A stretch of 64,000 bases of DNA from Haliovirga abyssi (GTDB lineage Bacteria > Fusobacteriota > Fusobacteriia > Fusobacteriales > Haliovirgaceae), in the NCBI RefSeq assembly GCF_030295325.1, contig NZ_AP027059.1, positions 1,980,637 to 2,044,636 on the forward strand, written 5' to 3'. Both the position numbers and the translations under genes were made by a program. Each line of letters starts with the position of its first letter. Within the stretch, counting starts at the first letter, position 1. The notes beneath the pieces were generated by a model. The model was given only the letters and a program-made list of their open reading frames with translations, was not told the origin of the DNA and made no database searches. Below, one piece after another: positions 1 to 64,000 of this stretch.

Positions 1-1469
1 GTTATTTCTGTCCCTTTCCCCTTTTCGCTGTTTATAAATATTCTTCCGCCCATTAATTCTACTAATTTTTTCGAAATAGATAGTCCTAGTCCTGTACCTT
101 TATACCTCTTATTATATGAAGAATCTCCTTGTGTAAAAGGTTCAAAAATTTTATCAATTTTGCTTTTTTCTATTCCTATTCCACTATCTTTTACTTTAAT
201 CTCTATTCCCATTTTATTATCTATAATATATTCTTTTTTTACTTTTATATTAATTACTCCATCATCTGTAAATTTTATAGAATTTCCTATTAAATTTGTT
301 AATATTTGTCTTATTTTCCCTTCATCTGCCATTATCTGTTTTGGCAGTGCTTTATCAAAATCCAATAATAATTCCAACCCTTTTTTATTAGCATTTATCG
401 ATAAAAATTCTATAAGATTTTCAAAAAAACTCTTTATTTCAATTTCAGTTTTATTTATTTCTACTTTCCCAGCTTCCATCCTAGATATATCTAATATATC
501 ATTCACTATTTCCAATAAATTTTCAGCAGAATTTTTTCCCATTTTTACAAATTTCATCTGCTTCTCATCTAACTCTGTAATCTCTAAAATTTCTAACATA
601 CCTATAACTCCGCCTAATGGAGTTCTTAATTCATGGCTCATATTAGCTAAAAACAAGCTTTTAGCTTTATCTGCTTTTTTAGCTTCCTCTATTGCTTTTT
701 TTAATTCTTCCTCTTTTTCTTTTCTTTCTGTCACATCTATTGCTATTCCTAATGAATAAACCTTTCCACTTATTTCAAATGGTATTTTTCTAACTTCTAA
801 CCACCTTTTATCTTGTTTTATAGTTGTAAAAGATTCTAAAGGAATATATTTTTCTATTTTAGTTTCTATAACTTCTATATCGCTTTTAAGATATTCTTCT
901 GCTTCTTCCAAATTTAAATTATATTTTTCATATATATCTTCTATTTTAAAATTTTCTATTTTTTCTATTGGAATACCATAATAATCACTTAATGTTTTAT
1001 TGGCAATTAAAAATTTACCCTCTTTATCTTTTGCAAAAATAAAAGCAGGTGCATTATCTATTATTTTTCTTATTAATATATATTGTTCTTTTATCTCATT
1101 TTCCATTTTTCTAATTTTTGTAATATCTCTTGTAATTGATACCATTGAAATAATTTCTCTATTTTCATTAAATATAGGATTTATCTTGCTTTCTACCCAT
1201 ATATACTCACCTTTTTTATTTCTCATTCTATATTCATAAATCATCTCTGAATCTTTATTTGTAGTATGTAGTTTTTTTGCCATTTTTTCTATATCATCTG
1301 GATGTATAAAACTATATGGATCCTTACCTATAAGTTCTTCTGCTCTATATCCTAATACCTTAAAAACAGAGTTAGATACTTTTGTAAATTTTCTATCTTT
1401 ATCATGAAAACTTATTATATCTGTTGTTATATCCATTAAATATTCACATTCTTTTTTCGTATCATTCAA
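1..1469 (-). CDS. PAS-PAS sensor histidine kinase (3' end outside window)
   Basis: This is a cytoplasmic two-component sensor kinase read on the minus strand, and it is still open at base 1. The chosen start is TTG at 1469, six bases after a strong ribosome site (GGAGGTGAG, 1476-1484). Two PAS/PAC sensory domains occupy roughly residues 10-125 and 140-250. The dimerisation H-box follows (NMSHELRTP, phospho-acceptor His279). The ATPase domain shows the N-box (NLIGNSIKF, about 390), G1 (DSGIGI), the F-box (FEPFTQG) and G2 (GTGLGLS). No membrane segment is visible, so the signal is probably intracellular, such as redox state, gas or a ligand. The C-terminal end is missing, so appended receiver domains (a hybrid kinase) cannot be excluded. 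The partner regulator is not visible. Confidence 0.9.
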   Translation of the reverse strand, partial: MNDTKKECEYLMDITTDIISFHDKDRKFTKVSNSVFKVLGYRAEELIGKDPYSFIHPDDIEKMAKKLHTTNKDSEMIYEYRMRNKKGEYIWVESKINPIFNENREIISMVSITRDITKIRKMENEIKEQYILIRKIIDNAPAFIFAKDKEGKFLIANKTLSDYYGIPIEKIENFKIEDIYEKYNLNLEEAEEYLKSDIEVIETKIEKYIPLESFTTIKQDKRWLEVRKIPFEISGKVYSLGIAIDVTERKEKEEELKKAIEEAKKADKAKSLFLANMSHELRTPLGGVIGMLEILEITELDEKQMKFVKMGKNSAENLLEIVNDILDISRMEAGKVEINKTEIEIKSFFENLIEFLSINANKKGLELLLDFDKALPKQIMADEGKIRQILTNLIGNSIKFTDDGVINIKVKKEYIIDNKMGIEIKVKDSGIGIEKSKIDKIFEPFTQGDSSYNKRYKGTGLGLSISKKLVELMGGRIFINSEKGKGTEI

Positions 1470-1530
1470 TTTATACTCACCTCCATAATTTACCATAAAT
1501 TAATATCAAAACTGCTACATCCATTTCTTA

Positions 1531-1539
1531 ATTATACCA
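1531..1539 (-). promoter_or_regulatory. Extended -10 promoter for the sensor kinase
   Basis: The minus strand reads TGGTATAAT, a consensus extended -10 (TGnTATAAT), about 60 bases upstream of the kinase TTG start and just past the arg terminator. No good -35 hexamer lies 17 bases upstream. Confidence 0.5.
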
Positions 1540-1552
1540 TATCAAATCCCTA

Positions 1553-1595
1553 AAATAAAGAAAATGCAGAAATAATTTCCGCATTTTCTTTATTT
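1553..1595 (-). terminator. Terminator of the slt-argJBD operon
   Basis: Perfect 15-bp inverted repeat (1553-1567 and 1581-1595) with a 13-base loop, a few bases after the argD stop. It is symmetrical and A/T-rich at both ends, so it could work in either direction. Confidence 0.8.
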
Positions 1596-1601
1596 TTATA
1601 A

Positions 1602-2804
1602 CTATTTTCTATCTTTCTTAATTTCTTCAAATATTTCATCTAAATTTTCAACTACAGCATCTATATCTTTTTCTTCTATTATTAATGGTGGCAAAAATCT
1701 TAAAACTACTCCACCAGCACTTCCAATTAATATTTTTCTCTTTAACATTTTTTCTACTGTATCTTTTATTAAATCGCTTTCTATCTCTAGACCTATCATA
1801 AGCCCTTTTCCTCTAACTGATTTTACAAAATTATATTTTTTTACTAATTCATTTAATTTAAATCTAAAATATTCTCCTTTTTTTCTCACACCATATAGGA
1901 ATTCTTTTTTAGAAATTTCCTCTACTACAGCTATACCTGATGCTGTCGCCATAAAATTTCCACCAAATGTAGAAGCATGATCTCCAGGCTCAAATATCGA
2001 AACTTCATCCGTTGCTAATAAAGCTCCTATTGGCAACCCATTTCCAAGAGCCTTTGCTGATGTAATCATATGAGGTTTCAATCCGTAAATTTCATATGCA
2101 TATAAATACCCTGTTCTTCCTACTCCAGTTTGTACTTCATCAATTATAAGCAATATCCCTTTTTCATCTACTAATTTTTGCAACTCTTCCCAATATTCTT
2201 TAGGCGCAATATTAACTCCACCTTCTCCTTGTATAACTTCTATCATTATAGCTAATGTATTATCATCTATTTTAGATTTTAAATCCTCTATATTTCCAAA
2301 TTCAGCATATTTGAACCCTTCTGTAAGAGGTGTAAAATGTTTTTGATATTTCTCTTGTCCTGTTGCTGTAACGGTTGTTAATGTTCTACCATGAAAAGAT
2401 TTTTTCATAGTAATTATATCAAATTTCCCATTTAACTTTAACTTACCATATTTTCTAGCTAATTTTATTGCACCTTCATTAGCTTCTGCTCCACTATTTG
2501 CAAAAAAAACTTTATCAAAAATTGTATTTTTAACTAAAAGTTCCGCTAATTTTATTTGTGGCTCAATATAATATAAATTTGAACTATGCATAATTTTTTC
2601 TGCTTGATTTTTTATTGCTTCTACAACTTTAGGATAAGAATATCCCAAATTATTTACTGCTATTCCTGCAAAAAAATCTAAATACTCATTTCCTTCAGTA
2701 TCATATAATTTTACTCCATCTCCAGATACAAATGACACATCTATTTTTCCATAAGTATTCATTATATATTGTTTATCTTTTTCTTTTAATGTTTTTAAAT
2801 CCAT
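1602..2804 (-). CDS. argD: Acetylornithine aminotransferase
   Basis: This PLP-dependent class III aminotransferase makes N-acetylornithine from N-acetylglutamate semialdehyde and glutamate. Its length (400 aa) is normal. Visible landmarks are the phosphate-binding NSGAEANEGAIKLAR segment (about 103-117), the cofactor-ring Asp in LIIDEVQTG (Asp222) and the Schiff-base lysine in ITSAKALGNG (Lys251). It is the last gene of the slt-argJ-argB-argD run, 18 bases after argB, and is followed by a strong terminator. ArgD enzymes often also accept succinyl-diaminopimelate or ornithine-type substrates, so a second role in lysine synthesis is possible. No argC is present in this cluster. Confidence 0.93.
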   Translation of the reverse strand: MDLKTLKEKDKQYIMNTYGKIDVSFVSGDGVKLYDTEGNEYLDFFAGIAVNNLGYSYPKVVEAIKNQAEKIMHSSNLYYIEPQIKLAELLVKNTIFDKVFFANSGAEANEGAIKLARKYGKLKLNGKFDIITMKKSFHGRTLTTVTATGQEKYQKHFTPLTEGFKYAEFGNIEDLKSKIDDNTLAIMIEVIQGEGGVNIAPKEYWEELQKLVDEKGILLIIDEVQTGVGRTGYLYAYEIYGLKPHMITSAKALGNGLPIGALLATDEVSIFEPGDHASTFGGNFMATASGIAVVEEISKKEFLYGVRKKGEYFRFKLNELVKKYNFVKSVRGKGLMIGLEIESDLIKDTVEKMLKRKILIGSAGGVVLRFLPPLIIEEKDIDAVVENLDEIFEEIKKDRK

Positions 2805-2822
2805 TCTTTAATTATCTCCTCT

Positions 2823-3731
2823 CTAATCTTCTTTATCTGCTTTTTTTATCATTGTTCCTATTCCATCATCTGTAAATAGTTCCAATAAAATAGCATGTCT
2901 AACTCTTCCATCTATTATATGGACTCTCTCTGCGCCTTTTTTTAATGCTGTTAAACAAGCATCTACTTTAGGCAACATTCCACCAGATATAATCCCACTA
3001 TCAATAAGTTTTTCTGCATCATCTAAACTCATTTCTGATATTATACTACTTTTATCTTCTATATCCTTTAATATACCTGCTATGTCTGTCATTAATATAA
3101 ATTTATATGCACCTAATGCTCCTGCTAATTCTCCTGCTACATAATCAGCGTTTATATTATAACTTTTTCCTTCTTCATCCACACCTACAGGAGATATTAC
3201 TGGAATAAATCCCTCTTTTTCTAATATCCTAATCATTCTAGGATTTATAGTTTTTACATTTCCAACATAACCTATATCTACTTTCTCGCCCTCTTTTTCA
3301 ATATATTTTTTATCTGCAACAATCAAATTGGCATCTGTACCACTAAGCCCTACAGCTTTTCCACCAAATTTATTTAATTTTGTTACTATATTCTTATTTA
3401 TTTTTCCAGCTAATACCATCTCTACTACTTCCATAGTTTCATAATCTGTAACCCTATTCCCCATATTAAATTGTGCAGTTTTCCCCAATTTACTTAACAC
3501 TTTATTTATTTCAGGTCCACCACCGTGAATAATAACAGGATTCATTCCTACAAATTTCATTAAAACTATATCTTGAACAACTTCATCTTTTATTTTTTCA
3601 TCTATCATTGCATTCCCACCATATTTTATAACTACTGTTTTTCCATAAAATTCTTTTATATATGGCAATGCTTCCATTAATATTTCAGCTCTTTCAATTT
3701 TTTTCCCTATCAATTTGCTATCCTCCTTCAA
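2823..3731 (-). CDS. argB: Acetylglutamate kinase
   Basis: This enzyme phosphorylates N-acetylglutamate, the second step of the acetylated arginine pathway. It shows the amino-acid-kinase fold landmarks: VIKYGGNAM with the phosphate-contacting Lys36, the glycine-rich IHGGGPEI loop (about 68-75), NRVTD, and the GVGT-like C-terminal GIGTMI segment. At 302 aa it is of usual size. The N-terminal helix before the kinase fold (IERAEILMEALPYI) is typical of hexameric, arginine-inhibited NAGKs, so feedback regulation is plausible but is an inference. It lies 6 bases after argJ and 18 bases before argD, clearly in one transcript. Confidence 0.95.
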   Translation of the reverse strand: MKEDSKLIGKKIERAEILMEALPYIKEFYGKTVVIKYGGNAMIDEKIKDEVVQDIVLMKFVGMNPVIIHGGGPEINKVLSKLGKTAQFNMGNRVTDYETMEVVEMVLAGKINKNIVTKLNKFGGKAVGLSGTDANLIVADKKYIEKEGEKVDIGYVGNVKTINPRMIRILEKEGFIPVISPVGVDEEGKSYNINADYVAGELAGALGAYKFILMTDIAGILKDIEDKSSIISEMSLDDAEKLIDSGIISGGMLPKVDACLTALKKGAERVHIIDGRVRHAILLELFTDDGIGTMIKKADKED

Positions 3732-3737
3732 TATTTA

Positions 3738-4964
3738 TCAGCTCCTATAATCAGCATTTATTTTTATATAATCATATGACAAATCGCAACCCCAAACTCT
3801 TGCTGTTGCCTCTCCTAATTTTATATCAATAGTTATAACTATTTCATCTTTTTTTAATTCTTTATTAATTTCAACTTCACTTTCTAAAACTCCTATTCCA
3901 TTCTCACATACTTTTATATCTCCTACAAAAATATCAATTGTTCCTTCTTCCACTTCAGCATCAGAATATCCAATTGCCATAATTATTCTACCCCAATTTG
4001 CATCTTCTCCATAAACTGCTGTTTTTACTAATGGTGAAGTTATTACTGATTTTCCTATATTTTTCGCATCTTTATCAGAGTCAGCATTTAAAACTTTTAC
4101 TTCTATTAATTTTGTAGCTCCTTCTCCATCTCTTGCAATACTTTTAGCTAAATGCTCCATTACAAAATTTAAAGCATTTTTAAACCTCAAATAATCTATA
4201 CTATTTTTATCTGTAACTTTTTGATTATTAGCAAAACCATTTGACATAATAATAAGACTATCATTAGTAGATGTATCTCTATCAACTGAAATCATATTAA
4301 ATGTCTTATCAGTTATATCTTTTAATGTATTTTGTAAAAGCTCTTTATCTATATCTATATCTGTTGTTATAAATCCAAGCAGAGTCGCCATATTAGGATG
4401 TATCATACCAGACCCTTTTGCTATTCCACCAATTCTTATTTTTTCACCATTTTCTGTTTCAAATTCTACCGCTATATGTTTTTTTACTAAATCTGTTGTC
4501 ATTATAGCTTCTATTGTATCTTTTCCACCATTATCTTTTATCTCTTTTACTGCTTTTGGAATAGATTTTTCTAATTTTTCCATAGGTAATTGCACACCTA
4601 TCACTCCAGTGGAACATACCAAAACTTTTTCTTTATCTAATCCTAAATTTTCAGCTGTTATTTCAGTCATCCTAAGAGCATCCATATATCCTTTTTTTCC
4701 TACACAGGCATTTGCATTACCGCTATTTACAACTATTGCATTAATATTTCCTTTTGATAAATTTTCCCTATTTACATCAATAGTTCTTGACCTGACTTTA
4801 TTAGTTGTAAAAACAGCTGCTGTTACACATTCCTTTTCACAATAAATAATAGCTAAATCTTTTTTATCTCCTCCATTGCCTTTTATATCAGCAACTACTC
4901 CAGAAGATTTAAATCCATTTACCCAAGTAATATCTCCATCTTTTAATACTTTCACTTCGTTCAT
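3738..4964 (-). CDS. argJ: Bifunctional ornithine acetyltransferase / N-acetylglutamate synthase
   Basis: ArgJ recycles acetyl groups from N-acetylornithine to glutamate, and the bifunctional type also makes N-acetylglutamate from acetyl-CoA. The autoproteolysis site is visible as KGSGMIHPNMATLL, cleaved before Thr194, which becomes the N-terminal nucleophile of the beta chain. The preceding GNANA and CSTGVIG segments are also typical. I chose ATG 4964 because an upstream in-frame GTG (4973) overlaps the ribosome site GAGGTG. It starts 22 bases after the slt stop and is followed closely by argB. With ArgJ present, a separate argA is not required; argC and argF/G/H must lie elsewhere. Confidence 0.94.
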   Translation of the reverse strand: MNEVKVLKDGDITWVNGFKSSGVVADIKGNGGDKKDLAIIYCEKECVTAAVFTTNKVRSRTIDVNRENLSKGNINAIVVNSGNANACVGKKGYMDALRMTEITAENLGLDKEKVLVCSTGVIGVQLPMEKLEKSIPKAVKEIKDNGGKDTIEAIMTTDLVKKHIAVEFETENGEKIRIGGIAKGSGMIHPNMATLLGFITTDIDIDKELLQNTLKDITDKTFNMISVDRDTSTNDSLIIMSNGFANNQKVTDKNSIDYLRFKNALNFVMEHLAKSIARDGEGATKLIEVKVLNADSDKDAKNIGKSVITSPLVKTAVYGEDANWGRIIMAIGYSDAEVEEGTIDIFVGDIKVCENGIGVLESEVEINKELKKDEIVITIDIKLGEATARVWGCDLSYDYIKINADYRS

Positions 4965-4985
4965 TTTTATCACCTCTATATTAAA

Positions 4986-5702
4986 TTAAAAATTCTCTTT
5001 TAGAAAATTATAGTTATTTACAACTTTTTTTAAATATGCAGTAGTTATATCTTTACTCTTTTTTTTATCACTTATTTTTTTAGTAAGAGAAGGTCCTAAA
5101 TTATAAGCTACAATACCTTTTTTCACATTATCAAATTTTAAAATCTGTTCAAAAAGATAAAAAGCACCAATTAACACATTTTTCTCTATATTATACAGTT
5201 CATATTTATTTTTTAGTTTTACTCCTATTTTTTTACCTGCTTCTTTTGCTGTCCTATATTTTATTTGCATTAATCCATATGAAGGATCAGTCGATCTTAG
5301 CCTTGCCCTAAAATTACTTTCTGTCATTATAACTGCCAAAATCATTCTCCAATTATATTTATATTTTTGACTTTCTTTATATATTACTTCTGATAATTTT
5401 TCCTGTTCATTTTTATTTAATGTATTTCTACTTAAATTTTTTATTGCATCTAATAGTTTTTTAAACTCTATTAATTCTTTTAACTTTTTATCTTTTATTC
5501 TCATTTCAGCTTTTAATCTTTCTATTGTTCTTCTATGTTTTTCAATTTGTATATTTCTTTGGGAAATTTCTCTAATTATAAGTTGAGAAAATAGTGCTAT
5601 TCCTATACCAAGAAACAGCAATAATATAAATGTAGCAAATTTACTCATTCTAATATTTATACCTGGTCTACCTGCTTTTATAGATATAAATTCCTCAAAC
5701 AT
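4986..5702 (-). CDS. Membrane-anchored lytic transglycosylase (SLT domain)
   Basis: This is a peptidoglycan-cleaving lytic transglycosylase. A short cytosolic N-terminus precedes one membrane segment (about 22-44), then a charged coiled coil (45-85), and then a periplasmic SLT domain with catalytic Glu128 in MTESNF, the YGLMQI motif and the AYNLGP motif near the end. It is the first gene of the arg operon, directly downstream of a TTGATA-N17-TATAAT promoter, so its link with arginine genes is positional only. The start is uncertain. ATG 5702 has no ribosome site, whereas a strong AGGGGG (5756-5761) sits upstream of an open in-frame stretch whose only candidate starts there are ATT 5753 and ATC 5747. 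Confidence 0.85.
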   Translation of the reverse strand: MFEEFISIKAGRPGINIRMSKFATFILLLFLGIGIALFSQLIIREISQRNIQIEKHRRTIERLKAEMRIKDKKLKELIEFKKLLDAIKNLSRNTLNKNEQEKLSEVIYKESQKYKYNWRMILAVIMTESNFRARLRSTDPSYGLMQIKYRTAKEAGKKIGVKLKNKYELYNIEKNVLIGAFYLFEQILKFDNVKKGIVAYNLGPSLTKKISDKKKSKDITTAYLKKVVNNYNFLKENF

Positions 5703-5827
5703 AGTTTCAATTTTATTTTTCTGTTTTTTATTTGCTTTTTCTTTGATTTTAATCGCCCCCTGAATAAATAAATATCAAAAAAATTATATCCCATTTTTAT
5801 AATCTTCCTAATATTCTTCTTCTCACA

Positions 5828-5856
5828 ATTATACTCTATCTCCTTATATTTATCAA
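5828..5856 (-). promoter_or_regulatory. Sigma-70-type promoter of slt-argJBD
   Basis: The minus strand reads TTGATA (5851-5856), a 17-base spacer, then TATAAT (5828-5833). It lies about 125 bases upstream of slt and is the only good match in the leuD-slt gap. No ARG-box-type operator was recognised. Confidence 0.75.
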
Positions 5857-5889
5857 GATAATTCGAAAAATAAAATGGTTTAAAAAATA

Positions 5890-5910
5890 GGGTTTGCCAT
5901 TGGCAAACCC
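5890..5910 (-). terminator. REP-like palindrome acting as the leuCD terminator
   Basis: The 9-bp arms GGGTTTGCC and GGCAAACCC with a 3-base loop are followed, on the minus strand, by a run of T. It lies 10 bases beyond the leuD stop. The same palindrome type recurs near 14.2 kb and twice near 51.8 kb, so it also belongs to a dispersed repeat family. Confidence 0.7.
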
Positions 5911-5919
5911 CTACTATTT

Positions 5920-6468
5920 TTATTTTATATAATTTTTTTCTTTTGCATAATTAAATAATCCACCAGCATCTATTATATCTTTTACATCTCCTAATTCCTT
6001 TAAAACATACTCTTTTTTAGACGTTTTATTTTTCAAAATTCCTTTTAAAACATCTATTTCAAGTTCGTCTCCTGTTTTTATTTCATCTATTAATCTTTTT
6101 TCTGTTTCATATGGAATTAAAAATCCTCCATCAACACTATTTCTATAAAAAATTCTTGCATAATCTTCTGCTATTACAGCTTCTATCCCTGCTTTTGCTA
6201 ATGCAAATGGTGCATGCTCTCTACTTGAACCACATCCAAAATTTTTACCAGATATTACTATTTTATATTCTGATTCAAATTCTCCCTCTTTTATAAAAGG
6301 AGTATCTCCTATTGCTTCTTTTGGTAATCCAGAAAATGCATATTTCCCATAAAGTTTTGATTCCTCTTCATCATCTAATTTATATACAAGATGCATTGCA
6401 GGAATTATTTGATCTGTATCTATATTATCACCTAAAACATAAGCTTTTCCTTTTATTATATCTGCCAT
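5920..6468 (-). CDS. leuD: 3-isopropylmalate dehydratase small subunit
   Basis: This is the swivelling small subunit of isopropylmalate isomerase. It shows GDNIDTDQIIPA near the N-terminus, the substrate-contacting GCGSSREHAP motif (about 79-88) and the ARIFYRNSVDGG segment. At 182 aa it matches the short bacterial/archaeal type. It starts 13 bases after leuC with a GGGAGG ribosome site, so LeuC and LeuD are made together. Because a citramalate synthase (cimA, 27.8 kb) is also present, the same enzyme probably isomerises both 2-isopropylmalate (leucine) and citramalate (isoleucine). leuB is not in the window. Confidence 0.93.
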   Translation of the reverse strand: MADIIKGKAYVLGDNIDTDQIIPAMHLVYKLDDEEESKLYGKYAFSGLPKEAIGDTPFIKEGEFESEYKIVISGKNFGCGSSREHAPFALAKAGIEAVIAEDYARIFYRNSVDGGFLIPYETEKRLIDEIKTGDELEIDVLKGILKNKTSKKEYVLKELGDVKDIIDAGGLFNYAKEKNYIK

Positions 6469-6481
6469 TCTAATTCCTCCC

Positions 6482-7777
6482 TTATATAAACTTTCTTGGA
6501 TCTGTAATATACCCAGTAACTGCTGAAGCTGCTGCTGTATATGGAGATGCTAAATATATTGGTGCATCCATAGAACCCATTCTACCTGGAAAATTTCTAT
6601 TTGTAGTAGATATTACTACTTCTGTATTATGAGTTCTTCCAAATGTATCTACTGGACCTCCAAGACATGCTGCACAAGAAGGTTTTCCTACTTTACACCC
6701 TGCTTCTACAAATATTTCCCTTAAACTTTGACCATCAAATTTTATCTTATCCAAAGATTCATTTACTTTTGTAGTTGCTGGCACAATAAACGTATCTATT
6801 GCCACTTTTCTACCTTTTAATATTTTAGCTGCTGCTACAAAATCAGCTGTTTTTCCACCTGTACAAGACCCTATGTATGATCTATCTAATTTTACATCAC
6901 TTAAATTCTTAGCTAGCTCTTTATTCCCTGGAGAATGTGGTTTTGCTACTACTGGTTCTAATTTAGTTGCATCATAGACTTTTGTAAATGAATAATTAGC
7001 ATCTTCATCAGATTTTAACATTTCAAATGGTCTATTAGTTCTTTCATTTACATATTCAACTGTAATTTCATCTGGCTCTATTATTCCGCATTTACCACCA
7101 GCTTCTATACTCATATTACAAATTGTCATTCTTTCTTCCATACTTAAAGAATGAATTGCTTCGCCATCAAATTGCATACATTTATATGTAGCTCCATCAA
7201 ATCCAATATCTCCTATAACTTGTAATACTATATCTTTTCCCATTATGTATGGAGGCAATTCTCCTTCAAATGTAAATCTCATAGTTTCTGGAATTTTTAC
7301 CCACAATTTACCTGTACCCATTATATAAGCACCATCTGTATTTCCTATTCCTGTTGCAAATTCTCCAAATGCTCCTGCTGTTCCTGTATGAGAATCTGTT
7401 CCAAATAATACTTCTCCTGGTCTAGTATGTCCTTCTTGGGCTAACGCTACATGACATACTCCTTTATAATTTGTTGTAAATGGTTCATAAAAATATTTCA
7501 ACTCTTGTTTTTTCGCAAAATCTTTTACATATTCTATATTTCTCATTGCATGTTTATCTTTTGTAAATATATAATGATCAGGCACTAATACTATTTTTTC
7601 TTTATCCCAAACCTTTGCATCTTTTCCAAATTTTTCTTCAAAAATAGCCATTGTTCCAGGCCCTGTTACATCATGTGTCATTAGTACATCTACATCTACC
7701 CATACATTTTCACCAGGAGTTACTTTTTCTTTTCCTGAATGTTTTGCTAATATTTTTTCAACAATTGTCATTCCCAT
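6482..7777 (-). CDS. leuC: 3-isopropylmalate dehydratase large subunit ([4Fe-4S])
   Basis: This is the catalytic aconitase-family subunit. The three cluster ligands are visible as Cys305 (YIGSCTGGKT) and Cys368/Cys371 (GKPSCAACLGG). The substrate motifs GTDSHTGTAG (about 126-135) and NRNFPGRMG near the C-terminus are intact. At 431 aa it belongs to the shorter LeuC/HacA-like class rather than the 460-aa enterobacterial class. ATG 7777 follows TAGGAGG at normal spacing. A consensus promoter lies about 45 bases upstream, giving a leader of only some 35-40 bases, too short for a T-box or peptide attenuator. Confidence 0.94.
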   Translation of the reverse strand: MGMTIVEKILAKHSGKEKVTPGENVWVDVDVLMTHDVTGPGTMAIFEEKFGKDAKVWDKEKIVLVPDHYIFTKDKHAMRNIEYVKDFAKKQELKYFYEPFTTNYKGVCHVALAQEGHTRPGEVLFGTDSHTGTAGAFGEFATGIGNTDGAYIMGTGKLWVKIPETMRFTFEGELPPYIMGKDIVLQVIGDIGFDGATYKCMQFDGEAIHSLSMEERMTICNMSIEAGGKCGIIEPDEITVEYVNERTNRPFEMLKSDEDANYSFTKVYDATKLEPVVAKPHSPGNKELAKNLSDVKLDRSYIGSCTGGKTADFVAAAKILKGRKVAIDTFIVPATTKVNESLDKIKFDGQSLREIFVEAGCKVGKPSCAACLGGPVDTFGRTHNTEVVISTTNRNFPGRMGSMDAPIYLASPYTAAASAVTGYITDPRKFI

Positions 7778-7820
7778 TTTGCTGCCTCCTAATCTCTGTC
7801 ATAGTCTATTAATACATATA

Positions 7821-7849
7821 ATTATACAACTTTCCTATTATTTTGTCAA
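7821..7849 (-). promoter_or_regulatory. Consensus promoter of leuCD
   Basis: Perfect TTGACA (7844-7849), 17-base spacer and perfect TATAAT (7821-7826) on the minus strand. It predicts transcription starting near 7814, just before leuC, and argues for strong unattenuated expression. Confidence 0.88.
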
Positions 7850-7855
7850 TAAAAA

Positions 7856-7991
7856 AATAAGCTATGCGTCATATGGTAAAGTATAAATGTTTTTCAAAAT
7901 TTTTGGTTTCTGAAAAATTTTGCCTTGAAAAATTGCATATTTCAAAAAAATGGCATAGCTTATTTTCCAAATAAAATTTATACTTTCCTAG
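7856..7991. repeat. Dispersed repeat family A, copy 1
   Basis: A palindrome-rich element of about 136 bp that recurs at 13945-14080 and inverted at 36121-36256. Its arms are interleaved: arm a (AATAAGCTATGC) pairs with GCATAGCTTATT near 7953-7964, while arm b (GGTAAAGTATAAAT) pairs with ATTTATACTTTCC further right. A central hairpin (CAAAATTTTT/AAAAATTTTG) lies between them. It occupies the gap between leuC's promoter and the sigma-factor terminator and has no coding capacity. Confidence 0.85.
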
Positions 7992-8000
7992 TAAATAAAA

Positions 8001-8023
8001 AAAGAGAGTTTTTATCTCTCTTT
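8001..8023 (-). terminator. Terminator after the sigma-factor gene
   Basis: Arms AAAGAGAG (8001-8008) and CTCTCTTT (8016-8023) followed by seven T on the minus strand, starting immediately after the sigma stop codon. Confidence 0.85.
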
Positions 8024-8626
8024 CTAATTTCCTTTTTTATATTTTTCTAACCAATACTCACTTTTTCTTTTTATTCTCTGCATTGCATTGTCAATTGCCT
8101 TTGTCTTTTTATCCATAGTTTCTGCTATTTCTGTATAGCTTTCTCCACACATCATTTTTTTAAAAACATTATATTCAAATTTACTTAAATTCTTTTTCAA
8201 ATAACTTTTTAATCCTTCTATTTGTTCTCTTGATATATATATCTCTTCTGGATTATAGATTATATAAGATTCTAAATATTTTGAACTATCATAATTATCA
8301 TCTACATAATCGTTCACCACTTTATTTAACGCTTTATTTTTTTTAGTATTTGAGCTCTTTATAGCTGAAATCAACTGTCTTTTTATACAAATTGATGCAA
8401 ATGTTTTAAAAGATGCTAATTTATTTGAATCATATCCTCTAATAGCTTTTAATAATCCTATCATTCCTTCTTGAATTAAATCTTCATGATCTGCTCCTAT
8501 TAAAAAGTAATTTTTGGATTTTATATATACAAAATCTTTATACTCTGTAAAAATTTCATTTACAGCATCCTCATTTCCAGATTTTGCTTCTTCTATTAAC
8601 TTTTCATCAAGGTCTTTTATCTGCAT
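8024..8626 (-). CDS. Sigma-70 family (SigH-like) RNA polymerase sigma factor
   Basis: A 200-aa alternative sigma factor with only regions 2 and 4. Region 2 (about 15-85) contains the -10 recognition and core-binding stretch EDLIQEGMIGLLKAIRGYD. Region 4 (about 135-195) carries a helix-turn-helix (SYTEIAETMDKKTKAIDNAM). The arrangement resembles firmicute SigH (Spo0H), which also sits next to rlmB in Bacillus. It starts two bases after the rlmB stop, and the AGGAGAGG ribosome site is inside the rlmB coding end, so the two are translationally coupled. What it controls cannot be read here; no anti-sigma factor is adjacent. Confidence 0.85.
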   Translation of the reverse strand: MQIKDLDEKLIEEAKSGNEDAVNEIFTEYKDFVYIKSKNYFLIGADHEDLIQEGMIGLLKAIRGYDSNKLASFKTFASICIKRQLISAIKSSNTKKNKALNKVVNDYVDDNYDSSKYLESYIIYNPEEIYISREQIEGLKSYLKKNLSKFEYNVFKKMMCGESYTEIAETMDKKTKAIDNAMQRIKRKSEYWLEKYKKGN

Positions 8627-8627
8627 T

Positions 8628-9338
8628 TTATCCTCTCCTATTTAATAGAATTTGTGATAATAATATTCCTCCTGCTACTGAAACATTAAGAGAATTTACA
8701 TTCCCAACCATTGGTATTTGAACCATAATATCGCAATTTTCTTTTACAAGTTTTCTAATACCTTGCCCTTCACTTCCCAAAACTAAACAAGTTTTATTTG
8801 CATATTTTTCTTTAGTATAATAATTTTTACCATCTGCTTCTGCTCCATATACCCAAAAATCTATTTTTTTCAATTTTTTCATAAATTCTACTAAATTTTT
8901 AACAACTACAATATTTACATGTTCTATTGCTCCTGTTGAAGTTTTTATCACTGTCTCATTTATTTTCACACTTCTTTTTTCTGGAATTATTATTCCATCT
9001 ACTCCAAAAGCATCTGCACTTCTTATTAAAGCACCAAAATTTCTAGGGTCCTGTACATTATCTAAAACAAGTACTGTACTCTCTTTTTTTCCTGCTAATC
9101 TTTCTAAAAATTCCCATTCATCAACAACATAATTATATTCTTTTAAGTAAGCCACTATTCCTTGAGTGTCTTTCTCTCTTTTCTTTATATAATCGACTTT
9201 TATTCCATTTTTTTTACATAAATTCACAATTTCTTCAATTTTATTTTTATTAACTCCTTCATAAATCTCTATTTTTTCAATTTCACTATTTTTTTTTACT
9301 GCTTCTCTTACTGGATTTACACCATATATTTTATTCAT
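8628..9338 (-). CDS. rlmB: 23S rRNA (guanosine-2'-O-)-methyltransferase, TrmH/RlmB family
   Basis: This SPOUT methyltransferase ribose-methylates 23S rRNA. An N-terminal substrate-binding domain (about 1-75) precedes the knotted catalytic domain with all three SPOUT motifs: NVQDPRNFGALIRSA (catalytic Asn/Arg), LVLGSEGQGI and NSLNVSVAGGI. Its length (236 aa) is normal. The neighbour order murA-rlmB-sigma, with gaps of only 1-2 bases, puts it in one operon. The family also contains tRNA Gm18 methyltransferases; the N-terminal domain and context favour RlmB. Confidence 0.9.
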   Translation of the reverse strand: MNKIYGVNPVREAVKKNSEIEKIEIYEGVNKNKIEEIVNLCKKNGIKVDYIKKREKDTQGIVAYLKEYNYVVDEWEFLERLAGKKESTVLVLDNVQDPRNFGALIRSADAFGVDGIIIPEKRSVKINETVIKTSTGAIEHVNIVVVKNLVEFMKKLKKIDFWVYGAEADGKNYYTKEKYANKTCLVLGSEGQGIRKLVKENCDIMVQIPMVGNVNSLNVSVAGGILLSQILLNRRG

Positions 9339-9340
9339 AT

Positions 9341-10606
9341 TTAAACAACTCCTAATTTTATTCTTTCTATGTCTGCTCCTATTTTTTTTAATTTTTCTTC
9401 AAATTTCTCATAACCTCTGTCTATGTGATATACTCTATTTATTATTGTTTCTCCTTTTGCTGCAAGTGCTGCAAGTACTAAACTTGCTCCTGCTCTCAAA
9501 TCAGAACACATAACTTCTGCCCCTTCTAATTGACCTCCACCAGTAATTATAGCTATATTTCCTTCTATATGTATATTGGCACCCATTCTATTTAATTCAG
9601 ATACATGCATAAATCTATTTTCAAAAATTGTTTCTTTTATCTCACTTGTTCCTTTTACAAAATTAAGTAAAATCATTATTTGTGCCTGCATATCTGTTGG
9701 AAATCCAGGATGTGGCCTTGTTTCTATTTTTATTGCTTTTAATTCTTTTTTTTCAATTGTTAATTCTCCATCTTCTTCTATAACTTCTATTCCAGCTTCT
9801 TTTAATTTCATTAAAAAACTTTCTAAATGTGACAAATTTGCCCCTAATATTTTCAAATCTTCTCCCACTAATGCAGCTAAAATTATAAATGTTCCTGCTT
9901 CTATTCTGTCAGGAATTATTTTGTATCTACCTGGATATAATTTTTTAACTCCAGTAATTTCTAATCTATTTGTACCTACTCCACTTATTTTAGAACCCAT
10001 TTTTATTAAAAAATTACATAAATCTTCTATTTCAGGCTCCATTGCTGCATTTTCTAAGATAGTTACTCCTTCTGCTTTTACAGCTGCCATAATTATATTT
10101 TCGGTAGCTCCTACACTTGGAAAATCTAAATATATTTTATTTCCTACTAATTTTTTAGCTACTGCTTCTACATATCCATGTTCTAAATTTATTGTTGCTC
10201 CTAATTTCTCAAATCCTTTCAGATGATAATCGACAGGTCTTGCTCCAATTGCACAACCACCAGGCAGAGAAACTTTTGCTTGATTTACATTTCCTAATAA
10301 AGGTCCCATTACAAGAAAAGAAGCTCTCATTGTTTTTACTAAATCATATGGAGCTTCTATACTTTTTATTCCTCTGTTTATAAGTTTATAACTATTCTCA
10401 TCTATTTTTTCAACTTCTATTCCTAACTCTGTTAATAATTTTAACATAGTTCTAATATCTTTTAAATTTGGAACATTCTCAAAGATATACTCTCCCTCTT
10501 CTAATAAAGACCCTGCTAAAATTGGAAGTGATGCATTTTTAGAACCACTTACTCTTATTTTTCCTTTTAATTTTTTATTTCCATTTATTTTAAATCCATC
10601 TACCAT
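9341..10606 (-). CDS. murA: UDP-N-acetylglucosamine 1-carboxyvinyltransferase
   Basis: This is the first committed enzyme of peptidoglycan synthesis, adding enolpyruvate from PEP to UDP-GlcNAc. Lys23 ([11 protein letters not shown]) and the catalytic cysteine Cys118 in [11 protein letters not shown] are present; Cys118 is the fosfomycin target, so the enzyme is predicted to be of the sensitive type. The FPTDMQAQ active-site Asp loop and the C-terminal RGYE segment are intact. At 421 aa it is full length. It follows the YueI-like gene by 52 bases and leads into rlmB two bases after its stop. Confidence 0.95.
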
Positions 10607-10658
10607 CTATTTATTCCTCCATATTTTACTAATTCTATTTCATGATTTTATTTTCATC

Positions 10659-11210
10659 TTATTTCTTACAAACGGCACATTTAATCCCTAATATTTTATC
10701 AAATATAGTCATTTTTTTAAATTCATCTTTATATTGTGGCAATTTCTTCACAACTTGTTCATAACATTCATCACAAATCTTTTTCCCCTTATTTTTGCTG
10801 AATTTTTCTCCAAGTCCAGCATCAATAAAATCCTGATCCATATCTCTAATTACTACATTTTCTTTTGTCTCTTTTAATGCTTCTTTTGCTGCTATTATTA
10901 GTCCTATATTTCCACTATAGGCTAATCCGTCCACTAATTGATATTTTAATTTTATCTTTTCTGCTTCTGCTATATATGGCTTTAATTTTTTCAATGGTAA
11001 ATCTCTTGACATCTTTAAAATATAAGCTCTAGTTTCATTTATTGCAGCTATAATTTCTGGATATACATCATCTTCTATTATTTGGTCTTTTGTTAAAGCA
11101 GCAATTATTCTCTCTTTGTATTCTCCTAAAAATATATTTTTTTCACTTTGAACTTTCAAAAAACTCATTCTATTTTTCTCAATTTCATCTATCATTTCTC
11201 GTTTATCCAT
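10659..11210 (-). CDS. YueI-like (DUF1694) protein with a C-terminal four-cysteine tail
   Basis: The N-terminal part (about 20-115) resembles the uncharacterised YueI/DUF1694 family: FLGEYKERIIAALTKDQI, a YPEIIAAI stretch and a final hydrophobic GLIIAAKEAL. Function is unknown in that family. The C-terminal 45 residues carry two Cys-x2-Cys pairs (ICDECYEQ and IKCAVCKK) about 30 residues apart, a spacing that could bind zinc; I do not recall this tail in Bacillus YueI. It starts one base from the NHL-repeat gene stop and precedes murA, so it is probably co-transcribed with both. Confidence 0.6.
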   Translation of the reverse strand: MDKREMIDEIEKNRMSFLKVQSEKNIFLGEYKERIIAALTKDQIIEDDVYPEIIAAINETRAYILKMSRDLPLKKLKPYIAEAEKIKLKYQLVDGLAYSGNIGLIIAAKEALKETKENVVIRDMDQDFIDAGLGEKFSKNKGKKICDECYEQVVKKLPQYKDEFKKMTIFDKILGIKCAVCKK

Positions 11211-11211
11211 T

Positions 11212-12861
11212 TTATCTCTCCATGTTTATAATTTTTAATTCTCCTTTTGCAAAATCTGATACATAAAGTTTATTTTTATCAAAAAATAGATCTCTTGGCA
11301 TTCCAAAATCTCCTATTTCAAATAATAAACTCCAATTTTTATCAAATTTTATTACTCTTCCATTTCCTTCATCGCTTATAAAAAAATTCCCATATTCATC
11401 TGAAACTATGCTTTCTGGATATTTTAATCCATTTAATTTTTTTTTATATTCAAGTTCAAAATATCTATTATATTTTGATATTTCAGAATTTTTCTTATCT
11501 AAAACATATATATTATTCTCAAATATTTCAAATGATATTGGATTTTCTCCATTTATTTTATACTCTTTTTTCTTGCTTCCATCTTTTGTAAATATAAAAA
11601 TCTTTTTATAATATGAATCTAAAACATATAATTTTTCATTATATAATTTTAATTCTACAGGGCTTACTAATGTTTTTTCTTTTATAACTTTTTTAGTATT
11701 AAAATTTTCTTTATCTATTAAATATACTTTTTTATAATAATAATCTATTATAAATATTGTTTTATTATTTACTGCTATTTTATCAAATAAAATTTCAAAT
11801 TTATAAGCATCTTTAAAATTTAAATCTTTATTAAATTTTAAAAGCAATTTATAACCTATTAAACTTAGCCATATATTTTCATCCTCTACACAAATAGCTT
11901 TTGGTTTTGAAAGTTTTAAATTATCTATTTTATTTATACTTTTTATCTCTTTGATTTCGTTATTCATTTCCCAATAATAAGAGTTTAAAATTTTATATAA
12001 CTCTTTCTTATTTTTTTCATCTATAAATTCAATAAGTTTTTTATTTTCATTTTTATATTTCTTATTTAATAAACTTTTATTATAAATTTCTGCTGTTTTT
12101 TCTTTATTTTCATTTCTTATATAATAATATAAAAGTTCTTCTTTCCTATTTCCAGATTTTAAAATTTCTTCTACATTATCTTTGTTTAAAGATATTTTTA
12201 ATTTATTTAATTCAGATTTTTTTTCACAGTAATACCACAAATTATCCTTTTCTATATTTAATATTGAGTAATAATCTCCTGCTATAATTGTCTTTAATAA
12301 AATTCCATAATCAGATAATTTTATAACCCTTTTATTAAATGTATCAGCTATATATATATTCCCTTTTAAAACCTTTATATCAGAAGGAAATTTTAATTTT
12401 ATAGACAATTCATCTGTTTTTTCCCCAGAAAAATCATATAAATATATTTCACTAGATGATTTATCCAAAACATATATTTTATTATTATATATATCTAATT
12501 TTATAGGATATAGTTTCCCAACTTTAAATTCCTTTAAGAAATTGTTTTTTTCATCAAATATAGAAATTGTTTTTTTTGTAGAATTAATAATATAAATTTT
12601 ATTCCTATATATTTTCATTCCATATGGTTCACTCAAAATACCTTTTCCAAATTCAGAATACTCTTTTTTATCTATATCATATATAACAATTCTATTATTA
12701 TAACTATCTGATATATAAATTTTATTTTTTCCATACTCTATACATCTAGGATGATTAAAATCATATTTTAGCTCTTCATTATTAACAACAACTTTGTTTT
12801 CAAATTCATATACAAAAATCTCTAATTTTCCATCATTATAATAATCTGAAATTGGTTTCAT
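11212..12861 (-). CDS. NHL/beta-propeller repeat protein
   Basis: A 549-aa protein made of repeated strands of the NHL type, for example KIYISDSYNNRIVIYD, NIYIADTFNKRVIKL and NFFISDEGNGRVIKF. It appears to form two propellers (about 35-230 and 315-549) separated by a helical insert (about 230-310). There is no signal peptide or membrane segment, so it is probably cytosolic, which is unusual for bacterial NHL proteins. ATG 12861 is preceded by GGGGGAAG. It opens the run leading to murA, rlmB and sigma. A scaffold or ligand-binding role fits the fold; nothing shows an enzymatic activity. Confidence 0.7.
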   Translation of the reverse strand: MKPISDYYNDGKLEIFVYEFENKVVVNNEELKYDFNHPRCIEYGKNKIYISDSYNNRIVIYDIDKKEYSEFGKGILSEPYGMKIYRNKIYIINSTKKTISIFDEKNNFLKEFKVGKLYPIKLDIYNNKIYVLDKSSSEIYLYDFSGEKTDELSIKLKFPSDIKVLKGNIYIADTFNKRVIKLSDYGILLKTIIAGDYYSILNIEKDNLWYYCEKKSELNKLKISLNKDNVEEILKSGNRKEELLYYYIRNENKEKTAEIYNKSLLNKKYKNENKKLIEFIDEKNKKELYKILNSYYWEMNNEIKEIKSINKIDNLKLSKPKAICVEDENIWLSLIGYKLLLKFNKDLNFKDAYKFEILFDKIAVNNKTIFIIDYYYKKVYLIDKENFNTKKVIKEKTLVSPVELKLYNEKLYVLDSYYKKIFIFTKDGSKKKEYKINGENPISFEIFENNIYVLDKKNSEISKYNRYFELEYKKKLNGLKYPESIVSDEYGNFFISDEGNGRVIKFDKNWSLLFEIGDFGMPRDLFFDKNKLYVSDFAKGELKIINMER

Positions 12862-12926
12862 AACTTCCCCCGTTGAAAATTTATTATCAAATTAACAAAC
12901 CATCTTTAAGACAATTCTAAAGAATA

Positions 12927-13892
12927 TTAATTTTTTGATAATATATCCTTTATCTCTTTTCTTGTTAGAGATGTTAATTTCATTATAGTTTCAATGTCTA
13001 ATCCTAACATTATTGACTTTCTTACTACATTTTCTACCTCTTTTCTTATTCCTTCTCTTATTCCTTCTCTTATTCCTTCTTTTCTTGCTAACATTCTTGT
13101 TTCCTGCACATCATAATGTACTGCCATCTCAAACATATTCTCCAACCTCCCCTCATAAATTTGCTCAATAACTTCTTCTCTTTCTTCTTTAGGAACATTT
13201 ATCCTTATTAATAGCAAATTCATTGCTTCTACTACTTTTTCTAATTCTCTTTTACTTCCAATATCTTTTTTCACATTTTCCCAATAACTTTTTTCTATAT
13301 TACTTAATTTTGATAACTCTTCTGGCTTTTTTATCTTATCTATTAATAACAGTGTTGATAATAAATCTTCGTAAGTTTCAAGTTTTTCAAAACTTATTTT
13401 GTTCAGTTCTATTAATTCATATTCAAAATTAGGTATAAATCTTTTAAATTTTTCTTCATTTTTTACTTTTTCTTTAAACTCTTTTACTGATGTCCAATTC
13501 TTTATTCCGTCATAAAAAATTATTGGATATATTGGTGGCAATAAAAAACTTTTATTTTTTGATGCTTTCTTATTATCATCTATATATTTTCTCCAAAGTT
13601 TCACCATATATTCTAATATTCTAAAACTCATTAAAAAATTTATATTTGATTGTTGTTCTAATAAAACAAATACAAATATCTCTTCTCCATTAATTTTAAC
13701 TTTATAAATTATATCACTTTCTCTATTAGTTTCTAATCCATCTGTAAATAATGATGGAATTAATTCAAGTTTACTTTCATCTATTTCTGATACCCAAGAT
13801 TCTTTTATAAAATCTTTTAAGAGCATTAGAAATAATTTTTTATCTGAAAATATCTTCTTGAACATATCGTCTCTTTTTACTTTATTTCTCAT
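12927..13892 (-). CDS. Rpn/YhgA-like PD-(D/E)XK nuclease (transposase_31 family)
   Basis: This is a member of the Rpn family, recombination-promoting nucleases formerly called YhgA-like transposases. The signature start (DDMFKKIFSDKKLFLMLLKDF) and the nuclease core ESDIIYKVKI followed by VLLEQQS (the E-x-Q variant of PD-(D/E)XK) are visible in the first 100 residues. The C-terminus contains a short tandem repeat of GIRE (about 272-285), encoded by a 12-bp DNA repeat near 13045-13085 that could slip. It has its own ribosome site (AAGGGG) and stands alone between the NHL gene and repeat A copy 2. Such genes are multicopy and mobile-like in Fusobacteria. Confidence 0.8.
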   Translation of the reverse strand: MRNKVKRDDMFKKIFSDKKLFLMLLKDFIKESWVSEIDESKLELIPSLFTDGLETNRESDIIYKVKINGEEIFVFVLLEQQSNINFLMSFRILEYMVKLWRKYIDDNKKASKNKSFLLPPIYPIIFYDGIKNWTSVKEFKEKVKNEEKFKRFIPNFEYELIELNKISFEKLETYEDLLSTLLLIDKIKKPEELSKLSNIEKSYWENVKKDIGSKRELEKVVEAMNLLLIRINVPKEEREEVIEQIYEGRLENMFEMAVHYDVQETRMLARKEGIREGIREGIRKEVENVVRKSIMLGLDIETIMKLTSLTRKEIKDILSKN

Positions 13893-13944
13893 AATTTTCC
13901 CCTTATACTCTAATCATTCTAATTTATAAAAAAATTTATTAATA

Positions 13945-14080
13945 AATAAGCTACGCTTCATCCGGTAAAGCATAAATATTTTTCTAAATTTTTGGTTTCT
14001 GAAAAATTTTGCTTTGAAAAATCTCATACTTAAAAAAATAGCGTAGCTTATTTTCTGAGTAAAATTTATACTTTCTTATT
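13945..14080. repeat. Dispersed repeat family A, copy 2
   Basis: Same element as at 7856-7991, in the same orientation. Outer arms read AATAAGCTACGC and GCGTAGCTTATT, so the T-A pair of copy 1 is replaced by a C-G pair and pairing is kept. It fills most of the 13893-14275 gap between the Rpn gene and the leuA operon end. Confidence 0.85.
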
Positions 14081-14201
14081 AAATTAAAAAATTCATCAAT
14101 TCTATTATACTAAACTTACTATATTTTTTCAATACTTTAATATGCTTATTTCTTTAAGACATGATAAATTACCATTACGAATATCCCATCGCAAAAAACG
14201 T

Positions 14202-14227
14202 AAGGGTAATTCATGAATTACCCCTAC
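14202..14227. repeat. REP-like perfect palindrome
   Basis: A perfect 10-bp inverted repeat (GGGTAATTCA / TGAATTACCC) with no loop, followed by CCTAC. It has the same outline as the palindromes at 5890 and 51.8 kb (G-run, palindromic core, then CCCCTAC). Confidence 0.6.
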
Positions 14228-14250
14228 ACATATCCCCAATCTTAAAACAA

Positions 14251-14277
14251 AAAAGCAGGTATTCACACCCTGCTTTT
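14251..14277 (-). terminator. Terminator of the nadA-leuA transcript
   Basis: Nine-base arms AAAAGCAGG and CCTGCTTTT with a 9-base loop, then TTTTTTGTTTT on the minus strand. The stem overlaps the stop codon of the small ORF 14276-14443. Confidence 0.85.
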
Positions 14278-14443
14278 AAGCCTCATCAATTTCATAATAT
14301 AAATGTTTATAATGCAACTTTTGAATTATATCTCTTATTGCTAAATCAACCCAAAATTTAACATTATCTATTGAATTTCCATACCAAATGTCATCTGAAA
14401 TCATCTCATCACTTTCGTTATAAATCTTAACTCTGTACTTCAA
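14276..14443 (-). CDS. Small unknown protein coupled to leuA
   Basis: A 55-residue ORF begins with TTG at 14443, one base after the leuA stop. The leuA C-terminal codons double as its ribosome site (GGGAGGGG). The protein starts M-KYRVKIYNESDEM and contains an acidic middle and a helix-like C-terminal half rich in Trp, Tyr and Lys. There is no signal peptide or Cys. I recognise no family. Its tight coupling and placement just before the operon terminator support a real gene. A longer in-frame reading from TTG 14470 inside leuA exists but has no ribosome site. Confidence 0.55.
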   Translation of the reverse strand: MKYRVKIYNESDEMISDDIWYGNSIDNVKFWVDLAIRDIIQKLHYKHLYYEIDEA

Positions 14444-14444
14444 A

Positions 14445-15965
14445 TTATTCCCCTCCCTTTTGTTCTTCAAAAATCATCTTATTAATAGCGTGTAGATAAG
14501 CTTTTACACTTGCTTCAATAATATCAGTACTTGCTCCTATTCCAGTATAATTTCCTTTTGAACCTTTTATTCTAACTCTTGCTTCTCCTAATGTTTCTTT
14601 TGTTTCACTTGTAGATTTTATATTATAATCAAGTAAAATTGATTTTTCACCAACTATTTTATCAATAGCTTTATACGCTGCATCTACTGGTCCATCTCCA
14701 ATAGATGTTTCTGTAAATTCTTCTCCTGATTTTGATAATCTTACAACTGCACTTGGTATCTGAGTTCCACTTGATACACTTACATATAACACTTTATATT
14801 CTTCGTCAACTAAAGTTCTTTCTCCATCTATTATAGCTCTTATATCTTGCTCTTTTACTTCTTTTAAATTATCAGCTAATTTTAAGAATTTTTTATATAA
14901 ATTTTCTATTTCACTATCTTCTAAATTATATCCCATCTCTTCTACTTTTACTTTGAAAGCATGTCTTCCTGAATGTTTTCCAAGTACAATATTATCTCCA
15001 AATACTCCTATATCTTCAGGTTTTAATATTTCATATGTACTTCTTTCTTTTAATACTCCATCTTGATGTATTCCTGATTCATGTTTAAAAGCATTAATTC
15101 CTATTATTGCTTTATTTTTAGGAATATAAAATCCTGTAAATGTTTCTACCATTTTGCTTGTATTATAAAACTGTTTACTGTTTATATCTGTAAAATAATC
15201 TCCTAAAATATCAGTTCTTGTTTTTAATATCATAACTAGCTCTTCCATTGCAGCATTCCCAGCTCTTTCTCCTACACCATTTACAGTACATTCTACTTGT
15301 TCTGCTCCATTTTGAATTGCTGCTATAGAATTTGCAACAGCTAATCCTAAATCGTTATGACAGTGAACACTTATTTTAGCTTTTTCTATCCCTTTTGTAT
15401 TTTGTTTTATAGATTTTATAAATCTTCCAAATTCATCAGGAAGTTTATACCCAACAGTGTCAGGAACATTTAATACAGTTGCTCCCTCTTCTATTGCTGC
15501 TGCATATACTTTATATAAAAATTCCAAATCTGATCTTCCTGCATCTTCAGCTGAAAACTCTACATCATCAACATATTTTTTAGCAAGTCTAACAGCTTGC
15601 CTAGCTCTTTCTAATACCACTTCAGGCTCCATTCTCAATTTATATTTCATATGAACTGGAGATGTAGCAATAAAAGTGTGTATTCTTGGCTTTTCTGCTT
15701 TTTCTAAAGCTCTTGCTGCTGTTTCTATATCTTTTGATGTAGCTCTTGCTAAAGCTGCTATTGTTCTCCCTTTTATATTTTCTGCTATAGTTTTAACAGC
15801 ATCAAAATCTCCTGGCGATGCTATTGGAAATCCTGCTTCTATAATATCTACATTTAATTTTTCCAATTGTTTTGCAAGCGTTATTTTTTCTTTTGCATTC
15901 ATTGTAGCTCCAGGGGCTTGCTCTCCATCTCTTAAAGTAGTATCAAAAATATCTATTTTTTTCAT
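14445..15965 (-). CDS. leuA: 2-isopropylmalate synthase
   Basis: LeuA condenses acetyl-CoA with 2-oxoisovalerate, the first leucine-specific step. The N-terminal HMGL-like TIM barrel shows the metal/substrate motif FDTTLRDGEQAPG, the HCHNDLG metal-binding histidines and NGVGERAGN. A regulatory LeuA-dimer domain follows (about 390-506), with the IGDGPVDAAYKAID segment involved in leucine feedback binding. I chose ATG 15965 because an in-frame GTG (15974) lies inside the ribosome site GAGGTG. It follows nadA closely. The paralogue cimA (26214-27776) has the citramalate-type C-terminus, so leucine and isoleucine routes are encoded separately. Confidence 0.92.
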   Translation of the reverse strand: MKKIDIFDTTLRDGEQAPGATMNAKEKITLAKQLEKLNVDIIEAGFPIASPGDFDAVKTIAENIKGRTIAALARATSKDIETAARALEKAEKPRIHTFIATSPVHMKYKLRMEPEVVLERARQAVRLAKKYVDDVEFSAEDAGRSDLEFLYKVYAAAIEEGATVLNVPDTVGYKLPDEFGRFIKSIKQNTKGIEKAKISVHCHNDLGLAVANSIAAIQNGAEQVECTVNGVGERAGNAAMEELVMILKTRTDILGDYFTDINSKQFYNTSKMVETFTGFYIPKNKAIIGINAFKHESGIHQDGVLKERSTYEILKPEDIGVFGDNIVLGKHSGRHAFKVKVEEMGYNLEDSEIENLYKKFLKLADNLKEVKEQDIRAIIDGERTLVDEEYKVLYVSVSSGTQIPSAVVRLSKSGEEFTETSIGDGPVDAAYKAIDKIVGEKSILLDYNIKSTSETKETLGEARVRIKGSKGNYTGIGASTDIIEASVKAYLHAINKMIFEEQKGGE

Positions 15966-15978
15966 TACTTCCACCTCT

Positions 15979-16890
15979 CTATAAGTATTTCAACATCTCA
16001 TCCAATGTCTTTTTCCCTTTTTTTCGTGCTTCTTCAGGTAGAGTTATTTCGTATTTTTCTTCTTCTAAACTTTCTAATATATCTTCTAAATGTGTTTTTT
16101 TCATATTAGCACATACAAAATTTCTTGATACAGAATAAAATTTCTTATTAGGAGCTTCTTTTTGCAATCTATGAATCATTCCCTCTTCTGTTCCAACTAA
16201 AATTTCTTCTGCTTTTGTCTCTTTTACAAATTTTACCATACCTCCTGTACTCAAAACCTCATCTGCAAACTTTACAACTTCGGGTTTACATTCTGGATGA
16301 GCTATAAGAACTGCATTTGGATGTAACTCTTTTGCCTTTTTCACTTCTTCCAAAGTTATTCTATTATGAACATTACACTCTCCATCCCATAATACTATAT
16401 CTTTTTCAGGAACATTTTCTTTTATATAATTCCCTAAATTTCTATCTGGCATAAATACAATTTTATCATTATCCACATTTTTAGCTATTACCAATGCATT
16501 TGCTGATGTACAACAAATATCTATTTGCTCTTTAACATCTGCATTTGTATTTACATAAGCTATAAATGTATAGTCAGGATATTGCTCTCTTAATTTTCTC
16601 ACATCTTCTCCTGTTATTGTATCCGCCATTGGACAGCCTGCATCTTTTCTTGGTAATAATACCTTTTTTTCTGGATTTAACATATGTGCCATCTCTGCCA
16701 TAAATTGAACTCCACAAAATACAATTATATCAGCCTTTACATCTACAACTTTTTTTGCAAGTTCTAAAGAATCTCCTGTAAAATCAGCTATATCTTGAAT
16801 ATCCCCTGTTTGATAATTATGTGCTAATATTACTGCATTTTTTTCTTTTTTTAATTTATTTATTCTATTTATCATTTCTTCCTTTGTCAT
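15979..16890 (-). CDS. nadA: Quinolinate synthase
   Basis: NadA condenses iminoaspartate with dihydroxyacetone phosphate to quinolinate, the key step of de novo NAD synthesis. It is oxygen-sensitive. The three [4Fe-4S] ligands expected for the family are visible: Cys59 (VFCGVQFMAEM), Cys172 (LWDGECNVH) and Cys260 (FVCANMKK). His198 of the HPE motif and the AYVNT substrate segment are also present. At 303 aa it is of the compact type. AGGAGG precedes ATG 16890. nadB and nadC are not in the window; it sits between hisH and leuA in the long biosynthetic string. Confidence 0.94.
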   Translation of the reverse strand: MTKEEMINRINKLKKEKNAVILAHNYQTGDIQDIADFTGDSLELAKKVVDVKADIIVFCGVQFMAEMAHMLNPEKKVLLPRKDAGCPMADTITGEDVRKLREQYPDYTFIAYVNTNADVKEQIDICCTSANALVIAKNVDNDKIVFMPDRNLGNYIKENVPEKDIVLWDGECNVHNRITLEEVKKAKELHPNAVLIAHPECKPEVVKFADEVLSTGGMVKFVKETKAEEILVGTEEGMIHRLQKEAPNKKFYSVSRNFVCANMKKTHLEDILESLEEEKYEITLPEEARKKGKKTLDEMLKYL

Positions 16891-16904
16891 TAATTTTTTG
16901 CCTC

Positions 16905-17504
16905 CTATAAATTTATAAAATTTTCAAGAATTATAAGTCCTTCATCATGGCTTTTTTCTGGATGAAATTGAGTAGCCATTATATTCCCTTTTTCTATTGC
17001 TGAGGTAAATTCTATTCCATAATCAGTAGTTGCAATAGTCACATCTTCTGATGGCTTAACATAATATGAATGTACAAAATAAAAATAACTATTATCTTTT
17101 ATTCTTGTTAAAATTTTATTTCCTTTTTTTATTTTTATATTATTCCAACCTATTTCTGGAACTTTTAATCCTGTATTGTTTTTAAATTTTAAAACTTCAC
17201 CTTTTATCAATCCTAATCCTTCTTCAGATGGATCTTCTTCACTTTTTTCAAATAAAATCTGTAATCCTAAACATATTCCAAGTAACGGTTTTTTCTTTGC
17301 TTCTTCTATTATTACTTCTTTTAGTCCCATTTTTTTTATATTTTTCATTGCATCTCCAAATGCTCCAACACCTGGTAAAATAAGTTTATCTGCTTTCCTT
17401 ATTTTATTTATATCCGAACTTATTTCTACATCATCAGTGAATAGATTTAAAGCTCTTTTTACATTTGGTAAATTTCCCATTTTATAATCTATAATTATTA
17501 TCAA
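16905..17504 (-). CDS. hisH: Imidazole glycerol phosphate synthase glutaminase subunit
   Basis: HisH is the class I glutamine amidotransferase subunit that feeds ammonia to HisF in histidine synthesis. The nucleophile Cys (LLGICLGLQILF), the His-Glu pair (ATQFHPEKS) and the N-terminal GNLPNVKRAL segment are visible. TTG at 17504 fits best, nine bases after AAGGAG; the reading frame is open further but the upstream TTG overlaps the ribosome site. It stands alone, with holB upstream and nadA downstream and no hisF or other his gene nearby, so its partner must be encoded elsewhere. Confidence 0.88.
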   Translation of the reverse strand: MIIIIDYKMGNLPNVKRALNLFTDDVEISSDINKIRKADKLILPGVGAFGDAMKNIKKMGLKEVIIEEAKKKPLLGICLGLQILFEKSEEDPSEEGLGLIKGEVLKFKNNTGLKVPEIGWNNIKIKKGNKILTRIKDNSYFYFVHSYYVKPSEDVTIATTDYGIEFTSAIEKGNIMATQFHPEKSHDEGLIILENFINL

Positions 17505-17528
17505 TTTTAACAACTCCTTAGAAATGGC

Positions 17529-18539
17529 TTAAAAATTCTTAAAAAAATTGTATGAAACTAATCCTACATTTACATTATAATTCAAACTCTCCTTAATCTC
17601 AAGTAATTTTTCTAAATTTTTAATATTTTTTTCTATTTTTTGCTTTTTTAATAAAAATATATATAAAATATCCCTTAAAAACTCTCTATTTTTTCCAATT
17701 TCTAATGCTAATTTTTCAGCAAAAATTATAATTTCTAATTCTGATAAAAATCTTTTTTTATTAATATAATCAATTATACATTTTATTATATTAACTTTAA
17801 ATTTTATCTTTTGCGTGGACATATCTTTCATTTCTGATTCTTTTGTTTCTATATCTTTTAAATCCTCTTTTAAGTTATTTTTTAACTCTATATAATTTTT
17901 TAAATTGTCAAATATATTTTCATAACTTAATTCTTCTTCAAAATTATTATTAAACTCTTTAATATTTTTACTTTCTAAAATTTCTTCCATATTTCCATCA
18001 AAAAAATCATATATCTCTTCAGTAACCTCTAATTTTTTATAAGAAAGAGGTTTTATTTCAACTAAACTACTTCTCGAAATAATTGTTTTTAATAAATTTA
18101 AATTATGAGTCAATAATATAAAATATGTATTTTTTACAGGTTCTTCTATTGTTTTTAATAAAGCATTTGCTGATTCTTTATTTAATTTATTTACTTTATT
18201 TAAAATAAAAATTTTTGCCCCACCTTCATAACTACTATTTGAAGCTTCTATTATCATTTCTCTTACTTGTTCTACTTTTACACTTTTGTCTTCCATATCC
18301 AAAATTTTCAGATCAGCATAAATTTTTTTATCAATACTTTTGCATACTCTACACTCATCACAATAATCATTTTCAACTTCTGGACAATTTATAGCTTTTG
18401 CAAAATTAATTGCAAATTCAAAAATATTTACACCTTTTTTCCCATAAAAAAGATATGTTCCAGAACTTTTTTTCATTTTTAATTCATTTGTTAATATTTT
18501 TTTTGCATTTTCATCTCCTAAAAAATCTTTAAATCCCAT
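17529..18539 (-). CDS. holB: DNA polymerase III delta' subunit
   Basis: This is a clamp-loader subunit of the AAA+ family. The N-terminal LFYGKKGVNIFEFAINFAKAI replaces a proper Walker A, consistent with the non-hydrolysing delta' role. A four-cysteine zinc module follows (Cys53 area, YCDECRVCKS), then KIFILNKVNKLNKESANALLKTIEEP (Walker B/sensor region) and the SRS arginine-finger-like ISRSSLVEI. At 336 aa it is full length. It begins right after the mreB stop and continues into hisH. A dnaX/HolB alternative is less likely because Walker A is degenerate. Confidence 0.85.
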   Translation of the reverse strand: MGFKDFLGDENAKKILTNELKMKKSSGTYLFYGKKGVNIFEFAINFAKAINCPEVENDYCDECRVCKSIDKKIYADLKILDMEDKSVKVEQVREMIIEASNSSYEGGAKIFILNKVNKLNKESANALLKTIEEPVKNTYFILLTHNLNLLKTIISRSSLVEIKPLSYKKLEVTEEIYDFFDGNMEEILESKNIKEFNNNFEEELSYENIFDNLKNYIELKNNLKEDLKDIETKESEMKDMSTQKIKFKVNIIKCIIDYINKKRFLSELEIIIFAEKLALEIGKNREFLRDILYIFLLKKQKIEKNIKNLEKLLEIKESLNYNVNVGLVSYNFFKNF

Positions 18540-19580
18540 TTATCTTTCCGCCTTTTCCAACCTTCTTAATACATCTGCCATATCAAGTGCTATCCCTGCT
18601 CCAAGTACAACTGATTCCAATGGATTATCTGCTAATGTTACAGGTAATTGAGTATTATTTGACATTAATTTAGTAAAGTGTCTTATCATAGAACCTCCAC
18701 CAGTCATTACAATTCCTTTATCAACTATATCAGCTGCTAATTCTGGAGGTGTCTTTTCTAGTACTTGTTTTACTATATTCACTATTACCATTAATGAATC
18801 TTCTATTGCTTCTAATACTTCATTAGAATTTATAACAATTGTTTTAGGAAGCCCAGTCAACAGATCTCTCCCTTTTATATCCATTACTTCCTCTTGCTCT
18901 AATGGAAGTGCTGCTCCTATTTTAATTTTTATTTGTTCAGCTGTTCTATCACCTATTAAAAGGTTATGTTTTTTCTTCACATATTTTATTATATCTTCAT
19001 CAAAATTATTTCCAGCTGTTCTTATAGAACGACTTACCACTGTTCCTCCTAAAGATATAACAGCTATATCAGTAGAACCTCCGCCAATATCAACTATCAT
19101 ACTCCCTTCTGGAGCAGATATATCTATTCCAGCTCCAAGTGCAGCTGCTCTAGCTTCTTCTATAATGTATGCTCTTTTGACTCCTGCAGCCAAAGTTGCT
19201 TCTAATACTGCTCTTTTTTCCACTCCTGTTACTTCTATAGGAACACATATCATTACTTCTGGTAAAAATATATTAAATTTACCAAAAACTTTTTTTATAA
19301 AATGATTTAGCATCTGCTCTGTTACATCATAATCTGCAATAACTCCCTCTTTTAATGGCCTTATTGCTATAATATTATCAGGTGTTTTTCCTAACATCTC
19401 TTTTGCTTCTTTCCCTGCTGCTAAAACTTTTTTTGTAACTCTATCTACTGCCACAACTGAAGGTTCATTCAAAACTATTTTTTCTTTTTGCTTATAATAC
19501 GCAAGCGTATTTGCTGTCCCAAGATCTATTCCTATACTTTTATTCATACTAAAAAACGATTTATGAAATAATTTAGCCAT
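18540..19580 (-). CDS. mreB: Rod-shape-determining protein MreB
   Basis: This bacterial actin organises lateral cell-wall synthesis. Actin-fold landmarks are all present: phosphate 1 loop GIDLGTANTL, phosphate 2 loop IVDIGGGSTDIAVI, and the adenosine loop GIVMTGGGSMI. The N-terminal amphipathic stretch (MAKLFHKSFFSMN) could aid membrane binding. ATG 19580 is used because the in-frame GTG at 19589 overlaps the GAGGGTG ribosome site. The gene overlaps the end of mrnC by 8 bases. mreC/mreD do not follow, unlike in many bacteria. Together with murA and the transglycosylase it indicates a rod-shaped cell. Confidence 0.94.
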   Translation of the reverse strand: MAKLFHKSFFSMNKSIGIDLGTANTLAYYKQKEKIVLNEPSVVAVDRVTKKVLAAGKEAKEMLGKTPDNIIAIRPLKEGVIADYDVTEQMLNHFIKKVFGKFNIFLPEVMICVPIEVTGVEKRAVLEATLAAGVKRAYIIEEARAAALGAGIDISAPEGSMIVDIGGGSTDIAVISLGGTVVSRSIRTAGNNFDEDIIKYVKKKHNLLIGDRTAEQIKIKIGAALPLEQEEVMDIKGRDLLTGLPKTIVINSNEVLEAIEDSLMVIVNIVKQVLEKTPPELAADIVDKGIVMTGGGSMIRHFTKLMSNNTQLPVTLADNPLESVVLGAGIALDMADVLRRLEKAER

Positions 19581-19962
19581 TTTTTTCACCCTCTATTATA
19601 TATTTTTCTATCAAATTATTAACTTTATCTTTCTCATTGTTCAAATAATAATATCCAACTAACGCCTCTAGTGCAGTAGCGTTTTTATACTCTTTTTGAG
19701 TACAACTTTTAGGATAACTTTTTATTTTAGCATTTCTTGCTCTTAATGCAATACTTTTTTCCTCTTCTGGTAAATTTTCAAATATTTTTTCAAAAATTAT
19801 ATTCTGACTTTTCGCATTAACATATTTTCCTACTAAATTATTTAATTTCCCAACTTTATAATTTTTCATTACGAAATACTCTCTTATATGTAATTCCCAT
19901 ATACTATCTCCAAGATAAGCCAGAGCTAAGCTACTAAGTTCTTTTAATTTTGAATTTCCCAT
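19573..19962 (-). CDS. mrnC: Mini-ribonuclease III
   Basis: Mini-III is an RNase III catalytic domain without a dsRNA-binding domain; it matures 23S rRNA ends. The 129-aa protein shows LAYLGDSIWELHIREY (RNase III signature with the catalytic Asp), the K-x-V-N-A-K-S-Q segment, LRARNAK and the second acidic motif ATALEALVGYYYL. It overlaps cysS upstream by 19 bases and mreB downstream by 8 bases. The cysE-cysS-mrnC order is the same as in Bacillus. Confidence 0.92.
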   Translation of the reverse strand: MGNSKLKELSSLALAYLGDSIWELHIREYFVMKNYKVGKLNNLVGKYVNAKSQNIIFEKIFENLPEEEKSIALRARNAKIKSYPKSCTQKEYKNATALEALVGYYYLNNEKDKVNNLIEKYIIEGEKNG

Positions 19963-21377
19963 GTTGTTTTATCCTTCCCATCTTTTAAAACTATATTTAG
20001 TTTTTTTAGTCTATTTCTTATTGTATCTGCTAATTCCCAATTTTTCATATTTTTAGCTTTAAATCTTATTTCTAATAACAATTCAACTAATTCATTTGTT
20101 AAATTATCTTCTATTTTAGTTTCTAATTCTAATTCAACTCCAAATACATCTTCTAAAATAGTTTTTATTAAATTATATATTTCATTTAAATCATTCTTAT
20201 AAATTTCTGGATTTGATTCTTTATCTAAAAATTTATTTAAATCTTTTATTAATTCAAATATAGCCCCTAAAGATTTTGAACTATTAAAATCATTATCCAT
20301 TCCATCTTCAAATTTATCTTTAAATATAACTAATTGCTCTTTTAAATATTTATTTTCTGATTGTTCCATATTTTCTATTGGATTATTTATCAATAGTTTT
20401 ATTCTTTTCATAAAAGTCTCTATTCTTTCTAATCCTGTTTTAGCCATTTTCAATTCATCTTCACTAAATTCTATAGGTTTTCTATAATGAGAAGATAATA
20501 CAAAAAATCTTAATATTCTTCCATTATATTTTTCTAAAATTTCTCTTAACAGAAAAAAATTGCCTTTTGATTTCGACATTTTTTCTCCTTTTATATTTAT
20601 ATAGCCATTATGCATCCAATAATTTGCAAACTTTTTACCTGTTGAACATTCTGATTGAGCTATCTCATTTTCATGATGTGGAAAAATAAGATCTTGTCCA
20701 CCACCATGGATATCAAAAGTTTCTCCAAACTCATCCATACTCATTACAGAACATTCTAAATGCCACCCTGGTCTTCCTTCTCCCCAAGGAGAATTCCATT
20801 TTGGCTCATTTTCTTTAGCTTTTTTCCATAAAGTAAAATCTAATGGATTTTTTTTATTTTCATTTACTTCTATTCTTGCTCCTGATATTAAGTCTTCAAC
20901 TTTTTGATGGCTTAATTTTCCATATTCTTTATCACTAAATACATCAAAATAAACATCTCCATTTGACTCATAAGCATATCCTTTTTCTTGTAATTCTTTT
21001 ACCAATTTTATCATTTTACCTATATACTCTGTAGCTTTTGGATGTTTAGTTGTACTCTCTTTTATATTTAAAGGTTTAGTATCCTTAAAATATTCTCCAA
21101 TAAATTTTTCAGCTATCTCTTTTACTGATTTCCCTTCTTCATTTGCTTTATTTATCATTTTGTCATCTATATCGGTAAAATTTTGTACATAATTTACTTT
21201 GTAGCCTTTATATTCTAAATATCTTCTAACAGTATCAAAAAATATTATAGGTCTCGCATTCCCTATATGTATATAATTATAAACTGTAGGCCCACAAACA
21301 TACATATCCACTTCATTCTTTTTTCTTGATTTAAATTCTTCTAATTTAGAAGTTAAAGTATTATAAATTTTAAGCAT
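19944..21377 (-). CDS. cysS: Cysteinyl-tRNA synthetase
   Basis: This class I synthetase charges tRNA-Cys. It shows the zinc/cysteine-binding Cys in MYVCGPTVYNYIHIGN together with the HIGH-type motif, the WHLECSVM and FPHHENEIAQSE zinc ligands, and the KMSKSKGN loop. At 477 aa it is normal, with the C-terminal anticodon-binding helical domain complete. It lies downstream of cysE and the 486-aa unknown gene, and no T-box leader is visible in the 41-base gap upstream. Confidence 0.95.
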   Translation of the reverse strand: MLKIYNTLTSKLEEFKSRKKNEVDMYVCGPTVYNYIHIGNARPIIFFDTVRRYLEYKGYKVNYVQNFTDIDDKMINKANEEGKSVKEIAEKFIGEYFKDTKPLNIKESTTKHPKATEYIGKMIKLVKELQEKGYAYESNGDVYFDVFSDKEYGKLSHQKVEDLISGARIEVNENKKNPLDFTLWKKAKENEPKWNSPWGEGRPGWHLECSVMSMDEFGETFDIHGGGQDLIFPHHENEIAQSECSTGKKFANYWMHNGYINIKGEKMSKSKGNFFLLREILEKYNGRILRFFVLSSHYRKPIEFSEDELKMAKTGLERIETFMKRIKLLINNPIENMEQSENKYLKEQLVIFKDKFEDGMDNDFNSSKSLGAIFELIKDLNKFLDKESNPEIYKNDLNEIYNLIKTILEDVFGVELELETKIEDNLTNELVELLLEIRFKAKNMKNWELADTIRNRLKKLNIVLKDGKDKTTWEIQN

Positions 21378-21418
21378 TTTATCCTCCTAATACAATATAT
21401 TTATTATCTGATCTGTTT

Positions 21419-22879
21419 TTATTTTTTTTCACTCGCATTAGCTTCTTCTTTATTAATTTTTTTTGAATCTATCATATTAGATTTATTATTATTTTCTAAA
21501 GTTGATGCTAAATCCAATATATCAAAAAATGCTTTTACATTAAAAGAAAATTTCAATTCTATACTATTTCCATCAGAAATCCCAGCTATTTTATAGCTAC
21601 TGTTTTTCATCTTAAACTGTGGCATTAATTTTGATAAATCTATATTGCTATATAAAAATGTATTATTCTCTAATTTTATACTATTATTTTTTATTTTGTA
21701 ATCATTTAATATTAATTTACCCGCTTTATCAAACTTTACATTCATCTTATTTGATATAATATATTTTCCATTTTGAGGTAATAATCCTAAATTTTTAAAT
21801 ACTCTTTCTAATCCATCTTTAGAATTTAAATCTAAAACAGCAGAAATATTTTTTTCTGTATCTGCTTTTAAAATCATTTCATTTCCTACACTATCTAATA
21901 AATTCTCTCCTTTTCCACCTGTAAATAGATCTAATACTGACAAATAATCTGTACCTTTATATTTTTTTATATCATTTAATATATATTTTATTAAATTTGA
22001 AAAGCTGTTATTTGCTAAATATAACTCATTATCACTAATACTAGTTTCTAAATTCCTATTGTTAAGTTTATTTGTGCTTAATAATTTAAATATATCACCT
22101 TTTCCATTAAGTTTCATACTAAAAACTATTGAATCTTTCGCTTTTATATATTTAGAATATATAGTTGCAAAATCTAAATCTGTTATATAATTATTTTCAG
22201 GAATATATTTTTTATAACTATTATAAATTTTATTTGCATCAACTATATAATACACATATTTATTTCCTTCAGTTTTAATTTTATCTAACATTCTTTTGTT
22301 AGTTTCACCTTTTTTTACTAAATTAATATATTTATCTAAATAATCTTTTGATAAAGTTAATACAAAATATCCTTTATAAGGTCTCATATAAATTTTAATA
22401 TTTTTCAATTCCTTTTTATAAATTTCAGTAACATTATTTTGTTGGAATAAACTCTCAATATATTCATCTTTTAATATATAACTATTCCCATCTTTATCAA
22501 AAAATTTATCTAGTTGAGTTAGTGCCACAGAATACAACTCTCCACTATCTAATATAATAGCTAATTGTATATCTTTTGCACTTTTTATATCTTCAATTTT
22601 TTGAAATTCATGCACAACAAGAGTTTGCTTTATATATTTTTCCAATTCCATAGAACCTTTTGCTTTTTCATATTCCTTAGGCATTTTAGTTTTCATATAA
22701 TCTTTTATTCTCTCATTTAATTCCAATATATCTTTATCATTTGATTTGCTAATTCCTACTACATCACTATCCTTAATTACAAAATCCATAATATCAGCTT
22801 TACTTACATTTAAAAATATTCCATACCCCATTACTCCTAAAAACATTATTATCGCTACAGAAATCCAAACTTTTTTCAT
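21419..22879 (-). CDS. Membrane-anchored protein of unknown function
   Basis: A 486-aa protein with one N-terminal membrane segment (about 4-24, WISVAIIMFLGVMGYGIFL) and a large extracytoplasmic remainder. The body consists of alternating strand- and helix-like stretches without Cys pairs or catalytic motifs I recognise, and ends in a low-complexity Lys/Asn/Glu/Ser tail. Parts such as SDVVGISKSND and the two similar halves resemble DUF3352/DUF4836-style envelope proteins, but this is a weak impression. It starts 4 bases after cysE ends and precedes cysS, so it is co-expressed with cysteine genes, probably only by position. Confidence 0.6.
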   Translation of the reverse strand: MKKVWISVAIIMFLGVMGYGIFLNVSKADIMDFVIKDSDVVGISKSNDKDILELNERIKDYMKTKMPKEYEKAKGSMELEKYIKQTLVVHEFQKIEDIKSAKDIQLAIILDSGELYSVALTQLDKFFDKDGNSYILKDEYIESLFQQNNVTEIYKKELKNIKIYMRPYKGYFVLTLSKDYLDKYINLVKKGETNKRMLDKIKTEGNKYVYYIVDANKIYNSYKKYIPENNYITDLDFATIYSKYIKAKDSIVFSMKLNGKGDIFKLLSTNKLNNRNLETSISDNELYLANNSFSNLIKYILNDIKKYKGTDYLSVLDLFTGGKGENLLDSVGNEMILKADTEKNISAVLDLNSKDGLERVFKNLGLLPQNGKYIISNKMNVKFDKAGKLILNDYKIKNNSIKLENNTFLYSNIDLSKLMPQFKMKNSSYKIAGISDGNSIELKFSFNVKAFFDILDLASTLENNNKSNMIDSKKINKEEANASEKK

Positions 22880-22882
22880 TTT

Positions 22883-23545
22883 TTAAATATCCTCCCTTTT
22901 TTCTATTCTACAATTTCCTCTACATTCTTTAAATTCTTTTATTAATATATGTACCTCTTTTTCAAAATCTTTCATTCTTTTCATAACTGGATCTGGCAAG
23001 TCTACATGGTCTAAATTAAGAATAGATGCTTTTACTTTTTCTCCATTCATTCTAACAATTCTGCCAGGAATTCCAACTACTGTTGCATTACTTGGTACAT
23101 CACATAATATCACTGCATTTGCTCCAATATTAACGTTATCTCCAATTTCAAATGAACCTAATATTTTTGCTCCTGCTCCTACAATTACATTATTACCTAT
23201 TGTTGGATGTCTCTTCCCATTTTCTTTTCCTGTTCCACCTAATGTTACACCTTGATAAAGTGTTACATCATCTCCTATTATTGTTGTTTCTCCTATTACT
23301 ATCCCCATTCCATGATCTATAAAAAATCTTTTTCCTATTTTAGCAGCTGGATGAATTTCTATTCCTGTTAACATTCTAACCAAAAACATAATAAAACATC
23401 CTAATGCTGGTATTTTTATTCTATATAAGAGATGAGAAATTCTATAAAAAATTACCGCATGCAATCCAGGGTAAAGAAATAATATCTCTAAATAATTTTT
23501 CGCAGCAGGATCTCTTTCTTTTATAACTTTTATATCTTCAAACAT
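22883..23545 (-). CDS. cysE: Serine O-acetyltransferase
   Basis: The enzyme makes O-acetylserine from serine and acetyl-CoA, the entry to cysteine. The N-terminal helical region (about 10-60) is shorter than in E. coli CysE, as in the CysE/EpsC type. The left-handed beta-helix of hexapeptide repeats follows (for example [13 protein letters not shown]-like turns and [20 protein letters not shown]), with the catalytic His in [14 protein letters not shown] 23545 follows a GGAGGAGG site; the TTG just before is too close to it. It sits upstream of cysS, as in Firmicutes, but cysK is not seen. Confidence 0.9.
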
Positions 23546-23565
23546 CAATCCTCCTCCTATTATTC

Positions 23566-24423
23566 CTAATCTATATTTTCAAATTTATTTTTTTCTATTC
23601 TATTTAATTCTCTTAATGTCAAACTTATATCTTCATCTTTTAATGTTTGAGAATATATTCTAGCTCTTCTTATCTTTTGTTTTTCAACTTCTACAAATAG
23701 TAGTTCCTCTTCAAAATATTTTGCTTTTCCTTCTTCTACTCCAAAAGGATCAATTACTTCAGAACCACCCCAAAAATTAATTCCATCTTCATATCCAACT
23801 CTATTACTATATATAAGATATAAATTAAACATATCCGCATAAACTCTATTTATATTTTCCCAAGTTTTTATTGATGATAGCTTTTCTTTATCATTTATTC
23901 CTCTTGATGGGCTACTTGATAATACAAAAATATAGTCTGCTCCATCTTGTGCTAAAATATAAGCTGATGACATATGCCAAGCATCTTCACACACCAACAT
24001 TCCTATTCTCCCAAATTTTGTATCAAAACTTCTAAATTTATTCCCTTTTGCAAAATATCTATATTCATCAAACATTCCATATGTAGGCAAATAAACTTTT
24101 CTGTGTATATGTTTTATCTCTCCATCCTCTACATAAAATGCAGAATTATAAAATTGATGATTTTTACTTTCTTCTACTCCACCAAAAATAATAGATATTT
24201 TTTTACTATATTCTAATATTTTTTCATAAAATTGTTCTTTCCATACTGCTACTACAGGCACCATATCTTTCAAACTATACCCTGTTACCGCAAGTTCTGG
24301 AAACACTATAATATCTGCACCATTTTCTATTGCTTCGTCTATATTTTTATACATTATATCTAAATTTTTTTCTACACTTCCAAGATAAGGCTTTGTCTGT
24401 GCTAATGCTATTTTAAGTTTCAT
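23566..24423 (-). CDS. Nitrilase-superfamily carbon-nitrogen hydrolase
   Basis: A 285-aa amidohydrolase of the nitrilase fold with the complete Glu-Lys-Cys triad: Glu in [11 protein letters not shown] (about 42), Lys in [10 protein letters not shown] (about 112) and Cys in [11 protein letters not shown] (about 147). The EDAWH context and SSSPSRG loop resemble the glutaminase domain of glutamine-dependent NAD synthetase and beta-ureidopropionase-type members, but there is no NAD synthetase domain. Substrate cannot be deduced. It precedes cysE by about 20 bases and is probably in the same transcript. Confidence 0.8.
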
Positions 24424-24578
24424 CTATCCTCCTCCTAAAACTACTAAATAAAATATTCTTTCTATTTATATTTTTTTATCTTTTATTTTATCTTTTATTT
24501 GTGTAAATTAGTGTAAATTGGTGGCTAAATTTTTTCTTTTTAGCTTTTTTTCTTTTCATTATTCATTATAAATTATCC

Positions 24579-26126
24579 CTAAACTCCTATCTCGAATATC
24601 TCCTTTCCCGCTACATTTAATCTATCTTTTATATACTCTTTATTCTTATTAAAATTATAAAATATCATATATCCTTTGTTCAAATTTTGTGCTTCTAAAT
24701 ATCCACACAACTGCTCCCTTCCTTCTTGTTCATATTGTCCACCACGCCATATTTTCAACTCTATTACAAATTTCTTATTATTATATGTCACCACTATATC
24801 CATTCTATTAGAATGCCTTGTTTCTGATTCTACAAAATAAAACCCTGTTCCATTTATTATAGGCTTTAAAAATGCTAAAAATAGAAGTCTTCCCTCTCTT
24901 TCTACAAATTTTTCATCTATTTTTCTATATTCTGCTTTCATTAATTCTTGAAATTTAATTAAAACTAATTCCATATCTAAATCGCCGTTCTCATCTATAA
25001 ATTTTCCCATATATTTATAGTTAAGCGCAGCTCCTTTTTTTATCTCTCTCATTGCTATCATATAATTATATAAACGTATTTCAAATATTTTGTTATGAAT
25101 TATTAATTTATGGTTTCTACTCTCTCTAAATATTCCATACATTACTCCTAAATTATGAGCATCTAAATTATAATGTATTTCCTCTCCATCAAGAACTATT
25201 CTTTCTGCTAAATTATACAGTTCATCATATCTATTTATATTTTTTATCAAATCATCAAATAATGTATTATTTTCATTTAACATTATTTTAATTGCTTCTT
25301 CTAACCCTTTTTCACTAAAATCTCTATTTAATTTTTCATCTATTATTTTACACAATGCACTTACTAAAAATGGATAACCTGATGTAAATTCTCTTAGCTT
25401 TTTAGCCATAAAATCTATATCCATCTCTACTTTTGTTTCATTTGTATAATCTATTAACATTGTTTTAATCTCATCTGCACTAAAGCTCATATCTATATCA
25501 AAATCTACTGCTATATTCCAAGGACTATTATATTGCCTTTGTTCATCAGGTCGTAATTTTAATTTCATATTTTTTACATCATGTACTCCTGCTAATATTA
25601 CACTATGGAATGTATAATCTTCGCCTTCATTTCTCATTAAGTATTTTGTTCGCAATATGCCAATAAAATTTAAAAATAGTTGATTATTACTACTTTTATC
25701 TACTTCATCTATCATTAAAATTACTTTTTTATCTATTTCTAATACTAAATCTGTTATAAAATCATCTAATTGCTTTATTTTTTCTACTTCTTTATAATTT
25801 TCAATAAAATCTACTATTTTATTTTTATTTAAAAACTTCATTTTTTTTACTATTAATTCTATAAAAGATTTTACAAATCTTGATTCACTTGCAAATTCTT
25901 CTCCCATCCCTTCAAAGCTTAATTTTATTAATAAATATTCTCTATTTTCTTTCAATCTTCTATCTAATAGATACATTGTTGTTGTTTTCCCAAATTGTCG
26001 TGGACGATTTATTATAAAATATTTTCTTTTCTCTATTAATTTTATTATCTTATCTAATTTTAACGAGGTATCTACCATATAATGTTCACTAGGAATACAA
26101 GTTCCTGTTATATTAAATTCTTTCAT
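24579..26126 (-). CDS. AAA-ATPase-like / PD-(D/E)XK nuclease family protein
   Basis: A 515-aa protein of the AAA-ATPase_like plus PDDEXK_9 architecture that is multicopy in Bacteroidetes and Fusobacteria. The Walker A variant RPRQFGKTTTMYLL lies near residue 42, and the Walker B LMIDEVDKS lies near 140. The C-terminal nuclease-like domain shows RMDIVVTYNNKKFVIELKIW (D-x(n)-E-x-K core). Its role is unproven; defence or mobile-element functions have been suggested for relatives. It stands with about 150 bases of AT-rich, featureless spacing on its downstream side and about 87 upstream, unlike the tight core genes around it, which suggests insertion into an older operon. Confidence 0.8.
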   Translation of the reverse strand: MKEFNITGTCIPSEHYMVDTSLKLDKIIKLIEKRKYFIINRPRQFGKTTTMYLLDRRLKENREYLLIKLSFEGMGEEFASESRFVKSFIELIVKKMKFLNKNKIVDFIENYKEVEKIKQLDDFITDLVLEIDKKVILMIDEVDKSSNNQLFLNFIGILRTKYLMRNEGEDYTFHSVILAGVHDVKNMKLKLRPDEQRQYNSPWNIAVDFDIDMSFSADEIKTMLIDYTNETKVEMDIDFMAKKLREFTSGYPFLVSALCKIIDEKLNRDFSEKGLEEAIKIMLNENNTLFDDLIKNINRYDELYNLAERIVLDGEEIHYNLDAHNLGVMYGIFRESRNHKLIIHNKIFEIRLYNYMIAMREIKKGAALNYKYMGKFIDENGDLDMELVLIKFQELMKAEYRKIDEKFVEREGRLLFLAFLKPIINGTGFYFVESETRHSNRMDIVVTYNNKKFVIELKIWRGGQYEQEGREQLCGYLEAQNLNKGYMIFYNFNKNKEYIKDRLNVAGKEIFEIGV

Positions 26127-26213
26127 TATTTGTACCTCCGTTGTTTTATATGGTTTTAATTTTTTATTTTCTCTTTATCTTTTCATTGTCAATTTTCAAT
26201 TATCCATTGTCCA

Positions 26214-27776
26214 TCAATTATTCAAATAATATTCCACACTATCAATCAACGCTTCCCAACTTGCTTTTATAATATTTTCAGAAACCCCAACTGTTCCCCA
26301 TCTCTCTCCTGTTAATTTATCTACAGTTTCTATTAAAACTCTTACTTTTGCTGCTGTTCCATCTTTACCATTTAAAACTCTTACTTTATAATCAACTAAT
26401 TCCATATCTTTTATTTGTGGATAATGTGGTAATAGTGCCTTCCTAAGAGCTGCATCAAGAGCATTTACTGGTCCATCTCCTTCAGATACAGTATGCGTTT
26501 CTTTCCCATCTACATCTAATTTTATAGTTGCTTCAGATATCATTTTATTTAATTCTGTTCTTTCTATTATCATTCTAAAACTAATTAAATCAAAAAAGTA
26601 TTTTCTTTGTTTCATTGCTTTTTTTAATAATAATTCAAAAGAGCCATCTGCTCCTTCAAATTCATACCCTTGATTTTCCAAAGATTTTATTGCCTTTATT
26701 ACCTCTTTTACTACATTATCATTTTTATCCAATTTTATTCCAAGTTCATTTGCTTTGTACAATATATTACTTTTCCCTGAAAGGTCTGACACTAATACAT
26801 TCCTTTTATTCCCAACTTTTTCAGGTTCTATATGCTCATATGTATGAGTATCTTTCATTATTGCACTTACATGAATTCCACCTTTATGTCCAAAAGCATT
26901 TCCTCCAACATAAGGCATATTTTCTGCTTGACTTCTATTTGATATTTCACTTACAAATCTTGATAATTTTGTTATTTTAGTTAATTTATCTCCAATAACA
27001 TCATATCCCATTTTAATCATTAAATTAGGTATAATCTCACACAAATTAGCATTTCCACATCTTTCTCCATAGCCATTAATTGTTCCTTGTATTTGAATTC
27101 CGCCTTTTCTAACTGCCTCTATAGAATTAGCATTAGCTAATCCACTATCATTATGTGCGTGAATTCCAAACGGAGTTTTTATAACTTTTTTTATTTCATC
27201 AATAATTTCTGCTATTTCATAATATAAACTTCCACCATTTGTATCAGCCAATACAATTATATCTGCTCCACCTTTTTCTGCTGCTTTTAATACTTTTAAC
27301 GCATATTCAGGATTTGATTTATATCCATCAAAAAAATGTTCTGCGTCAAAAAATACCTCTTTTACATTTTCTTTTAAATATTTTATAGAATCTTCTATTA
27401 ATATTAAATTTTCTTCCAATGTTATTCCTAATGCTTTTTCTACATGCAAATCCCAAGTTTTTCCAAATATAGTTACAACGTCAGTTTCAGCCTCTATTAA
27501 TTTTTTTATATTAACATCATCTTCTACTCTATTTTTAGGATGTCTCGTACTTCCAAAAGCTGCTATTTTAGAATGGTTCATTTTTGTTAATTTTATTAAT
27601 TTAAAAAATTCTTCATCTTTAGGATTTGAACCTGGCCACCCACATTCTATATAATCAATCTCCATTTTATCAAGTTCTTTTACTATTCTCAGTTTATCTT
27701 CTACTGAAAAATTTATTCCTTTCATTTGAGAACCGTCTCTCAATGTTGTATCATAAATAAATATTTTTTTTCCCAT
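26214..27776 (-). CDS. cimA: Citramalate synthase
   Basis: CimA condenses pyruvate with acetyl-CoA to (R)-citramalate, the threonine-independent route to 2-oxobutyrate and isoleucine. The HMGL-like barrel motif IYDTTLRDGSQMKG, the metal-binding HAHNDSGLANAN segment and NGYGERCGNAN are visible. The C-terminal regulatory domain (about 375-515) contains VSEGDGPVNALDAALRKAL. At 520 aa it fits the CimA type (TIGR00977-like) rather than LeuA; leuA is a separate gene. It follows ispD by 6 bases. LeuCD at 6-7.8 kb probably serves the next step. Confidence 0.9.
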   Translation of the reverse strand: MGKKIFIYDTTLRDGSQMKGINFSVEDKLRIVKELDKMEIDYIECGWPGSNPKDEEFFKLIKLTKMNHSKIAAFGSTRHPKNRVEDDVNIKKLIEAETDVVTIFGKTWDLHVEKALGITLEENLILIEDSIKYLKENVKEVFFDAEHFFDGYKSNPEYALKVLKAAEKGGADIIVLADTNGGSLYYEIAEIIDEIKKVIKTPFGIHAHNDSGLANANSIEAVRKGGIQIQGTINGYGERCGNANLCEIIPNLMIKMGYDVIGDKLTKITKLSRFVSEISNRSQAENMPYVGGNAFGHKGGIHVSAIMKDTHTYEHIEPEKVGNKRNVLVSDLSGKSNILYKANELGIKLDKNDNVVKEVIKAIKSLENQGYEFEGADGSFELLLKKAMKQRKYFFDLISFRMIIERTELNKMISEATIKLDVDGKETHTVSEGDGPVNALDAALRKALLPHYPQIKDMELVDYKVRVLNGKDGTAAKVRVLIETVDKLTGERWGTVGVSENIIKASWEALIDSVEYYLNN

Positions 27777-27782
27777 TTAATT

Positions 27783-28466
27783 TCACTCCTTTTGCTTTAA
27801 AAACACTAAATCTTCTGGTGTTGTTATTTTTATATTATTATAATTTCCCTCTATTATTTCTATTTTTTCCCCAATATATTCCATTAATGAAGAATCATCT
27901 GTTCCATAATAATCATTTTCAAAAGCTGATTCATATGCCTTTTTTAATATCTGCGTTCTAAAAATTTGCGGTGTTTGTGCTGCTATTAATTTTTCTCTTT
28001 TAGGAGTATTTACAATATTTTTATTTTTATCTATCTCTTTTATTGTATCTTTTACTTTTACTCCTACCACTACTCCAGATATAGTACTATTTTTGTTTAA
28101 TTTTTTATATCCTTCATCTATATAATTTTGTTTTATAAATGGTCTCACTCCATCTTGTATCCCAACTATACTATCGTTATCATCTATTAATTTTAACCCA
28201 TTATATATAGAATCTTGTCTTTCTTTTCCACCTGCTACAATTTCTTTCACTTTTTTTAATCTATATTTTTTTATCATCTCTTTAACTTCTTTTATATAAT
28301 CTTTATTAGTTACAATTATAATATCTGTAACTTTACTGTTTTTTTCTATCTCTTCTACTGTAGTTATAAAAATTGGTTTCCCTTTATACTCTAAAAATTG
28401 TTTTGGATAATCAAGCCTCATCCTTTTTCCTATACCTGCTGCCGCTACAATATAATAATATCTCAT
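27783..28466 (-). CDS. ispD: 2-C-methyl-D-erythritol 4-phosphate cytidylyltransferase
   Basis: IspD is the third step of the MEP isoprenoid pathway. The CTP-binding loop VAAAGIGKRMRLDYPKQFL, the VAGGKERQDSIYNGL motif, the D in IQDGVRPFI and the TDDSSLMEY segment are intact at 227 aa. Its start overlaps the yacL-like stop by 4 bases (ATGA), so they are coupled; the same pairing occurs in Bacillus (yacL-yacM). It therefore depends on whatever transcribes yacL past the insertion sequence upstream. Confidence 0.93.
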   Translation of the reverse strand: MRYYYIVAAAGIGKRMRLDYPKQFLEYKGKPIFITTVEEIEKNSKVTDIIIVTNKDYIKEVKEMIKKYRLKKVKEIVAGGKERQDSIYNGLKLIDDNDSIVGIQDGVRPFIKQNYIDEGYKKLNKNSTISGVVVGVKVKDTIKEIDKNKNIVNTPKREKLIAAQTPQIFRTQILKKAYESAFENDYYGTDDSSLMEYIGEKIEIIEGNYNNIKITTPEDLVFLKQKE

Positions 28467-29248
28467 CTTCTCTTTATTTTCCCAAAAATCATTCTTCCTG
28501 CTGCTGTTGGATATACACTTGTTACCACAAGAGTAATAGTTCTTCCCAAAAATGGTCCTCCATCTTCTGCTACAACCATTGTCCCATCATGTAAATAACC
28601 AACTGCTTGTCCATCTCTATCTCCTTTTTTTATTAACTCTATTTCAAGTTCTTCATTTGGAATAACCACTGGTTTTAATGCATTTGATAATTTATTTATA
28701 TTTAAAACTTTTACTCCTTGAATTGTTGCCACTTTATTCAAATTATAATCTGTTGTAACTACATCTCCATTTAACTCTTTTCCTAATTTTACAAGTTTTG
28801 CATCTACTTCTTTTATTTTATAATCTTTATCTTCCACAACTACTTTATTTGATTTGTTAGCTTGAATTGATTTTATTAAATCAAGTCCTCTTCTTCCTCT
28901 TGCTCTTTTCATATTATCTTCTGAATCAGCTAAATATTGTAGCTCCTCTAAAACAAAATTAGGAATAATAATTTCTCCTTCTACAAATCCAGTTTCTAAT
29001 ATATCTAATATTCTTCCATCAATAATTGCACTACTATCTAATATTTTACCTCTTCCTGTTTTTTCTGATTTTACAGATTTTTTTTCTTTATAAGCTTTCA
29101 TTACTACATCAATAAAATATTCTATTCCCCATCCAGCTACTACTCCAAATAATATATATACAGATTTATCTCTTAGCATAAAGAAATTTGAAGCTTTGTA
29201 AAAAAGAAATACATTCACCAAAATTAAAATTAATCCCCTTACATTCAT
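28463..29248 (-). CDS. YacL-like PIN/TRAM domain membrane protein
   Basis: A 261-aa protein with N-terminal membrane segments (about 4-24 and 30-52), a PIN ribonuclease-like domain (about 70-180: ILDSSAIIDGRI, LEELQYLAD, DVVTTDYNLN with the conserved acidic residues), and a C-terminal TRAM domain (about 200-258, GQAVGYLHDGTMVVAEDG). The YacL family is found in Firmicutes and relatives; RNA binding is likely but the target is unknown. It is truncated relative to Bacillus YacL, which has four membrane segments. Its ribosome site (GAGGAGAG, 29256-29263) lies directly against the target duplication of the insertion sequence at 29264, so the original promoter was displaced. Confidence 0.85.
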   Translation of the reverse strand: MNVRGLILILVNVFLFYKASNFFMLRDKSVYILFGVVAGWGIEYFIDVVMKAYKEKKSVKSEKTGRGKILDSSAIIDGRILDILETGFVEGEIIIPNFVLEELQYLADSEDNMKRARGRRGLDLIKSIQANKSNKVVVEDKDYKIKEVDAKLVKLGKELNGDVVTTDYNLNKVATIQGVKVLNINKLSNALKPVVIPNEELEIELIKKGDRDGQAVGYLHDGTMVVAEDGGPFLGRTITLVVTSVYPTAAGRMIFGKIKRR

Positions 29249-29415
29249 TTTTTCACTCTCCTCATAATTATGGTAGTGTCAAATAAAGTTTCCTTTTTAA
29301 GTCACTATCCTTTATATTTATTATCTTTGCGCGTTATATTTGACTCCTCCCCCAAAATAAGGTAATATTTTATTATAACCAGTAACAAAATACACCAAAT
29401 TAGGAGGAGATTCTT

Positions 29416-30855
29416 ATGCCAAAATATGTGTACACTTTGCTGAAAATTATTGCCATTCAACAAAAATTAATTATTGCTTTAATGATCTTTGCTCTAGGTA
29501 AAAAATTCGAGTTTCTTAATTCTAAATCTGATGATAAACCCATCGATAAAAAATACCATAGACTCATTGTTGATAAAATGCCTATTTTTAAAAAAATTGT
29601 TAAATTTGACTATAAAATACTTCTTGAACAATACCAACTTAAACACAATAAGCCTTTAAAACCCATTAAACGCAGAAAAGAAAGCTCCGTTCCCAAAAGC
29701 TTGATTTGCCCCATTTGTGGTGCTCCTCATATATATATTTATGATAACAACGGACATAAAGGTCAATTTAAATGTAAAATATGCAATACCAATTTCCATG
29801 AAAAAAATCACTTTGCAAAATTTGTTGTTTTTAAATGTCCTCATTGTGGCAAAACTCTTGAAAAAATTAAGGAGCGTAAAGATTTCTTCGTCCACAAATG
29901 TACAAATAAAAAATGCTCTTTTTATTTGAAAAATCTACAAAAAATGGATGCTGACGAAAGAAAAATTTATAAAAATGATCCTAGTAAATTTAAACTTCAT
30001 TATATTTATAGAGAATTTACATTTGATTTTAATTCTCTTGATAAAGATTCTCTCGTTCCTATTCCAAGTGATTTATCTAAGATACAAGTTTCTCCTTATA
30101 CATTAGGGCTTATTCTTTCTTACAATATTAATTTTGGTATCTCTGCAAGAAAAACTGCCAATTTATTAAAAGAAATTCACGGCATCAATATTTCTTATCA
30201 ATCTATTTTAAATTATGCTAAAGCTGTCGCCACCAATGTTAAACCTATTATTGACAATTATCCCTATAAACTTTCTGACTCCATTTGTGGTGATGAAACT
30301 TACACTAAAGTCCTTGGTAAATGGAAATATATTTTCTTTTTCTTTGATACTAAGAAAAAAATTATTTTATCTCATTATACTTCTTCTTCAAGAGATACTA
30401 AATCTGCTTGCAAAGCTCTTATTGATGTTATTAGCAAGTATAGGGAGCTCCCTGAAGACTTCCAAGTCATTGTTGATGGCAACCCCATATACTTGCTAGC
30501 ACAACAATTCTTTGCTCAACACGACATTAATTTTAACGTTGAACAAGTCATCGGTTTAACTAATAAAGATAAAGTTTCTAAAAAATTTAGGCCTCTTAAA
30601 CAAATTATTGAAAGACTGAACAGAACCTTTAAAGAAAATTATCATTATACTAACGGTTACAATTCTCATTCTGGCGCTTTTACTTCTGTTACTTTATTTA
30701 CAGCGTATTTTAATTTCCTTCGGCCTCATTCTTCTTTGGAAAATAACGTACCTGTTGTTATTCCTGAACTTACTGATTTACCCAACATGCCTGCTCGTTG
30801 GGGTAAACTTATTGAGTTATCTCAATATTTTATTCCTGAAAAACATATAGCATAA
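29416..30855 (+). CDS. DDE transposase with N-terminal zinc-ribbon region
   Basis: A 479-aa transposase, the only clear plus-strand gene in the window. The N-terminal half carries Cys clusters (LICPICGAPH, FKCKICNTNF, FKCPHCGK, HKCTNKKCSF) forming probable zinc ribbons, followed by a helix-turn-helix-like region (about 215-275). The catalytic core shows the first Asp in CGDETYTKVLGKWKY, the second in IVDGNPIY, and the Glu in IIERLNRTFKENY, with a final RPHSSL. These motifs are like the IS6/IS240 DDE domain, but the protein is about twice the usual length because of the zinc region. GGAGGAG precedes ATG 29416. It appears intact and possibly active. Confidence 0.9.
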   Translation: MPKYVYTLLKIIAIQQKLIIALMIFALGKKFEFLNSKSDDKPIDKKYHRLIVDKMPIFKKIVKFDYKILLEQYQLKHNKPLKPIKRRKESSVPKSLICPICGAPHIYIYDNNGHKGQFKCKICNTNFHEKNHFAKFVVFKCPHCGKTLEKIKERKDFFVHKCTNKKCSFYLKNLQKMDADERKIYKNDPSKFKLHYIYREFTFDFNSLDKDSLVPIPSDLSKIQVSPYTLGLILSYNINFGISARKTANLLKEIHGINISYQSILNYAKAVATNVKPIIDNYPYKLSDSICGDETYTKVLGKWKYIFFFFDTKKKIILSHYTSSSRDTKSACKALIDVISKYRELPEDFQVIVDGNPIYLLAQQFFAQHDINFNVEQVIGLTNKDKVSKKFRPLKQIIERLNRTFKENYHYTNGYNSHSGAFTSVTLFTAYFNFLRPHSSLENNVPVVIPELTDLPNMPARWGKLIELSQYFIPEKHIA

Positions 30856-30880
30856 TTTTTATAATTTTACTTCTGCCTTA

Positions 30881-30907
30881 CCATTACTTTTTTCTCAAAA
30901 GTGATGG
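30881..30907 (+). terminator. Terminator of the transposase gene
   Basis: Eleven-base arms CCATTACTTTT and AAAAGTGATGG with a 5-base loop, followed by T-rich sequence, about 25 bases after the transposase stop. Confidence 0.75.
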
Positions 30908-31152
30908 ATTTTTCTGCTTTTTGTTTTTTATTTCTTTCTAATATTTTCAATTTAATTCTATAAAAAATCTTAGGGTTTTTTCATGATTTTAGCATAAATT
31001 TCTTCTTCTTTTTCTGCTTTTTATTTTTTTAGTTTTTCTCATAGTTTTCATAAACTTTTGACACTACCATAATTATTCATAATATGTTTGACCGACAAAA
31101 ATATGTTTAGTTTTCTTCACACAACTATATGTAGTAGTATGATTTTAAAAAT

Positions 31153-33273
31153 CTACTTTTTAAAAGTCTTAGCATAATACAACTTTATAACATCTCTATT
31201 TTTAATCGGTGTTATAAATTCTGCCTTTTTACCATTTAACTCTATTTGTAGCACTCCTCCTCTCTCTTTTATTAAATCTTCTGGATTGTAATAATTAAAA
31301 ATATCTGATAATATTAATTTTGAGCTAGAACTTCCTGCAACTTCAATTCTATCCCCATTTTCTATAATATCTTCTCCAGAAGTTTTTTTACTGTTTTTTA
31401 ATATTTCCACTCCTATTTTACCAAAATTTATAATTTCACCGTTTACAGTAACTTTAATCTCTTCGCTTTCTTCTGTTATATCCATTACATCTTTTACTTT
31501 TAGCATAGCTTTATCTATTTTTTTAGTTTCAAGTATATCGCCATTAAAAATTTCACTATTTAAATCTAATTCTTTATTATCTCTTAATAAAATTTCATTT
31601 GGAACTAATATTTCCATCTCTTTTCCATTTATATAAAATTTTAGACTATTTTCCGAATCTAATATATCTTTTGCTAAAAATTTTTCTTTAACTTCAATTT
31701 CATCATTATCTTTTATAAGATAATTATCAGCTTTAATTTCACCATTTACCTTTATAATTGGTTCTAATATCTTTTTTTCATCATTAATTTTTACCTCTAT
31801 ATTTTTATATTCTTTTTTTAAATTTTCTATATAAAAAACAGCATCTCTTCCTGCTCTTTTATAAATAATTTCTATCTCATCATTATCAAATATTTCATCT
31901 TCTAAACTTCTTTTTTCACCATTTACTTTTATAGTTGCAAGCTGTCCTATTTCCCCTTTTTCAAATCTCAATTTACCATTTAATTTGAATGTAATTGGAT
32001 TCCCAGAACTGCTATATAGTTTTTTCATACTTAGCCCAGAAGACAACAGTGTATCTCTTAAAGTTATACTATTTTTAAATGAAAAAACTCTGTGTGAAAT
32101 CCTATTAATTGTTACAGATATTATTTTAAATCCTCTTCCGTTTATTGCCATATTTGCAATCCCAACAGGTGTAATAAATTCTGCTGTTGTAAGCATATTT
32201 GTTTTATCTACCATATTTTTTATTATTTCTGTTCCTCTTACAGCTACTCTTTGTATTGGCAATGAAATAGCTTCACTTAAATTTTCTCTCAATAGCGGAA
32301 TTAAGCTTCCTCCACCTATTAATATAATAGCTTGAGGTGCTTTCCCATTTAATTCGAGAATTTTATCAGCAATTTTATGTGATAATTCATGTATTACAGG
32401 TTCTATTTTCCCTAATATCTCTTTTTTATCTATTTCATATTCCATTCCTAAAATATCTGTATACCCAACTTTTTCTATATCTTTATTTAATTCTCTTTTT
32501 ATTTTTTCAGCTTCTGAAAAATCTAATATATACTCTTCTGATATTTTTTCTGTTATTTCGTCCCCAGCCATTGGAACCATCTCATATCCAATTATTTTAC
32601 CACTTTTAGTAACAGCAATATCTGATGTGCCTGCCCCTATATCTACCAATGCTAAGTTAAGTTTCCTCATATCTTCTGAAATTACCACACTTATTGCTGC
32701 AATTGGTTCTAATGTTAAATTAATTATCTCCAAATTAACTTTTTTCGCCATTGTGAATATACTATCCACAACTATTTTAGGTAAAAATGTAGCTAAAACT
32801 TCTACTTCTAATTTGCTTCCTTTTTGCAACTTTGGATTTTTTATATATTCATTATCCAATTTATATTCGCTTACAGTGTAACCTACACAATGATATTCTT
32901 TATATTTTTCACTTAAATTTATCATACTATTTTGTACTGCTATTAATTCTAAAGTAGCCACATTTTCTTCAGTTATTTCATATTTTGGATTAAATTCTTT
33001 TTCAGCTTTAGCACTTGATGTTACCAATGCTCTTCCTGCTACTGCTACTGCCACTTGTGTTACTCTGTTTTCTTCTCCATTTTCTATACTTTCTTTTATT
33101 TTTAATACCGTTTCAGATACTTTTTCTATATCATGAATTTGACCATCTTCCATAGCTCTTGTTTCATGCTCTAATGTTATTGATTTTTTTATTATAATTT
33201 TATTTTCTTCATAATCGACTAATAATCCAACTACATTTCTAGTCCCAACATCAAGAGCAAATAAATTTTTCAT
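31153..33273 (-). CDS. FtsA/PilM-like actin-fold ATPase with long C-terminal extension
   Basis: The first 360 residues are an FtsA-like actin-fold domain: phosphate 1 ALDVGTRNVVGLLV, an inserted SHS2-like segment with VAVAGRALVTS, phosphate 2 LALVDIGAGTSDIAV and the adenosine loop IILIGGGSLIPLL. The remaining 340 residues hold at least three similar units of the pattern 'VNGE...LxDNDEIEV' (near 440-485, 515-545, 605-650), suggesting repeated small beta-rich (beta-grasp-like) modules. At 706 aa it is far longer than FtsA (about 420). It is not followed by ftsZ and lies 25 bases after mutS2. Related long FtsA-domain proteins occur in Clostridia; function is unknown, with cell division or envelope scaffolding possible. 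Confidence 0.75.
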   Translation of the reverse strand: MKNLFALDVGTRNVVGLLVDYEENKIIIKKSITLEHETRAMEDGQIHDIEKVSETVLKIKESIENGEENRVTQVAVAVAGRALVTSSAKAEKEFNPKYEITEENVATLELIAVQNSMINLSEKYKEYHCVGYTVSEYKLDNEYIKNPKLQKGSKLEVEVLATFLPKIVVDSIFTMAKKVNLEIINLTLEPIAAISVVISEDMRKLNLALVDIGAGTSDIAVTKSGKIIGYEMVPMAGDEITEKISEEYILDFSEAEKIKRELNKDIEKVGYTDILGMEYEIDKKEILGKIEPVIHELSHKIADKILELNGKAPQAIILIGGGSLIPLLRENLSEAISLPIQRVAVRGTEIIKNMVDKTNMLTTAEFITPVGIANMAINGRGFKIISVTINRISHRVFSFKNSITLRDTLLSSGLSMKKLYSSSGNPITFKLNGKLRFEKGEIGQLATIKVNGEKRSLEDEIFDNDEIEIIYKRAGRDAVFYIENLKKEYKNIEVKINDEKKILEPIIKVNGEIKADNYLIKDNDEIEVKEKFLAKDILDSENSLKFYINGKEMEILVPNEILLRDNKELDLNSEIFNGDILETKKIDKAMLKVKDVMDITEESEEIKVTVNGEIINFGKIGVEILKNSKKTSGEDIIENGDRIEVAGSSSSKLILSDIFNYYNPEDLIKERGGVLQIELNGKKAEFITPIKNRDVIKLYYAKTFKK

Positions 33274-33298
33274 TGTATACCTCCAAAATCGTATGCTT

Positions 33299-35644
33299 TT
33301 ATTTTAATTCAGCAACTGTTACTCCTAATCCGCCTTCATTCATATTCCCATCTCTAAAACTTGCAATATATCTGCTTGTTTTTATATACTTTTGTATTCC
33401 TATTCTTAATTTACCAGTCCCTTTTCCGTGAATAATATAAATTTCTTGATAATTATTTAGCATTGCTTTGTCCAAATAGTTATCTAAGTCAATTATTGCT
33501 TCGTCTAAAGTTTCTCCTCTTAAATCAATTTCACTTCTAACTCTTGACTTTGTAAATGCATAATTTTTTGACCTGCTTTTTTGTTTTTTCTTTTTTTCAA
33601 TTTTTTTCACATCATCTATTGAAACCATTAATTTTAATATCCCTGCTTGTACCTGTATTTCTCCTTTTGATTCCATAACTTTTAAAACTATTGCATTTTG
33701 ACCTAATTTTGTTAAAAATACATCTTCCCCAACTTTTATATCTATATGTTTGTTTCTTTTTTTGATTATTTTTACTGTTTTTTCTTTGTCTTCTACTAAA
33801 GATTTTCTTAACATATTTAAACTTTTTTGTGTCTCTTTTGCATCTTGTTTTATATTTTCTTCTTTTTGAATTTTATCTACCAAAGCTTTTGCTTTCATCT
33901 GCATATTTTTCAGTAATTCATCTGCTTTATCATACGCTTCTTTTAATGTATTATTTTTCTCTTTTTCTATCTCTTCTAATTTTTCTTCATATTCTCTAGT
34001 TTTTTTTTCAAAATCTGCTTTAAGTTCCTCTACTTTCAATTTTTCTGCTTCTATTTCTCTGCTTTTCTCTTCTATATTTCTTATCATATTTTCTACTTTT
34101 TTATCTTCTTCGCTTATATATTTTTCTGCTCTTTCTATTATATCAGGTTTTAATCCTAATTTTTTAGCAATTATAAGTGCATTACTTTTCCCAGGTATCC
34201 CCATTAATAGTTTATAAGTTGGAGATAACGTCTCTACATCAAATTCCATAGATGCAGTTTCTATCCCCTCTTCATTATATCCATAAGCTTTTACTTCACT
34301 ATAATGAGTCGTTACTATTAATTTAGCATTTTTAGATTTTATATAATCAACAACTGCCATTGCAAAAGCTGCACCTTCTATAGGGTCTGTTCCAGAACCT
34401 AATTCATCTAATAATATCAAACTATTTCTAGTGGTTTTTTCTGTAATTGTTTTTATATTCTTTAAATGTGATGAAAATGAGCTTAAACTTTGCTCAATGC
34501 TTTGTTCATCTCCAATATCTGCATAAACTCCATTAAACATCCCAATATCACTTTGTTCATCTGCTGGTACAGGTATTCCAGATAGTGCCATAATAGTTAT
34601 TAATCCTGCTGTTTTTAATGTAACTGTTTTCCCACCTGTATTAGGCCCGGTAATTAACATTATATTATATTTTTTACCAACTTCAAATGTAAGTGGAACG
34701 CTCTCTTCTTTCCTTAACAAAGGATGTCTTGCTTTTATTAATTTAAGATATTCTCTATCATTATATTTAGGTATTTTACAATCATTTTCTATAGAATACA
34801 TTGCTTTTGAATTTAAAAAATCTATTTCTAAAATGTTTTCTGCTAAATTTTCAATTCCATCTCTATTATTTCTAATTGTATCTGTTAATCTAAGTAATAA
34901 TTTTCTTATCTCTTCTCTTTCCCTTACTTCAAGTTCTCTTATTTTATTGTTTAAAGATACTACGCTAAGTGGCTCTATATAAATAGTTGCTCCACTACTA
35001 GACCTATCATGTTCTATTCCTTTTATTTGCCCTTTAAAATCTGCTTTTATTGGAATTACACATCTTCCATCTCTTATTGTAACTATTTTTTCTTGAATAG
35101 CTTTTGCATTATTTGGATTATTTACAATTTCGTCAAATTTTCTATTAATAGTATCATTTATAGATTTTTTTTGTCTTCTTATCTCTCTAATTTCTAAAGA
35201 AGCATCATCTTTTATCTCTTTATTTTCATCTACAACTTTGCTTATTAGTTCTTCTATCCCTTTATATATTGGAACATCTTTAAAAAATAGATATAATGCC
35301 CTATATTTATCTTTTAAACTTTCTATCTTATTTTTTGCTCTTCTAAAAAGCTTTAAATTTTCATTTATATAATAAAATTCTTCTGGTGAAAGATATGTAC
35401 CAATAAGTTCTGTTTTTTCTATTACATTTTTTATATTTTTTAATCCTTCTAGCTCAATTCCAGCATCATATCTAAGTAAATCCATATAATCTTCAATTAT
35501 TTTCATACTTTTTTTTATTTCATTTATATCTTTTAAAGGCTCTAAATTTAATATTCTATTTTGAACTTCTTCTGTATATACAAATCCTGATATAATATTT
35601 CTTATTTTATCAAATTCTAAAACTCTATAATCGTGATTGTCCAT
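33299..35644 (-). CDS. mutS2: MutS2 (endonuclease / ribosome-rescue ATPase)
   Basis: MutS2 has the MutS core and ATPase domains without the mismatch-recognition domain, plus a C-terminal Smr domain. The Walker A LITGPNTGGKTVTLKT, the LILLDELGSGTDPIEG Walker B/signature region, a long coiled coil (about 500-620) and the Smr motif EIDLRGETLDEA with HGKGTGKLR are visible. It is implicated in suppression of recombination and in splitting collided ribosomes. I use ATG 35644, which follows TGGAGG correctly; the longer reading to 35677 lacks a site. It is the first gene before the FtsA-like protein; its upstream region is filled by repeats. Confidence 0.93.
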   Translation of the reverse strand: MDNHDYRVLEFDKIRNIISGFVYTEEVQNRILNLEPLKDINEIKKSMKIIEDYMDLLRYDAGIELEGLKNIKNVIEKTELIGTYLSPEEFYYINENLKLFRRAKNKIESLKDKYRALYLFFKDVPIYKGIEELISKVVDENKEIKDDASLEIREIRRQKKSINDTINRKFDEIVNNPNNAKAIQEKIVTIRDGRCVIPIKADFKGQIKGIEHDRSSSGATIYIEPLSVVSLNNKIRELEVREREEIRKLLLRLTDTIRNNRDGIENLAENILEIDFLNSKAMYSIENDCKIPKYNDREYLKLIKARHPLLRKEESVPLTFEVGKKYNIMLITGPNTGGKTVTLKTAGLITIMALSGIPVPADEQSDIGMFNGVYADIGDEQSIEQSLSSFSSHLKNIKTITEKTTRNSLILLDELGSGTDPIEGAAFAMAVVDYIKSKNAKLIVTTHYSEVKAYGYNEEGIETASMEFDVETLSPTYKLLMGIPGKSNALIIAKKLGLKPDIIERAEKYISEEDKKVENMIRNIEEKSREIEAEKLKVEELKADFEKKTREYEEKLEEIEKEKNNTLKEAYDKADELLKNMQMKAKALVDKIQKEENIKQDAKETQKSLNMLRKSLVEDKEKTVKIIKKRNKHIDIKVGEDVFLTKLGQNAIVLKVMESKGEIQVQAGILKLMVSIDDVKKIEKKKKQKSRSKNYAFTKSRVRSEIDLRGETLDEAIIDLDNYLDKAMLNNYQEIYIIHGKGTGKLRIGIQKYIKTSRYIASFRDGNMNEGGLGVTVAELK

Positions 35645-35680
35645 TATTCCTCCATGTTGTTTTGTGAGTAAAATCATAAA

Positions 35681-35885
35681 ATTAAAAAAATAGCATAAGA
35701 ACGTTTAAAAAATAATTTTCTCATATTTTGTTGTAAAAATGCTTGAAACGTTGCATACGTTGGGCGTAGTTTTTTATGTGGTTTTCATAAAAGAACCTTG
35801 AGCCTTTTAAAACAAAAAGGATAAGTTATTTTTAAGCCATTCCATAGCTTATTTTCTAAATAAATTTATACTTTCCTAACAAATT
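35681..35885. repeat. Family A remnant (copy 4) interrupted by a family B element
   Basis: The right-hand part of a family A repeat (AAAAAAATAGC...ATAGCTTATTTT followed by ATTTATACTTTCC) is split by a family B element. The left half of A is missing toward mutS2. Joining 35697 to 35847 restores the A sequence seen at 14034-14080. Confidence 0.75.
35698..35843 (-). mobile_element. MITE-like family B element, copy 1, nested in family A
   Basis: A 146-bp element with imperfect terminal inverted repeats (GGAATGGCTTAAAA and GGAACGTTTAAAA) and no ORF. It is flanked by the 3-bp duplication ATA (35695-35697 and 35844-35846). It is the reverse of copies at 38559-38704 and 58060-58204. Confidence 0.75.
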
Positions 35886-36031
35886 AAAATTTATAGTATA
35901 TTTTTTTATATTATAGCATATAACATAGTTTTTTTCTATTTTTTTATAGGAATTTTATAGAATTTCGAAATGACAGTCTTATAGAACTAGGTCGATTTTT
36001 TAAGAGTTTATAGGATAATAATGTGTTCAGA

Positions 36032-36077
36032 CTTTCTTAGAAAAAAGGGATGAATCATAACCATTTTTCTAAGAAAG
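36032..36077. repeat. Perfect 14-bp inverted repeat (hairpin)
   Basis: CTTTCTTAGAAAAA (36032-36045) and TTTTTCTAAGAAAG (36064-36077) with an 18-base loop. It lies in the 600-base mutS2-pth gap. No T-run of a standard terminator follows on the minus strand, so it is recorded as a repeat. The rest of the gap (35890-36030) shows nothing recognisable. Confidence 0.6.
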
Positions 36078-36120
36078 AACTGGAAATTTATTTGTTCATA
36101 AGCGTAGCTTATTTTTCATT

Positions 36121-36256
36121 TACTAGAAAGTATAAATTTCTTCAGAAAATAAGCTACACCATTTTTTTGAAATATGCAATTTTTCAAGGCAAAATTTTTC
36201 AGAAACCAAAAATTTAGAAAAATATTTATACTCTACCAGATGAAGCGTAGTTTATT
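36121..36256 (-). repeat. Dispersed repeat family A, copy 3 (overlaps pth stop)
   Basis: Reverse-orientation copy of the elements at 7856 and 13945. Arm a (AATAAACTACGC on the minus strand) pairs with GTGTAGCTTATT through one G-T pair. The outer arm contains the pth stop codon (36252-36254). An additional half-arm (AATAAGCTACGCTT, minus) lies just beyond at about 36102-36116. Confidence 0.85.
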
Positions 36257-36818
36257 TTTTATTGTACTTACACATAATTTTTTCTAAATTTTCTTCTGTT
36301 ACAAATTCATCTAATATTTTTAAAATAACAGTTAAATTCTCATCTATGTCTTCTCTTTCTGATTTACTAAATCTACCCAACACATAATTTACTGTTGCTT
36401 CTCTACTTTTGGATTTTCCTATTCCAACTTTTATTCTTGGAAATTTATCTCCAATATGTGAAATAATTGATTTTATACCATTATGTCCGCCTGCGCTTCC
36501 TTTTAATCTAATTCTTAATTTACCAATATCTAAATCCATATCATCATACACTACAATAATATCTTTTTCAGGATTTATTTTATAAAAATTTACTGCTTCC
36601 ACTACAGAATTTCCGCTTAAATTCATAAATGTTTGTGGTTGTAATAATATTAATTTTTCCCCTTTATAATTTATTTCCCCAACTATTCCTTTAAATTTAT
36701 TTTTAAAATTCGAAACTCCAATGTCATCTGCAAATTTTTTTATTGCTGCAAATCCTATATTATGTCTTGTATCTTTATATTCTTTACCTGGATTTCCTAG
36801 TCCTATTATTAATTTCAT
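36252..36818 (-). CDS. pth: Peptidyl-tRNA hydrolase
   Basis: Pth releases peptides from prematurely dropped peptidyl-tRNAs. The catalytic His20 (DTRHNIGF), Asn in FMNLSGNSV, Asp in VYDDMDLDIG and Asn in GSAGGHNGIKSI are present at the normal length of 188 aa. The final codons and TAA run into repeat A copy 3, so the last few residues (YNKK) may be supplied by the repeat. It has a good ribosome site (GAGGTG) and no close upstream neighbour; the repeat block cuts it off from mutS2. Confidence 0.95.
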   Translation of the reverse strand: MKLIIGLGNPGKEYKDTRHNIGFAAIKKFADDIGVSNFKNKFKGIVGEINYKGEKLILLQPQTFMNLSGNSVVEAVNFYKINPEKDIIVVYDDMDLDIGKLRIRLKGSAGGHNGIKSIISHIGDKFPRIKVGIGKSKSREATVNYVLGRFSKSEREDIDENLTVILKILDEFVTEENLEKIMCKYNKK

Positions 36819-37027
36819 ATTTCACACCTCTATTTTTATTTTTAACTTATAAAATCATATCATTTTTATATTAAAAAGTCAAAAGTAATATGAAAAGGAT
36901 AGTGTCAAGTTTTTGTAGGAAAAACAATTTCAATTAAAAATTACAAATTTTATTCATTTAATTATACACTGCTTATTCTTTTAATCACATTTTTATATTC
37001 TAGCTACATATTTTATAATTCTTTTTC

Positions 37028-38227
37028 TTATTCTTTTATACTTAAATAATTTATATTTTGAAAATATAAATTAAGTAAAAATAATCCCCCAAAACAAGGA
37101 ATTACCAATAAAGTAAATGATACGTTTTGAGAAAATATATCTCCTAATTTACCAAAAATTATATAAATTAATCCCGTAATAACTGAAGATGTAAAAGAAA
37201 ACAATGATAGCAAAGAACTTCTGGATTCACTTGGAATCATCTTTTGAATAAAATTATCTTGTGAAATGTATGATATATCTGATAAAGCAGTTACTAATAA
37301 TAAAACAATTAAACTTATAAAGCTATTATTAAAAATCAATAATAATAATAACAAAATATATAATATCGAAGAAGTTAATAAAATTTTATTAATTTTAAAT
37401 TTAGAATTAATTTTTATAGAAATCTTATGCATTATAGCCGTTAGTATTTGTAAACTACCATAAATTAGAGCTATTTTTTCTATAGATAATTTTTGTGAAT
37501 CAAATAAAGATTGACTTATAATGTAATAATAAGATGCAACAGCTTCTAATATAGAAGTTGCAATAATTAAAAGCCATAATTTATTAGCTTCTTCTTTTTC
37601 AAAAAAATTAATTAACTCTTTTAAAAAATCTATACTTTTCATATTAGATGTATCTATTATACTATCTCCTTTTTTTTCATAAACAAAAAGTAAAAAAATC
37701 CCTCCAATTAAAGTTGCTGTAAGAGTAGAAATATAAACAATTTCCCATGATATATTTTGGAGAAAAGCTCCTACTATAATTGATATTCCCAATAAAAAAT
37801 TAACAATAGTGCTAGTATTCCCACTATATTTTAAATACTTATCTTCTTTTCCGTATAATTTTAAACTATCATAAAAAATAGCAGAATAAGTTCCAGAAAA
37901 AAAAGACATTGATATCCCCTCAAAAACAAAACTAATCCATATGGTAATAAAGTTATAATGAAAAATCATAAGTAATAAACTTAATATATTAAAAAAAACT
38001 GATATTAATAAAGTATTCTTTCTTCCCATTCTATCTCCTATTACTCCTGAAGGAAATTCAGTAAAAAATATAACAAAAAAGAGAGAAGATTGCAATAATC
38101 CTATTTTCATATTTGATATTCCTAAATAAATTAAAAACAAAATAAAAATCCCTCTTTGAAACACTAAAGAAGAAAAGCAATCCAATAAAACTAGATATTT
38201 AATATTTTTTTTATATTTAATATTCAA
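37028..38227 (-). CDS. MFS transporter
   Basis: A 399-aa major facilitator with about twelve hydrophobic segments. The signature loop between segments 2 and 3 is clear (PSGVIGDRMGRKNTLL, the GxxxDRxGRK motif). The middle cytosolic loop (about 180-205) is charged. The substrate cannot be inferred; such single 12-segment MFS proteins in low-GC anaerobes are often putative drug or small-molecule exporters. It stands alone at the edge of the repeat-rich accessory region, with no adjacent regulator. Confidence 0.85.
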   Translation of the reverse strand: MNIKYKKNIKYLVLLDCFSSLVFQRGIFILFLIYLGISNMKIGLLQSSLFFVIFFTEFPSGVIGDRMGRKNTLLISVFFNILSLLLMIFHYNFITIWISFVFEGISMSFFSGTYSAIFYDSLKLYGKEDKYLKYSGNTSTIVNFLLGISIIVGAFLQNISWEIVYISTLTATLIGGIFLLFVYEKKGDSIIDTSNMKSIDFLKELINFFEKEEANKLWLLIIATSILEAVASYYYIISQSLFDSQKLSIEKIALIYGSLQILTAIMHKISIKINSKFKINKILLTSSILYILLLLLLIFNNSFISLIVLLLVTALSDISYISQDNFIQKMIPSESRSSLLSLFSFTSSVITGLIYIIFGKLGDIFSQNVSFTLLVIPCFGGLFLLNLYFQNINYLSIKE

Positions 38228-38283
38228 TATTATTCACACCAACTTTCAATTCAATATTTTATAAATTTTTATATCTATTTTAT

Positions 38284-38403
38284 GGTTCAACCACAAAAAG
38301 GTATTTTTAACCTTTTTTCAAAAAATCAGTCTAATAGAATCAATGGTTTGAGCAACAGTAATTTTAGAAAAAATATTAAAATTATAGTTCTTGTGGTCTA
38401 ACC
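38284..38403. mobile_element. MITE-like element C
   Basis: A 120-bp non-coding element with 13-bp ends GGTTCAACCACAA / TTGTGGTCTAACC (11 of 13 pair). It is flanked by the 7-bp direct duplication ATTTTAT (38277-38283 and 38404-38410). No second copy was seen in this window. Confidence 0.6.
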
Positions 38404-38421
38404 ATTTTATAATAAATTTAA

Positions 38422-38551
38422 CCCGAGTTTTATATTTGCCACTACATTGAGATTCCTGGTATTTTTTTGCATTAAGCCCTTAATTCCATTGAATTCGATT
38501 TGAAAAAAATTTAAAATTTTCTAACTGTTACAAAATCACATAAAACTCGGG
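38422..38551. mobile_element. MITE-like element D with TTAA flanks
   Basis: A 130-bp non-coding stretch with perfect 12-bp ends CCCGAGTTTTAT / ATAAAACTCGGG. TTAA lies on both sides (38418-38421 and 38552-38555). Because TTAA is a palindrome it may be part of the inverted repeat or a target duplication. Confidence 0.6.
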
Positions 38552-38558
38552 TTAATAA

Positions 38559-38704
38559 GGAATGGCTTAAAAATAACCTTCCGATTTTGTTATAAAAGGC
38601 TCAAGGTTCTTTTATGAAAACCACATAAAAAACTACGCCCAACGTATGCAACGTTTCAACCATTTTTATAACAAAATATGAGAAAATTATTTTTTAAACG
38701 TTCC
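38559..38704 (+). mobile_element. MITE-like family B element, copy 2
   Basis: A 146-bp copy nearly identical to that at 58060-58204. It begins GGAATGGCTTAAAA and ends TTTTTTAAACGTTCC, directly abutting the stop codon of the S41 pseudogene. Internal arms TTTTGTTATAAAA / TTTTTATAACAAAA form a long stem. Confidence 0.8.
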
Positions 38705-40057
38705 TTAATGTATTAAATTTTTTAATATATATGTTAATTGAGTATCTACACCATTTATTATATCATCAATTTTAGGCCTCACTATAATATCTGGAATAAC
38801 TCCTCTTTTTATCTTCTTTTCACTTGGATCACTTAAATATTTATTTGAAATAGATATCAAAGTTTTAGTATACTTCGTTCTAAAAGAAATTGCATTTCCA
38901 TAATCACTATATCTAGTTCCACTTTCTTCGCCTATAATTGTTCCTAATTTATAAGCTTGGACCATTCCTAAAAATGAAGTTGCACTTGAAAAACTTCCTC
39001 CATTTGCAAGAACAAATACCTTCCCACTATATCTGTTTATACCACATACTTCTTTTACATTACTTTTTAAAATTTTTCCATTTTGTTTATCAGTTATTTC
39101 ATTTCAGTTGTAACTATTCTTATGAATACCATATTTGTTTTGATCTTTTTTTAACTCTTTACAAACCTTTACTTGAATATAAGAAAACACTCTGATTTTT
39201 TTATTTGTAATATATCTGCCTAATAATTCACCACAATCACTATTTCCACCGCCATTATCTCTAATATCTATTATTAAATTATTTATCCTTTTCTTTTTTA
39301 ATTCCGAAAATGATTTCTCTAAAAAAGAAAAATACTCTTGATCATAATCAAATGTTTTTATTCTCATAATTGCTACTTTTGATGAAATTTGTTTAAAACT
39401 ATATTTCTTCTCTTCTTTTATAAATATTTTTTTATACTCTTTTACACCAATTCCATTTATAATTTTTTTCTTTATAAGATTATCTTTTTTATCTCTATAA
39501 ACGATTTCATACTGCTTTGTAGGGTTATATAATAAATAATAATACATAAAAAACTCATTATTTAATTTGAATTTTTTCCAACCAATTGTATCATAAGATA
39601 TATGCTCAGATATATTTTTTATAATTCTATCAACAGGATTATTATTTATTTTTAAAATTAGAGAACCTTTGGTTATTTTATTATTATAATCTTTTATCAA
39701 ATATACTTTATTTCCGATTATATAAAATTTAAAAGGTAAGAATTTAACATCTCTCTTTAAAAATTTTCCTAATTCTAGGAAAACTGTAGTATGCCCATCT
39801 TTAATTTTAGCCATCAAAGAAGCTAAAAATGCAACTGCTTCTCTCTCAGAAATAGTATCATTGAATTTTTTGAATTTTTTTTCTATATAGTTATTCAATT
39901 CTTCTTTTTTTACACGAGCATAAAAATTTACATGAATGTCTTCTCCTTTTTTCACTACATCTTTTACTTCTTTTAAAAACATCTCCTTACTTATCGCTGC
40001 ATTAGTCAAATTACTAAAATAAAACATTGCCAAAAATATAAAAACCATTTTTTTCAT
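38705..40057 (-). pseudogene. S41 peptidase copy interrupted by one nonsense codon
   Basis: A near-identical duplicate of the intact S41 protease at 58205-59557. The signal peptide (MKKMVFIFLAMFYFSN), the IKDGHT segment and the DIRDNGGGNS motif are intact. The codon for Trp318 (TGG in the other copy) is TGA at 39104-39106. The frame then continues unbroken through the catalytic GGSFSSAS segment to the normal stop, so it is a single point nonsense. The truncated product lacks the catalytic Ser. UGA readthrough or recoding is possible but unsupported. There is no radical SAM gene beside this copy. Confidence 0.85.
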
Positions 40058-40080
40058 ATTATACTCCTCCCTATTGTAAT

Positions 40081-40167
40081 GGTAGTGTCAAATAAAGTTG
40101 CCTTTTTAAGCCACTATCCTTTATATTTATTATCTTTGTACGTTATATTTGAATCCTCCCCCAAAAC
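40081..40167 (+). mobile_element. Left-end remnant of the IS6-like element
   Basis: Starts GGTAGTGTCAAATAAAGTT and matches the left end of the IS at 29272 for about 87 bases with only a handful of differences, then diverges. No transposase sequence remains. It begins a few bases upstream of the ribosome site of the S41 pseudogene. Confidence 0.85.
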
Positions 40168-40180
40168 AAATGACTATTTA

Positions 40181-40279
40181 GGAACGGCTTAAAAATAACC
40201 TTCCGATTTTGTTTTAAAATACGCAACGATTCAAGCGTTTTTATAACAAAATATAAAAAAATATTTTTTAAACGTTCTT
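40181..40279 (+). mobile_element. MITE-like family B element, short copy
   Basis: Begins GGAACGGCTTAAAAATAACC and ends TTTTTTAAACGTTC, with the central part shorter than in the 146-bp copies. It directly follows the IS remnant. The remaining bases to 40388 contain nothing recognisable. Confidence 0.7.
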
Positions 40280-40388
40280 TAATGCTAAATTTTATTTCTA
40301 TACAATAATTTTTAATGTAATTTTAAATACTTTTCCCACACCAACTTTCTCCTACAATAGCTATTTTTTATAGTTTTGTTTTTTTAGT

Positions 40389-42703
40389 CTATTTTTCCGG
40401 AATTATAGTCAATATACTATGATCCGGTAATACATAATAATTGCTTCCTCTGCTTATTTCTTGTCGTACATTCTCAAGATCAAAATTCATCTCTTTTTTA
40501 TTGCCATTTCGATCAATATATTTTAATTTTACATATTTTTCTTCATCTTCTAAATGCTTCCATCCTTTAATATCGTGCTCTTTTAAATATTTATCAATTT
40601 CCTGTTTTATTATCTCCATATTTTGAGCATTAATATTAATTTCATTTAAACTTAAAATAGTTTCTCCATTGCTTTTTAAGATGTAGTTTAAATTTTTTTT
40701 ATAAATATAGTTCATCAGTTCATTTTTTTGTATAAAATTAGATCCATAAACTGAAATAAAAGCTTTTTTATTAACCTCTTCAATAAATTTATTTACCACA
40801 TTATAATACTCTATTGAATTTTTAGTTGACATCAACATCCTTAAATACTTTTCTTTTAATTCAGATTCAATATTAAAATAATTATCATTATTATTTAATA
40901 TTTTTACTATAAATAAAAAATTAAATATTTTTAGCGAAGTAGTCAGTCTTGGAATTGGTTTTATTTTATACCACCAATTATCAATATAGTTATTTTTAAA
41001 TTCTTTTTCAAAATTCTTTTTATTAAAAATATGCCAATTACTACTTTCAATATGATATACTATAGAATTATCAATTAATTCTTCCATAAATTTCAAAGGA
41101 AAGTAATAATATTCTCCTTCTTTTATAAATTTTTGTTCATAATTATTTAATTTTCTATTATTTTTAACAATTTCATTTTTTGATATATTAAATATTAAAT
41201 TGTTGCCTGCATTCATTTCAGAAATTCTTATTTTATCATCTGTTTCCTTTTTTTCAAGTTTATTATTTATAACTTTAAGTATCTTATATGCACTATTAAT
41301 AGAAATAAAATCAATTCCTTTAAATTCTCTAATATTAATATTTTTTACTTTTATTCCATAATTTGCTTTTTGTCCTAAAAGTGTTGAATCTAAAAATATA
41401 TTTATACCACTTGCTATATCTTTTTTAAACATTTCATAATTTAATTTTAATTTTTTCTTTACTCCTTTATAGTTAATTTCTATTTCAACTTTATTTTCTC
41501 CATAGAAATATAGTTTTCCGTCATTTGTTATTTCTGCCTTTGTATCCCCAATAATTTTATAATCAGCTAAATTATAAAGAGAATATTTCAAACCGTTATT
41601 CCATTTGATAATTGGATTTATCTGAATATAACTTCCATAAGCTTTTACAACATAATACTCAACATCAATATCCGCTATATCTTTCTTATCTTTTCCAAAA
41701 AAAAATATATACGGATATTCAACCCTTTCACTCCAAGCCTCTGGTGTATGATCTTTATCTTTTGCTTCAAAATACAATATATCTTTTCCAAGTATATATC
41801 CCTTTCTTTCAAGTATATCTATTATATTTTTCAAACCATACATATAGAATCCTCTACCACCTTCTTTAGTCCCTCCATCAAGCCAAATTTTAATATCTTT
41901 TTTGGGTTGTTTCTCTAAAAATTCATACAATCCTTCAAACTGCGGTAAAGATATAGCTCCTGCCATTGATATCAAATCCGAATTTAAAATTGTCAACATC
42001 AAAGATGAACTAGCGCCACCTGAAGAACCCATTATTGCTCGATTTTTTCTATTTGCTAAAGTTCTATACTTGCCATCAATAAAAGAAATTATTTTTCTAA
42101 TATTAGGAAATCTACTATATATTCCAACAACAATTACTTCTGGAATTTTTTTTTCTTTAATTAATCTACTTATATTTTCATCTATCTTCCATTCACCATC
42201 TGAAGCTGTACTTTTACAAAACATATCCTGTCCATCTAACATATATATTACGGGATAGTTTTTATTTGTATTTTTGTAGTTTTCAGGAAGTAATATTTGC
42301 ATTTTAAAACCATCAACTTCATCAAGTTCTATATTTTTCATCTTTGCAACGCCACTTATCTCTCTTCCTTTACTCTTCCTTTTTTTCTTATCAACCAAAA
42401 CAACTTTAAAAGTAAATCCAAGCATAGGAGGAATTGAAATTTCTATATCTTATTATTACTTTCCAATTTTTTTATCTTCTTAAATTTTACTCCTACACTC
42501 CTTTTCATATATACTTCAATATGATCTAAACTTTCATCTTTTTCAACATTCCAAGATAATTTTATTTTATTAATCTCAGATTTTAATTGTAAATTATTTA
42601 CTTCTTTTTTATAAGGTAATTCTGTATTACTATTTTTATAAGTTAAATTGGCACATCCTATAATTAAAATATTTAAAAACAGTAATAAAAGTAATTTTTT
42701 CAA
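40389..42703 (-). pseudogene. Frameshifted esterase-fold lipoprotein gene (two ORFs)
   Basis: The first ORF (42703-42443) encodes a lipoprotein signal (LNILIIGCANL) and a beta-rich N-domain. The second (42425-40389) lacks any signal or ribosome site and starts mid-domain. Compared with the paralogue at 44502-45893, the first frame ends within the N-domain (...KKLESNNKI) and the homologous continuation (IEISIPP, matching IEIEHPA) is in another frame, so one small indel near 42450-42460 splits one gene. The esterase part keeps YPVIYMLDGQDMF, the nucleophile MGSSGGA, GTKEGG and the His in DKDHTPEAW. It also carries an extra C-terminal domain of about 330 residues absent from the others. It could be a pseudogene, a sequencing error or programmed frameshifting. 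Confidence 0.75.
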
Positions 42704-42776
42704 TTATATTTCCTCCTTAAAATACTAATTTTTGTAAAAGATATTATTTCACTAAAATTTCATAAAAGTTTTAAAT

Positions 42777-43050
42777 TTACATTTTTATTTTTTCTAAAAA
42801 TAATTGTTCTATTTTATCAAATTCACATTTTAAGTTTTTTTCCATTCTAATATAGTAAGTGTTTTTTATCTTTTTTTCTATCCACCCAATATCTTTAATT
42901 AAAATTTTAATAAATTTATACCTTTTTTCTTCTACTTTTTCTGAATAAATTTTATTGCATTATTTATATTTTTTATAATTAAATTTTCCAATGACCATCT
43001 AACCATTCTAACTTCACTCTCCCAATAAAATCTAAAATTAATAAAATTGT
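42777..43050 (-). pseudogene. Possible coding remnant with a frameshift
   Basis: In the 350-base gap between esterase genes the minus strand encodes FRFYWESEVRMVRWSLEN and onward to a stop. A shift of frame then continues as EKVEEKRYKFIKILIKDIGW to a stop at 42777. Both halves have protein-like composition (Lys/Glu/Ile/Trp) rather than the simple AT sequence typical of spacers here. No family recognised; no start codon with a ribosome site. Confidence 0.35.
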
Positions 43051-43053
43051 TTT

Positions 43054-44490
43054 TTAGTTATACTTTTTTCTAAATTTATATCCATTTTTAGCTTTTTCAA
43101 TTTCTTTATAATCAATTACAGTTTTTATTTTTTTCCCTTTAAAACTTATCTCTACTTTTGAATTTTTTTTAGCAATAGGTTTAAATTTCCAACTACTGTT
43201 AATAAATTCAACTCTTCCATCTAAACTCTTATACTTTGCTCCATCAAAAAGTGTGTATTTAGCTCCACTTTCTGTTTCAACTATAGCATTAAGATAATAA
43301 TCAAAGCCTGTTCCTTTATCATTTATTACATGAGATACATTACTTGTAACATTTAACATTTTTGTTCCTTTTGGATTTAGAAATGTCATTATTGGATATA
43401 TTATAAACTTTTTCCAGTTATTATAGTCATGATATCCATCACTATCTTGATAGAAAAAAATATTTTTTCCATATTTATATCCTTGATTTGACCACAATTT
43501 AAGTAACCTAAATGTTTCATCTCCATATTCATGAGTTCCTTGAGAAATCCATATCCTTATATTACGTTTCCCAATTTTTTTAATATCATCTAAAAATTGA
43601 TATTCTCCCGAATCAAATGATAACGACAAAGCTCCCGCAAATGAAAATATATCATCATAATTATAAAGTAGCCATAAAGATATGTAAGCTCCATATGAAA
43701 ATCCGATTAAACCCCGGTTTTCTCTATTTGGAATTGTTCTATATTTAGTGTCAATAAAAGGAATAATTTTATTAACAACATAATTTCCATATTCTTTAGA
43801 AAGAGATTTTTCATTTTGTCCCAAATAAGGAACATACTCTTGTCTTCTTTTGTTTGTTGAATAAATCGCAACTACTATAACCTCTTTCATCTTTCCAGAT
43901 TTTACATATTTATCTATGCTCTCATCAACCATACAGTCCATTCCTTCCGCATATTTTATTAGCATAGCCTGACCATCTTGTGCATAAATAACTGGATATC
44001 TCTTGTCCAAATTTTTATTATATCCAGGCGGAAGATACACCGCTACTTTCCTCCCACCTATTTTTTCCATAATAATATTTTTCTGAATTTTATAAACCCT
44101 ATTAAACTCTCTTTTAATCTCAGTTCCATCCTCATATTGTACAATAAAAGAATAGTTAAAAGTCTCATAAGCAGGATGTTCAAAATCATATCTATTTTTC
44201 TTTGGTGATATTTTAATAGGCTCTTCAATATCATCTTTGCTTATAATCTCAAGTTCTCCTATATTCCCACTATACTCTTTTTTCTTTAATATTATCTTTT
44301 TACATTTTTTAGGTGAATATATTTTCCATTTAAGTGTCAAGTGTGAAGATTCTCCCTCAAGTGTTACAAATTTAAATCCTTTTTCATATTTGCCCGAACT
44401 CACCTTTTTTTCTCTTATAGAAAGTATCGTACACCCTGCCATTGCAATTCCAAAAATTATAATTATCACAACTATTTTGATATTCCTCAT
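43054..44490 (-). CDS. Esterase-fold lipoprotein (Fes/esterase D-like), paralogue 2
   Basis: A 478-aa secreted lipoprotein: signal segment with lipobox AMAGC (Cys20), a beta-sandwich-like N-domain (about 25-135), and an alpha/beta-hydrolase domain of the enterochelin-esterase/esterase D type. Landmarks are YPVIYAQDGQAML, the nucleophile elbow GFSYGA (normal GxSxG), QGTHEYGDE and the His in DGYHDYNNW. A C-terminal beta domain of about 90 residues follows. The substrate is unknown; such folds hydrolyse siderophore, feruloyl or acetyl esters. It lies 12 bases after the next paralogue and belongs to a tandem family of four. Confidence 0.8.
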   Translation of the reverse strand: MRNIKIVVIIIIFGIAMAGCTILSIREKKVSSGKYEKGFKFVTLEGESSHLTLKWKIYSPKKCKKIILKKKEYSGNIGELEIISKDDIEEPIKISPKKNRYDFEHPAYETFNYSFIVQYEDGTEIKREFNRVYKIQKNIIMEKIGGRKVAVYLPPGYNKNLDKRYPVIYAQDGQAMLIKYAEGMDCMVDESIDKYVKSGKMKEVIVVAIYSTNKRRQEYVPYLGQNEKSLSKEYGNYVVNKIIPFIDTKYRTIPNRENRGLIGFSYGAYISLWLLYNYDDIFSFAGALSLSFDSGEYQFLDDIKKIGKRNIRIWISQGTHEYGDETFRLLKLWSNQGYKYGKNIFFYQDSDGYHDYNNWKKFIIYPIMTFLNPKGTKMLNVTSNVSHVINDKGTGFDYYLNAIVETESGAKYTLFDGAKYKSLDGRVEFINSSWKFKPIAKKNSKVEISFKGKKIKTVIDYKEIEKAKNGYKFRKKYN

Positions 44491-44501
44491 TAAACTCCCC
44501 C

Positions 44502-45893
44502 TTACCTTCTTATCCCAAGCCTTTTTTCCTCGTTATTTATCTCTTTTTTTTCAATTTTTATTTTCTTTTTTATATTCCCATACTTTACTTCAATTTCAAA
44601 ATCCTTATTCTGTAAAAATTTAAAATTCCCCCATTTATCTATGTTTCCCGCTTTATTATCTAAACTAAAATATTCTGCACTCCCAAGTAGTGAATATTTC
44701 ACACCATCATCTAAAATAGCTACAGGATTTACCATTTCCGAAAGTTCATTTGTTCGAGAAGATACTCCTACTTCTACTTCAGGTTTTATTTCAACTACTT
44801 TTCTTTCTAATTTTTTCCCTTTAAATAGAAGTATTGGATATTCTATTCTTTCTTTCCATGAAGTAGAAAAATGTTCTCCATCTTTTACTTCATAATAAAA
44901 TAGATCTTTTCCATACACATACCCTTTTGAAAGCAATATCTTAATCATCTTTCTTGGCTTTGGGTCCCATTCACTTGTTCCAACATCAATCCATATTTTT
45001 ACATTTTTTTTCGGAGTATTTTTCATCTCTTCAAATATTTTATCATTTCCAAGTTCATATGAAGGTGAAACAGAAACTATCATAGAAAAAAGATTGCTAT
45101 AGTTTATCCCTTCCCATAATGAGTATAATCCAGCTGTAGAACACCCTACAACTGCTCTATTTTCTTTTGTAGGAATTGTTCTATATTTACCATCTATATA
45201 TGGAATAAGTTTTTTTTCTATAAAATCACCTAACTCTTTTGATTTTGATTTTTTAAAATTTCCATACTTCTGCTGCTGTTTATCTTCATATGGAATATAT
45301 TCTTCAGCCCTATTTCTATTATAGATGGCAACTACTATACTCTCTTCTACCTTGTCTTTTGCAATAAGTCTATCCATTATTTTATCTATTTCCCAGTTGT
45401 TACCCAAATATGTCGTAGTAAACATAGACTGCCCATCATGCATATATATAACAGGATACCTTTTACTTTTATCTTTTTTATAACTTGGAGGCAAGTATAT
45501 CTCCATTTTTCTTCCATCAACTTCATCTAAAAACACACTATCATGCTTTGCTGTAGCTGTTATACTTTTCCCTTTACTTTCAGTTCCATCTTTATATTTT
45601 AAACTTACTTTATACTCCATTAAAAGGTATGCAGGATGTTCAATTTCAATGGAATTTTCATTTGGAGAAAGCTCTCTAATACGTTTAAAATATTTTCTAA
45701 AATCATCATAATTTCTTTTTATCTCTATTTTGGCAACTCTCTTATCTTTTATCGTATCCCATGTCAGTTTTATTTTTTTAATTCCTTCTTCCACTCTCAA
45801 GTTTTTTACTTCACTTTGTTTTTCTACACGTAGCGAACTACATCCTATAATAAAAAACAATGCAAAAATTACGATAAATATAATTTTTTTCAT
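44502..45893 (-). CDS. Esterase-fold lipoprotein, paralogue 3
   Basis: A 463-aa protein with lipobox FIIGC (Cys18), the same beta N-domain, esterase domain and short C-terminal domain as its neighbours. YPVIYMHDGQSMF, GTSEWDPK and the His in DGEHFSTSW are conserved. The nucleophile segment reads VGCSTAGL, so the residue two after Ser is Ala rather than Gly; activity is likely but could be altered. It has its own ribosome site (AGGAGG) and is separated by 25 bases from the next paralogue upstream. Confidence 0.8.
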   Translation of the reverse strand: MKKIIFIVIFALFFIIGCSSLRVEKQSEVKNLRVEEGIKKIKLTWDTIKDKRVAKIEIKRNYDDFRKYFKRIRELSPNENSIEIEHPAYLLMEYKVSLKYKDGTESKGKSITATAKHDSVFLDEVDGRKMEIYLPPSYKKDKSKRYPVIYMHDGQSMFTTTYLGNNWEIDKIMDRLIAKDKVEESIVVAIYNRNRAEEYIPYEDKQQQKYGNFKKSKSKELGDFIEKKLIPYIDGKYRTIPTKENRAVVGCSTAGLYSLWEGINYSNLFSMIVSVSPSYELGNDKIFEEMKNTPKKNVKIWIDVGTSEWDPKPRKMIKILLSKGYVYGKDLFYYEVKDGEHFSTSWKERIEYPILLFKGKKLERKVVEIKPEVEVGVSSRTNELSEMVNPVAILDDGVKYSLLGSAEYFSLDNKAGNIDKWGNFKFLQNKDFEIEVKYGNIKKKIKIEKKEINNEEKRLGIRR

Positions 45894-45917
45894 ATTTCCT
45901 CCTACTAAATTTTTAAA

Positions 45918-47588
45918 TTATTTTATAATTTTTTCTTCAATAACTTTTTCATTTTCACCAATAAGTCTTATCTTAAGCTCATACTTTTTATCAAAATCAA
46001 GTTTAGTATCAAATTTTTCAAGATACGCTGGTTGATAACCAATATATTTAAACTTATCTTTTTCCCGTTGTTTTGCCCATACCTCTATACGATTTGATGA
46101 CTCATACCTATTTAGTTTCCAATTTAAAATGATTTTTCCATTATTTATATTCCAATTTAAAGAATCTATTTTTATACTTGTATTTTTAATTATCTTAGTT
46201 TTTTTATATGGTAATACTTCTACTATTTTTTCAACATTACTATAAGTTACTTTTACACGACATGGTAAATTATTCAAAAATTTAAATTCCCCATACTTAT
46301 TAATTTTTCCATTTTCCTTATCAATAACTTCATATTTTGCTAAATCCATAAGCGAATACTGTATCCCACGTTTTGTTGTAAATACAGGATTTATAATAGT
46401 TGTTACCCTACCAGGTTTATAACTTTCAGGAGTACCATATGGTCTTGGTTCTACTCCAAATCCATAAATTCTTTCAATTTCAATTCTAAATTCACCATTA
46501 TCATCAGTACCATTTTCAAAAAATAAAAGTGGGTCCATTTCTATTTTTCTCCATGAGTCTACATGATGATATTCATCATTTCCTTCATAGTATATTATAT
46601 CTTTACCATACTTATAACCTATATTTTCATATGCTTTTACCGCCATTCTTCCATTCATTTGCCATTCATTTGTTCCTGTAAATATATAGACTTTTTTATC
46701 TGTTTTTTTATTATTTTTGATTTTTTCTATTTCAGCAAAATCACCTACATAAAAAGCTGGAGATAAAGAAGCACTATTTTTAAACAGTTTTGGGTAAGTT
46801 TCACCTATATAGTTTGAAAGAAGCCCACCATGTGATACTACATATATAGTTCTTCCATCTGCTCTTTTTATTGTTCTATATTTCTTATCAACATAAGGAA
46901 TTACTTTTTCTGCTATAAATTTTGAATATTCTACTCCACCAGGATTTGCTACACCTGCATTTTTTACATCTTTATATGGAAGAAATCTTCTATATCTGTC
47001 CACGGGACTCTCTATTCCAATAACTATCATATCACTAAGTTTATCCTTGTTTAGTTCAATCATTTCATCAAACATCAATTCATCTTCACTCATATTTAGC
47101 TCAAAATTATCCATACCATCTAAAAGATATACCACAGGATATTTTTTTTCTTTGTTAGTATTATAATTTTTAGGAAGTATAACCTCTAATTCAATTCCTA
47201 AACCATTATCTAATATTACTGAATTATGCTTTCCAATTACATCAAATGTATCACTTTTCTTTTGTATTCCATCTTTGTATGTAATTTTAAAATAGTATTT
47301 TAACTTTGCAAATGTTGGTTGTTGAACATCTGTAAAATCATAATCAAAAGGTAATTCTTTTAGCTTATAATATTTATTACTAGCATATTCCAAATTTCTA
47401 AAAAGTTCTATCTTTTCAATATTGTTTTTATTTTGTAAATTCCATTTAATTCTTGAAAATTTATCTCCTGATTCAATTGTTATTTGAGTTGGCATATACT
47501 TAATTTGTGTTTTGCTTTTATCTTTTTCTAATGAAGTACATGCAATCATTGTTGACAATAAAAAAATCATAAATATATATTTCATCAT
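45918..47588 (-). CDS. Esterase-fold lipoprotein, paralogue 4
   Basis: The longest intact member (556 aa) and the first in transcription order. Lipobox MIACT (Cys17), N-domain, and hydrolase core with YPVVYLLDGMDNF, nucleophile VVSHGGL (Gly two before Ser replaced by Val), GTNEWQ and the His pair in DEYHHVDSW. A second fibronectin-like beta domain (about 470-550) is added at the C-terminus and resembles the N-domain (WNINNGKIILNWKL versus IKWNLQNK). It may bind carbohydrate or protein. The upstream 195 bases (47589-47782) contain nothing recognisable. Confidence 0.8.
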   Translation of the reverse strand: MMKYIFMIFLLSTMIACTSLEKDKSKTQIKYMPTQITIESGDKFSRIKWNLQNKNNIEKIELFRNLEYASNKYYKLKELPFDYDFTDVQQPTFAKLKYYFKITYKDGIQKKSDTFDVIGKHNSVILDNGLGIELEVILPKNYNTNKEKKYPVVYLLDGMDNFELNMSEDELMFDEMIELNKDKLSDMIVIGIESPVDRYRRFLPYKDVKNAGVANPGGVEYSKFIAEKVIPYVDKKYRTIKRADGRTIYVVSHGGLLSNYIGETYPKLFKNSASLSPAFYVGDFAEIEKIKNNKKTDKKVYIFTGTNEWQMNGRMAVKAYENIGYKYGKDIIYYEGNDEYHHVDSWRKIEMDPLLFFENGTDDNGEFRIEIERIYGFGVEPRPYGTPESYKPGRVTTIINPVFTTKRGIQYSLMDLAKYEVIDKENGKINKYGEFKFLNNLPCRVKVTYSNVEKIVEVLPYKKTKIIKNTSIKIDSLNWNINNGKIILNWKLNRYESSNRIEVWAKQREKDKFKYIGYQPAYLEKFDTKLDFDKKYELKIRLIGENEKVIEEKIIK

Positions 47589-47782
47589 TAACTCCTCTCT
47601 TATTTTTGAATTGACAATTTTTTCTTTTTTTTCATTCTATCATGTCCGAGTTTTTTTATATGATTTATTAAATAACCTATCCAACTTTCCTAACAAAAAA
47701 TAAACCACACCTATTTTTTCTAAGAACTAAATATGAAATTATTTATCCACTCCTCAATTAATCTTTAACCTTTTCCATTCCT

Positions 47783-49696
47783 TTACTCTTTTTCTAACAA
47801 CACTTTTGCATTCTTAGGATAATTTAATTTTTCTAATATTTTATACAATTTGCTATATTCCTCTATTGTATAAATATGAGAATTATACCTCACTACAGTA
47901 TCCAATATGATTTTATTTCCACCATTACTATTACCTATTTTCAAATCTCTTTTTATCAACATATTTTTTTCTTTTATTTCCAATGATTTTGGTGCTATTC
48001 TTACTTTGTAATTTGCTGGATATTCTATGCTAATATTGTTTTTTCTCAATATATCACTAACTAATTCAAATGGATATTTCCTTACATTTTCAAATAGATC
48101 TAACATATCCAATCTATATGGCAAATCAAAATATATGAAATCCCCATCTATTGAAGCAAAATTTGTATATTTATATGTGTAACTTATTTTTACTGGACTA
48201 CCTAATTCTACATCCATTTGCTTACTTATTGGATAAGCATTTTGAGAAATCATTCCTAATTCTTTTTGATAATCCTGTTGTTTCATTATAGGAGTCATAT
48301 ATTTATATTTTTCTCTTTCTCCAATTGCATTTATTCCATAAAAATATATTGTCTTATTAATTAATGCATCTCCATTTAAATCAATTTTTATATTATAGCT
48401 TTTCTCTATTCTTGTAATATTTTTTTCAATTGATTTAACATTTACAAATTCAGGTTTTCCTGTATCTAATATTAATCCTATATTATTTTCAATTACACTC
48501 TCGCCTAATTTTGAAAATTCATTTGTAGCATCTACAAAATAATCTTTATTATCTATGGTAACTTTTGAAATAGCATAATTAAATCTATTCATATCTATCC
48601 CTTTTTTTACATCATCCCATACAAGTTTATCTGAGCCTAATATCACTATTTCCCCAGAAATACCTTCCTCTTTTAATAATAATAAAAATAAATTTTCTAT
48701 ATCCAACGAAGTTCCATATCCTCTTGTTAATATCTCTTTTGGAGAACTTGCTTCAAAATCTAGCAAATTATCAATATATTTTATCTCTATATGTTTAGCT
48801 ATAAAATCTTGTATAATCTCTTCTTTTTTCATATTTGTCATATCTTTGGTTATTAATTTATCCAATACTTTTTCTTTTATCTCTTTTAATATTTGTAAAT
48901 TTTCTTTACTTTTATTTATTTTTATAAATTTTCCTAATAATTCATCTCTGTATTCTGCCCAATTGTTATAATTTGTAAAAATAACAGTTGGCATAAATTT
49001 TAAGCTTTCTGGTATATTACTTTCATCTAAAATCTGTGGCATAAACTTTTCACTAAATTTTATTATTTTCCTATCTTTAGCTATATTATCCATATATTCC
49101 ATTTTAGTATTCCAGTTAAATTTTGTTATATTAAAATTCATATCTTTTGGTATATTTATAATTTCAACTTTATTATAAACTGCTTCTCTACTTGCAAAAT
49201 TTACAGTTCCTGATATTTTTTGTTTTTTATTATTTTTTATTGTATATTCTATATCTATAATATCGCCCTCATTTACCGCTGGAAAAGCTATTACCTCCAT
49301 TTTATGTGCCGCATATTTCATTAACCCTACATCTGAAGGTGCATCTATTATTCTAATATTTTTACTTTTATCTACTGCAATTTCTTTTATTCCACTCTTA
49401 CTAATTTTTACTGTCTTTGCATTAATAATATCTACTTTTTCAAATCTTTTATCAAATTTTATCTTATATTCCGAACTTGCTTTTTTCCCTTTATAATTTA
49501 ATATCCTTTTTATTATATGTTTTTTTATTATATAGCTATTATCCTTGTTAAAAATTATACTTTCTCTATCCAACAATGTTACTACAGAAGCGTTTGGATA
49601 TCTTTTCATATCTATCTTTGTGTTATATATACTATTTGTTTCTGAAAAAATCATACTAAACATCATAAAAAACCAAATTAAAATAATCTTCTTCAC
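47783..49696 (-). CDS. DUF3857 / transglutaminase-like protein, catalytic triad lost
   Basis: A 637-aa protein with a signal peptide (MKKIILIWFFMMFSMIF), an N-terminal DUF3857-like domain (about 25-240) and a transglutaminase-fold domain (about 280-400). It aligns throughout with its neighbour 49716-51647, but Cys328 of that protein is Gly328 here (RGYGTSLD) and His368 is Tyr374 (FNYAISK). Only the Asp is kept (FVDATNE). It is therefore predicted to be a non-catalytic partner or binding protein. The pair lies head-to-tail, 19 bases apart, and is probably located in the periplasm. Confidence 0.8.
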   Translation of the reverse strand: MKKIILIWFFMMFSMIFSETNSIYNTKIDMKRYPNASVVTLLDRESIIFNKDNSYIIKKHIIKRILNYKGKKASSEYKIKFDKRFEKVDIINAKTVKISKSGIKEIAVDKSKNIRIIDAPSDVGLMKYAAHKMEVIAFPAVNEGDIIDIEYTIKNNKKQKISGTVNFASREAVYNKVEIINIPKDMNFNITKFNWNTKMEYMDNIAKDRKIIKFSEKFMPQILDESNIPESLKFMPTVIFTNYNNWAEYRDELLGKFIKINKSKENLQILKEIKEKVLDKLITKDMTNMKKEEIIQDFIAKHIEIKYIDNLLDFEASSPKEILTRGYGTSLDIENLFLLLLKEEGISGEIVILGSDKLVWDDVKKGIDMNRFNYAISKVTIDNKDYFVDATNEFSKLGESVIENNIGLILDTGKPEFVNVKSIEKNITRIEKSYNIKIDLNGDALINKTIYFYGINAIGEREKYKYMTPIMKQQDYQKELGMISQNAYPISKQMDVELGSPVKISYTYKYTNFASIDGDFIYFDLPYRLDMLDLFENVRKYPFELVSDILRKNNISIEYPANYKVRIAPKSLEIKEKNMLIKRDLKIGNSNGGNKIILDTVVRYNSHIYTIEEYSKLYKILEKLNYPKNAKVLLEKE

Positions 49697-49715
49697 TTTT
49701 ACTCTCCTTTTTTCT

Positions 49716-51647
49716 TTATTTTTTTAAGAAATTCTTTATTATAATATATTTTTTATTATAGCTCTCTTCCTCTTTTAAATACTCTTTTAATTTCAAATAT
49801 TCTTTTGTAGAATATTCCAATTTATCTAATGTCATATATTTATAACTTATAATTTTGCCTTTATCTGTAATATATTTAGAATAAAAAGTATGCCCATTCT
49901 CATTTATATCCATTGTACTTGGAACGAATTTTATTACAAAATTTTTATTCTCGCTATTATAAATAATCTTTTCTGAAATTGAAGCTGTAAATCTATTTTT
50001 CAAAGGATATTTTCGCATTGGTAATTTGACATCTCCTAATGCCCAATTATATAATCCTAATATCCTTGAAAATTTAGGCAACTTTATCATACTATATTCA
50101 TTTCCACTTATAATATAATCAGAAATTTTATATTCAACTGATAATTTTAATGTAGAACTATCTCTTAATAAATTATTAGGTAACAACTCATATTTTTCTA
50201 ATTTTGCTGTTTTAGATAAAATATTTAAAACTCTTTTTATAAATTTATCTTTTTCATCTTTATTTAATCTTGCAAAATATCCTCTATAAGCTCCATCATT
50301 TATTCCTAAAAATTCTATATTGGTTTTACATTGAAATTCTCCATTAATATTTTTTATATTTGTTACTATTTTTAATTTATTTTTTACAGCTTCTATTACA
50401 GGTGTAGTTTTTAATAAATCTCCATATTTTTTTGCAATTAAGTATGATTTGTCCATTTCATAATCTGGAAATAGTTTCTTGGTAGTCTCATCAGTAGGGT
50501 CCATTAAAATATATTTCCCATTTAATTTCACTGTGGCAATCGCATGATTAAAATATGGAATTGGAACTTCTTTGTCTAATTTATCTCCTACTTTTACTAA
50601 AACCATATTTGCTTCAAATCCTTGACTTCTAAGCATTGCAACTATTAATGCTGCTTTATCTCTACATACTCCTGTCATCTCTTTCAAAGTTAAATCTGTA
50701 GAATTAGGTTCTAATCCTGGTCTATTCTTTTCATTGGTAATTCCCATATATCTTATTTTTCTTGATACAAAGAAAAATATATTTTTAATTTTTTCCATAT
50801 CTGTTTTAGAATTCAAAACTAAACTTTCAGCTTTTTTTCTTATTGATTCATCTATTATTATTTTGGGTTCTGATAAATTAAAATACCATTTTGAAATCTC
50901 TTCCCAACTACTATTAGTTGTAACTATCCATTTCATAGCAACTTGAGTTATAGATGGCATTGAAGGTTCTGGTATAATTTGAGGTATATTTTTTTCTTCT
51001 AATTCATAAATTATATTTTTATCATTACTTTTTTTGGTTAATTTATATTTATCTTTCAAACCATTTAAAACAACTGAATATTTTAAATCTTTTTCTTTTG
51101 GTGCTATGATTTTATATTTCGCTTTAATTATAGGATATTCATTTCGCAATAAATAAAAATCTGAAAAATTATCTTTTATCATAGTTTTAAAGTTATTATG
51201 CTCTACTTTATAATATAAATAATCTCCTACCTCTAAATTTGGTATTTTTAATATTAATAATTTCTGACTTTTGTCATATATATTTGACTGTGCAGATTCT
51301 GGTGAAATTTGTATTTTTGAATTTTTAGATATATTAATCTCTAATTTCTTTCCATCTTTTTTTATTAAATATGCTTCTTTCAAAAGTAATTTTTCATAAT
51401 TACTATCATAATTTAATACAACATTTTCATTTTCATTTTTTCCTTTTTCGTCTAAAATTTTAATTAACATATCTTCTGTTTTTAAACTTTTTCCATCACT
51501 TTGATATTTCACAATAGAATTTTCATCTACTAAAACATAATGTGCATTTGGATAATCTTTTTTTTCAACCTTTAAAAATTTGTTATTTTCAACAGAATAT
51601 GACACTATTGAAAATAGCATTAGCAGTACAACCATAATTTTCTTCAT
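49716..51647 (-). CDS. DUF3857 / transglutaminase-like protein, triad intact
   Basis: A 643-aa exported protein (signal MKKIMVVLLMLFSIVSYS). The DUF3857-like N-domain spans about 25-240. The transglutaminase core contains Cys328 (TGVCRDKAALI), His368 (PYFNHAIATV) and Asp383 (LMDPTDE), the complete Cys-His-Asp triad. Such proteins occur in diderms, often near outer-membrane or polysaccharide genes; the reaction (protease, amidase or crosslinking) is unknown. It is followed directly by its degenerate paralogue, implying a gene duplication with division of labour. Confidence 0.85.
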   Translation of the reverse strand: MKKIMVVLLMLFSIVSYSVENNKFLKVEKKDYPNAHYVLVDENSIVKYQSDGKSLKTEDMLIKILDEKGKNENENVVLNYDSNYEKLLLKEAYLIKKDGKKLEINISKNSKIQISPESAQSNIYDKSQKLLILKIPNLEVGDYLYYKVEHNNFKTMIKDNFSDFYLLRNEYPIIKAKYKIIAPKEKDLKYSVVLNGLKDKYKLTKKSNDKNIIYELEEKNIPQIIPEPSMPSITQVAMKWIVTTNSSWEEISKWYFNLSEPKIIIDESIRKKAESLVLNSKTDMEKIKNIFFFVSRKIRYMGITNEKNRPGLEPNSTDLTLKEMTGVCRDKAALIVAMLRSQGFEANMVLVKVGDKLDKEVPIPYFNHAIATVKLNGKYILMDPTDETTKKLFPDYEMDKSYLIAKKYGDLLKTTPVIEAVKNKLKIVTNIKNINGEFQCKTNIEFLGINDGAYRGYFARLNKDEKDKFIKRVLNILSKTAKLEKYELLPNNLLRDSSTLKLSVEYKISDYIISGNEYSMIKLPKFSRILGLYNWALGDVKLPMRKYPLKNRFTASISEKIIYNSENKNFVIKFVPSTMDINENGHTFYSKYITDKGKIISYKYMTLDKLEYSTKEYLKLKEYLKEEESYNKKYIIIKNFLKK

Positions 51648-51670
51648 TAATTTCCCTCCTGTTTTTTATG

Positions 51671-51927
51671 AGTTCTCTCAGAAAGTCTAGAACTATTAAA
51701 ATACCTATAATGCTTACTATTTTTGCACTATAATTTCCTCTCCCCACCTCTAAATCTCAATGTCGTCAAGCTAAGGATTTTATAATTTTATATCGGGTTT
51801 GCCAACGGCAAAACCCCTACATTATAAAATAAATTAATACTGTAGGGGCTTGCCGTTGGCAAGCCCAGTTTTTAGCTTGATGACATTGGAGATTCGGTGG
51901 GAGCTCTTTTGACTTTCTGATAGAACT
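51671..51927. repeat. 257-bp imperfect inverted-repeat element with nested REP palindromes
   Basis: The ends AGTTCTCTCAGAAAGTC (51671-51687) and GACTTTCTGATAGAACT (51911-51927) pair with one mismatch. Inside, CAATGTCGTCAAGCTAA and TTAGCTTGATGACATTG also pair. The centre holds two facing GGG-TTTGCC/GGCAA-CCC palindromes (about 51804-51829 and 51842-51869) of the type seen at 5890. It lies between the DUF3857 pair and the HAD gene. The rest of the gap (51928-52040) contains scraps resembling families A and B. Confidence 0.7.
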
Positions 51928-52040
51928 TAATTGTGATAGCATTAGATAAAGCGTAGCTTCTTGTTTTATTATAAAAGTTCTTAAATCGTTGCGTATTTTA
52001 AAATAAAATTAAAATGTTATTTTTATTTTGAAAATTCATC

Positions 52041-52874
52041 CTAAAGCATATACAGCTCATTATCCATTCTTTTTAATATTTCATATCCTTTCATATAATA
52101 TTTTTTTTGATTTCTCATTGGATAAAAAAAATCTTTTCCAAATTCTTCATTTGTATCTTCTACTTGTAATTTCCATAAACTATCAAGTAAAAGAATATTT
52201 TTTTCCTTCATATAATTTAAAGTAGCATTAAGCAAACCGCAAATATAATAACTTTTATAGAAATTAGAAAATTCATCTTCAACCATTCTGCTATCTTTCT
52301 CAAAAGAATAGTTACTAAAATACCTATAAGAACCTTTTACCATTAAAAGATTTTTTACTTCCGGACCATAAGAATAACTTTTATCATCTTCTATTAAAAT
52401 AGTATTTTCTAATTCATCTTTTGAAACAACTACATCAACTAATTTTTTCTTTTTATTTCCAAAAAATGGATTTTGTGCAACTTTATAAATATTTCTTTTA
52501 CTCTCATCTCCACTCTCTCTATATCTTTCTACATTAAATAAATCTTCTCTTGAAAATATTTTTACATCTTTTAAAATTTCTTCATAATTTTTTGGAAATG
52601 TTTTTTTCATTAACTCTTCTACAGCTTCTACATTTCTATCTTTTATTCCACTACTAAAAAATATTATATTATGATTATTTTCTTTTAACCATTTAAATAA
52701 TGCATAAAACCCTGGAAAAACCATATGAATATACCCTAATGCTTTAATAGTGTGTCTTTTTACAAATTCTTCACCTAAAAGTTCTATATATTCATTATAT
52801 TTTCTTTCAGCCTCATAATCAAGAACCGATACAACAACATTATCCAAATCAAACACAAAATTTATCTTTTTCAT
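52041..52874 (-). CDS. HAD-like hydrolase family protein
   Basis: A cytosolic protein of about 277 aa with haloacid-dehalogenase motifs: motif I FDLDNVVVS (nucleophile Asp and +2 Asp), motif II in IIFFSSGIK (Ser), and motif IV LIEDDKSY. A large helical insert lies between motif I and II, and the C-terminal 90 residues are helical and unassigned. A phosphatase role is likely; the substrate is unknown. ATG 52874 is preceded by AAGGAG at 8 bases; the GTG 9 bases upstream overlaps the site. It has its own near-consensus promoter and lies beyond the RiPP export terminator. Confidence 0.65.
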   Translation of the reverse strand: MKKINFVFDLDNVVVSVLDYEAERKYNEYIELLGEEFVKRHTIKALGYIHMVFPGFYALFKWLKENNHNIIFFSSGIKDRNVEAVEELMKKTFPKNYEEILKDVKIFSREDLFNVERYRESGDESKRNIYKVAQNPFFGNKKKKLVDVVVSKDELENTILIEDDKSYSYGPEVKNLLMVKGSYRYFSNYSFEKDSRMVEDEFSNFYKSYYICGLLNATLNYMKEKNILLLDSLWKLQVEDTNEEFGKDFFYPMRNQKKYYMKGYEILKRMDNELYML

Positions 52875-52914
52875 TTTCAACACTCCTTATCTATTTTTTC
52901 TAATTGTCAATTGA

Positions 52915-52943
52915 ATTATACCATATCTAAAAAAAGTTGCCAA
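52915..52943 (-). promoter_or_regulatory. Promoter of the HAD-like gene
   Basis: TTGGCA (52938-52943), 17-base spacer ending in TGG, TATAAT (52915-52920): a near-consensus promoter that also has the extended -10 TG. It is placed between the RiPP-operon terminator and the HAD gene. Confidence 0.85.
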
Positions 52944-52963
52944 TCATATTCCATAAAAAACAA

Positions 52964-52987
52964 AAAGGATAGTTAATGCTATCCTTT
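52964..52987 (-). terminator. Terminator of the RiPP export operon
   Basis: Nine-base arms AAAGGATAG and CTATCCTTT with a 6-base loop, followed on the minus strand by TTTTGTTTTTT. It overlaps the TolC-like stop codon and marks the 3' boundary of the RiPP locus. Confidence 0.85.
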
Positions 52988-54280
52988 AATCTCATCTCTC
53001 TTTACTTTATATCTAAATCCATTTAATTCATTTTTCGCCTTATCATAATTCAATTTAGCTTCATCTCTATTTTTTTGCTCTTTAAGAAAATCCAATAAAC
53101 TCATATATCCATTTTCATATATATTTTTATCTACTTCATATCTTTTTTCCATATTCTGCATTTTTTCTTTTGCTATTTCTAACTTTGATAATAAATTCTT
53201 ATATTCTATCTCTGCATTTTCTTTATCCTCTTTACTTTTTATTTCCAATTCTTTCTTTTCTATTTTTAATTTGTCTAATTCCTTCTTTGTTTTTCTAACA
53301 TCTGTTCCATATTCTATTATATTTCCTGTAAATACAATTCCTGCATTCCAAACTTTTCCTTCTATATCATAATTCATATCAAAATTTATGTTAGGTTCTG
53401 ATTTTCTTTTATAATATTTCAAATTTTCCTCATTTAATTTCTCATTTAAACTATTTACAACTATCTTATCCTCATTAATTTCTATTTTAAAATTATCTAT
53501 AGCTTTTATATCTTTAAATTCATAATCCGAATCTTCTATCCCAACTTTTTTTAATAACTCTCTCTTCTTATTCTTAATCTCTTTTTTTAAATATTCAATA
53601 CTATTTTTAATAGATTTTATCTCTATTCCCATATATTCAACATCTATTTTTACTGCTTCTCCATATTCTAATTTCTTTATCAAATTTTCATACTCTTCAT
53701 TCATCACTTTTAAACTATTCTCATTTATCAATATTTCAGAATCCAAATTTTTTATTCTTATATATAAATCAACTATATTTTTCAACTCTGTTTTTTTACT
53801 GATTTTCAGATTTAATTTTGTTAATTTGCTATTTAAATTTATACTATTATCTTTATATTTTTGTTCACTATAAATTATATCATTTAAACTTTTCGTTAAT
53901 CCTAATTTATAACTTACTCTCTTCACTTTTGAGGTTGTATTATCATAAGTAATTGCACTGTAAAACATATTATATCCTAAATTTACAGTTATCCCTCCTG
54001 GATATTTTGATATATCTTTTGTCATTTGTAAATTTAATGGCATTTTATCTTTATCTGTATAATAACTATAATTTGGTGTTATATTAAAACTCAATTTCCC
54101 CCATTTATCAATAAAATTACCATTTTCATCTATTTTTAATTTATCTAATTCCAATTTCTCTTTTTTTACATAGCTACTTTTATTATTAAAACTCTCTATT
54201 ATATCATCTAATCCTAGCTTTTTTGCTGCAAATATATTTACACTTATTAAAATCATTATTACTAATACTATTTTTTTCAT
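52979..54280 (-). CDS. TolC-like outer-membrane efflux protein
   Basis: A 433-aa protein with a signal peptide (MKKIVLVIMILISVNIFA) and the repeated helix-strand-helix plan of TolC: a first beta region (about 60-130), a long coiled coil, a second beta region around 290-320 (INFDMNYDIEGKVWNAGIVF), and the C-terminal coil ending with the typical YENGYMSLLDFLKEQKNRDEA motif. It should form the outer-membrane channel for the ABC/HlyD exporter. It overlaps the preceding coiled-coil gene by 4 bases and ends the operon at a terminator. Confidence 0.82.
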   Translation of the reverse strand: MKKIVLVIMILISVNIFAAKKLGLDDIIESFNNKSSYVKKEKLELDKLKIDENGNFIDKWGKLSFNITPNYSYYTDKDKMPLNLQMTKDISKYPGGITVNLGYNMFYSAITYDNTTSKVKRVSYKLGLTKSLNDIIYSEQKYKDNSINLNSKLTKLNLKISKKTELKNIVDLYIRIKNLDSEILINENSLKVMNEEYENLIKKLEYGEAVKIDVEYMGIEIKSIKNSIEYLKKEIKNKKRELLKKVGIEDSDYEFKDIKAIDNFKIEINEDKIVVNSLNEKLNEENLKYYKRKSEPNINFDMNYDIEGKVWNAGIVFTGNIIEYGTDVRKTKKELDKLKIEKKELEIKSKEDKENAEIEYKNLLSKLEIAKEKMQNMEKRYEVDKNIYENGYMSLLDFLKEQKNRDEAKLNYDKAKNELNGFRYKVKRDEIKG

Positions 54281-55155
54281 TCTGCTAACTCCAATTTCAG
54301 ATATTCTATTTTGCTCTCATAATCTAATTTTTCTATTACTTTATTCAAATACTCCATATCTTTATCAAATAGTTCTGTTTTACTTGCTAGTCCTACTTTT
54401 GATTTACTTACAAGCATCTCTTTTTCTAACTCTAATATATTTAATTTTGATTCTAATACTTTTAAATCACTTATATTATCTGCTAAATCTTTCTTTAATT
54501 TATCTTTTGTTTTGTCTATATTTTTTAAATCTTCCTCTCTTTGTAATCTTACCAATTTTAAATTTATCTCTCTATTATCTATCTCTTTTGCTCCTAATTT
54601 TTCTTGATTTGCTAAATTTAATTCTTTAGAATATACAGCTTCCAATATTTTATAACTTTTTTCTATCTCTTTTTTTATATTTTTGATTTTTTCCAATTTC
54701 AAATTGCTTATATCTTTTAATTTTTTTACATTATAATTTTTAGCTCTTATATTACTTTCTATCTGCTCTTTCAAACTAAAAATATTATATTTTATATTTA
54801 ATATATCCATTTTACTCACAACCTCTTGATTTTTTTCCATTATCTGCTTTTTCTTCTCATACTCTTTTAATTTACTTTTTAATATCTTTGATATTTTATC
54901 TAACTTTTCTAATTCGCTCTCTATTTGAAATTTCTCTTTTAACTTTTTATTCTCCTCTTTTATTATCTCTAAATTTTTACTTACCAAATCTCTTTTTAAT
55001 TTCAGATAATTTGTATCACTCCAACTTTTCTCTTTTAATATTTTTAATTTTTCTAAGCTGTTTTTTATCTTTTTATACTGCTCTTGCAATATATCTAATT
55101 GGCTACTGTATATATTTAAAGATAACATTATAAATATTAATAACTTTTTTAACAT
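54277..55155 (-). CDS. Exported coiled-coil protein resembling the TolC helical hairpins
   Basis: A protein of about 292 aa with a signal peptide (MLKKLLIFIMLSLNIYS) and almost continuous coiled coil. The last 60 residues (VSKSKVGLASKTELFDKDMEYL) match the conserved C-terminal repeat of TolC-family proteins, but no beta-barrel strands are visible. ATG 55155 has a proper site (AAAGGAG); a longer reading to 55203 would lack one and spoil the signal peptide. It sits between the HlyD and TolC genes. It may be a shortened TolC paralogue or a periplasmic spacer in the export channel. Confidence 0.65.
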   Translation of the reverse strand: MLKKLLIFIMLSLNIYSSQLDILQEQYKKIKNSLEKLKILKEKSWSDTNYLKLKRDLVSKNLEIIKEENKKLKEKFQIESELEKLDKISKILKSKLKEYEKKKQIMEKNQEVVSKMDILNIKYNIFSLKEQIESNIRAKNYNVKKLKDISNLKLEKIKNIKKEIEKSYKILEAVYSKELNLANQEKLGAKEIDNREINLKLVRLQREEDLKNIDKTKDKLKKDLADNISDLKVLESKLNILELEKEMLVSKSKVGLASKTELFDKDMEYLNKVIEKLDYESKIEYLKLELAE

Positions 55156-55203
55156 AACTGCTCCTTTTTTGGCGAGATTTTTAACTATTGATTTATTTGT
55201 CAT

Positions 55204-56262
55204 TTACTCAAATAATTTATCCCATAAATATCTTGCAAATCTCTTTTTTTCTCCAATAATTATCTTTGCTTTTCCTTTTAATCCGTTTCGCAAATATACA
55301 CCTTTTAATCTATTATTTTTTAATTTTGTAGTAAATCCTTTTATCTTTACTTCTACTTTATTATAAGTTATTCCTTTTTCTGCTTGTGGAAATAATTTTA
55401 TTACTTCTCCTTCCAATGTTGAATATTTCTCATAAGGTATTGCATCTATCATTAATATTACTTTTTGCCCTTTTTTGACTTTTTCAATTTGATTTTCCTT
55501 TAAAGTTACTAACATTTTCAAATTATTTAAATCCGCTAAAGTAAATAATAAATCTCCATTATTAACTATTGCTCCCTTTAAATTTTTTAATTTATTCGTA
55601 ATTATTGTCATCCTATCATAAGGTGAAGCTATATTACAGTTATTTAATTTATTTTTTAAATTTTCATTTTTATTTTTATAATATGTAATTTTTTTCTTGA
55701 TATTTAATCTTTCTATATATATTAATTCTTTTTTTAACTTTAAGTCATTTTTTTGAGAAAAATTTAAAAACTCAATATTTTTCTTTCCTAATAAATACTT
55801 GATTTTCTTTAATTCGTAGTTGGATATTTCTCCCATTTTAAATAAAATTTTATCATGTTCATATTCATTTTTTAAATTTTTATAATCTATTTCTAATAAT
55901 TTTAACTTATTTTCATTATTTTTATCTTCTAAATTAATCTCTTTTTCTTTAATATTTTCTTCTTCTAAATTTTTAATCAAATCTTCTATTAATCTTTCAT
56001 TTTCTATAATTTTCCCCTTAATATTTTCTGAATCTATTTCCATCACAATTTCTTTTTTGTTTACAACTTCTCCAAAACCTTTTTCTATTTTTTTTATTCT
56101 ACCATTACAAGGAGAATATATATTATATTTATCCGCAATTACTACACCTTTTCCTTCTACATACTCTGTTTTTTTTAATACAAAAAATAAAATTAATATT
56201 ACCAATACAAATATTATTGTAGTTATTACTAAAAATTTTATTACTGATAAAGGATTTTTCAT
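55204..56262 (-). CDS. HlyD-family membrane-fusion protein
   Basis: A 352-aa adaptor: one N-terminal membrane segment (about 8-30), a split lipoyl/barrel-sandwich domain (VEGKGVVIADKYNIYSPCNGRIKK ... NCNIASPYDRMTI), a long coiled-coil hairpin between (about 80-200), and a C-terminal beta-barrel (VTLKENQIEKVKKGQKVIL). This is the bacteriocin-exporter class. It links the ABC transporter upstream (34 bases away) with the TolC-like channel downstream. The whole set implies export of a peptide across both membranes. Confidence 0.88.
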   Translation of the reverse strand: MKNPLSVIKFLVITTIIFVLVILILFFVLKKTEYVEGKGVVIADKYNIYSPCNGRIKKIEKGFGEVVNKKEIVMEIDSENIKGKIIENERLIEDLIKNLEEENIKEKEINLEDKNNENKLKLLEIDYKNLKNEYEHDKILFKMGEISNYELKKIKYLLGKKNIEFLNFSQKNDLKLKKELIYIERLNIKKKITYYKNKNENLKNKLNNCNIASPYDRMTIITNKLKNLKGAIVNNGDLLFTLADLNNLKMLVTLKENQIEKVKKGQKVILMIDAIPYEKYSTLEGEVIKLFPQAEKGITYNKVEVKIKGFTTKLKNNRLKGVYLRNGLKGKAKIIIGEKKRFARYLWDKLFE

Positions 56263-56295
56263 TAACTCTCTTCCTTTCTTTAAATATTATGATTT

Positions 56296-58023
56296 TTAAT
56301 TCTTATCTTTTCTATTCACCAAATCATAATAATATCCCCGTTTGCTTATTAACTCTTCATGTTCTCCTTCTTCTATTACTCTTCCTTCTTTCAAAACAAT
56401 TATCCTATCTACATTTTTAACTGTTGATAAACGATGGGCAATCATTATAACTGTTTTTTCTTTAAGTTCTTTCTCTAAAAAATCTTGTATTTTTCTTTCT
56501 GTTATATTATCTAAAGCTGAAGTGGCTTCATCTAATATAACTAAATCAGGATTTTTTAAAATTATTCTTGCAATTGATAGACGTTGTCTTTGTCCTGCTG
56601 ATATATTACTCCCATTTAAATCAATCTTTTTCATCATCCCATCTTTCTCTTGATTCAAGAATTCCCCCATTTGACATTTATTACATATCTCTTCTATCAC
56701 TTCATTTTTTTCTTTTTTTCCTAGCAATAAGTTTTCTTTTAAACTATCACTAAAAAAAAAGTTGTCTTGATTTACTACTCCTATAAATTTCCTATAATTA
56801 TTAATATTAATTTCTTTTAAATTATTTCCATCAATAATTATATCCCCTTTTTCAGGCTCATATAATCCCATTAATAATTTTACTATAGAAGATTTTCCGC
56901 TTCCACTTTCTCCAACGATTGCTATTTTTTCCCCTTTTCCTATTTTTAAATTAAAATTATCAAACAATTTATTTCCTATTTCGTAAGAAAAAGATACATT
57001 TTCAAATTTTATATCTCCTTCTATACCCTTTATCTTTTTTCCTTTTATATTTTCTTCTTTTAAATTTAATATCTTTTCTATCCTTTCTACCGCGACCAAA
57101 AAAGAATGGAAATCAATATTAAAATTAATAAATTGAATTAAACTATTTTTTAAAATACTACCATAAGAACTTAAAGCAATATAACTTCCAAAAGATATTT
57201 CTCCAGTATAAACTAAATATCCGCCAAAACCGAACATCAATATAATCTCCAAAACATCAATAAAACTGCTCCCAATGTTGCTAAGCCATTTATATTTCAA
57301 ATAACTAAATATCGACACTATTAATTCTCTATTTTTTACCCAGTGTTTTCTTTCAATATATTTTTCTTTTACATTTAATTTTATATGTCCAAAATTAAAA
57401 AAAGATTCATTAATAAATGAAAATAAGTTTGAAACCGATTCTTGTGTTTTTTTATTAGTTCTAGTTAATCTTTTTCCAAAATATAAATTATTAAAAACAT
57501 ATCCAGGGATTAATATAAAAGAAATTAAAAAATATTTCCAACTTAATCCTATCATTATTATAGACACTACTAAAAAAGTAAAAAAAAACATTATTAATTC
57601 AAATAATTTAGTTGACATCACTTGCTCAACATTATAAATATCACTATCAAAAGTTACATATATATCCCCAAAATTCACTTCCTTTATATTTAAAGAATGT
57701 GCACTAAATATTTTTTTAAACATATTCTTTCTTAAAGTTGCGCTTATAAAATTCCCTATATAAGCTAATAAATAATCTTTAGATATCTGAAATATACTAC
57801 TCATAACAAAAATAGTTACATATAATAATATAAAAATATAAAGCGCTTCTATATTTTTTCCTATAAAAAATTCATCTATAATATATTTATTTATTAGTGG
57901 TTTTATTAAATTTAAAATTGTAATTACTGCCATAACAAAAACTACATATATCTGTAATTTATATATTTTTTTTAAATAAGTATACATTTTTTTTATTGCT
58001 TTTATAACTTCCATATAATTCAT
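56296..58023 (-). CDS. ABC exporter (permease-ATPase), no peptidase domain
   Basis: A 575-aa half-transporter with six membrane segments (about 20-310) fused to an ATPase with all motifs: Walker A VGESGSGKSSIVKLL, Q-loop GVVNQDN, signature NISAGQRQRLS, Walker B PDLVILDEATSAL and the switch His in MIAHRLST. Unlike most double-glycine peptide exporters it lacks an N-terminal C39 protease, so the leader must be removed by another enzyme; S8 and S41 proteases are encoded in the same locus. ATG 58023 has GGAG at 8 bases. It follows the S41 gene after a family B MITE (58060-58204). Confidence 0.9.
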   Translation of the reverse strand: MNYMEVIKAIKKMYTYLKKIYKLQIYVVFVMAVITILNLIKPLINKYIIDEFFIGKNIEALYIFILLYVTIFVMSSIFQISKDYLLAYIGNFISATLRKNMFKKIFSAHSLNIKEVNFGDIYVTFDSDIYNVEQVMSTKLFELIMFFFTFLVVSIIMIGLSWKYFLISFILIPGYVFNNLYFGKRLTRTNKKTQESVSNLFSFINESFFNFGHIKLNVKEKYIERKHWVKNRELIVSIFSYLKYKWLSNIGSSFIDVLEIILMFGFGGYLVYTGEISFGSYIALSSYGSILKNSLIQFINFNIDFHSFLVAVERIEKILNLKEENIKGKKIKGIEGDIKFENVSFSYEIGNKLFDNFNLKIGKGEKIAIVGESGSGKSSIVKLLMGLYEPEKGDIIIDGNNLKEININNYRKFIGVVNQDNFFFSDSLKENLLLGKKEKNEVIEEICNKCQMGEFLNQEKDGMMKKIDLNGSNISAGQRQRLSIARIILKNPDLVILDEATSALDNITERKIQDFLEKELKEKTVIMIAHRLSTVKNVDRIIVLKEGRVIEEGEHEELISKRGYYYDLVNRKDKN

Positions 58024-58059
58024 TTTAACAACTCCAATTATAACATTTCTATAACTTAT

Positions 58060-58204
58060 GAATGGCTTAAAAATAATATTCCCATTTTGTTATAAAAGGC
58101 TCAAGGTTCTTTTATGAAAACCACATAAAAAACTACGCCCAACGTATGCAACGTTTCAACCATTTTTATAACAAAATATGAGAAAATTATTTTTTAAACG
58201 TTAC
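58060..58204 (+). mobile_element. MITE-like family B element, copy 3
   Basis: Almost identical to 38559-38704 and likewise abutting the stop codon of an S41 gene, so it was duplicated together with that gene. It separates the S41 gene from the ABC transporter inside the RiPP operon. Confidence 0.8.
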
Positions 58205-59557
58205 TTAATCTATTAAATTTTTTAATATATATGTTAATTGAGTATCTACACCATTTATTATATCATCAATTTTAGGTCTCACTATAATATCTGGAATAAC
58301 TCCTCTTTTTATCTTCTTTTCACTTGGATCACTTAAATATTTATTTGAAATATATATTTTAGTTTTAGTATACTTCGTTCTAAAAAAAATTGCATTTCCG
58401 TAATCACTATATCTAGTTCCACTTTCTTCTCCTATAATTGTTCCTAATTTATAAGCTTGGACCATTCCTAAAAATGAACTCGCACTTGAAAAACTTCCTC
58501 CATTTGCAAGAACAAATACATTCCCACTATATCTGTTCATACCATATACTTCTTTTACATTACTTTTTAAAATTTTTCCATTTTGTTTATCAGTTATTTC
58601 ATTCCAGTTGTAACTATTCTTATAAATACCATATTTATTTTGATCTTTTTTTAGTGCTTTACAAACCTTTACTTGAATATAAGAAAATACTCTTATTTTT
58701 TTCTTTGTAATATATCTGCCTAACAATTCACCGCAATTACTATTTCCACCGCCATTATTTCTAATATCTATTATTAAATTATTTATCCTTTTCTTTTTTA
58801 ATTCAGAAAATGATTTCTCTAAAAAAGACAAATACTCTTGATCATAATCAAATTCTTTTATTCTCATAATTGCTACTTTTGACGAAATTTGTTTAAAACT
58901 ATATTTCTTCTCTTCTTTTATAAATCTTTTTTTATACTCTTTTAGACTAATTCCATTTATAATTTTTTTCTTTATAAGATTATCTTTTTTATCTCTATAA
59001 ACGATTTCATACTGTTTTGTAGGATTATATAATAAATAATAATGCATAAAAAACTCATCATTTAATATACATTTTTTCCAACCAATTGTATCATAAGATA
59101 TATGCTCAGATATATTTTTTATAATTCTATCAACAGGATTATTATTTATTTTTAAAATTAGAGAACCTTTTGTTATTTTATTATTATAATCTTTTATCAA
59201 ATATACTTTATTTCCAATTATATAAAATTTAAAAGGTAATATTTTAATGTCTCTCTTTAAAAAATTTTCTGTTTCTATTAAAACTCCAGTATGCCCATCT
59301 TTAATTTTAGCCATCAAAGAAGCTAAAAATGCAACTGCTTCTCTCTCAGAAATAGTATCATTAAATTTTTTGAATTTTTTTTCTATATAGTTATTCAATT
59401 CTTCTTTTTTTACACGAGCATAAAAATTTACATGAATATCTTCTCCTTTTTTCACTACATCTTTTACTTCTTTTAAAAACATCTCCTTACTTATCGCTGC
59501 ATTAATCAAATTACTAAAATAAAACATTGCTAAAAATATAAAAACTATTTTTTTCAT
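58205..59557 (-). CDS. Exported S41-family (C-terminal-processing-like) peptidase
   Basis: A 450-aa serine protease with signal peptide (MKKIVFIFLAMFYFSN, cleavage about 20). It has the IKDGHT motif (86-90), a PDZ-like stretch (GSLILKINNNPVDRII, about 131-146), the S41 motif DIRNNGGGNS (264-273) and the nucleophile segment ANGGSFSSAS (Ser358). Several S41 proteases are encoded in Cys-rich peptide loci, where they trim exported precursors. It lies between the radical SAM maturase (about 170 bases) and the exporter, so periplasmic leader trimming is the likely role. A nearly identical copy at 38705-40057 carries a nonsense codon. Confidence 0.88.
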   Translation of the reverse strand: MKKIVFIFLAMFYFSNLINAAISKEMFLKEVKDVVKKGEDIHVNFYARVKKEELNNYIEKKFKKFNDTISEREAVAFLASLMAKIKDGHTGVLIETENFLKRDIKILPFKFYIIGNKVYLIKDYNNKITKGSLILKINNNPVDRIIKNISEHISYDTIGWKKCILNDEFFMHYYLLYNPTKQYEIVYRDKKDNLIKKKIINGISLKEYKKRFIKEEKKYSFKQISSKVAIMRIKEFDYDQEYLSFLEKSFSELKKKRINNLIIDIRNNGGGNSNCGELLGRYITKKKIRVFSYIQVKVCKALKKDQNKYGIYKNSYNWNEITDKQNGKILKSNVKEVYGMNRYSGNVFVLANGGSFSSASSFLGMVQAYKLGTIIGEESGTRYSDYGNAIFFRTKYTKTKIYISNKYLSDPSEKKIKRGVIPDIIVRPKIDDIINGVDTQLTYILKNLID

Positions 59558-59726
59558 ATTATACTCCTCCTAATTTTTTTCTTCTTTATAATTAAATATT
59601 TCAAACTAAAATCTAAATATTATTTTTATAGCCATTTCTCATTATATAAAAGATTTTTGAAATACTAGAAATCAAAGTATAAATTCTTTTATCTATTAAT
59701 TTACATTTATATATTTTATTTACTAA

Positions 59727-61130
59727 CTATAAATATTCAAAATACAGTTTTGAATATTTTGTTACAGCATCTTTTACACTTTCGCCATCAATTTCACAAG
59801 ATATTTTTTTATCTAATATTTTCTTTTTGCATCCTCCATGACAAATTGGTAATTCTTTACAATCTAAACATTCCAATTGTTCTTTATTTTTAACAACAAG
59901 TTGTCGCCATTCCTTTTCCCTTTTTTTATTTGTTATATTCATTTCTCCATCTTCTGTAATATATCCTATATTATTTTCTTCTTGCCCTACTGAACTCTCA
60001 CAAGGATAAACAAGTCCTTCTGAAGAAATAACATAAGAGTTTTCTTTATATGCATAACATCCAACATTTTTAGGCATTGGTAATAAATTAGAAATTATAT
60101 ATTTTATTTCTTCTTTTTTAAAATTATTTTTTTCTATTCTGTATCTCATTCTTTTATAGTATATTTCGTTATTTATTTTATGCTTTATCTTCATTGCCTC
60201 TTTAGTTCCATAAATTTCTTCTTTAATTCTTTCATTTGAACTTCTTTTTGTTTCTACTTCATAAACAGGAGCAAAATAGATAAAAAATCTCATATCATCC
60301 ATAAATTCTTTTTCAAATTTCTCTATTAAAACTTTAGAACTTTTTAAATTTTTTTTCAAAAAGTTTACTCTAATATCTATATTAAATTCTTTTTCCACTT
60401 TTTTACTTATTAATAATAAGTTTTCATAAATTTTATCAAATGTACCTTCTCCATTTCTCAAATTACGAAGCTTGTCATGAGATTCTTTATCTCCATCAAA
60501 TGTTATTTGAAATTTTTTTATCCCTTTATTTACTAATTTTTCAAACTTATCATATGTTAAAAGATATCCGTTAGTAGTCATATTTGATGTTAATTTTAAA
60601 TGTGAATACTTTTCTTCTAATTTTTTTATTTTCTCCATAAAATTTAAAATATTTTTATATTCTAGCATTGGTTCTCCACCAAACCAATGTATATTCACAT
60701 AAAAATTTTTATCTCTATTTGAAGCTTTTAATTTATTTTCTATAAAATTATATATACTTCTATATACTTCTTCCTTCATAGTTACATTTTTATATTTATA
60801 AATAAAGCAATAAGGGCATCTAAAATTACACTCTTCTGTTGGAAATAAAACTAAATTTAAACTATTGCCATAATCAAATTTTCTTGAAACTTCTAATATT
60901 TCATCCCTATTATTTTCAATAAGATATCCATATTTAATTAAAACATCTTTTATTTTTTCTTCTTCTAATTTAATATTATTGGGTTTTTTTAATAATTTTA
61001 TAATTATATCTTCTTGGTTTTCTTTAGGTATAAATATTGCTCTTGTTTTACAATTATACACCGCTAATCTCTCATTGTCTAATTTTATTTTATAATTATA
61101 TCTACTTTCTTTATATTGTAATTTTTCCAT
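59727..61130 (-). CDS. Radical SAM/SPASM peptide maturase
   Basis: A 467-aa enzyme. The N-terminal 90 residues form a RiPP-recognition-like region. The radical SAM core has Cys101-x3-Cys105-x2-Cys108 (CNFRCPYCF) and the SAM-binding GGEP (151-154). The SPASM domain shows Cys358, Gly372-x4-Cys377, then Cys421-x2-Cys424-x5-Cys430-x3-Cys434 and Cys445, the full set for two auxiliary [4Fe-4S] clusters. This architecture is that of sactipeptide/ranthipeptide thioether synthases and of the Clostridium Cys-rich peptide maturase CcpM. The adjacent Cys-rich precursors make Cys-to-carbon crosslinking the most likely reaction. AAGGAG precedes ATG 61130. Confidence 0.9.
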   Translation of the reverse strand: MEKLQYKESRYNYKIKLDNERLAVYNCKTRAIFIPKENQEDIIIKLLKKPNNIKLEEEKIKDVLIKYGYLIENNRDEILEVSRKFDYGNSLNLVLFPTEECNFRCPYCFIYKYKNVTMKEEVYRSIYNFIENKLKASNRDKNFYVNIHWFGGEPMLEYKNILNFMEKIKKLEEKYSHLKLTSNMTTNGYLLTYDKFEKLVNKGIKKFQITFDGDKESHDKLRNLRNGEGTFDKIYENLLLISKKVEKEFNIDIRVNFLKKNLKSSKVLIEKFEKEFMDDMRFFIYFAPVYEVETKRSSNERIKEEIYGTKEAMKIKHKINNEIYYKRMRYRIEKNNFKKEEIKYIISNLLPMPKNVGCYAYKENSYVISSEGLVYPCESSVGQEENNIGYITEDGEMNITNKKREKEWRQLVVKNKEQLECLDCKELPICHGGCKKKILDKKISCEIDGESVKDAVTKYSKLYFEYL

Positions 61131-61459
61131 TCTTCTCTCCTTATCAATTTAATAATATCTATTTTTTGCTCATAACTATATCCATTTAGATTCAGTAAAA
61201 ATATCATAAAATATTAATAGAAATATCATTATAAATTTTCTTATTTATTTTATTACTTTTTTCATGTCACTTAAAAACTTTACTACTATGATTATTTATA
61301 TGCTCCTTATATAAATTTAACAATTAATAATAAGGTCAGGGTATATTTGTTTGTTGTTTATTGTTTGCTGAAGCTATAAATAACCTTTAAATAATTTTAT
61401 AAAACTGTCTTTTTAAGTTTAAGAAATATAATATTTATTAAATTATTTTATTTATAATT
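61131..61459. other. Non-coding spacer between rSAM and precursor 1
   Basis: An AT-rich spacer. From 61319 it is homologous to the spacer 61857-61996 beyond precursor 2 (shared AACAATTAATAATAAGGTCA and CTTTTTAAGTTTAAG). No promoter or hairpin terminator was recognised, so rSAM is probably read through from the precursor. Confidence 0.5.
61334..61345 (+). repeat. Flanking inverted repeat, precursor 1 cassette (left)
   Basis: GGTCAGGGTATA; its exact inverse lies at 61658-61669, so the two enclose precursor 1 and its ribosome site. Confidence 0.6.
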
Positions 61460-61639
61460 TTACCAATGTATATGTATAGTACAATGAGTACATGTAGATG
61501 CATGAGAGCAATCATGACTATTACATATATGATGGCACCCGCCACTACTACTACCGCCACCATCTTCGTATCCATATACATCTACATATCCATTTACTTC
61601 TAATTCTTCTAATTCTAATTCTTTTATTTTATCTTTCAT
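61460..61639 (-). CDS. RiPP precursor peptide 1 (Cys/His-rich core)
   Basis: A 59-residue peptide with GGAGGG before ATG 61639. The leader runs from MKDKIKELELEELEVNGY to VDVYGYEDGGG and is nearly identical to that of precursor 2. The core begins about residue 30: a Ser/Gly spacer, then CHHICNSHDCSHASTCTHC and TIHIHW. It contains five Cys (35, 39, 44, 50, 53) and seven His, ending in aromatic Trp. This matches a substrate for the SPASM enzyme encoded 330 bases downstream. The GG in EDGG is a candidate leader cleavage site. The high His content could give metal binding. Existence is supported by leader conservation between two copies with divergent cores. Confidence 0.85.
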   Translation of the reverse strand: MKDKIKELELEELEVNGYVDVYGYEDGGGSSSGGCHHICNSHDCSHASTCTHCTIHIHW

Positions 61640-61657
61640 TAATTCCCTCCTATTTTT

Positions 61658-61669
61658 TATACCCTGACC
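61658..61669 (-). repeat. Flanking inverted repeat, precursor 1 cassette (right)
   Basis: TATACCCTGACC, the inverse of 61334-61345, immediately upstream of the precursor ribosome site. Confidence 0.6.
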
Positions 61670-61689
61670 AAAATTTAATTCTAATCAAA

Positions 61690-61846
61690 TTATTTTATTA
61701 AATTTAACCTCTTTTTATTAATAAAATTTAATATTTTTATGCTTAAAACTTTTTCATCTTTTAAATACTTTTCTAGAATTTTCATAATTATTGTCGCATG
61801 GCCATGTTCATCTTCTGTCTTTTTATTGTCAATTTGTGTACTAAAA
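61690..61846 (-). pseudogene. Remnant of a second S8 protease gene
   Basis: Encodes KTEDEHGHATIIMKILEKY, the His-motif region of the S8 protease at 62185, fused in frame to its C-terminal codons (FINKKRLNLIK, then TAA). Relative to the intact gene, 438 bases are missing between two copies of TTAATATTT, and the first ~45 codons are also lost or degraded. No start codon or catalytic Asp and Ser remain. Confidence 0.85.
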
Positions 61847-61871
61847 ATATAAATCTAACAATTAATAATAA

Positions 61872-61883
61872 GGTCAAGATATA
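61872..61883 (+). repeat. Flanking inverted repeat, precursor 2 cassette (left)
   Basis: GGTCAAGATATA, two changes from GGTCAGGGTATA, facing its inverse at 62153-62164. Confidence 0.5.
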
Positions 61884-61996
61884 CTTATTTGTTATTTGTT
61901 TATTTGAACCATAAAAAAATATTTAAATAATTTTATAAGACTACCTTTTTAAGTTTAAGGAATATCAATATTCATTAAACTATTTTATTTGTAATT

Positions 61997-62134
61997 TTAC
62001 TCATGTATAAAACAAGGCTCATATGGATAATGACAACTGCACACAAAACTGCCACTACCACCATCTTCATATCCATATACATCTACATATCCATTTACTT
62101 CTAATTCTTCTAATTCTTTTATTTTATCTTTCAT
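61997..62134 (-). CDS. RiPP precursor peptide 2 (three-Cys core)
   Basis: A 45-residue peptide with GGAGGG before ATG 62134. The leader MKDKIKELEELEVNGYVDVY continues GYEDGG and differs from precursor 1 only by loss of one Leu-Glu pair and one Gly. The core is SGSFVCSCHYPYEPCFIHE with Cys32, Cys34 and Cys41 and aromatic residues. It follows the S8 protease gene by 50 bases. Strict leader conservation with an unrelated core is the hallmark of RiPP precursors sharing one maturase. Confidence 0.85.
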   Translation of the reverse strand: MKDKIKELEELEVNGYVDVYGYEDGGSGSFVCSCHYPYEPCFIHE

Positions 62135-62152
62135 TAATTCCCTCCTATTTTT

Positions 62153-62164
62153 TATACCCTGACC
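62153..62164 (-). repeat. Flanking inverted repeat, precursor 2 cassette (right)
   Basis: TATACCCTGACC, identical to 61658-61669, between the S8 stop and the precursor 2 ribosome site. Confidence 0.6.
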
Positions 62165-62184
62165 AAAATTTAATTCTAATCAAA

Positions 62185-62868
62185 TCATTTTATTAAATTC
62201 AACCTATTTTTATTAATAAAATTTAATATTTCTTTTAATGTTAGTTTTTTATTTTCATTTATCAATTTTAAAATAATTCCTGTTATATGAGGAGTTGAAA
62301 AACTTGATGAATGCATATTATATTCATTTCCATCTATCCACCTCAATCTTTGTGTCCCACCTAAAATAATATCATTATTATTAAAATCAAATTCAAGTTT
62401 TTCTTCAAATAAATTCCCTTGTTTTATTTTAATTCCTATTACTTCTTTAAAACAAGCAGGATAAGCTACTTCACCTTCATTATGATGAGAAGCTATAATT
62501 ATTATTTTTTTTTCTCTTGCTTTGAGTATTTTTTTATAAATCTCATTTTTATACTCTTTGCTAATTGTCCCCAAGCTTAAATTAATAATATCAACTTTCT
62601 CATCAATAGCAATCTCTAATGCCTTTAGTAATAATTTAGAGTGAGTTGCTAAATTTTTATTTAATATTTTTATGTTTAAAACTTTTTCATCTTTTAAATA
62701 CTTTTCTAGAATTTTCATAATTATTGTCGCATGACCATGTTCATCCTCTGTCTTTTTATCATCAACATGAACTCCATATTGTGTATCAAAAAAAATTCTT
62801 ATATTTTTATAGATGTTCAATTTTGTTTTTTTGTATAATCCACTGTCTATTAGTGCTATTTTTTTCAT
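62185..62868 (-). CDS. Cytosolic subtilisin-like S8 peptidase
   Basis: A compact 227-aa protease with no signal peptide or prodomain. The triad is Asp8 (IALIDSGL), His44 (DEHGHATI, where HGHA replaces the usual HGTH) and Ser189 (SSSFSTPHITG). The oxyanion Asn130 lies in ASHHNEG. The start is ATG 62868; the GTG 9 bases upstream overlaps AAGGGTG. S8 proteases without signals in RiPP loci remove leaders inside the cell, so it may act after the SPASM enzyme and before export. It is followed 50 bases later by precursor 2. A deleted copy at 61690 shows the gene was duplicated with the precursor. Confidence 0.87.
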   Translation of the reverse strand: MKKIALIDSGLYKKTKLNIYKNIRIFFDTQYGVHVDDKKTEDEHGHATIIMKILEKYLKDEKVLNIKILNKNLATHSKLLLKALEIAIDEKVDIINLSLGTISKEYKNEIYKKILKAREKKIIIIASHHNEGEVAYPACFKEVIGIKIKQGNLFEEKLEFDFNNNDIILGGTQRLRWIDGNEYNMHSSSFSTPHITGIILKLINENKKLTLKEILNFINKNRLNLIK

Positions 62869-62948
62869 CTCAATCACCCTTTAAAATTTAATAAACAAAT
62901 TGTATATTTATTTTTTATTTATTACATGTATTAACGCCTTTTTCATAA

Positions 62949-64000
62949 TTAAATAAATAATTTATTTAAAATAATATCACCTAATATTTTTATGTCCTCA
63001 CTATTATTAATATCTATAACTGGCAACATAAATTTATTAAATAACTCTTTCTTTTTTTCTTCCATTTCCAATAATGTAACTTTTTCATAAATAGTCTCTT
63101 GCCATTGGTCTTTAGATACTGCTTTTATATCTGGCAAAACTAAAGCAATTACTTTCTTTTTTCCTAATGCTTCTAAGGTATTAATTGAATTTTTTATATG
63201 CTCAATAGGATCTATATGATTTACTACTAATATATATATATCCGGATTTGCAACAAATAAACATACTATTGAAGGTAAGGTCAAAGAGTTAGAATTTACA
63301 TTAAGCTTAAACGGAGTAATTCCTGATTGTCCCCCTACAATTAAACAATCATATCCTTTTTTATCTGTCTTTTTTAAAAGATATCTATATAATCCCAACT
63401 CAGAATTTATTCCTTTAGGAAGATTTGTCCACATCTCTTCACATCCCAAAAGATAAGAAGAGGGTTCAGTTCCAATATGACCTATTTTTAATCCTTTTTC
63501 CATTAATACTTTTTTTATAAATAGTTGAGTAGTTAGTTTTCCCTGATGAGGGCTTGTTCCAAAAATTCCTATTACAGGAGTTTTTATCTTATATTCCCAT
63601 TCTTTTTCTTCAATCACTTCATTATATCCAGTAATATCAGCTTCAGGATAAACTGCAAAAATATTATTTTCTTCTAAATATTCCTCTCCACTTTTACTTA
63701 TATATGGTTTTATATCTGAATCAATTACATATATATTTTTTTTATTTTTCAAAGAAATATCCATAACTTTAGAAAATTTTTCTTTTGTTTTTAATTGCTC
63801 ATGTTTATATTTAAATTTTGTATCTATTCCATTTGAATCCGTAAATATCACTGTATCTGCTCCACAAATAGCTTTTTCTACATTATCTGTAACAATTAAT
63901 CCTTCTCCTAAATTTAGTATTTTTTTAGCATCTTGCCCTATTATTTTATCATCAAAATCTATAACTCCTGTAATTTCATACCATAAATTTAATTCTTCTG
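62949..64000 (-). CDS. DUF1611-like P-loop protein (5' end outside window)
   Basis: Open to the right-hand edge; at least 350 residues are visible and the ATG lies beyond 64000. The N-terminal part (GVIDFDDKIIGQDAKKIL, IVTDNVEKAICGADTVIF) looks like the Rossmann-type half of DUF1611/DgcN proteins. The C-terminal half starts with a P-loop-like GIFGTSPHQGKLTTQLFI and continues KIGHIGTEPSSYLLGCEEMW, IVGGQSGITP and VVNHIDPIEHIKNSI. DgcN-type proteins are ATP-utilising enzymes acting on small amino-acid derivatives. In this locus it precedes S8 by 80 bases and is probably co-transcribed; its role in peptide maturation is unknown. It may be related to uncharacterised 'peptide maturation' proteins next to CcpM, which I cannot verify. 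Confidence 0.7.
   Translation of the reverse strand, partial: EELNLWYEITGVIDFDDKIIGQDAKKILNLGEGLIVTDNVEKAICGADTVIFTDSNGIDTKFKYKHEQLKTKEKFSKVMDISLKNKKNIYVIDSDIKPYISKSGEEYLEENNIFAVYPEADITGYNEVIEEKEWEYKIKTPVIGIFGTSPHQGKLTTQLFIKKVLMEKGLKIGHIGTEPSSYLLGCEEMWTNLPKGINSELGLYRYLLKKTDKKGYDCLIVGGQSGITPFKLNVNSNSLTLPSIVCLFVANPDIYILVVNHIDPIEHIKNSINTLEALGKKKVIALVLPDIKAVSKDQWQETIYEKVTLLEMEEKKKELFNKFMLPVIDINNSEDIKILGDIILNKLFI

Follow-up and report, generated by a model that had tools for sequence, protein, structure and literature searches.

A probable gene cluster for small cysteine-rich modified peptides, with a duplicated precursor gene, in Haliovirga abyssi

What is made by a locus in which two very short open reading frames (ORFs) lie between a protease gene and a radical SAM gene? 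The question arose from a stretch of 64,000 nucleotides of Haliovirga abyssi (the window), for which a first-pass annotation had proposed a RiPP locus with two small precursor genes, S8 and S41 proteases, a SPASM enzyme and an ABC-HlyD-TolC exporter. All of these genes were found where they had been placed, and all lie on the minus strand. The exporter is present with two TolC-like genes, the second of which has no Pfam match.

62949..64000, minus: TIGR04066-like (DUF1611, P-loop) gene, 3′ part (Pfam DUF1611, 4.8e-7; TIGR04066, 71.9 bits for the part in the window)
62185..62877, minus: subtilisin-like (S8) protease of the cytosol, similar to QhpE, probably the leader peptidase (Pfam S8, 2.2e-14; QhpE model, 105.4 bits)
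61997..62134, minus: precursor peptide 2, 45 aa, leader MKDKIKELEELEVNGYVDVYGYEDGG, core SGSFVCSCHYPYEPCFIHE (leader/core comparison; strong Shine-Dalgarno sequence AGGAGGG)
61690..61832, minus: truncated S8 gene copy, a relic of the duplication, between the precursors (95% DNA identity to 62659-62765, common 3′ end)
61460..61639, minus: precursor peptide 1, 59 aa, leader MKDKIKELELEELEVNGYVDVYGYEDGG, core GSSSGGCHHICNSHDCSHASTCTHCTIHIHW (leader/core comparison; Cys enrichment)
59727..61130, minus: radical SAM/SPASM maturase with an RRE-like N-terminal region (Pfam Radical_SAM and SPASM; Foldseek CteB)
58205..59557, minus: S41 protease with an N-terminal signal-like sequence (Pfam S41, 9.8e-21)
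56296..58023, minus: ABC exporter, permease-ATPase (Pfam ABC_membrane and ABC_tran only)
55204..56262, minus: HlyD-type adaptor (Pfam HlyD_3, 8.3e-13)
54277..55203, minus: TolC-like/coiled-coil protein without a Pfam match (similar-sized gene at the same place in a sister locus)
52979..54280, minus: TolC-type outer membrane efflux protein (Pfam OEP, 4.2e-10)

As is general for RiPP loci, short precursor genes with a conserved leader and a variable core lie beside modifying, protease and export genes, and there is good support for the proposal that a SPASM maturase acts on the Cys-containing precursors. The locus is very probably a gene cluster that makes and exports small, Cys-rich modified peptides. 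On its best reading, which we consider likely, it belongs with the CLI_3235-like radical SAM/S8/TIGR04066 peptide systems as a new form fitted to diderm export.

The precursor pair and its origin

The two leaders had been described as nearly identical, and their identity proved to be far above chance level. As far as the GG, the leader DNA of the two copies differs by one in-frame 6-base deletion and by substitutions that leave the peptide of the claimed frame unaltered and change residues in the overlapping frame. The identity extends to the flanks, with 94 of 97 DNA positions shared in the part comprising the S8 gene end and the 5′ UTR and with 84% identity between the 3′ UTRs. The precursor pair arose by tandem duplication of an S8 protease-precursor segment. 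The cores, which had been called unrelated, are indeed barely alignable in DNA; however, both terminate in Cys-x-Ile-His followed by 1 to 3 residues. The precursor was duplicated along with the S8 gene, after which the cores diverged and the leader stayed fixed.

Measured against the Cys rate of the window (0.6%), Cys is enriched in core 1 (5 of 29 residues; P = 8e-7) and in core 2 (3 of 17; P = 1.4e-4). Core 1 is also enriched in His (7 of 29; P about 2e-8), and core 2 contains two His residues. Strong ribosome sites precede both ORFs. Apart from one sub-threshold hit, neither peptide matched a Pfam or NCBIfam family, and the NCBIfam model for CLI_3235-type precursors matched neither of them. 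The first-pass annotation had stated that a lack of homologous leaders next to related SPASM enzymes in other genomes would refute its proposal. This check went partly against the proposal: no homologous leader was found in about 150 genomes, and the peptides of the nearest relative share just a short VYG motif. One match to precursor 1 (G015; E 0.006) was discarded as an unrelated ORF that contains Cys.

Inverted repeats around the precursors

Each precursor gene in the window is bracketed by an inverted repeat:

62153..62164, minus: 5′ arm GGTCAGGGTATA, precursor 2
61872..61883, minus: 3′ arm TATATCTTGACC, precursor 2 (full pairing if two G-U pairs are allowed)
61658..61669, minus: 5′ arm GGTCAGGGTATA, precursor 1
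61334..61345, minus: 3′ arm TATACCCTGACC, precursor 1, 115 nt past its stop codon

Such a repeat of 12 to 13 bp surrounds the precursor gene in this locus and in the sister locus of the same genome; its sequence differs between the two loci, and complementarity is retained. The 5′ and 3′ UTRs of each precursor mRNA probably pair in a long-range helix that separates the precursor from the rest of the operon. Folding of the whole precursor mRNAs was not significantly stable (z scores of -1.8 and -1.1), so the evidence for the helix is its covariation and its rarity rather than folding energy. Likewise, precursors could not be told apart from other genes by duplex energy alone. No Rfam family matched, promoter matches occurred at the shuffled rate, no terminator was found, and related loci did not display the helix. 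A DNA match at C1:2231776 lies inside a glutamyl-tRNA synthetase-like gene and was taken as chance.

Perfect inverted repeats of 12 and 13 bp around two precursors could also be the ends of a mobile DNA cassette instead of RNA-pairing arms. However, the 5′ motif occurs just three times in the genome, each time ahead of a precursor (one per precursor), and a mobile-element origin was rejected as the main reading because of this restriction to precursors. It is also at odds with the duplicated segment, which extends past the repeats on both sides, and with the two changes at precursor 2, which preserve pairing solely as RNA, via G-U. We therefore regard a mobile cassette as very unlikely. Base pairing between the 5′ and 3′ UTRs within one bacterial mRNA has been described for icaR of Staphylococcus aureus (PMC3868564). 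That pairing controls translation of a regulator (PMC3868564), whereas here the gene encodes a peptide precursor inside an operon, and the 5′ arm sits upstream of the ribosome site, 18 to 27 nt ahead of the start codon ATG. A helix of this kind, specific to the UTRs of precursors, could be a general means of giving a precursor inside an operon its own mRNA dose, and it could serve as a signature for finding precursors that lack a family model.

Maturation and export proteins and their known relatives

The SPASM enzyme carries the full set of cluster ligands that had been attributed to it, with ten cluster Cys residues: CX3CX2C at C101/105/108 and seven auxiliary cluster residues (C358/377/421/424/430/434/445). 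The best Foldseek match of the maturase model was the thioether maturase CteB (5wgg; E 1.9e-16; 479 columns, full length). Residues 1 to 85 of the model form strands and then helices, and the alignment with CteB includes this predicted leader-binding region. TIGR04463 was the best NCBIfam model (192.6 bits), with its cut-off of 525 missed; the cut-offs of PapB (130.4 bits versus 340), CcpM (TIGR04068; 95.8 versus 500) and SCIFF (87.1 versus 425) were missed as well. The TIGR04463, Clo7bot (CtpM) and PapB ranthipeptide-type maturases resemble the enzyme as its best-scoring models and in having Cys-rich partners but differ in that every curated cut-off was missed and in that the KP-type leader motif is absent here. 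In the tree, the enzyme pairs only with a SPASM enzyme of genome G097 (39% identity; support 99/97), away from the TIGR04463 and CtpM rows; the locus of this relative holds about nine other Cys-rich peptides, most of them beginning with MLKVYG. Relatives on plasmids are at most 34% identical.

The S8 protease had been called cytosolic, and a signal peptide is indeed absent; its Asp/His/Asn/Ser catalytic motifs are present, and its score lies below the curated QhpE cut-off of 165 bits. No C39 peptidase domain was found in the ABC exporter above the Pfam cut-off, and a separate leader protease is therefore needed. The DUF1611 gene runs beyond the window end and encodes 728 aa with two tandem TIGR04066-like domains. 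The whole protein missed the cut-off of TIGR04066, its sole and best model (105.9 bits versus 200). Its fold is that of DUF1611 (2g0t/2obn) and of the N-acetyltransferase DgcN (7xrj), with BioD-like P-loop proteins lower in the list. The curated description of TIGR04066 goes no further than "peptide maturation system protein", and in the published clusters examined the family accompanies a radical SAM maturase; none of the plasmids holds a TIGR04066-like gene.

The likeness to the CcpM/CLI_3235 layout (families TIGR04065, 04066, 04068 and 04069) that had been pointed out in the first pass is real. A SPASM radical SAM enzyme, a TIGR04066-like P-loop protein, an ABC exporter and a small Cys-containing precursor lie in proximity, and a subtilase is likewise present in the cluster of Roseburia intestinalis L1-82, which comprises TIGR04068, TIGR04066, TIGR04069, a subtilase and an ABC gene (PMC4573289). 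In another cluster of the CLI_3235 family, SacP23 of Paenibacillus polymyxa, the peptide was expressed and active (PMC10731318). The locus differs from these systems in that its maturase is not CcpM, its TIGR04066-like domain is doubled and sub-threshold, its leader is unrelated, S41, HlyD and TolC genes are added, and a radical SAM gene is missing from its sister locus. The acyl-carrier-related gene is not adjacent either; no ORF of the TIGR04069 type was found from the DUF1611 gene to the TolC gene. A decayed set of like neighbors (radical SAM, ACP-like, S8, TIGR04066-like and ABC) occurs in G028, and an S8-TIGR04066 fusion lies close to a SPASM gene in G345. A scan of genome contigs returned a sole match, one distant member of the Bacteroidales. 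The maturation system of quinohemoprotein amine dehydrogenase (the radical SAM enzyme QhpD, the subtilisin-like leader protease QhpE and the exporter QhpF) shares a radical SAM enzyme, which here is putatively of the thioether type as well, a leader of about 28 residues, a cytosolic S8 protease and ABC export (PMC7876137). Its substrate is an enzyme subunit (PMC7876137), whereas short peptides are found here, the S8 protease scores below the QhpE cut-off, and no Qhp structural genes were seen.

We infer the chemistry, the cleavage and the order of steps as follows. The acidic leader (GYVDVYG part) would dock on the SPASM enzyme at its RRE-like N-terminus, and the enzyme would crosslink the core Cys residues, most likely as thioethers by analogy with CteB, PapB and QhpD. 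The double P-loop protein may assist or perform a second, nucleotide-dependent step. By analogy with QhpE, the S8 protease would remove the leader near GG, after which the core would be exported via ABC-HlyD-TolC, and the S41 protease may trim or clear the peptide in the periplasm.

The sister locus and the nature of the product

The sister locus comprises an S8 gene, four TIGR04066-like genes (two with intact P-loops and two that have lost them) and ABC, HlyD and TolC genes, and a radical SAM gene is absent. Its precursor-like peptide is Asp/Gly rich, with repeated GIDGDGETDSG-like units and no Cys. At the protein level, the leaders of the two loci resemble each other only weakly (shuffle P of 0.06 to 0.12), a similarity that is no more than suggestive. 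Searches by maturase, S8, HlyD and TIGR04066-like proteins found no third such locus in the genome. The absence of radical SAM there shows that the S8/DUF1611/exporter module as such is independent of Cys chemistry and crosslinks.

Several other readings of the locus were weighed. Core 1, with its five Cys and many His residues, could also belong to a metal-binding peptide. The product would then be a secreted metallophore or metal buffer, the Cys/His core chelating a soft metal and the Asp-rich sister core a hard metal, with the radical SAM enzyme shaping ligands and building no antibiotic ring system. The Asp-rich units of the sister peptide and the tripartite export at both loci agree with this; however, core 2 is poor in such residues, neither locus showed an adjacent metal uptake gene, and the radical SAM enzyme groups by fold with thioether maturases. 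A metal-binding product is thus unlikely. The sister locus also suggests that TIGR04066-like proteins might be the central peptide-modifying enzymes, using nucleotide-dependent acyl or amide chemistry, with the radical SAM step as an add-on in the window. Two of its four copies have intact P-loops, the fold matches include an N-acetyltransferase, and related systems include an acyl-carrier-like protein, but the P-loop is lost in the other two copies and an immunity role has been proposed for TIGR04066 (PMC10731318), which makes such a central role improbable. The bolder combination is distinctly unlikely: TIGR04066/DUF1611-like proteins would modify peptides, the sister locus would be a radical-SAM-free RiPP system with four copies acting on an Asp/Ser/Thr-rich peptide, and the covarying UTR helix would mark the precursor genes of this genome and control precursor mRNA. 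That the two small ORFs encode regulatory or toxin-like proteins, or are decaying, would accord with the near absence of family matches and with decay and duplication among nearby genes. Against this stand the strict leader conservation with silent changes, the ribosome sites, the Cys enrichment and the position between the S8 and SPASM genes, and we consider such an origin extremely improbable.

The pair of loci offers an opening: a single genome in which one locus has both radical SAM and Cys and the other lacks both makes the roles of TIGR04066 and the S8 protease directly testable. The neighboring genes show decay and duplication. A transposase gene lies upstream of the DUF1611 gene, and a second S41 copy at 38560-40070 is interrupted by a stop codon.

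Gene order and duplication of the precursor unit

The genes that the first-pass annotation had assigned to a RiPP locus were all recovered on the minus strand at the positions listed here, and they are best interpreted as a RiPP locus, which we hold with high confidence. In transcription order, the locus comprises the following features.

62949 to beyond 64000, minus strand, DUF1611 gene (first)
62185-62877, minus strand, S8 protease (second)
61997-62134, minus strand, precursor 2
about 61690-61832, minus strand, S8 remnant
61460-61639, minus strand, precursor 1
59727-61130, minus strand, radical SAM/SPASM gene
58205-59557, minus strand, S41 protease
56296-58023, minus strand, ABC exporter
55204-56262, minus strand, HlyD
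54277-55203, minus strand, outer-membrane-efflux-type gene without a Pfam match
52979-54280, minus strand, second outer-membrane-efflux-type gene (last)

The window ABC exporter lacks a C39 peptidase domain. DNA comparison identified 61309-61736 as a copy of 61847-62231 and 61726-61832 as a copy of 62659-62765, which is internal to the S8 gene; therefore, the duplicated unit consisted of S8 plus a precursor. The additional S8 copy was later shortened through an internal deletion. The two copies differ at 3 of 97 positions in the S8-end/5′ UTR part; as far as GG, the leaders are distinguished by silent changes and a single in-frame deletion of 6 bases, and the 3′ UTRs share 84% identity. The core DNA can scarcely be aligned: of 95 columns, 38 are identities and 46 are gaps. 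Change concentrates in the core, as expected for a peptide with an enzyme-recognized leader. Alternatively, the leader identity might be due to gene conversion of the 5′ part. A Cys-x-Ile-His close to the C terminus is still common to both cores.

An S41 protease gene copy with 96% DNA identity, interrupted by an in-frame stop, is found at 38560-40070, and an interspersed repeat of about 170 bp occurs at 58051-58226 (immediately 3′ of the S41 gene), 35681-35852 and 40178-40293. Similar genes for a 479-aa transposase are located at 29416-30855 and, past the window end, directly upstream of the DUF1611 gene (L019:2942-4381). Four paralogous genes, judged by eye to encode alpha/beta-hydrolase-like secreted proteins or lipoproteins, form a row at 40389-47588 and are followed by two transglutaminase-like genes (47783-51647).

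The maturase and the proteins encoded beside it

The SPASM maturase retains C101/105/108 and seven further cysteines. The best curated model was TIGR04463 (192.6 bits; cutoff, 525); the Clo7bot, CefB, geopeptide, PapB, CcpM and SCIFF models scored lower, and every cutoff was missed. The predicted structure (pLDDT 80; residues 412-448 poor) matched the thioether maturase CteB over its full length, including the N-terminal part (E 1.9e-16). In CteB, the leader-recognition element sits in this N-terminal part. We lean slightly toward the view that the SPASM enzyme makes thioether crosslinks.

In a tree of 17 rows, the window maturase paired with one enzyme only, from a genome of the same class (G097; support, 99/97), and the two stood apart from the TIGR04463 and CtpM representatives. 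A profile built from both detected no third close member among 389 genomes, with 860 bits or more for the pair and at most 152 for all others. No other member of the family of this organism, inferred here to belong to Fusobacteriota, was among the genomes listed. The G097 locus (L020:8524-12685) contains about nine Cys-rich precursor-like ORFs around one SPASM gene, most beginning with MLKVYG or MLRVYG, and VDVYG is present in the window leaders. The VYG strand may therefore be a docking element common to both sets of peptides, whose likeness is at the motif level only, with the alignment not significant for most.

The whole DUF1611 protein has 728 aa and two TIGR04066-like domains (105.9 bits; cutoff, 200), with P-loops GTKSCIGK in the N-terminal and GTSPHQGK in the C-terminal domain. 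Its predicted fold is that of the DUF1611 proteins 2g0t and 2obn and the N-acetyltransferase DgcN (7xrj); BioD-like P-loop proteins were lower-ranked matches. For the window S8 protease, which has its catalytic motifs and no signal peptide, QhpE was the best-fitting model (105.4 bits; cutoff, 165). QhpE acts in the cytoplasm, where it cleaves a 28-residue leader off a thioether-crosslinked substrate prior to export via an ABC transporter (PMC7876137). The window locus would work like CLI_3235-type systems and Qhp maturation, yet it falls outside both by the curated tests. The combination of a diderm exporter, S41, a doubled TIGR04066-like protein and its own leader type is new.

Related gene sets were observed in two other genomes. 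A decaying CLI_3235-like locus in G028 (L022:4685-9820) has a stop in the SPASM gene, an ACP-like gene, a short peptide and a broken S8, and a single ORF there fuses S8-end, TIGR04066-like and ABC parts. G345 encodes an S8-TIGR04066 fusion protein close to a SPASM gene, with an upstream Cys-containing precursor-like ORF (L035:8505-10418 and 14625-14801).

A sister locus and a probable UTR helix around the precursors

Searches of the genome (2.73 Mb, two contigs) with the 728-aa DUF1611 protein, S8 and HlyD as queries yielded one further locus only (L034, C1:22000-41000), with genes at L034:5340-15505 (G000:C1 about 27300-37500). It encodes an S8 (39% identity to the window S8), four tandem TIGR04066-like genes (P-loop kept in the second and fourth), ABC (47%) and HlyD (55%) counterparts, and two outer-membrane-efflux-type genes, the second at 48%. 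Its precursor-like peptide is a Cys-free, Asp/Gly-rich ORF with a good ribosome site.

L034:10133-10348, sister precursor-like peptide, 71 aa, MKLKKVTEEMFLEEEFDLEGYNYGVDGDDGIDGDGETDSGSTSTGIDGDGETDSGIISIGIDGDDGIDGDQ

Neither a radical SAM gene nor an S41 gene occurs in the 19 kb of the sister locus, and a genome search with the maturase found the window enzyme alone. Therefore, S8, the TIGR04066-like protein and the exporter constitute the common module, while radical SAM and Cys are specific to the window locus. The sister locus is surrounded by apparent maltodextrin/pullulanase-type genes.

Inverted repeats flank the precursors of both loci.

5′ 61658-61669 and 3′ 61334-61345, minus strand, precursor 1 arms, GGTCAGGGTATA and TATACCCTGACC
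5′ 62153-62164 and 3′ 61872-61883, minus strand, precursor 2 arms, GGTCAGGGTATA and TATATCTTGACC
L034 about 10092-10104 and 10403-10415, sister precursor arms, GGTCCAGATAGAT and ATCTATCTGGACC

The window 5′ arm lies 18 nt upstream of the ATG of both precursors and the 3′ arms about 115 nt downstream of the stop; in the sister locus, the 5′ arm ends 27 nt upstream of the ORF and the 3′ arm lies 55 nt downstream of it. The 5′ UTRs of the two loci are homologous, with AATTAAATTTTGGTC in common and an alignment better than all 2000 shuffles; therefore, the arms are one element, changed on both sides with complementarity kept. Of 60000 random placements, 44 gave a perfect run of at least 12 with at least 5 G/C; among 53 strong-ribosome-site ORFs in the stretches examined, precursor 1 and the sister precursor were the only ones with such a run. 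In other genomes, the precursors of related systems lacked the element, with one exception, an AT-rich run of 12 bases that may be due to chance. The putative helix was noticed post hoc in two independent loci, and whole-fold energies of the precursor mRNAs were not exceptional. We take the UTR element as real; the helix and the radical-SAM-free sister locus are also new. Control through 5′/3′ UTR pairing has been described for icaR mRNA (PMC3868564). Across the 2.7 Mb, the pattern AATTTTGGTCNNGNTA is present at only three sites, each upstream of a precursor.
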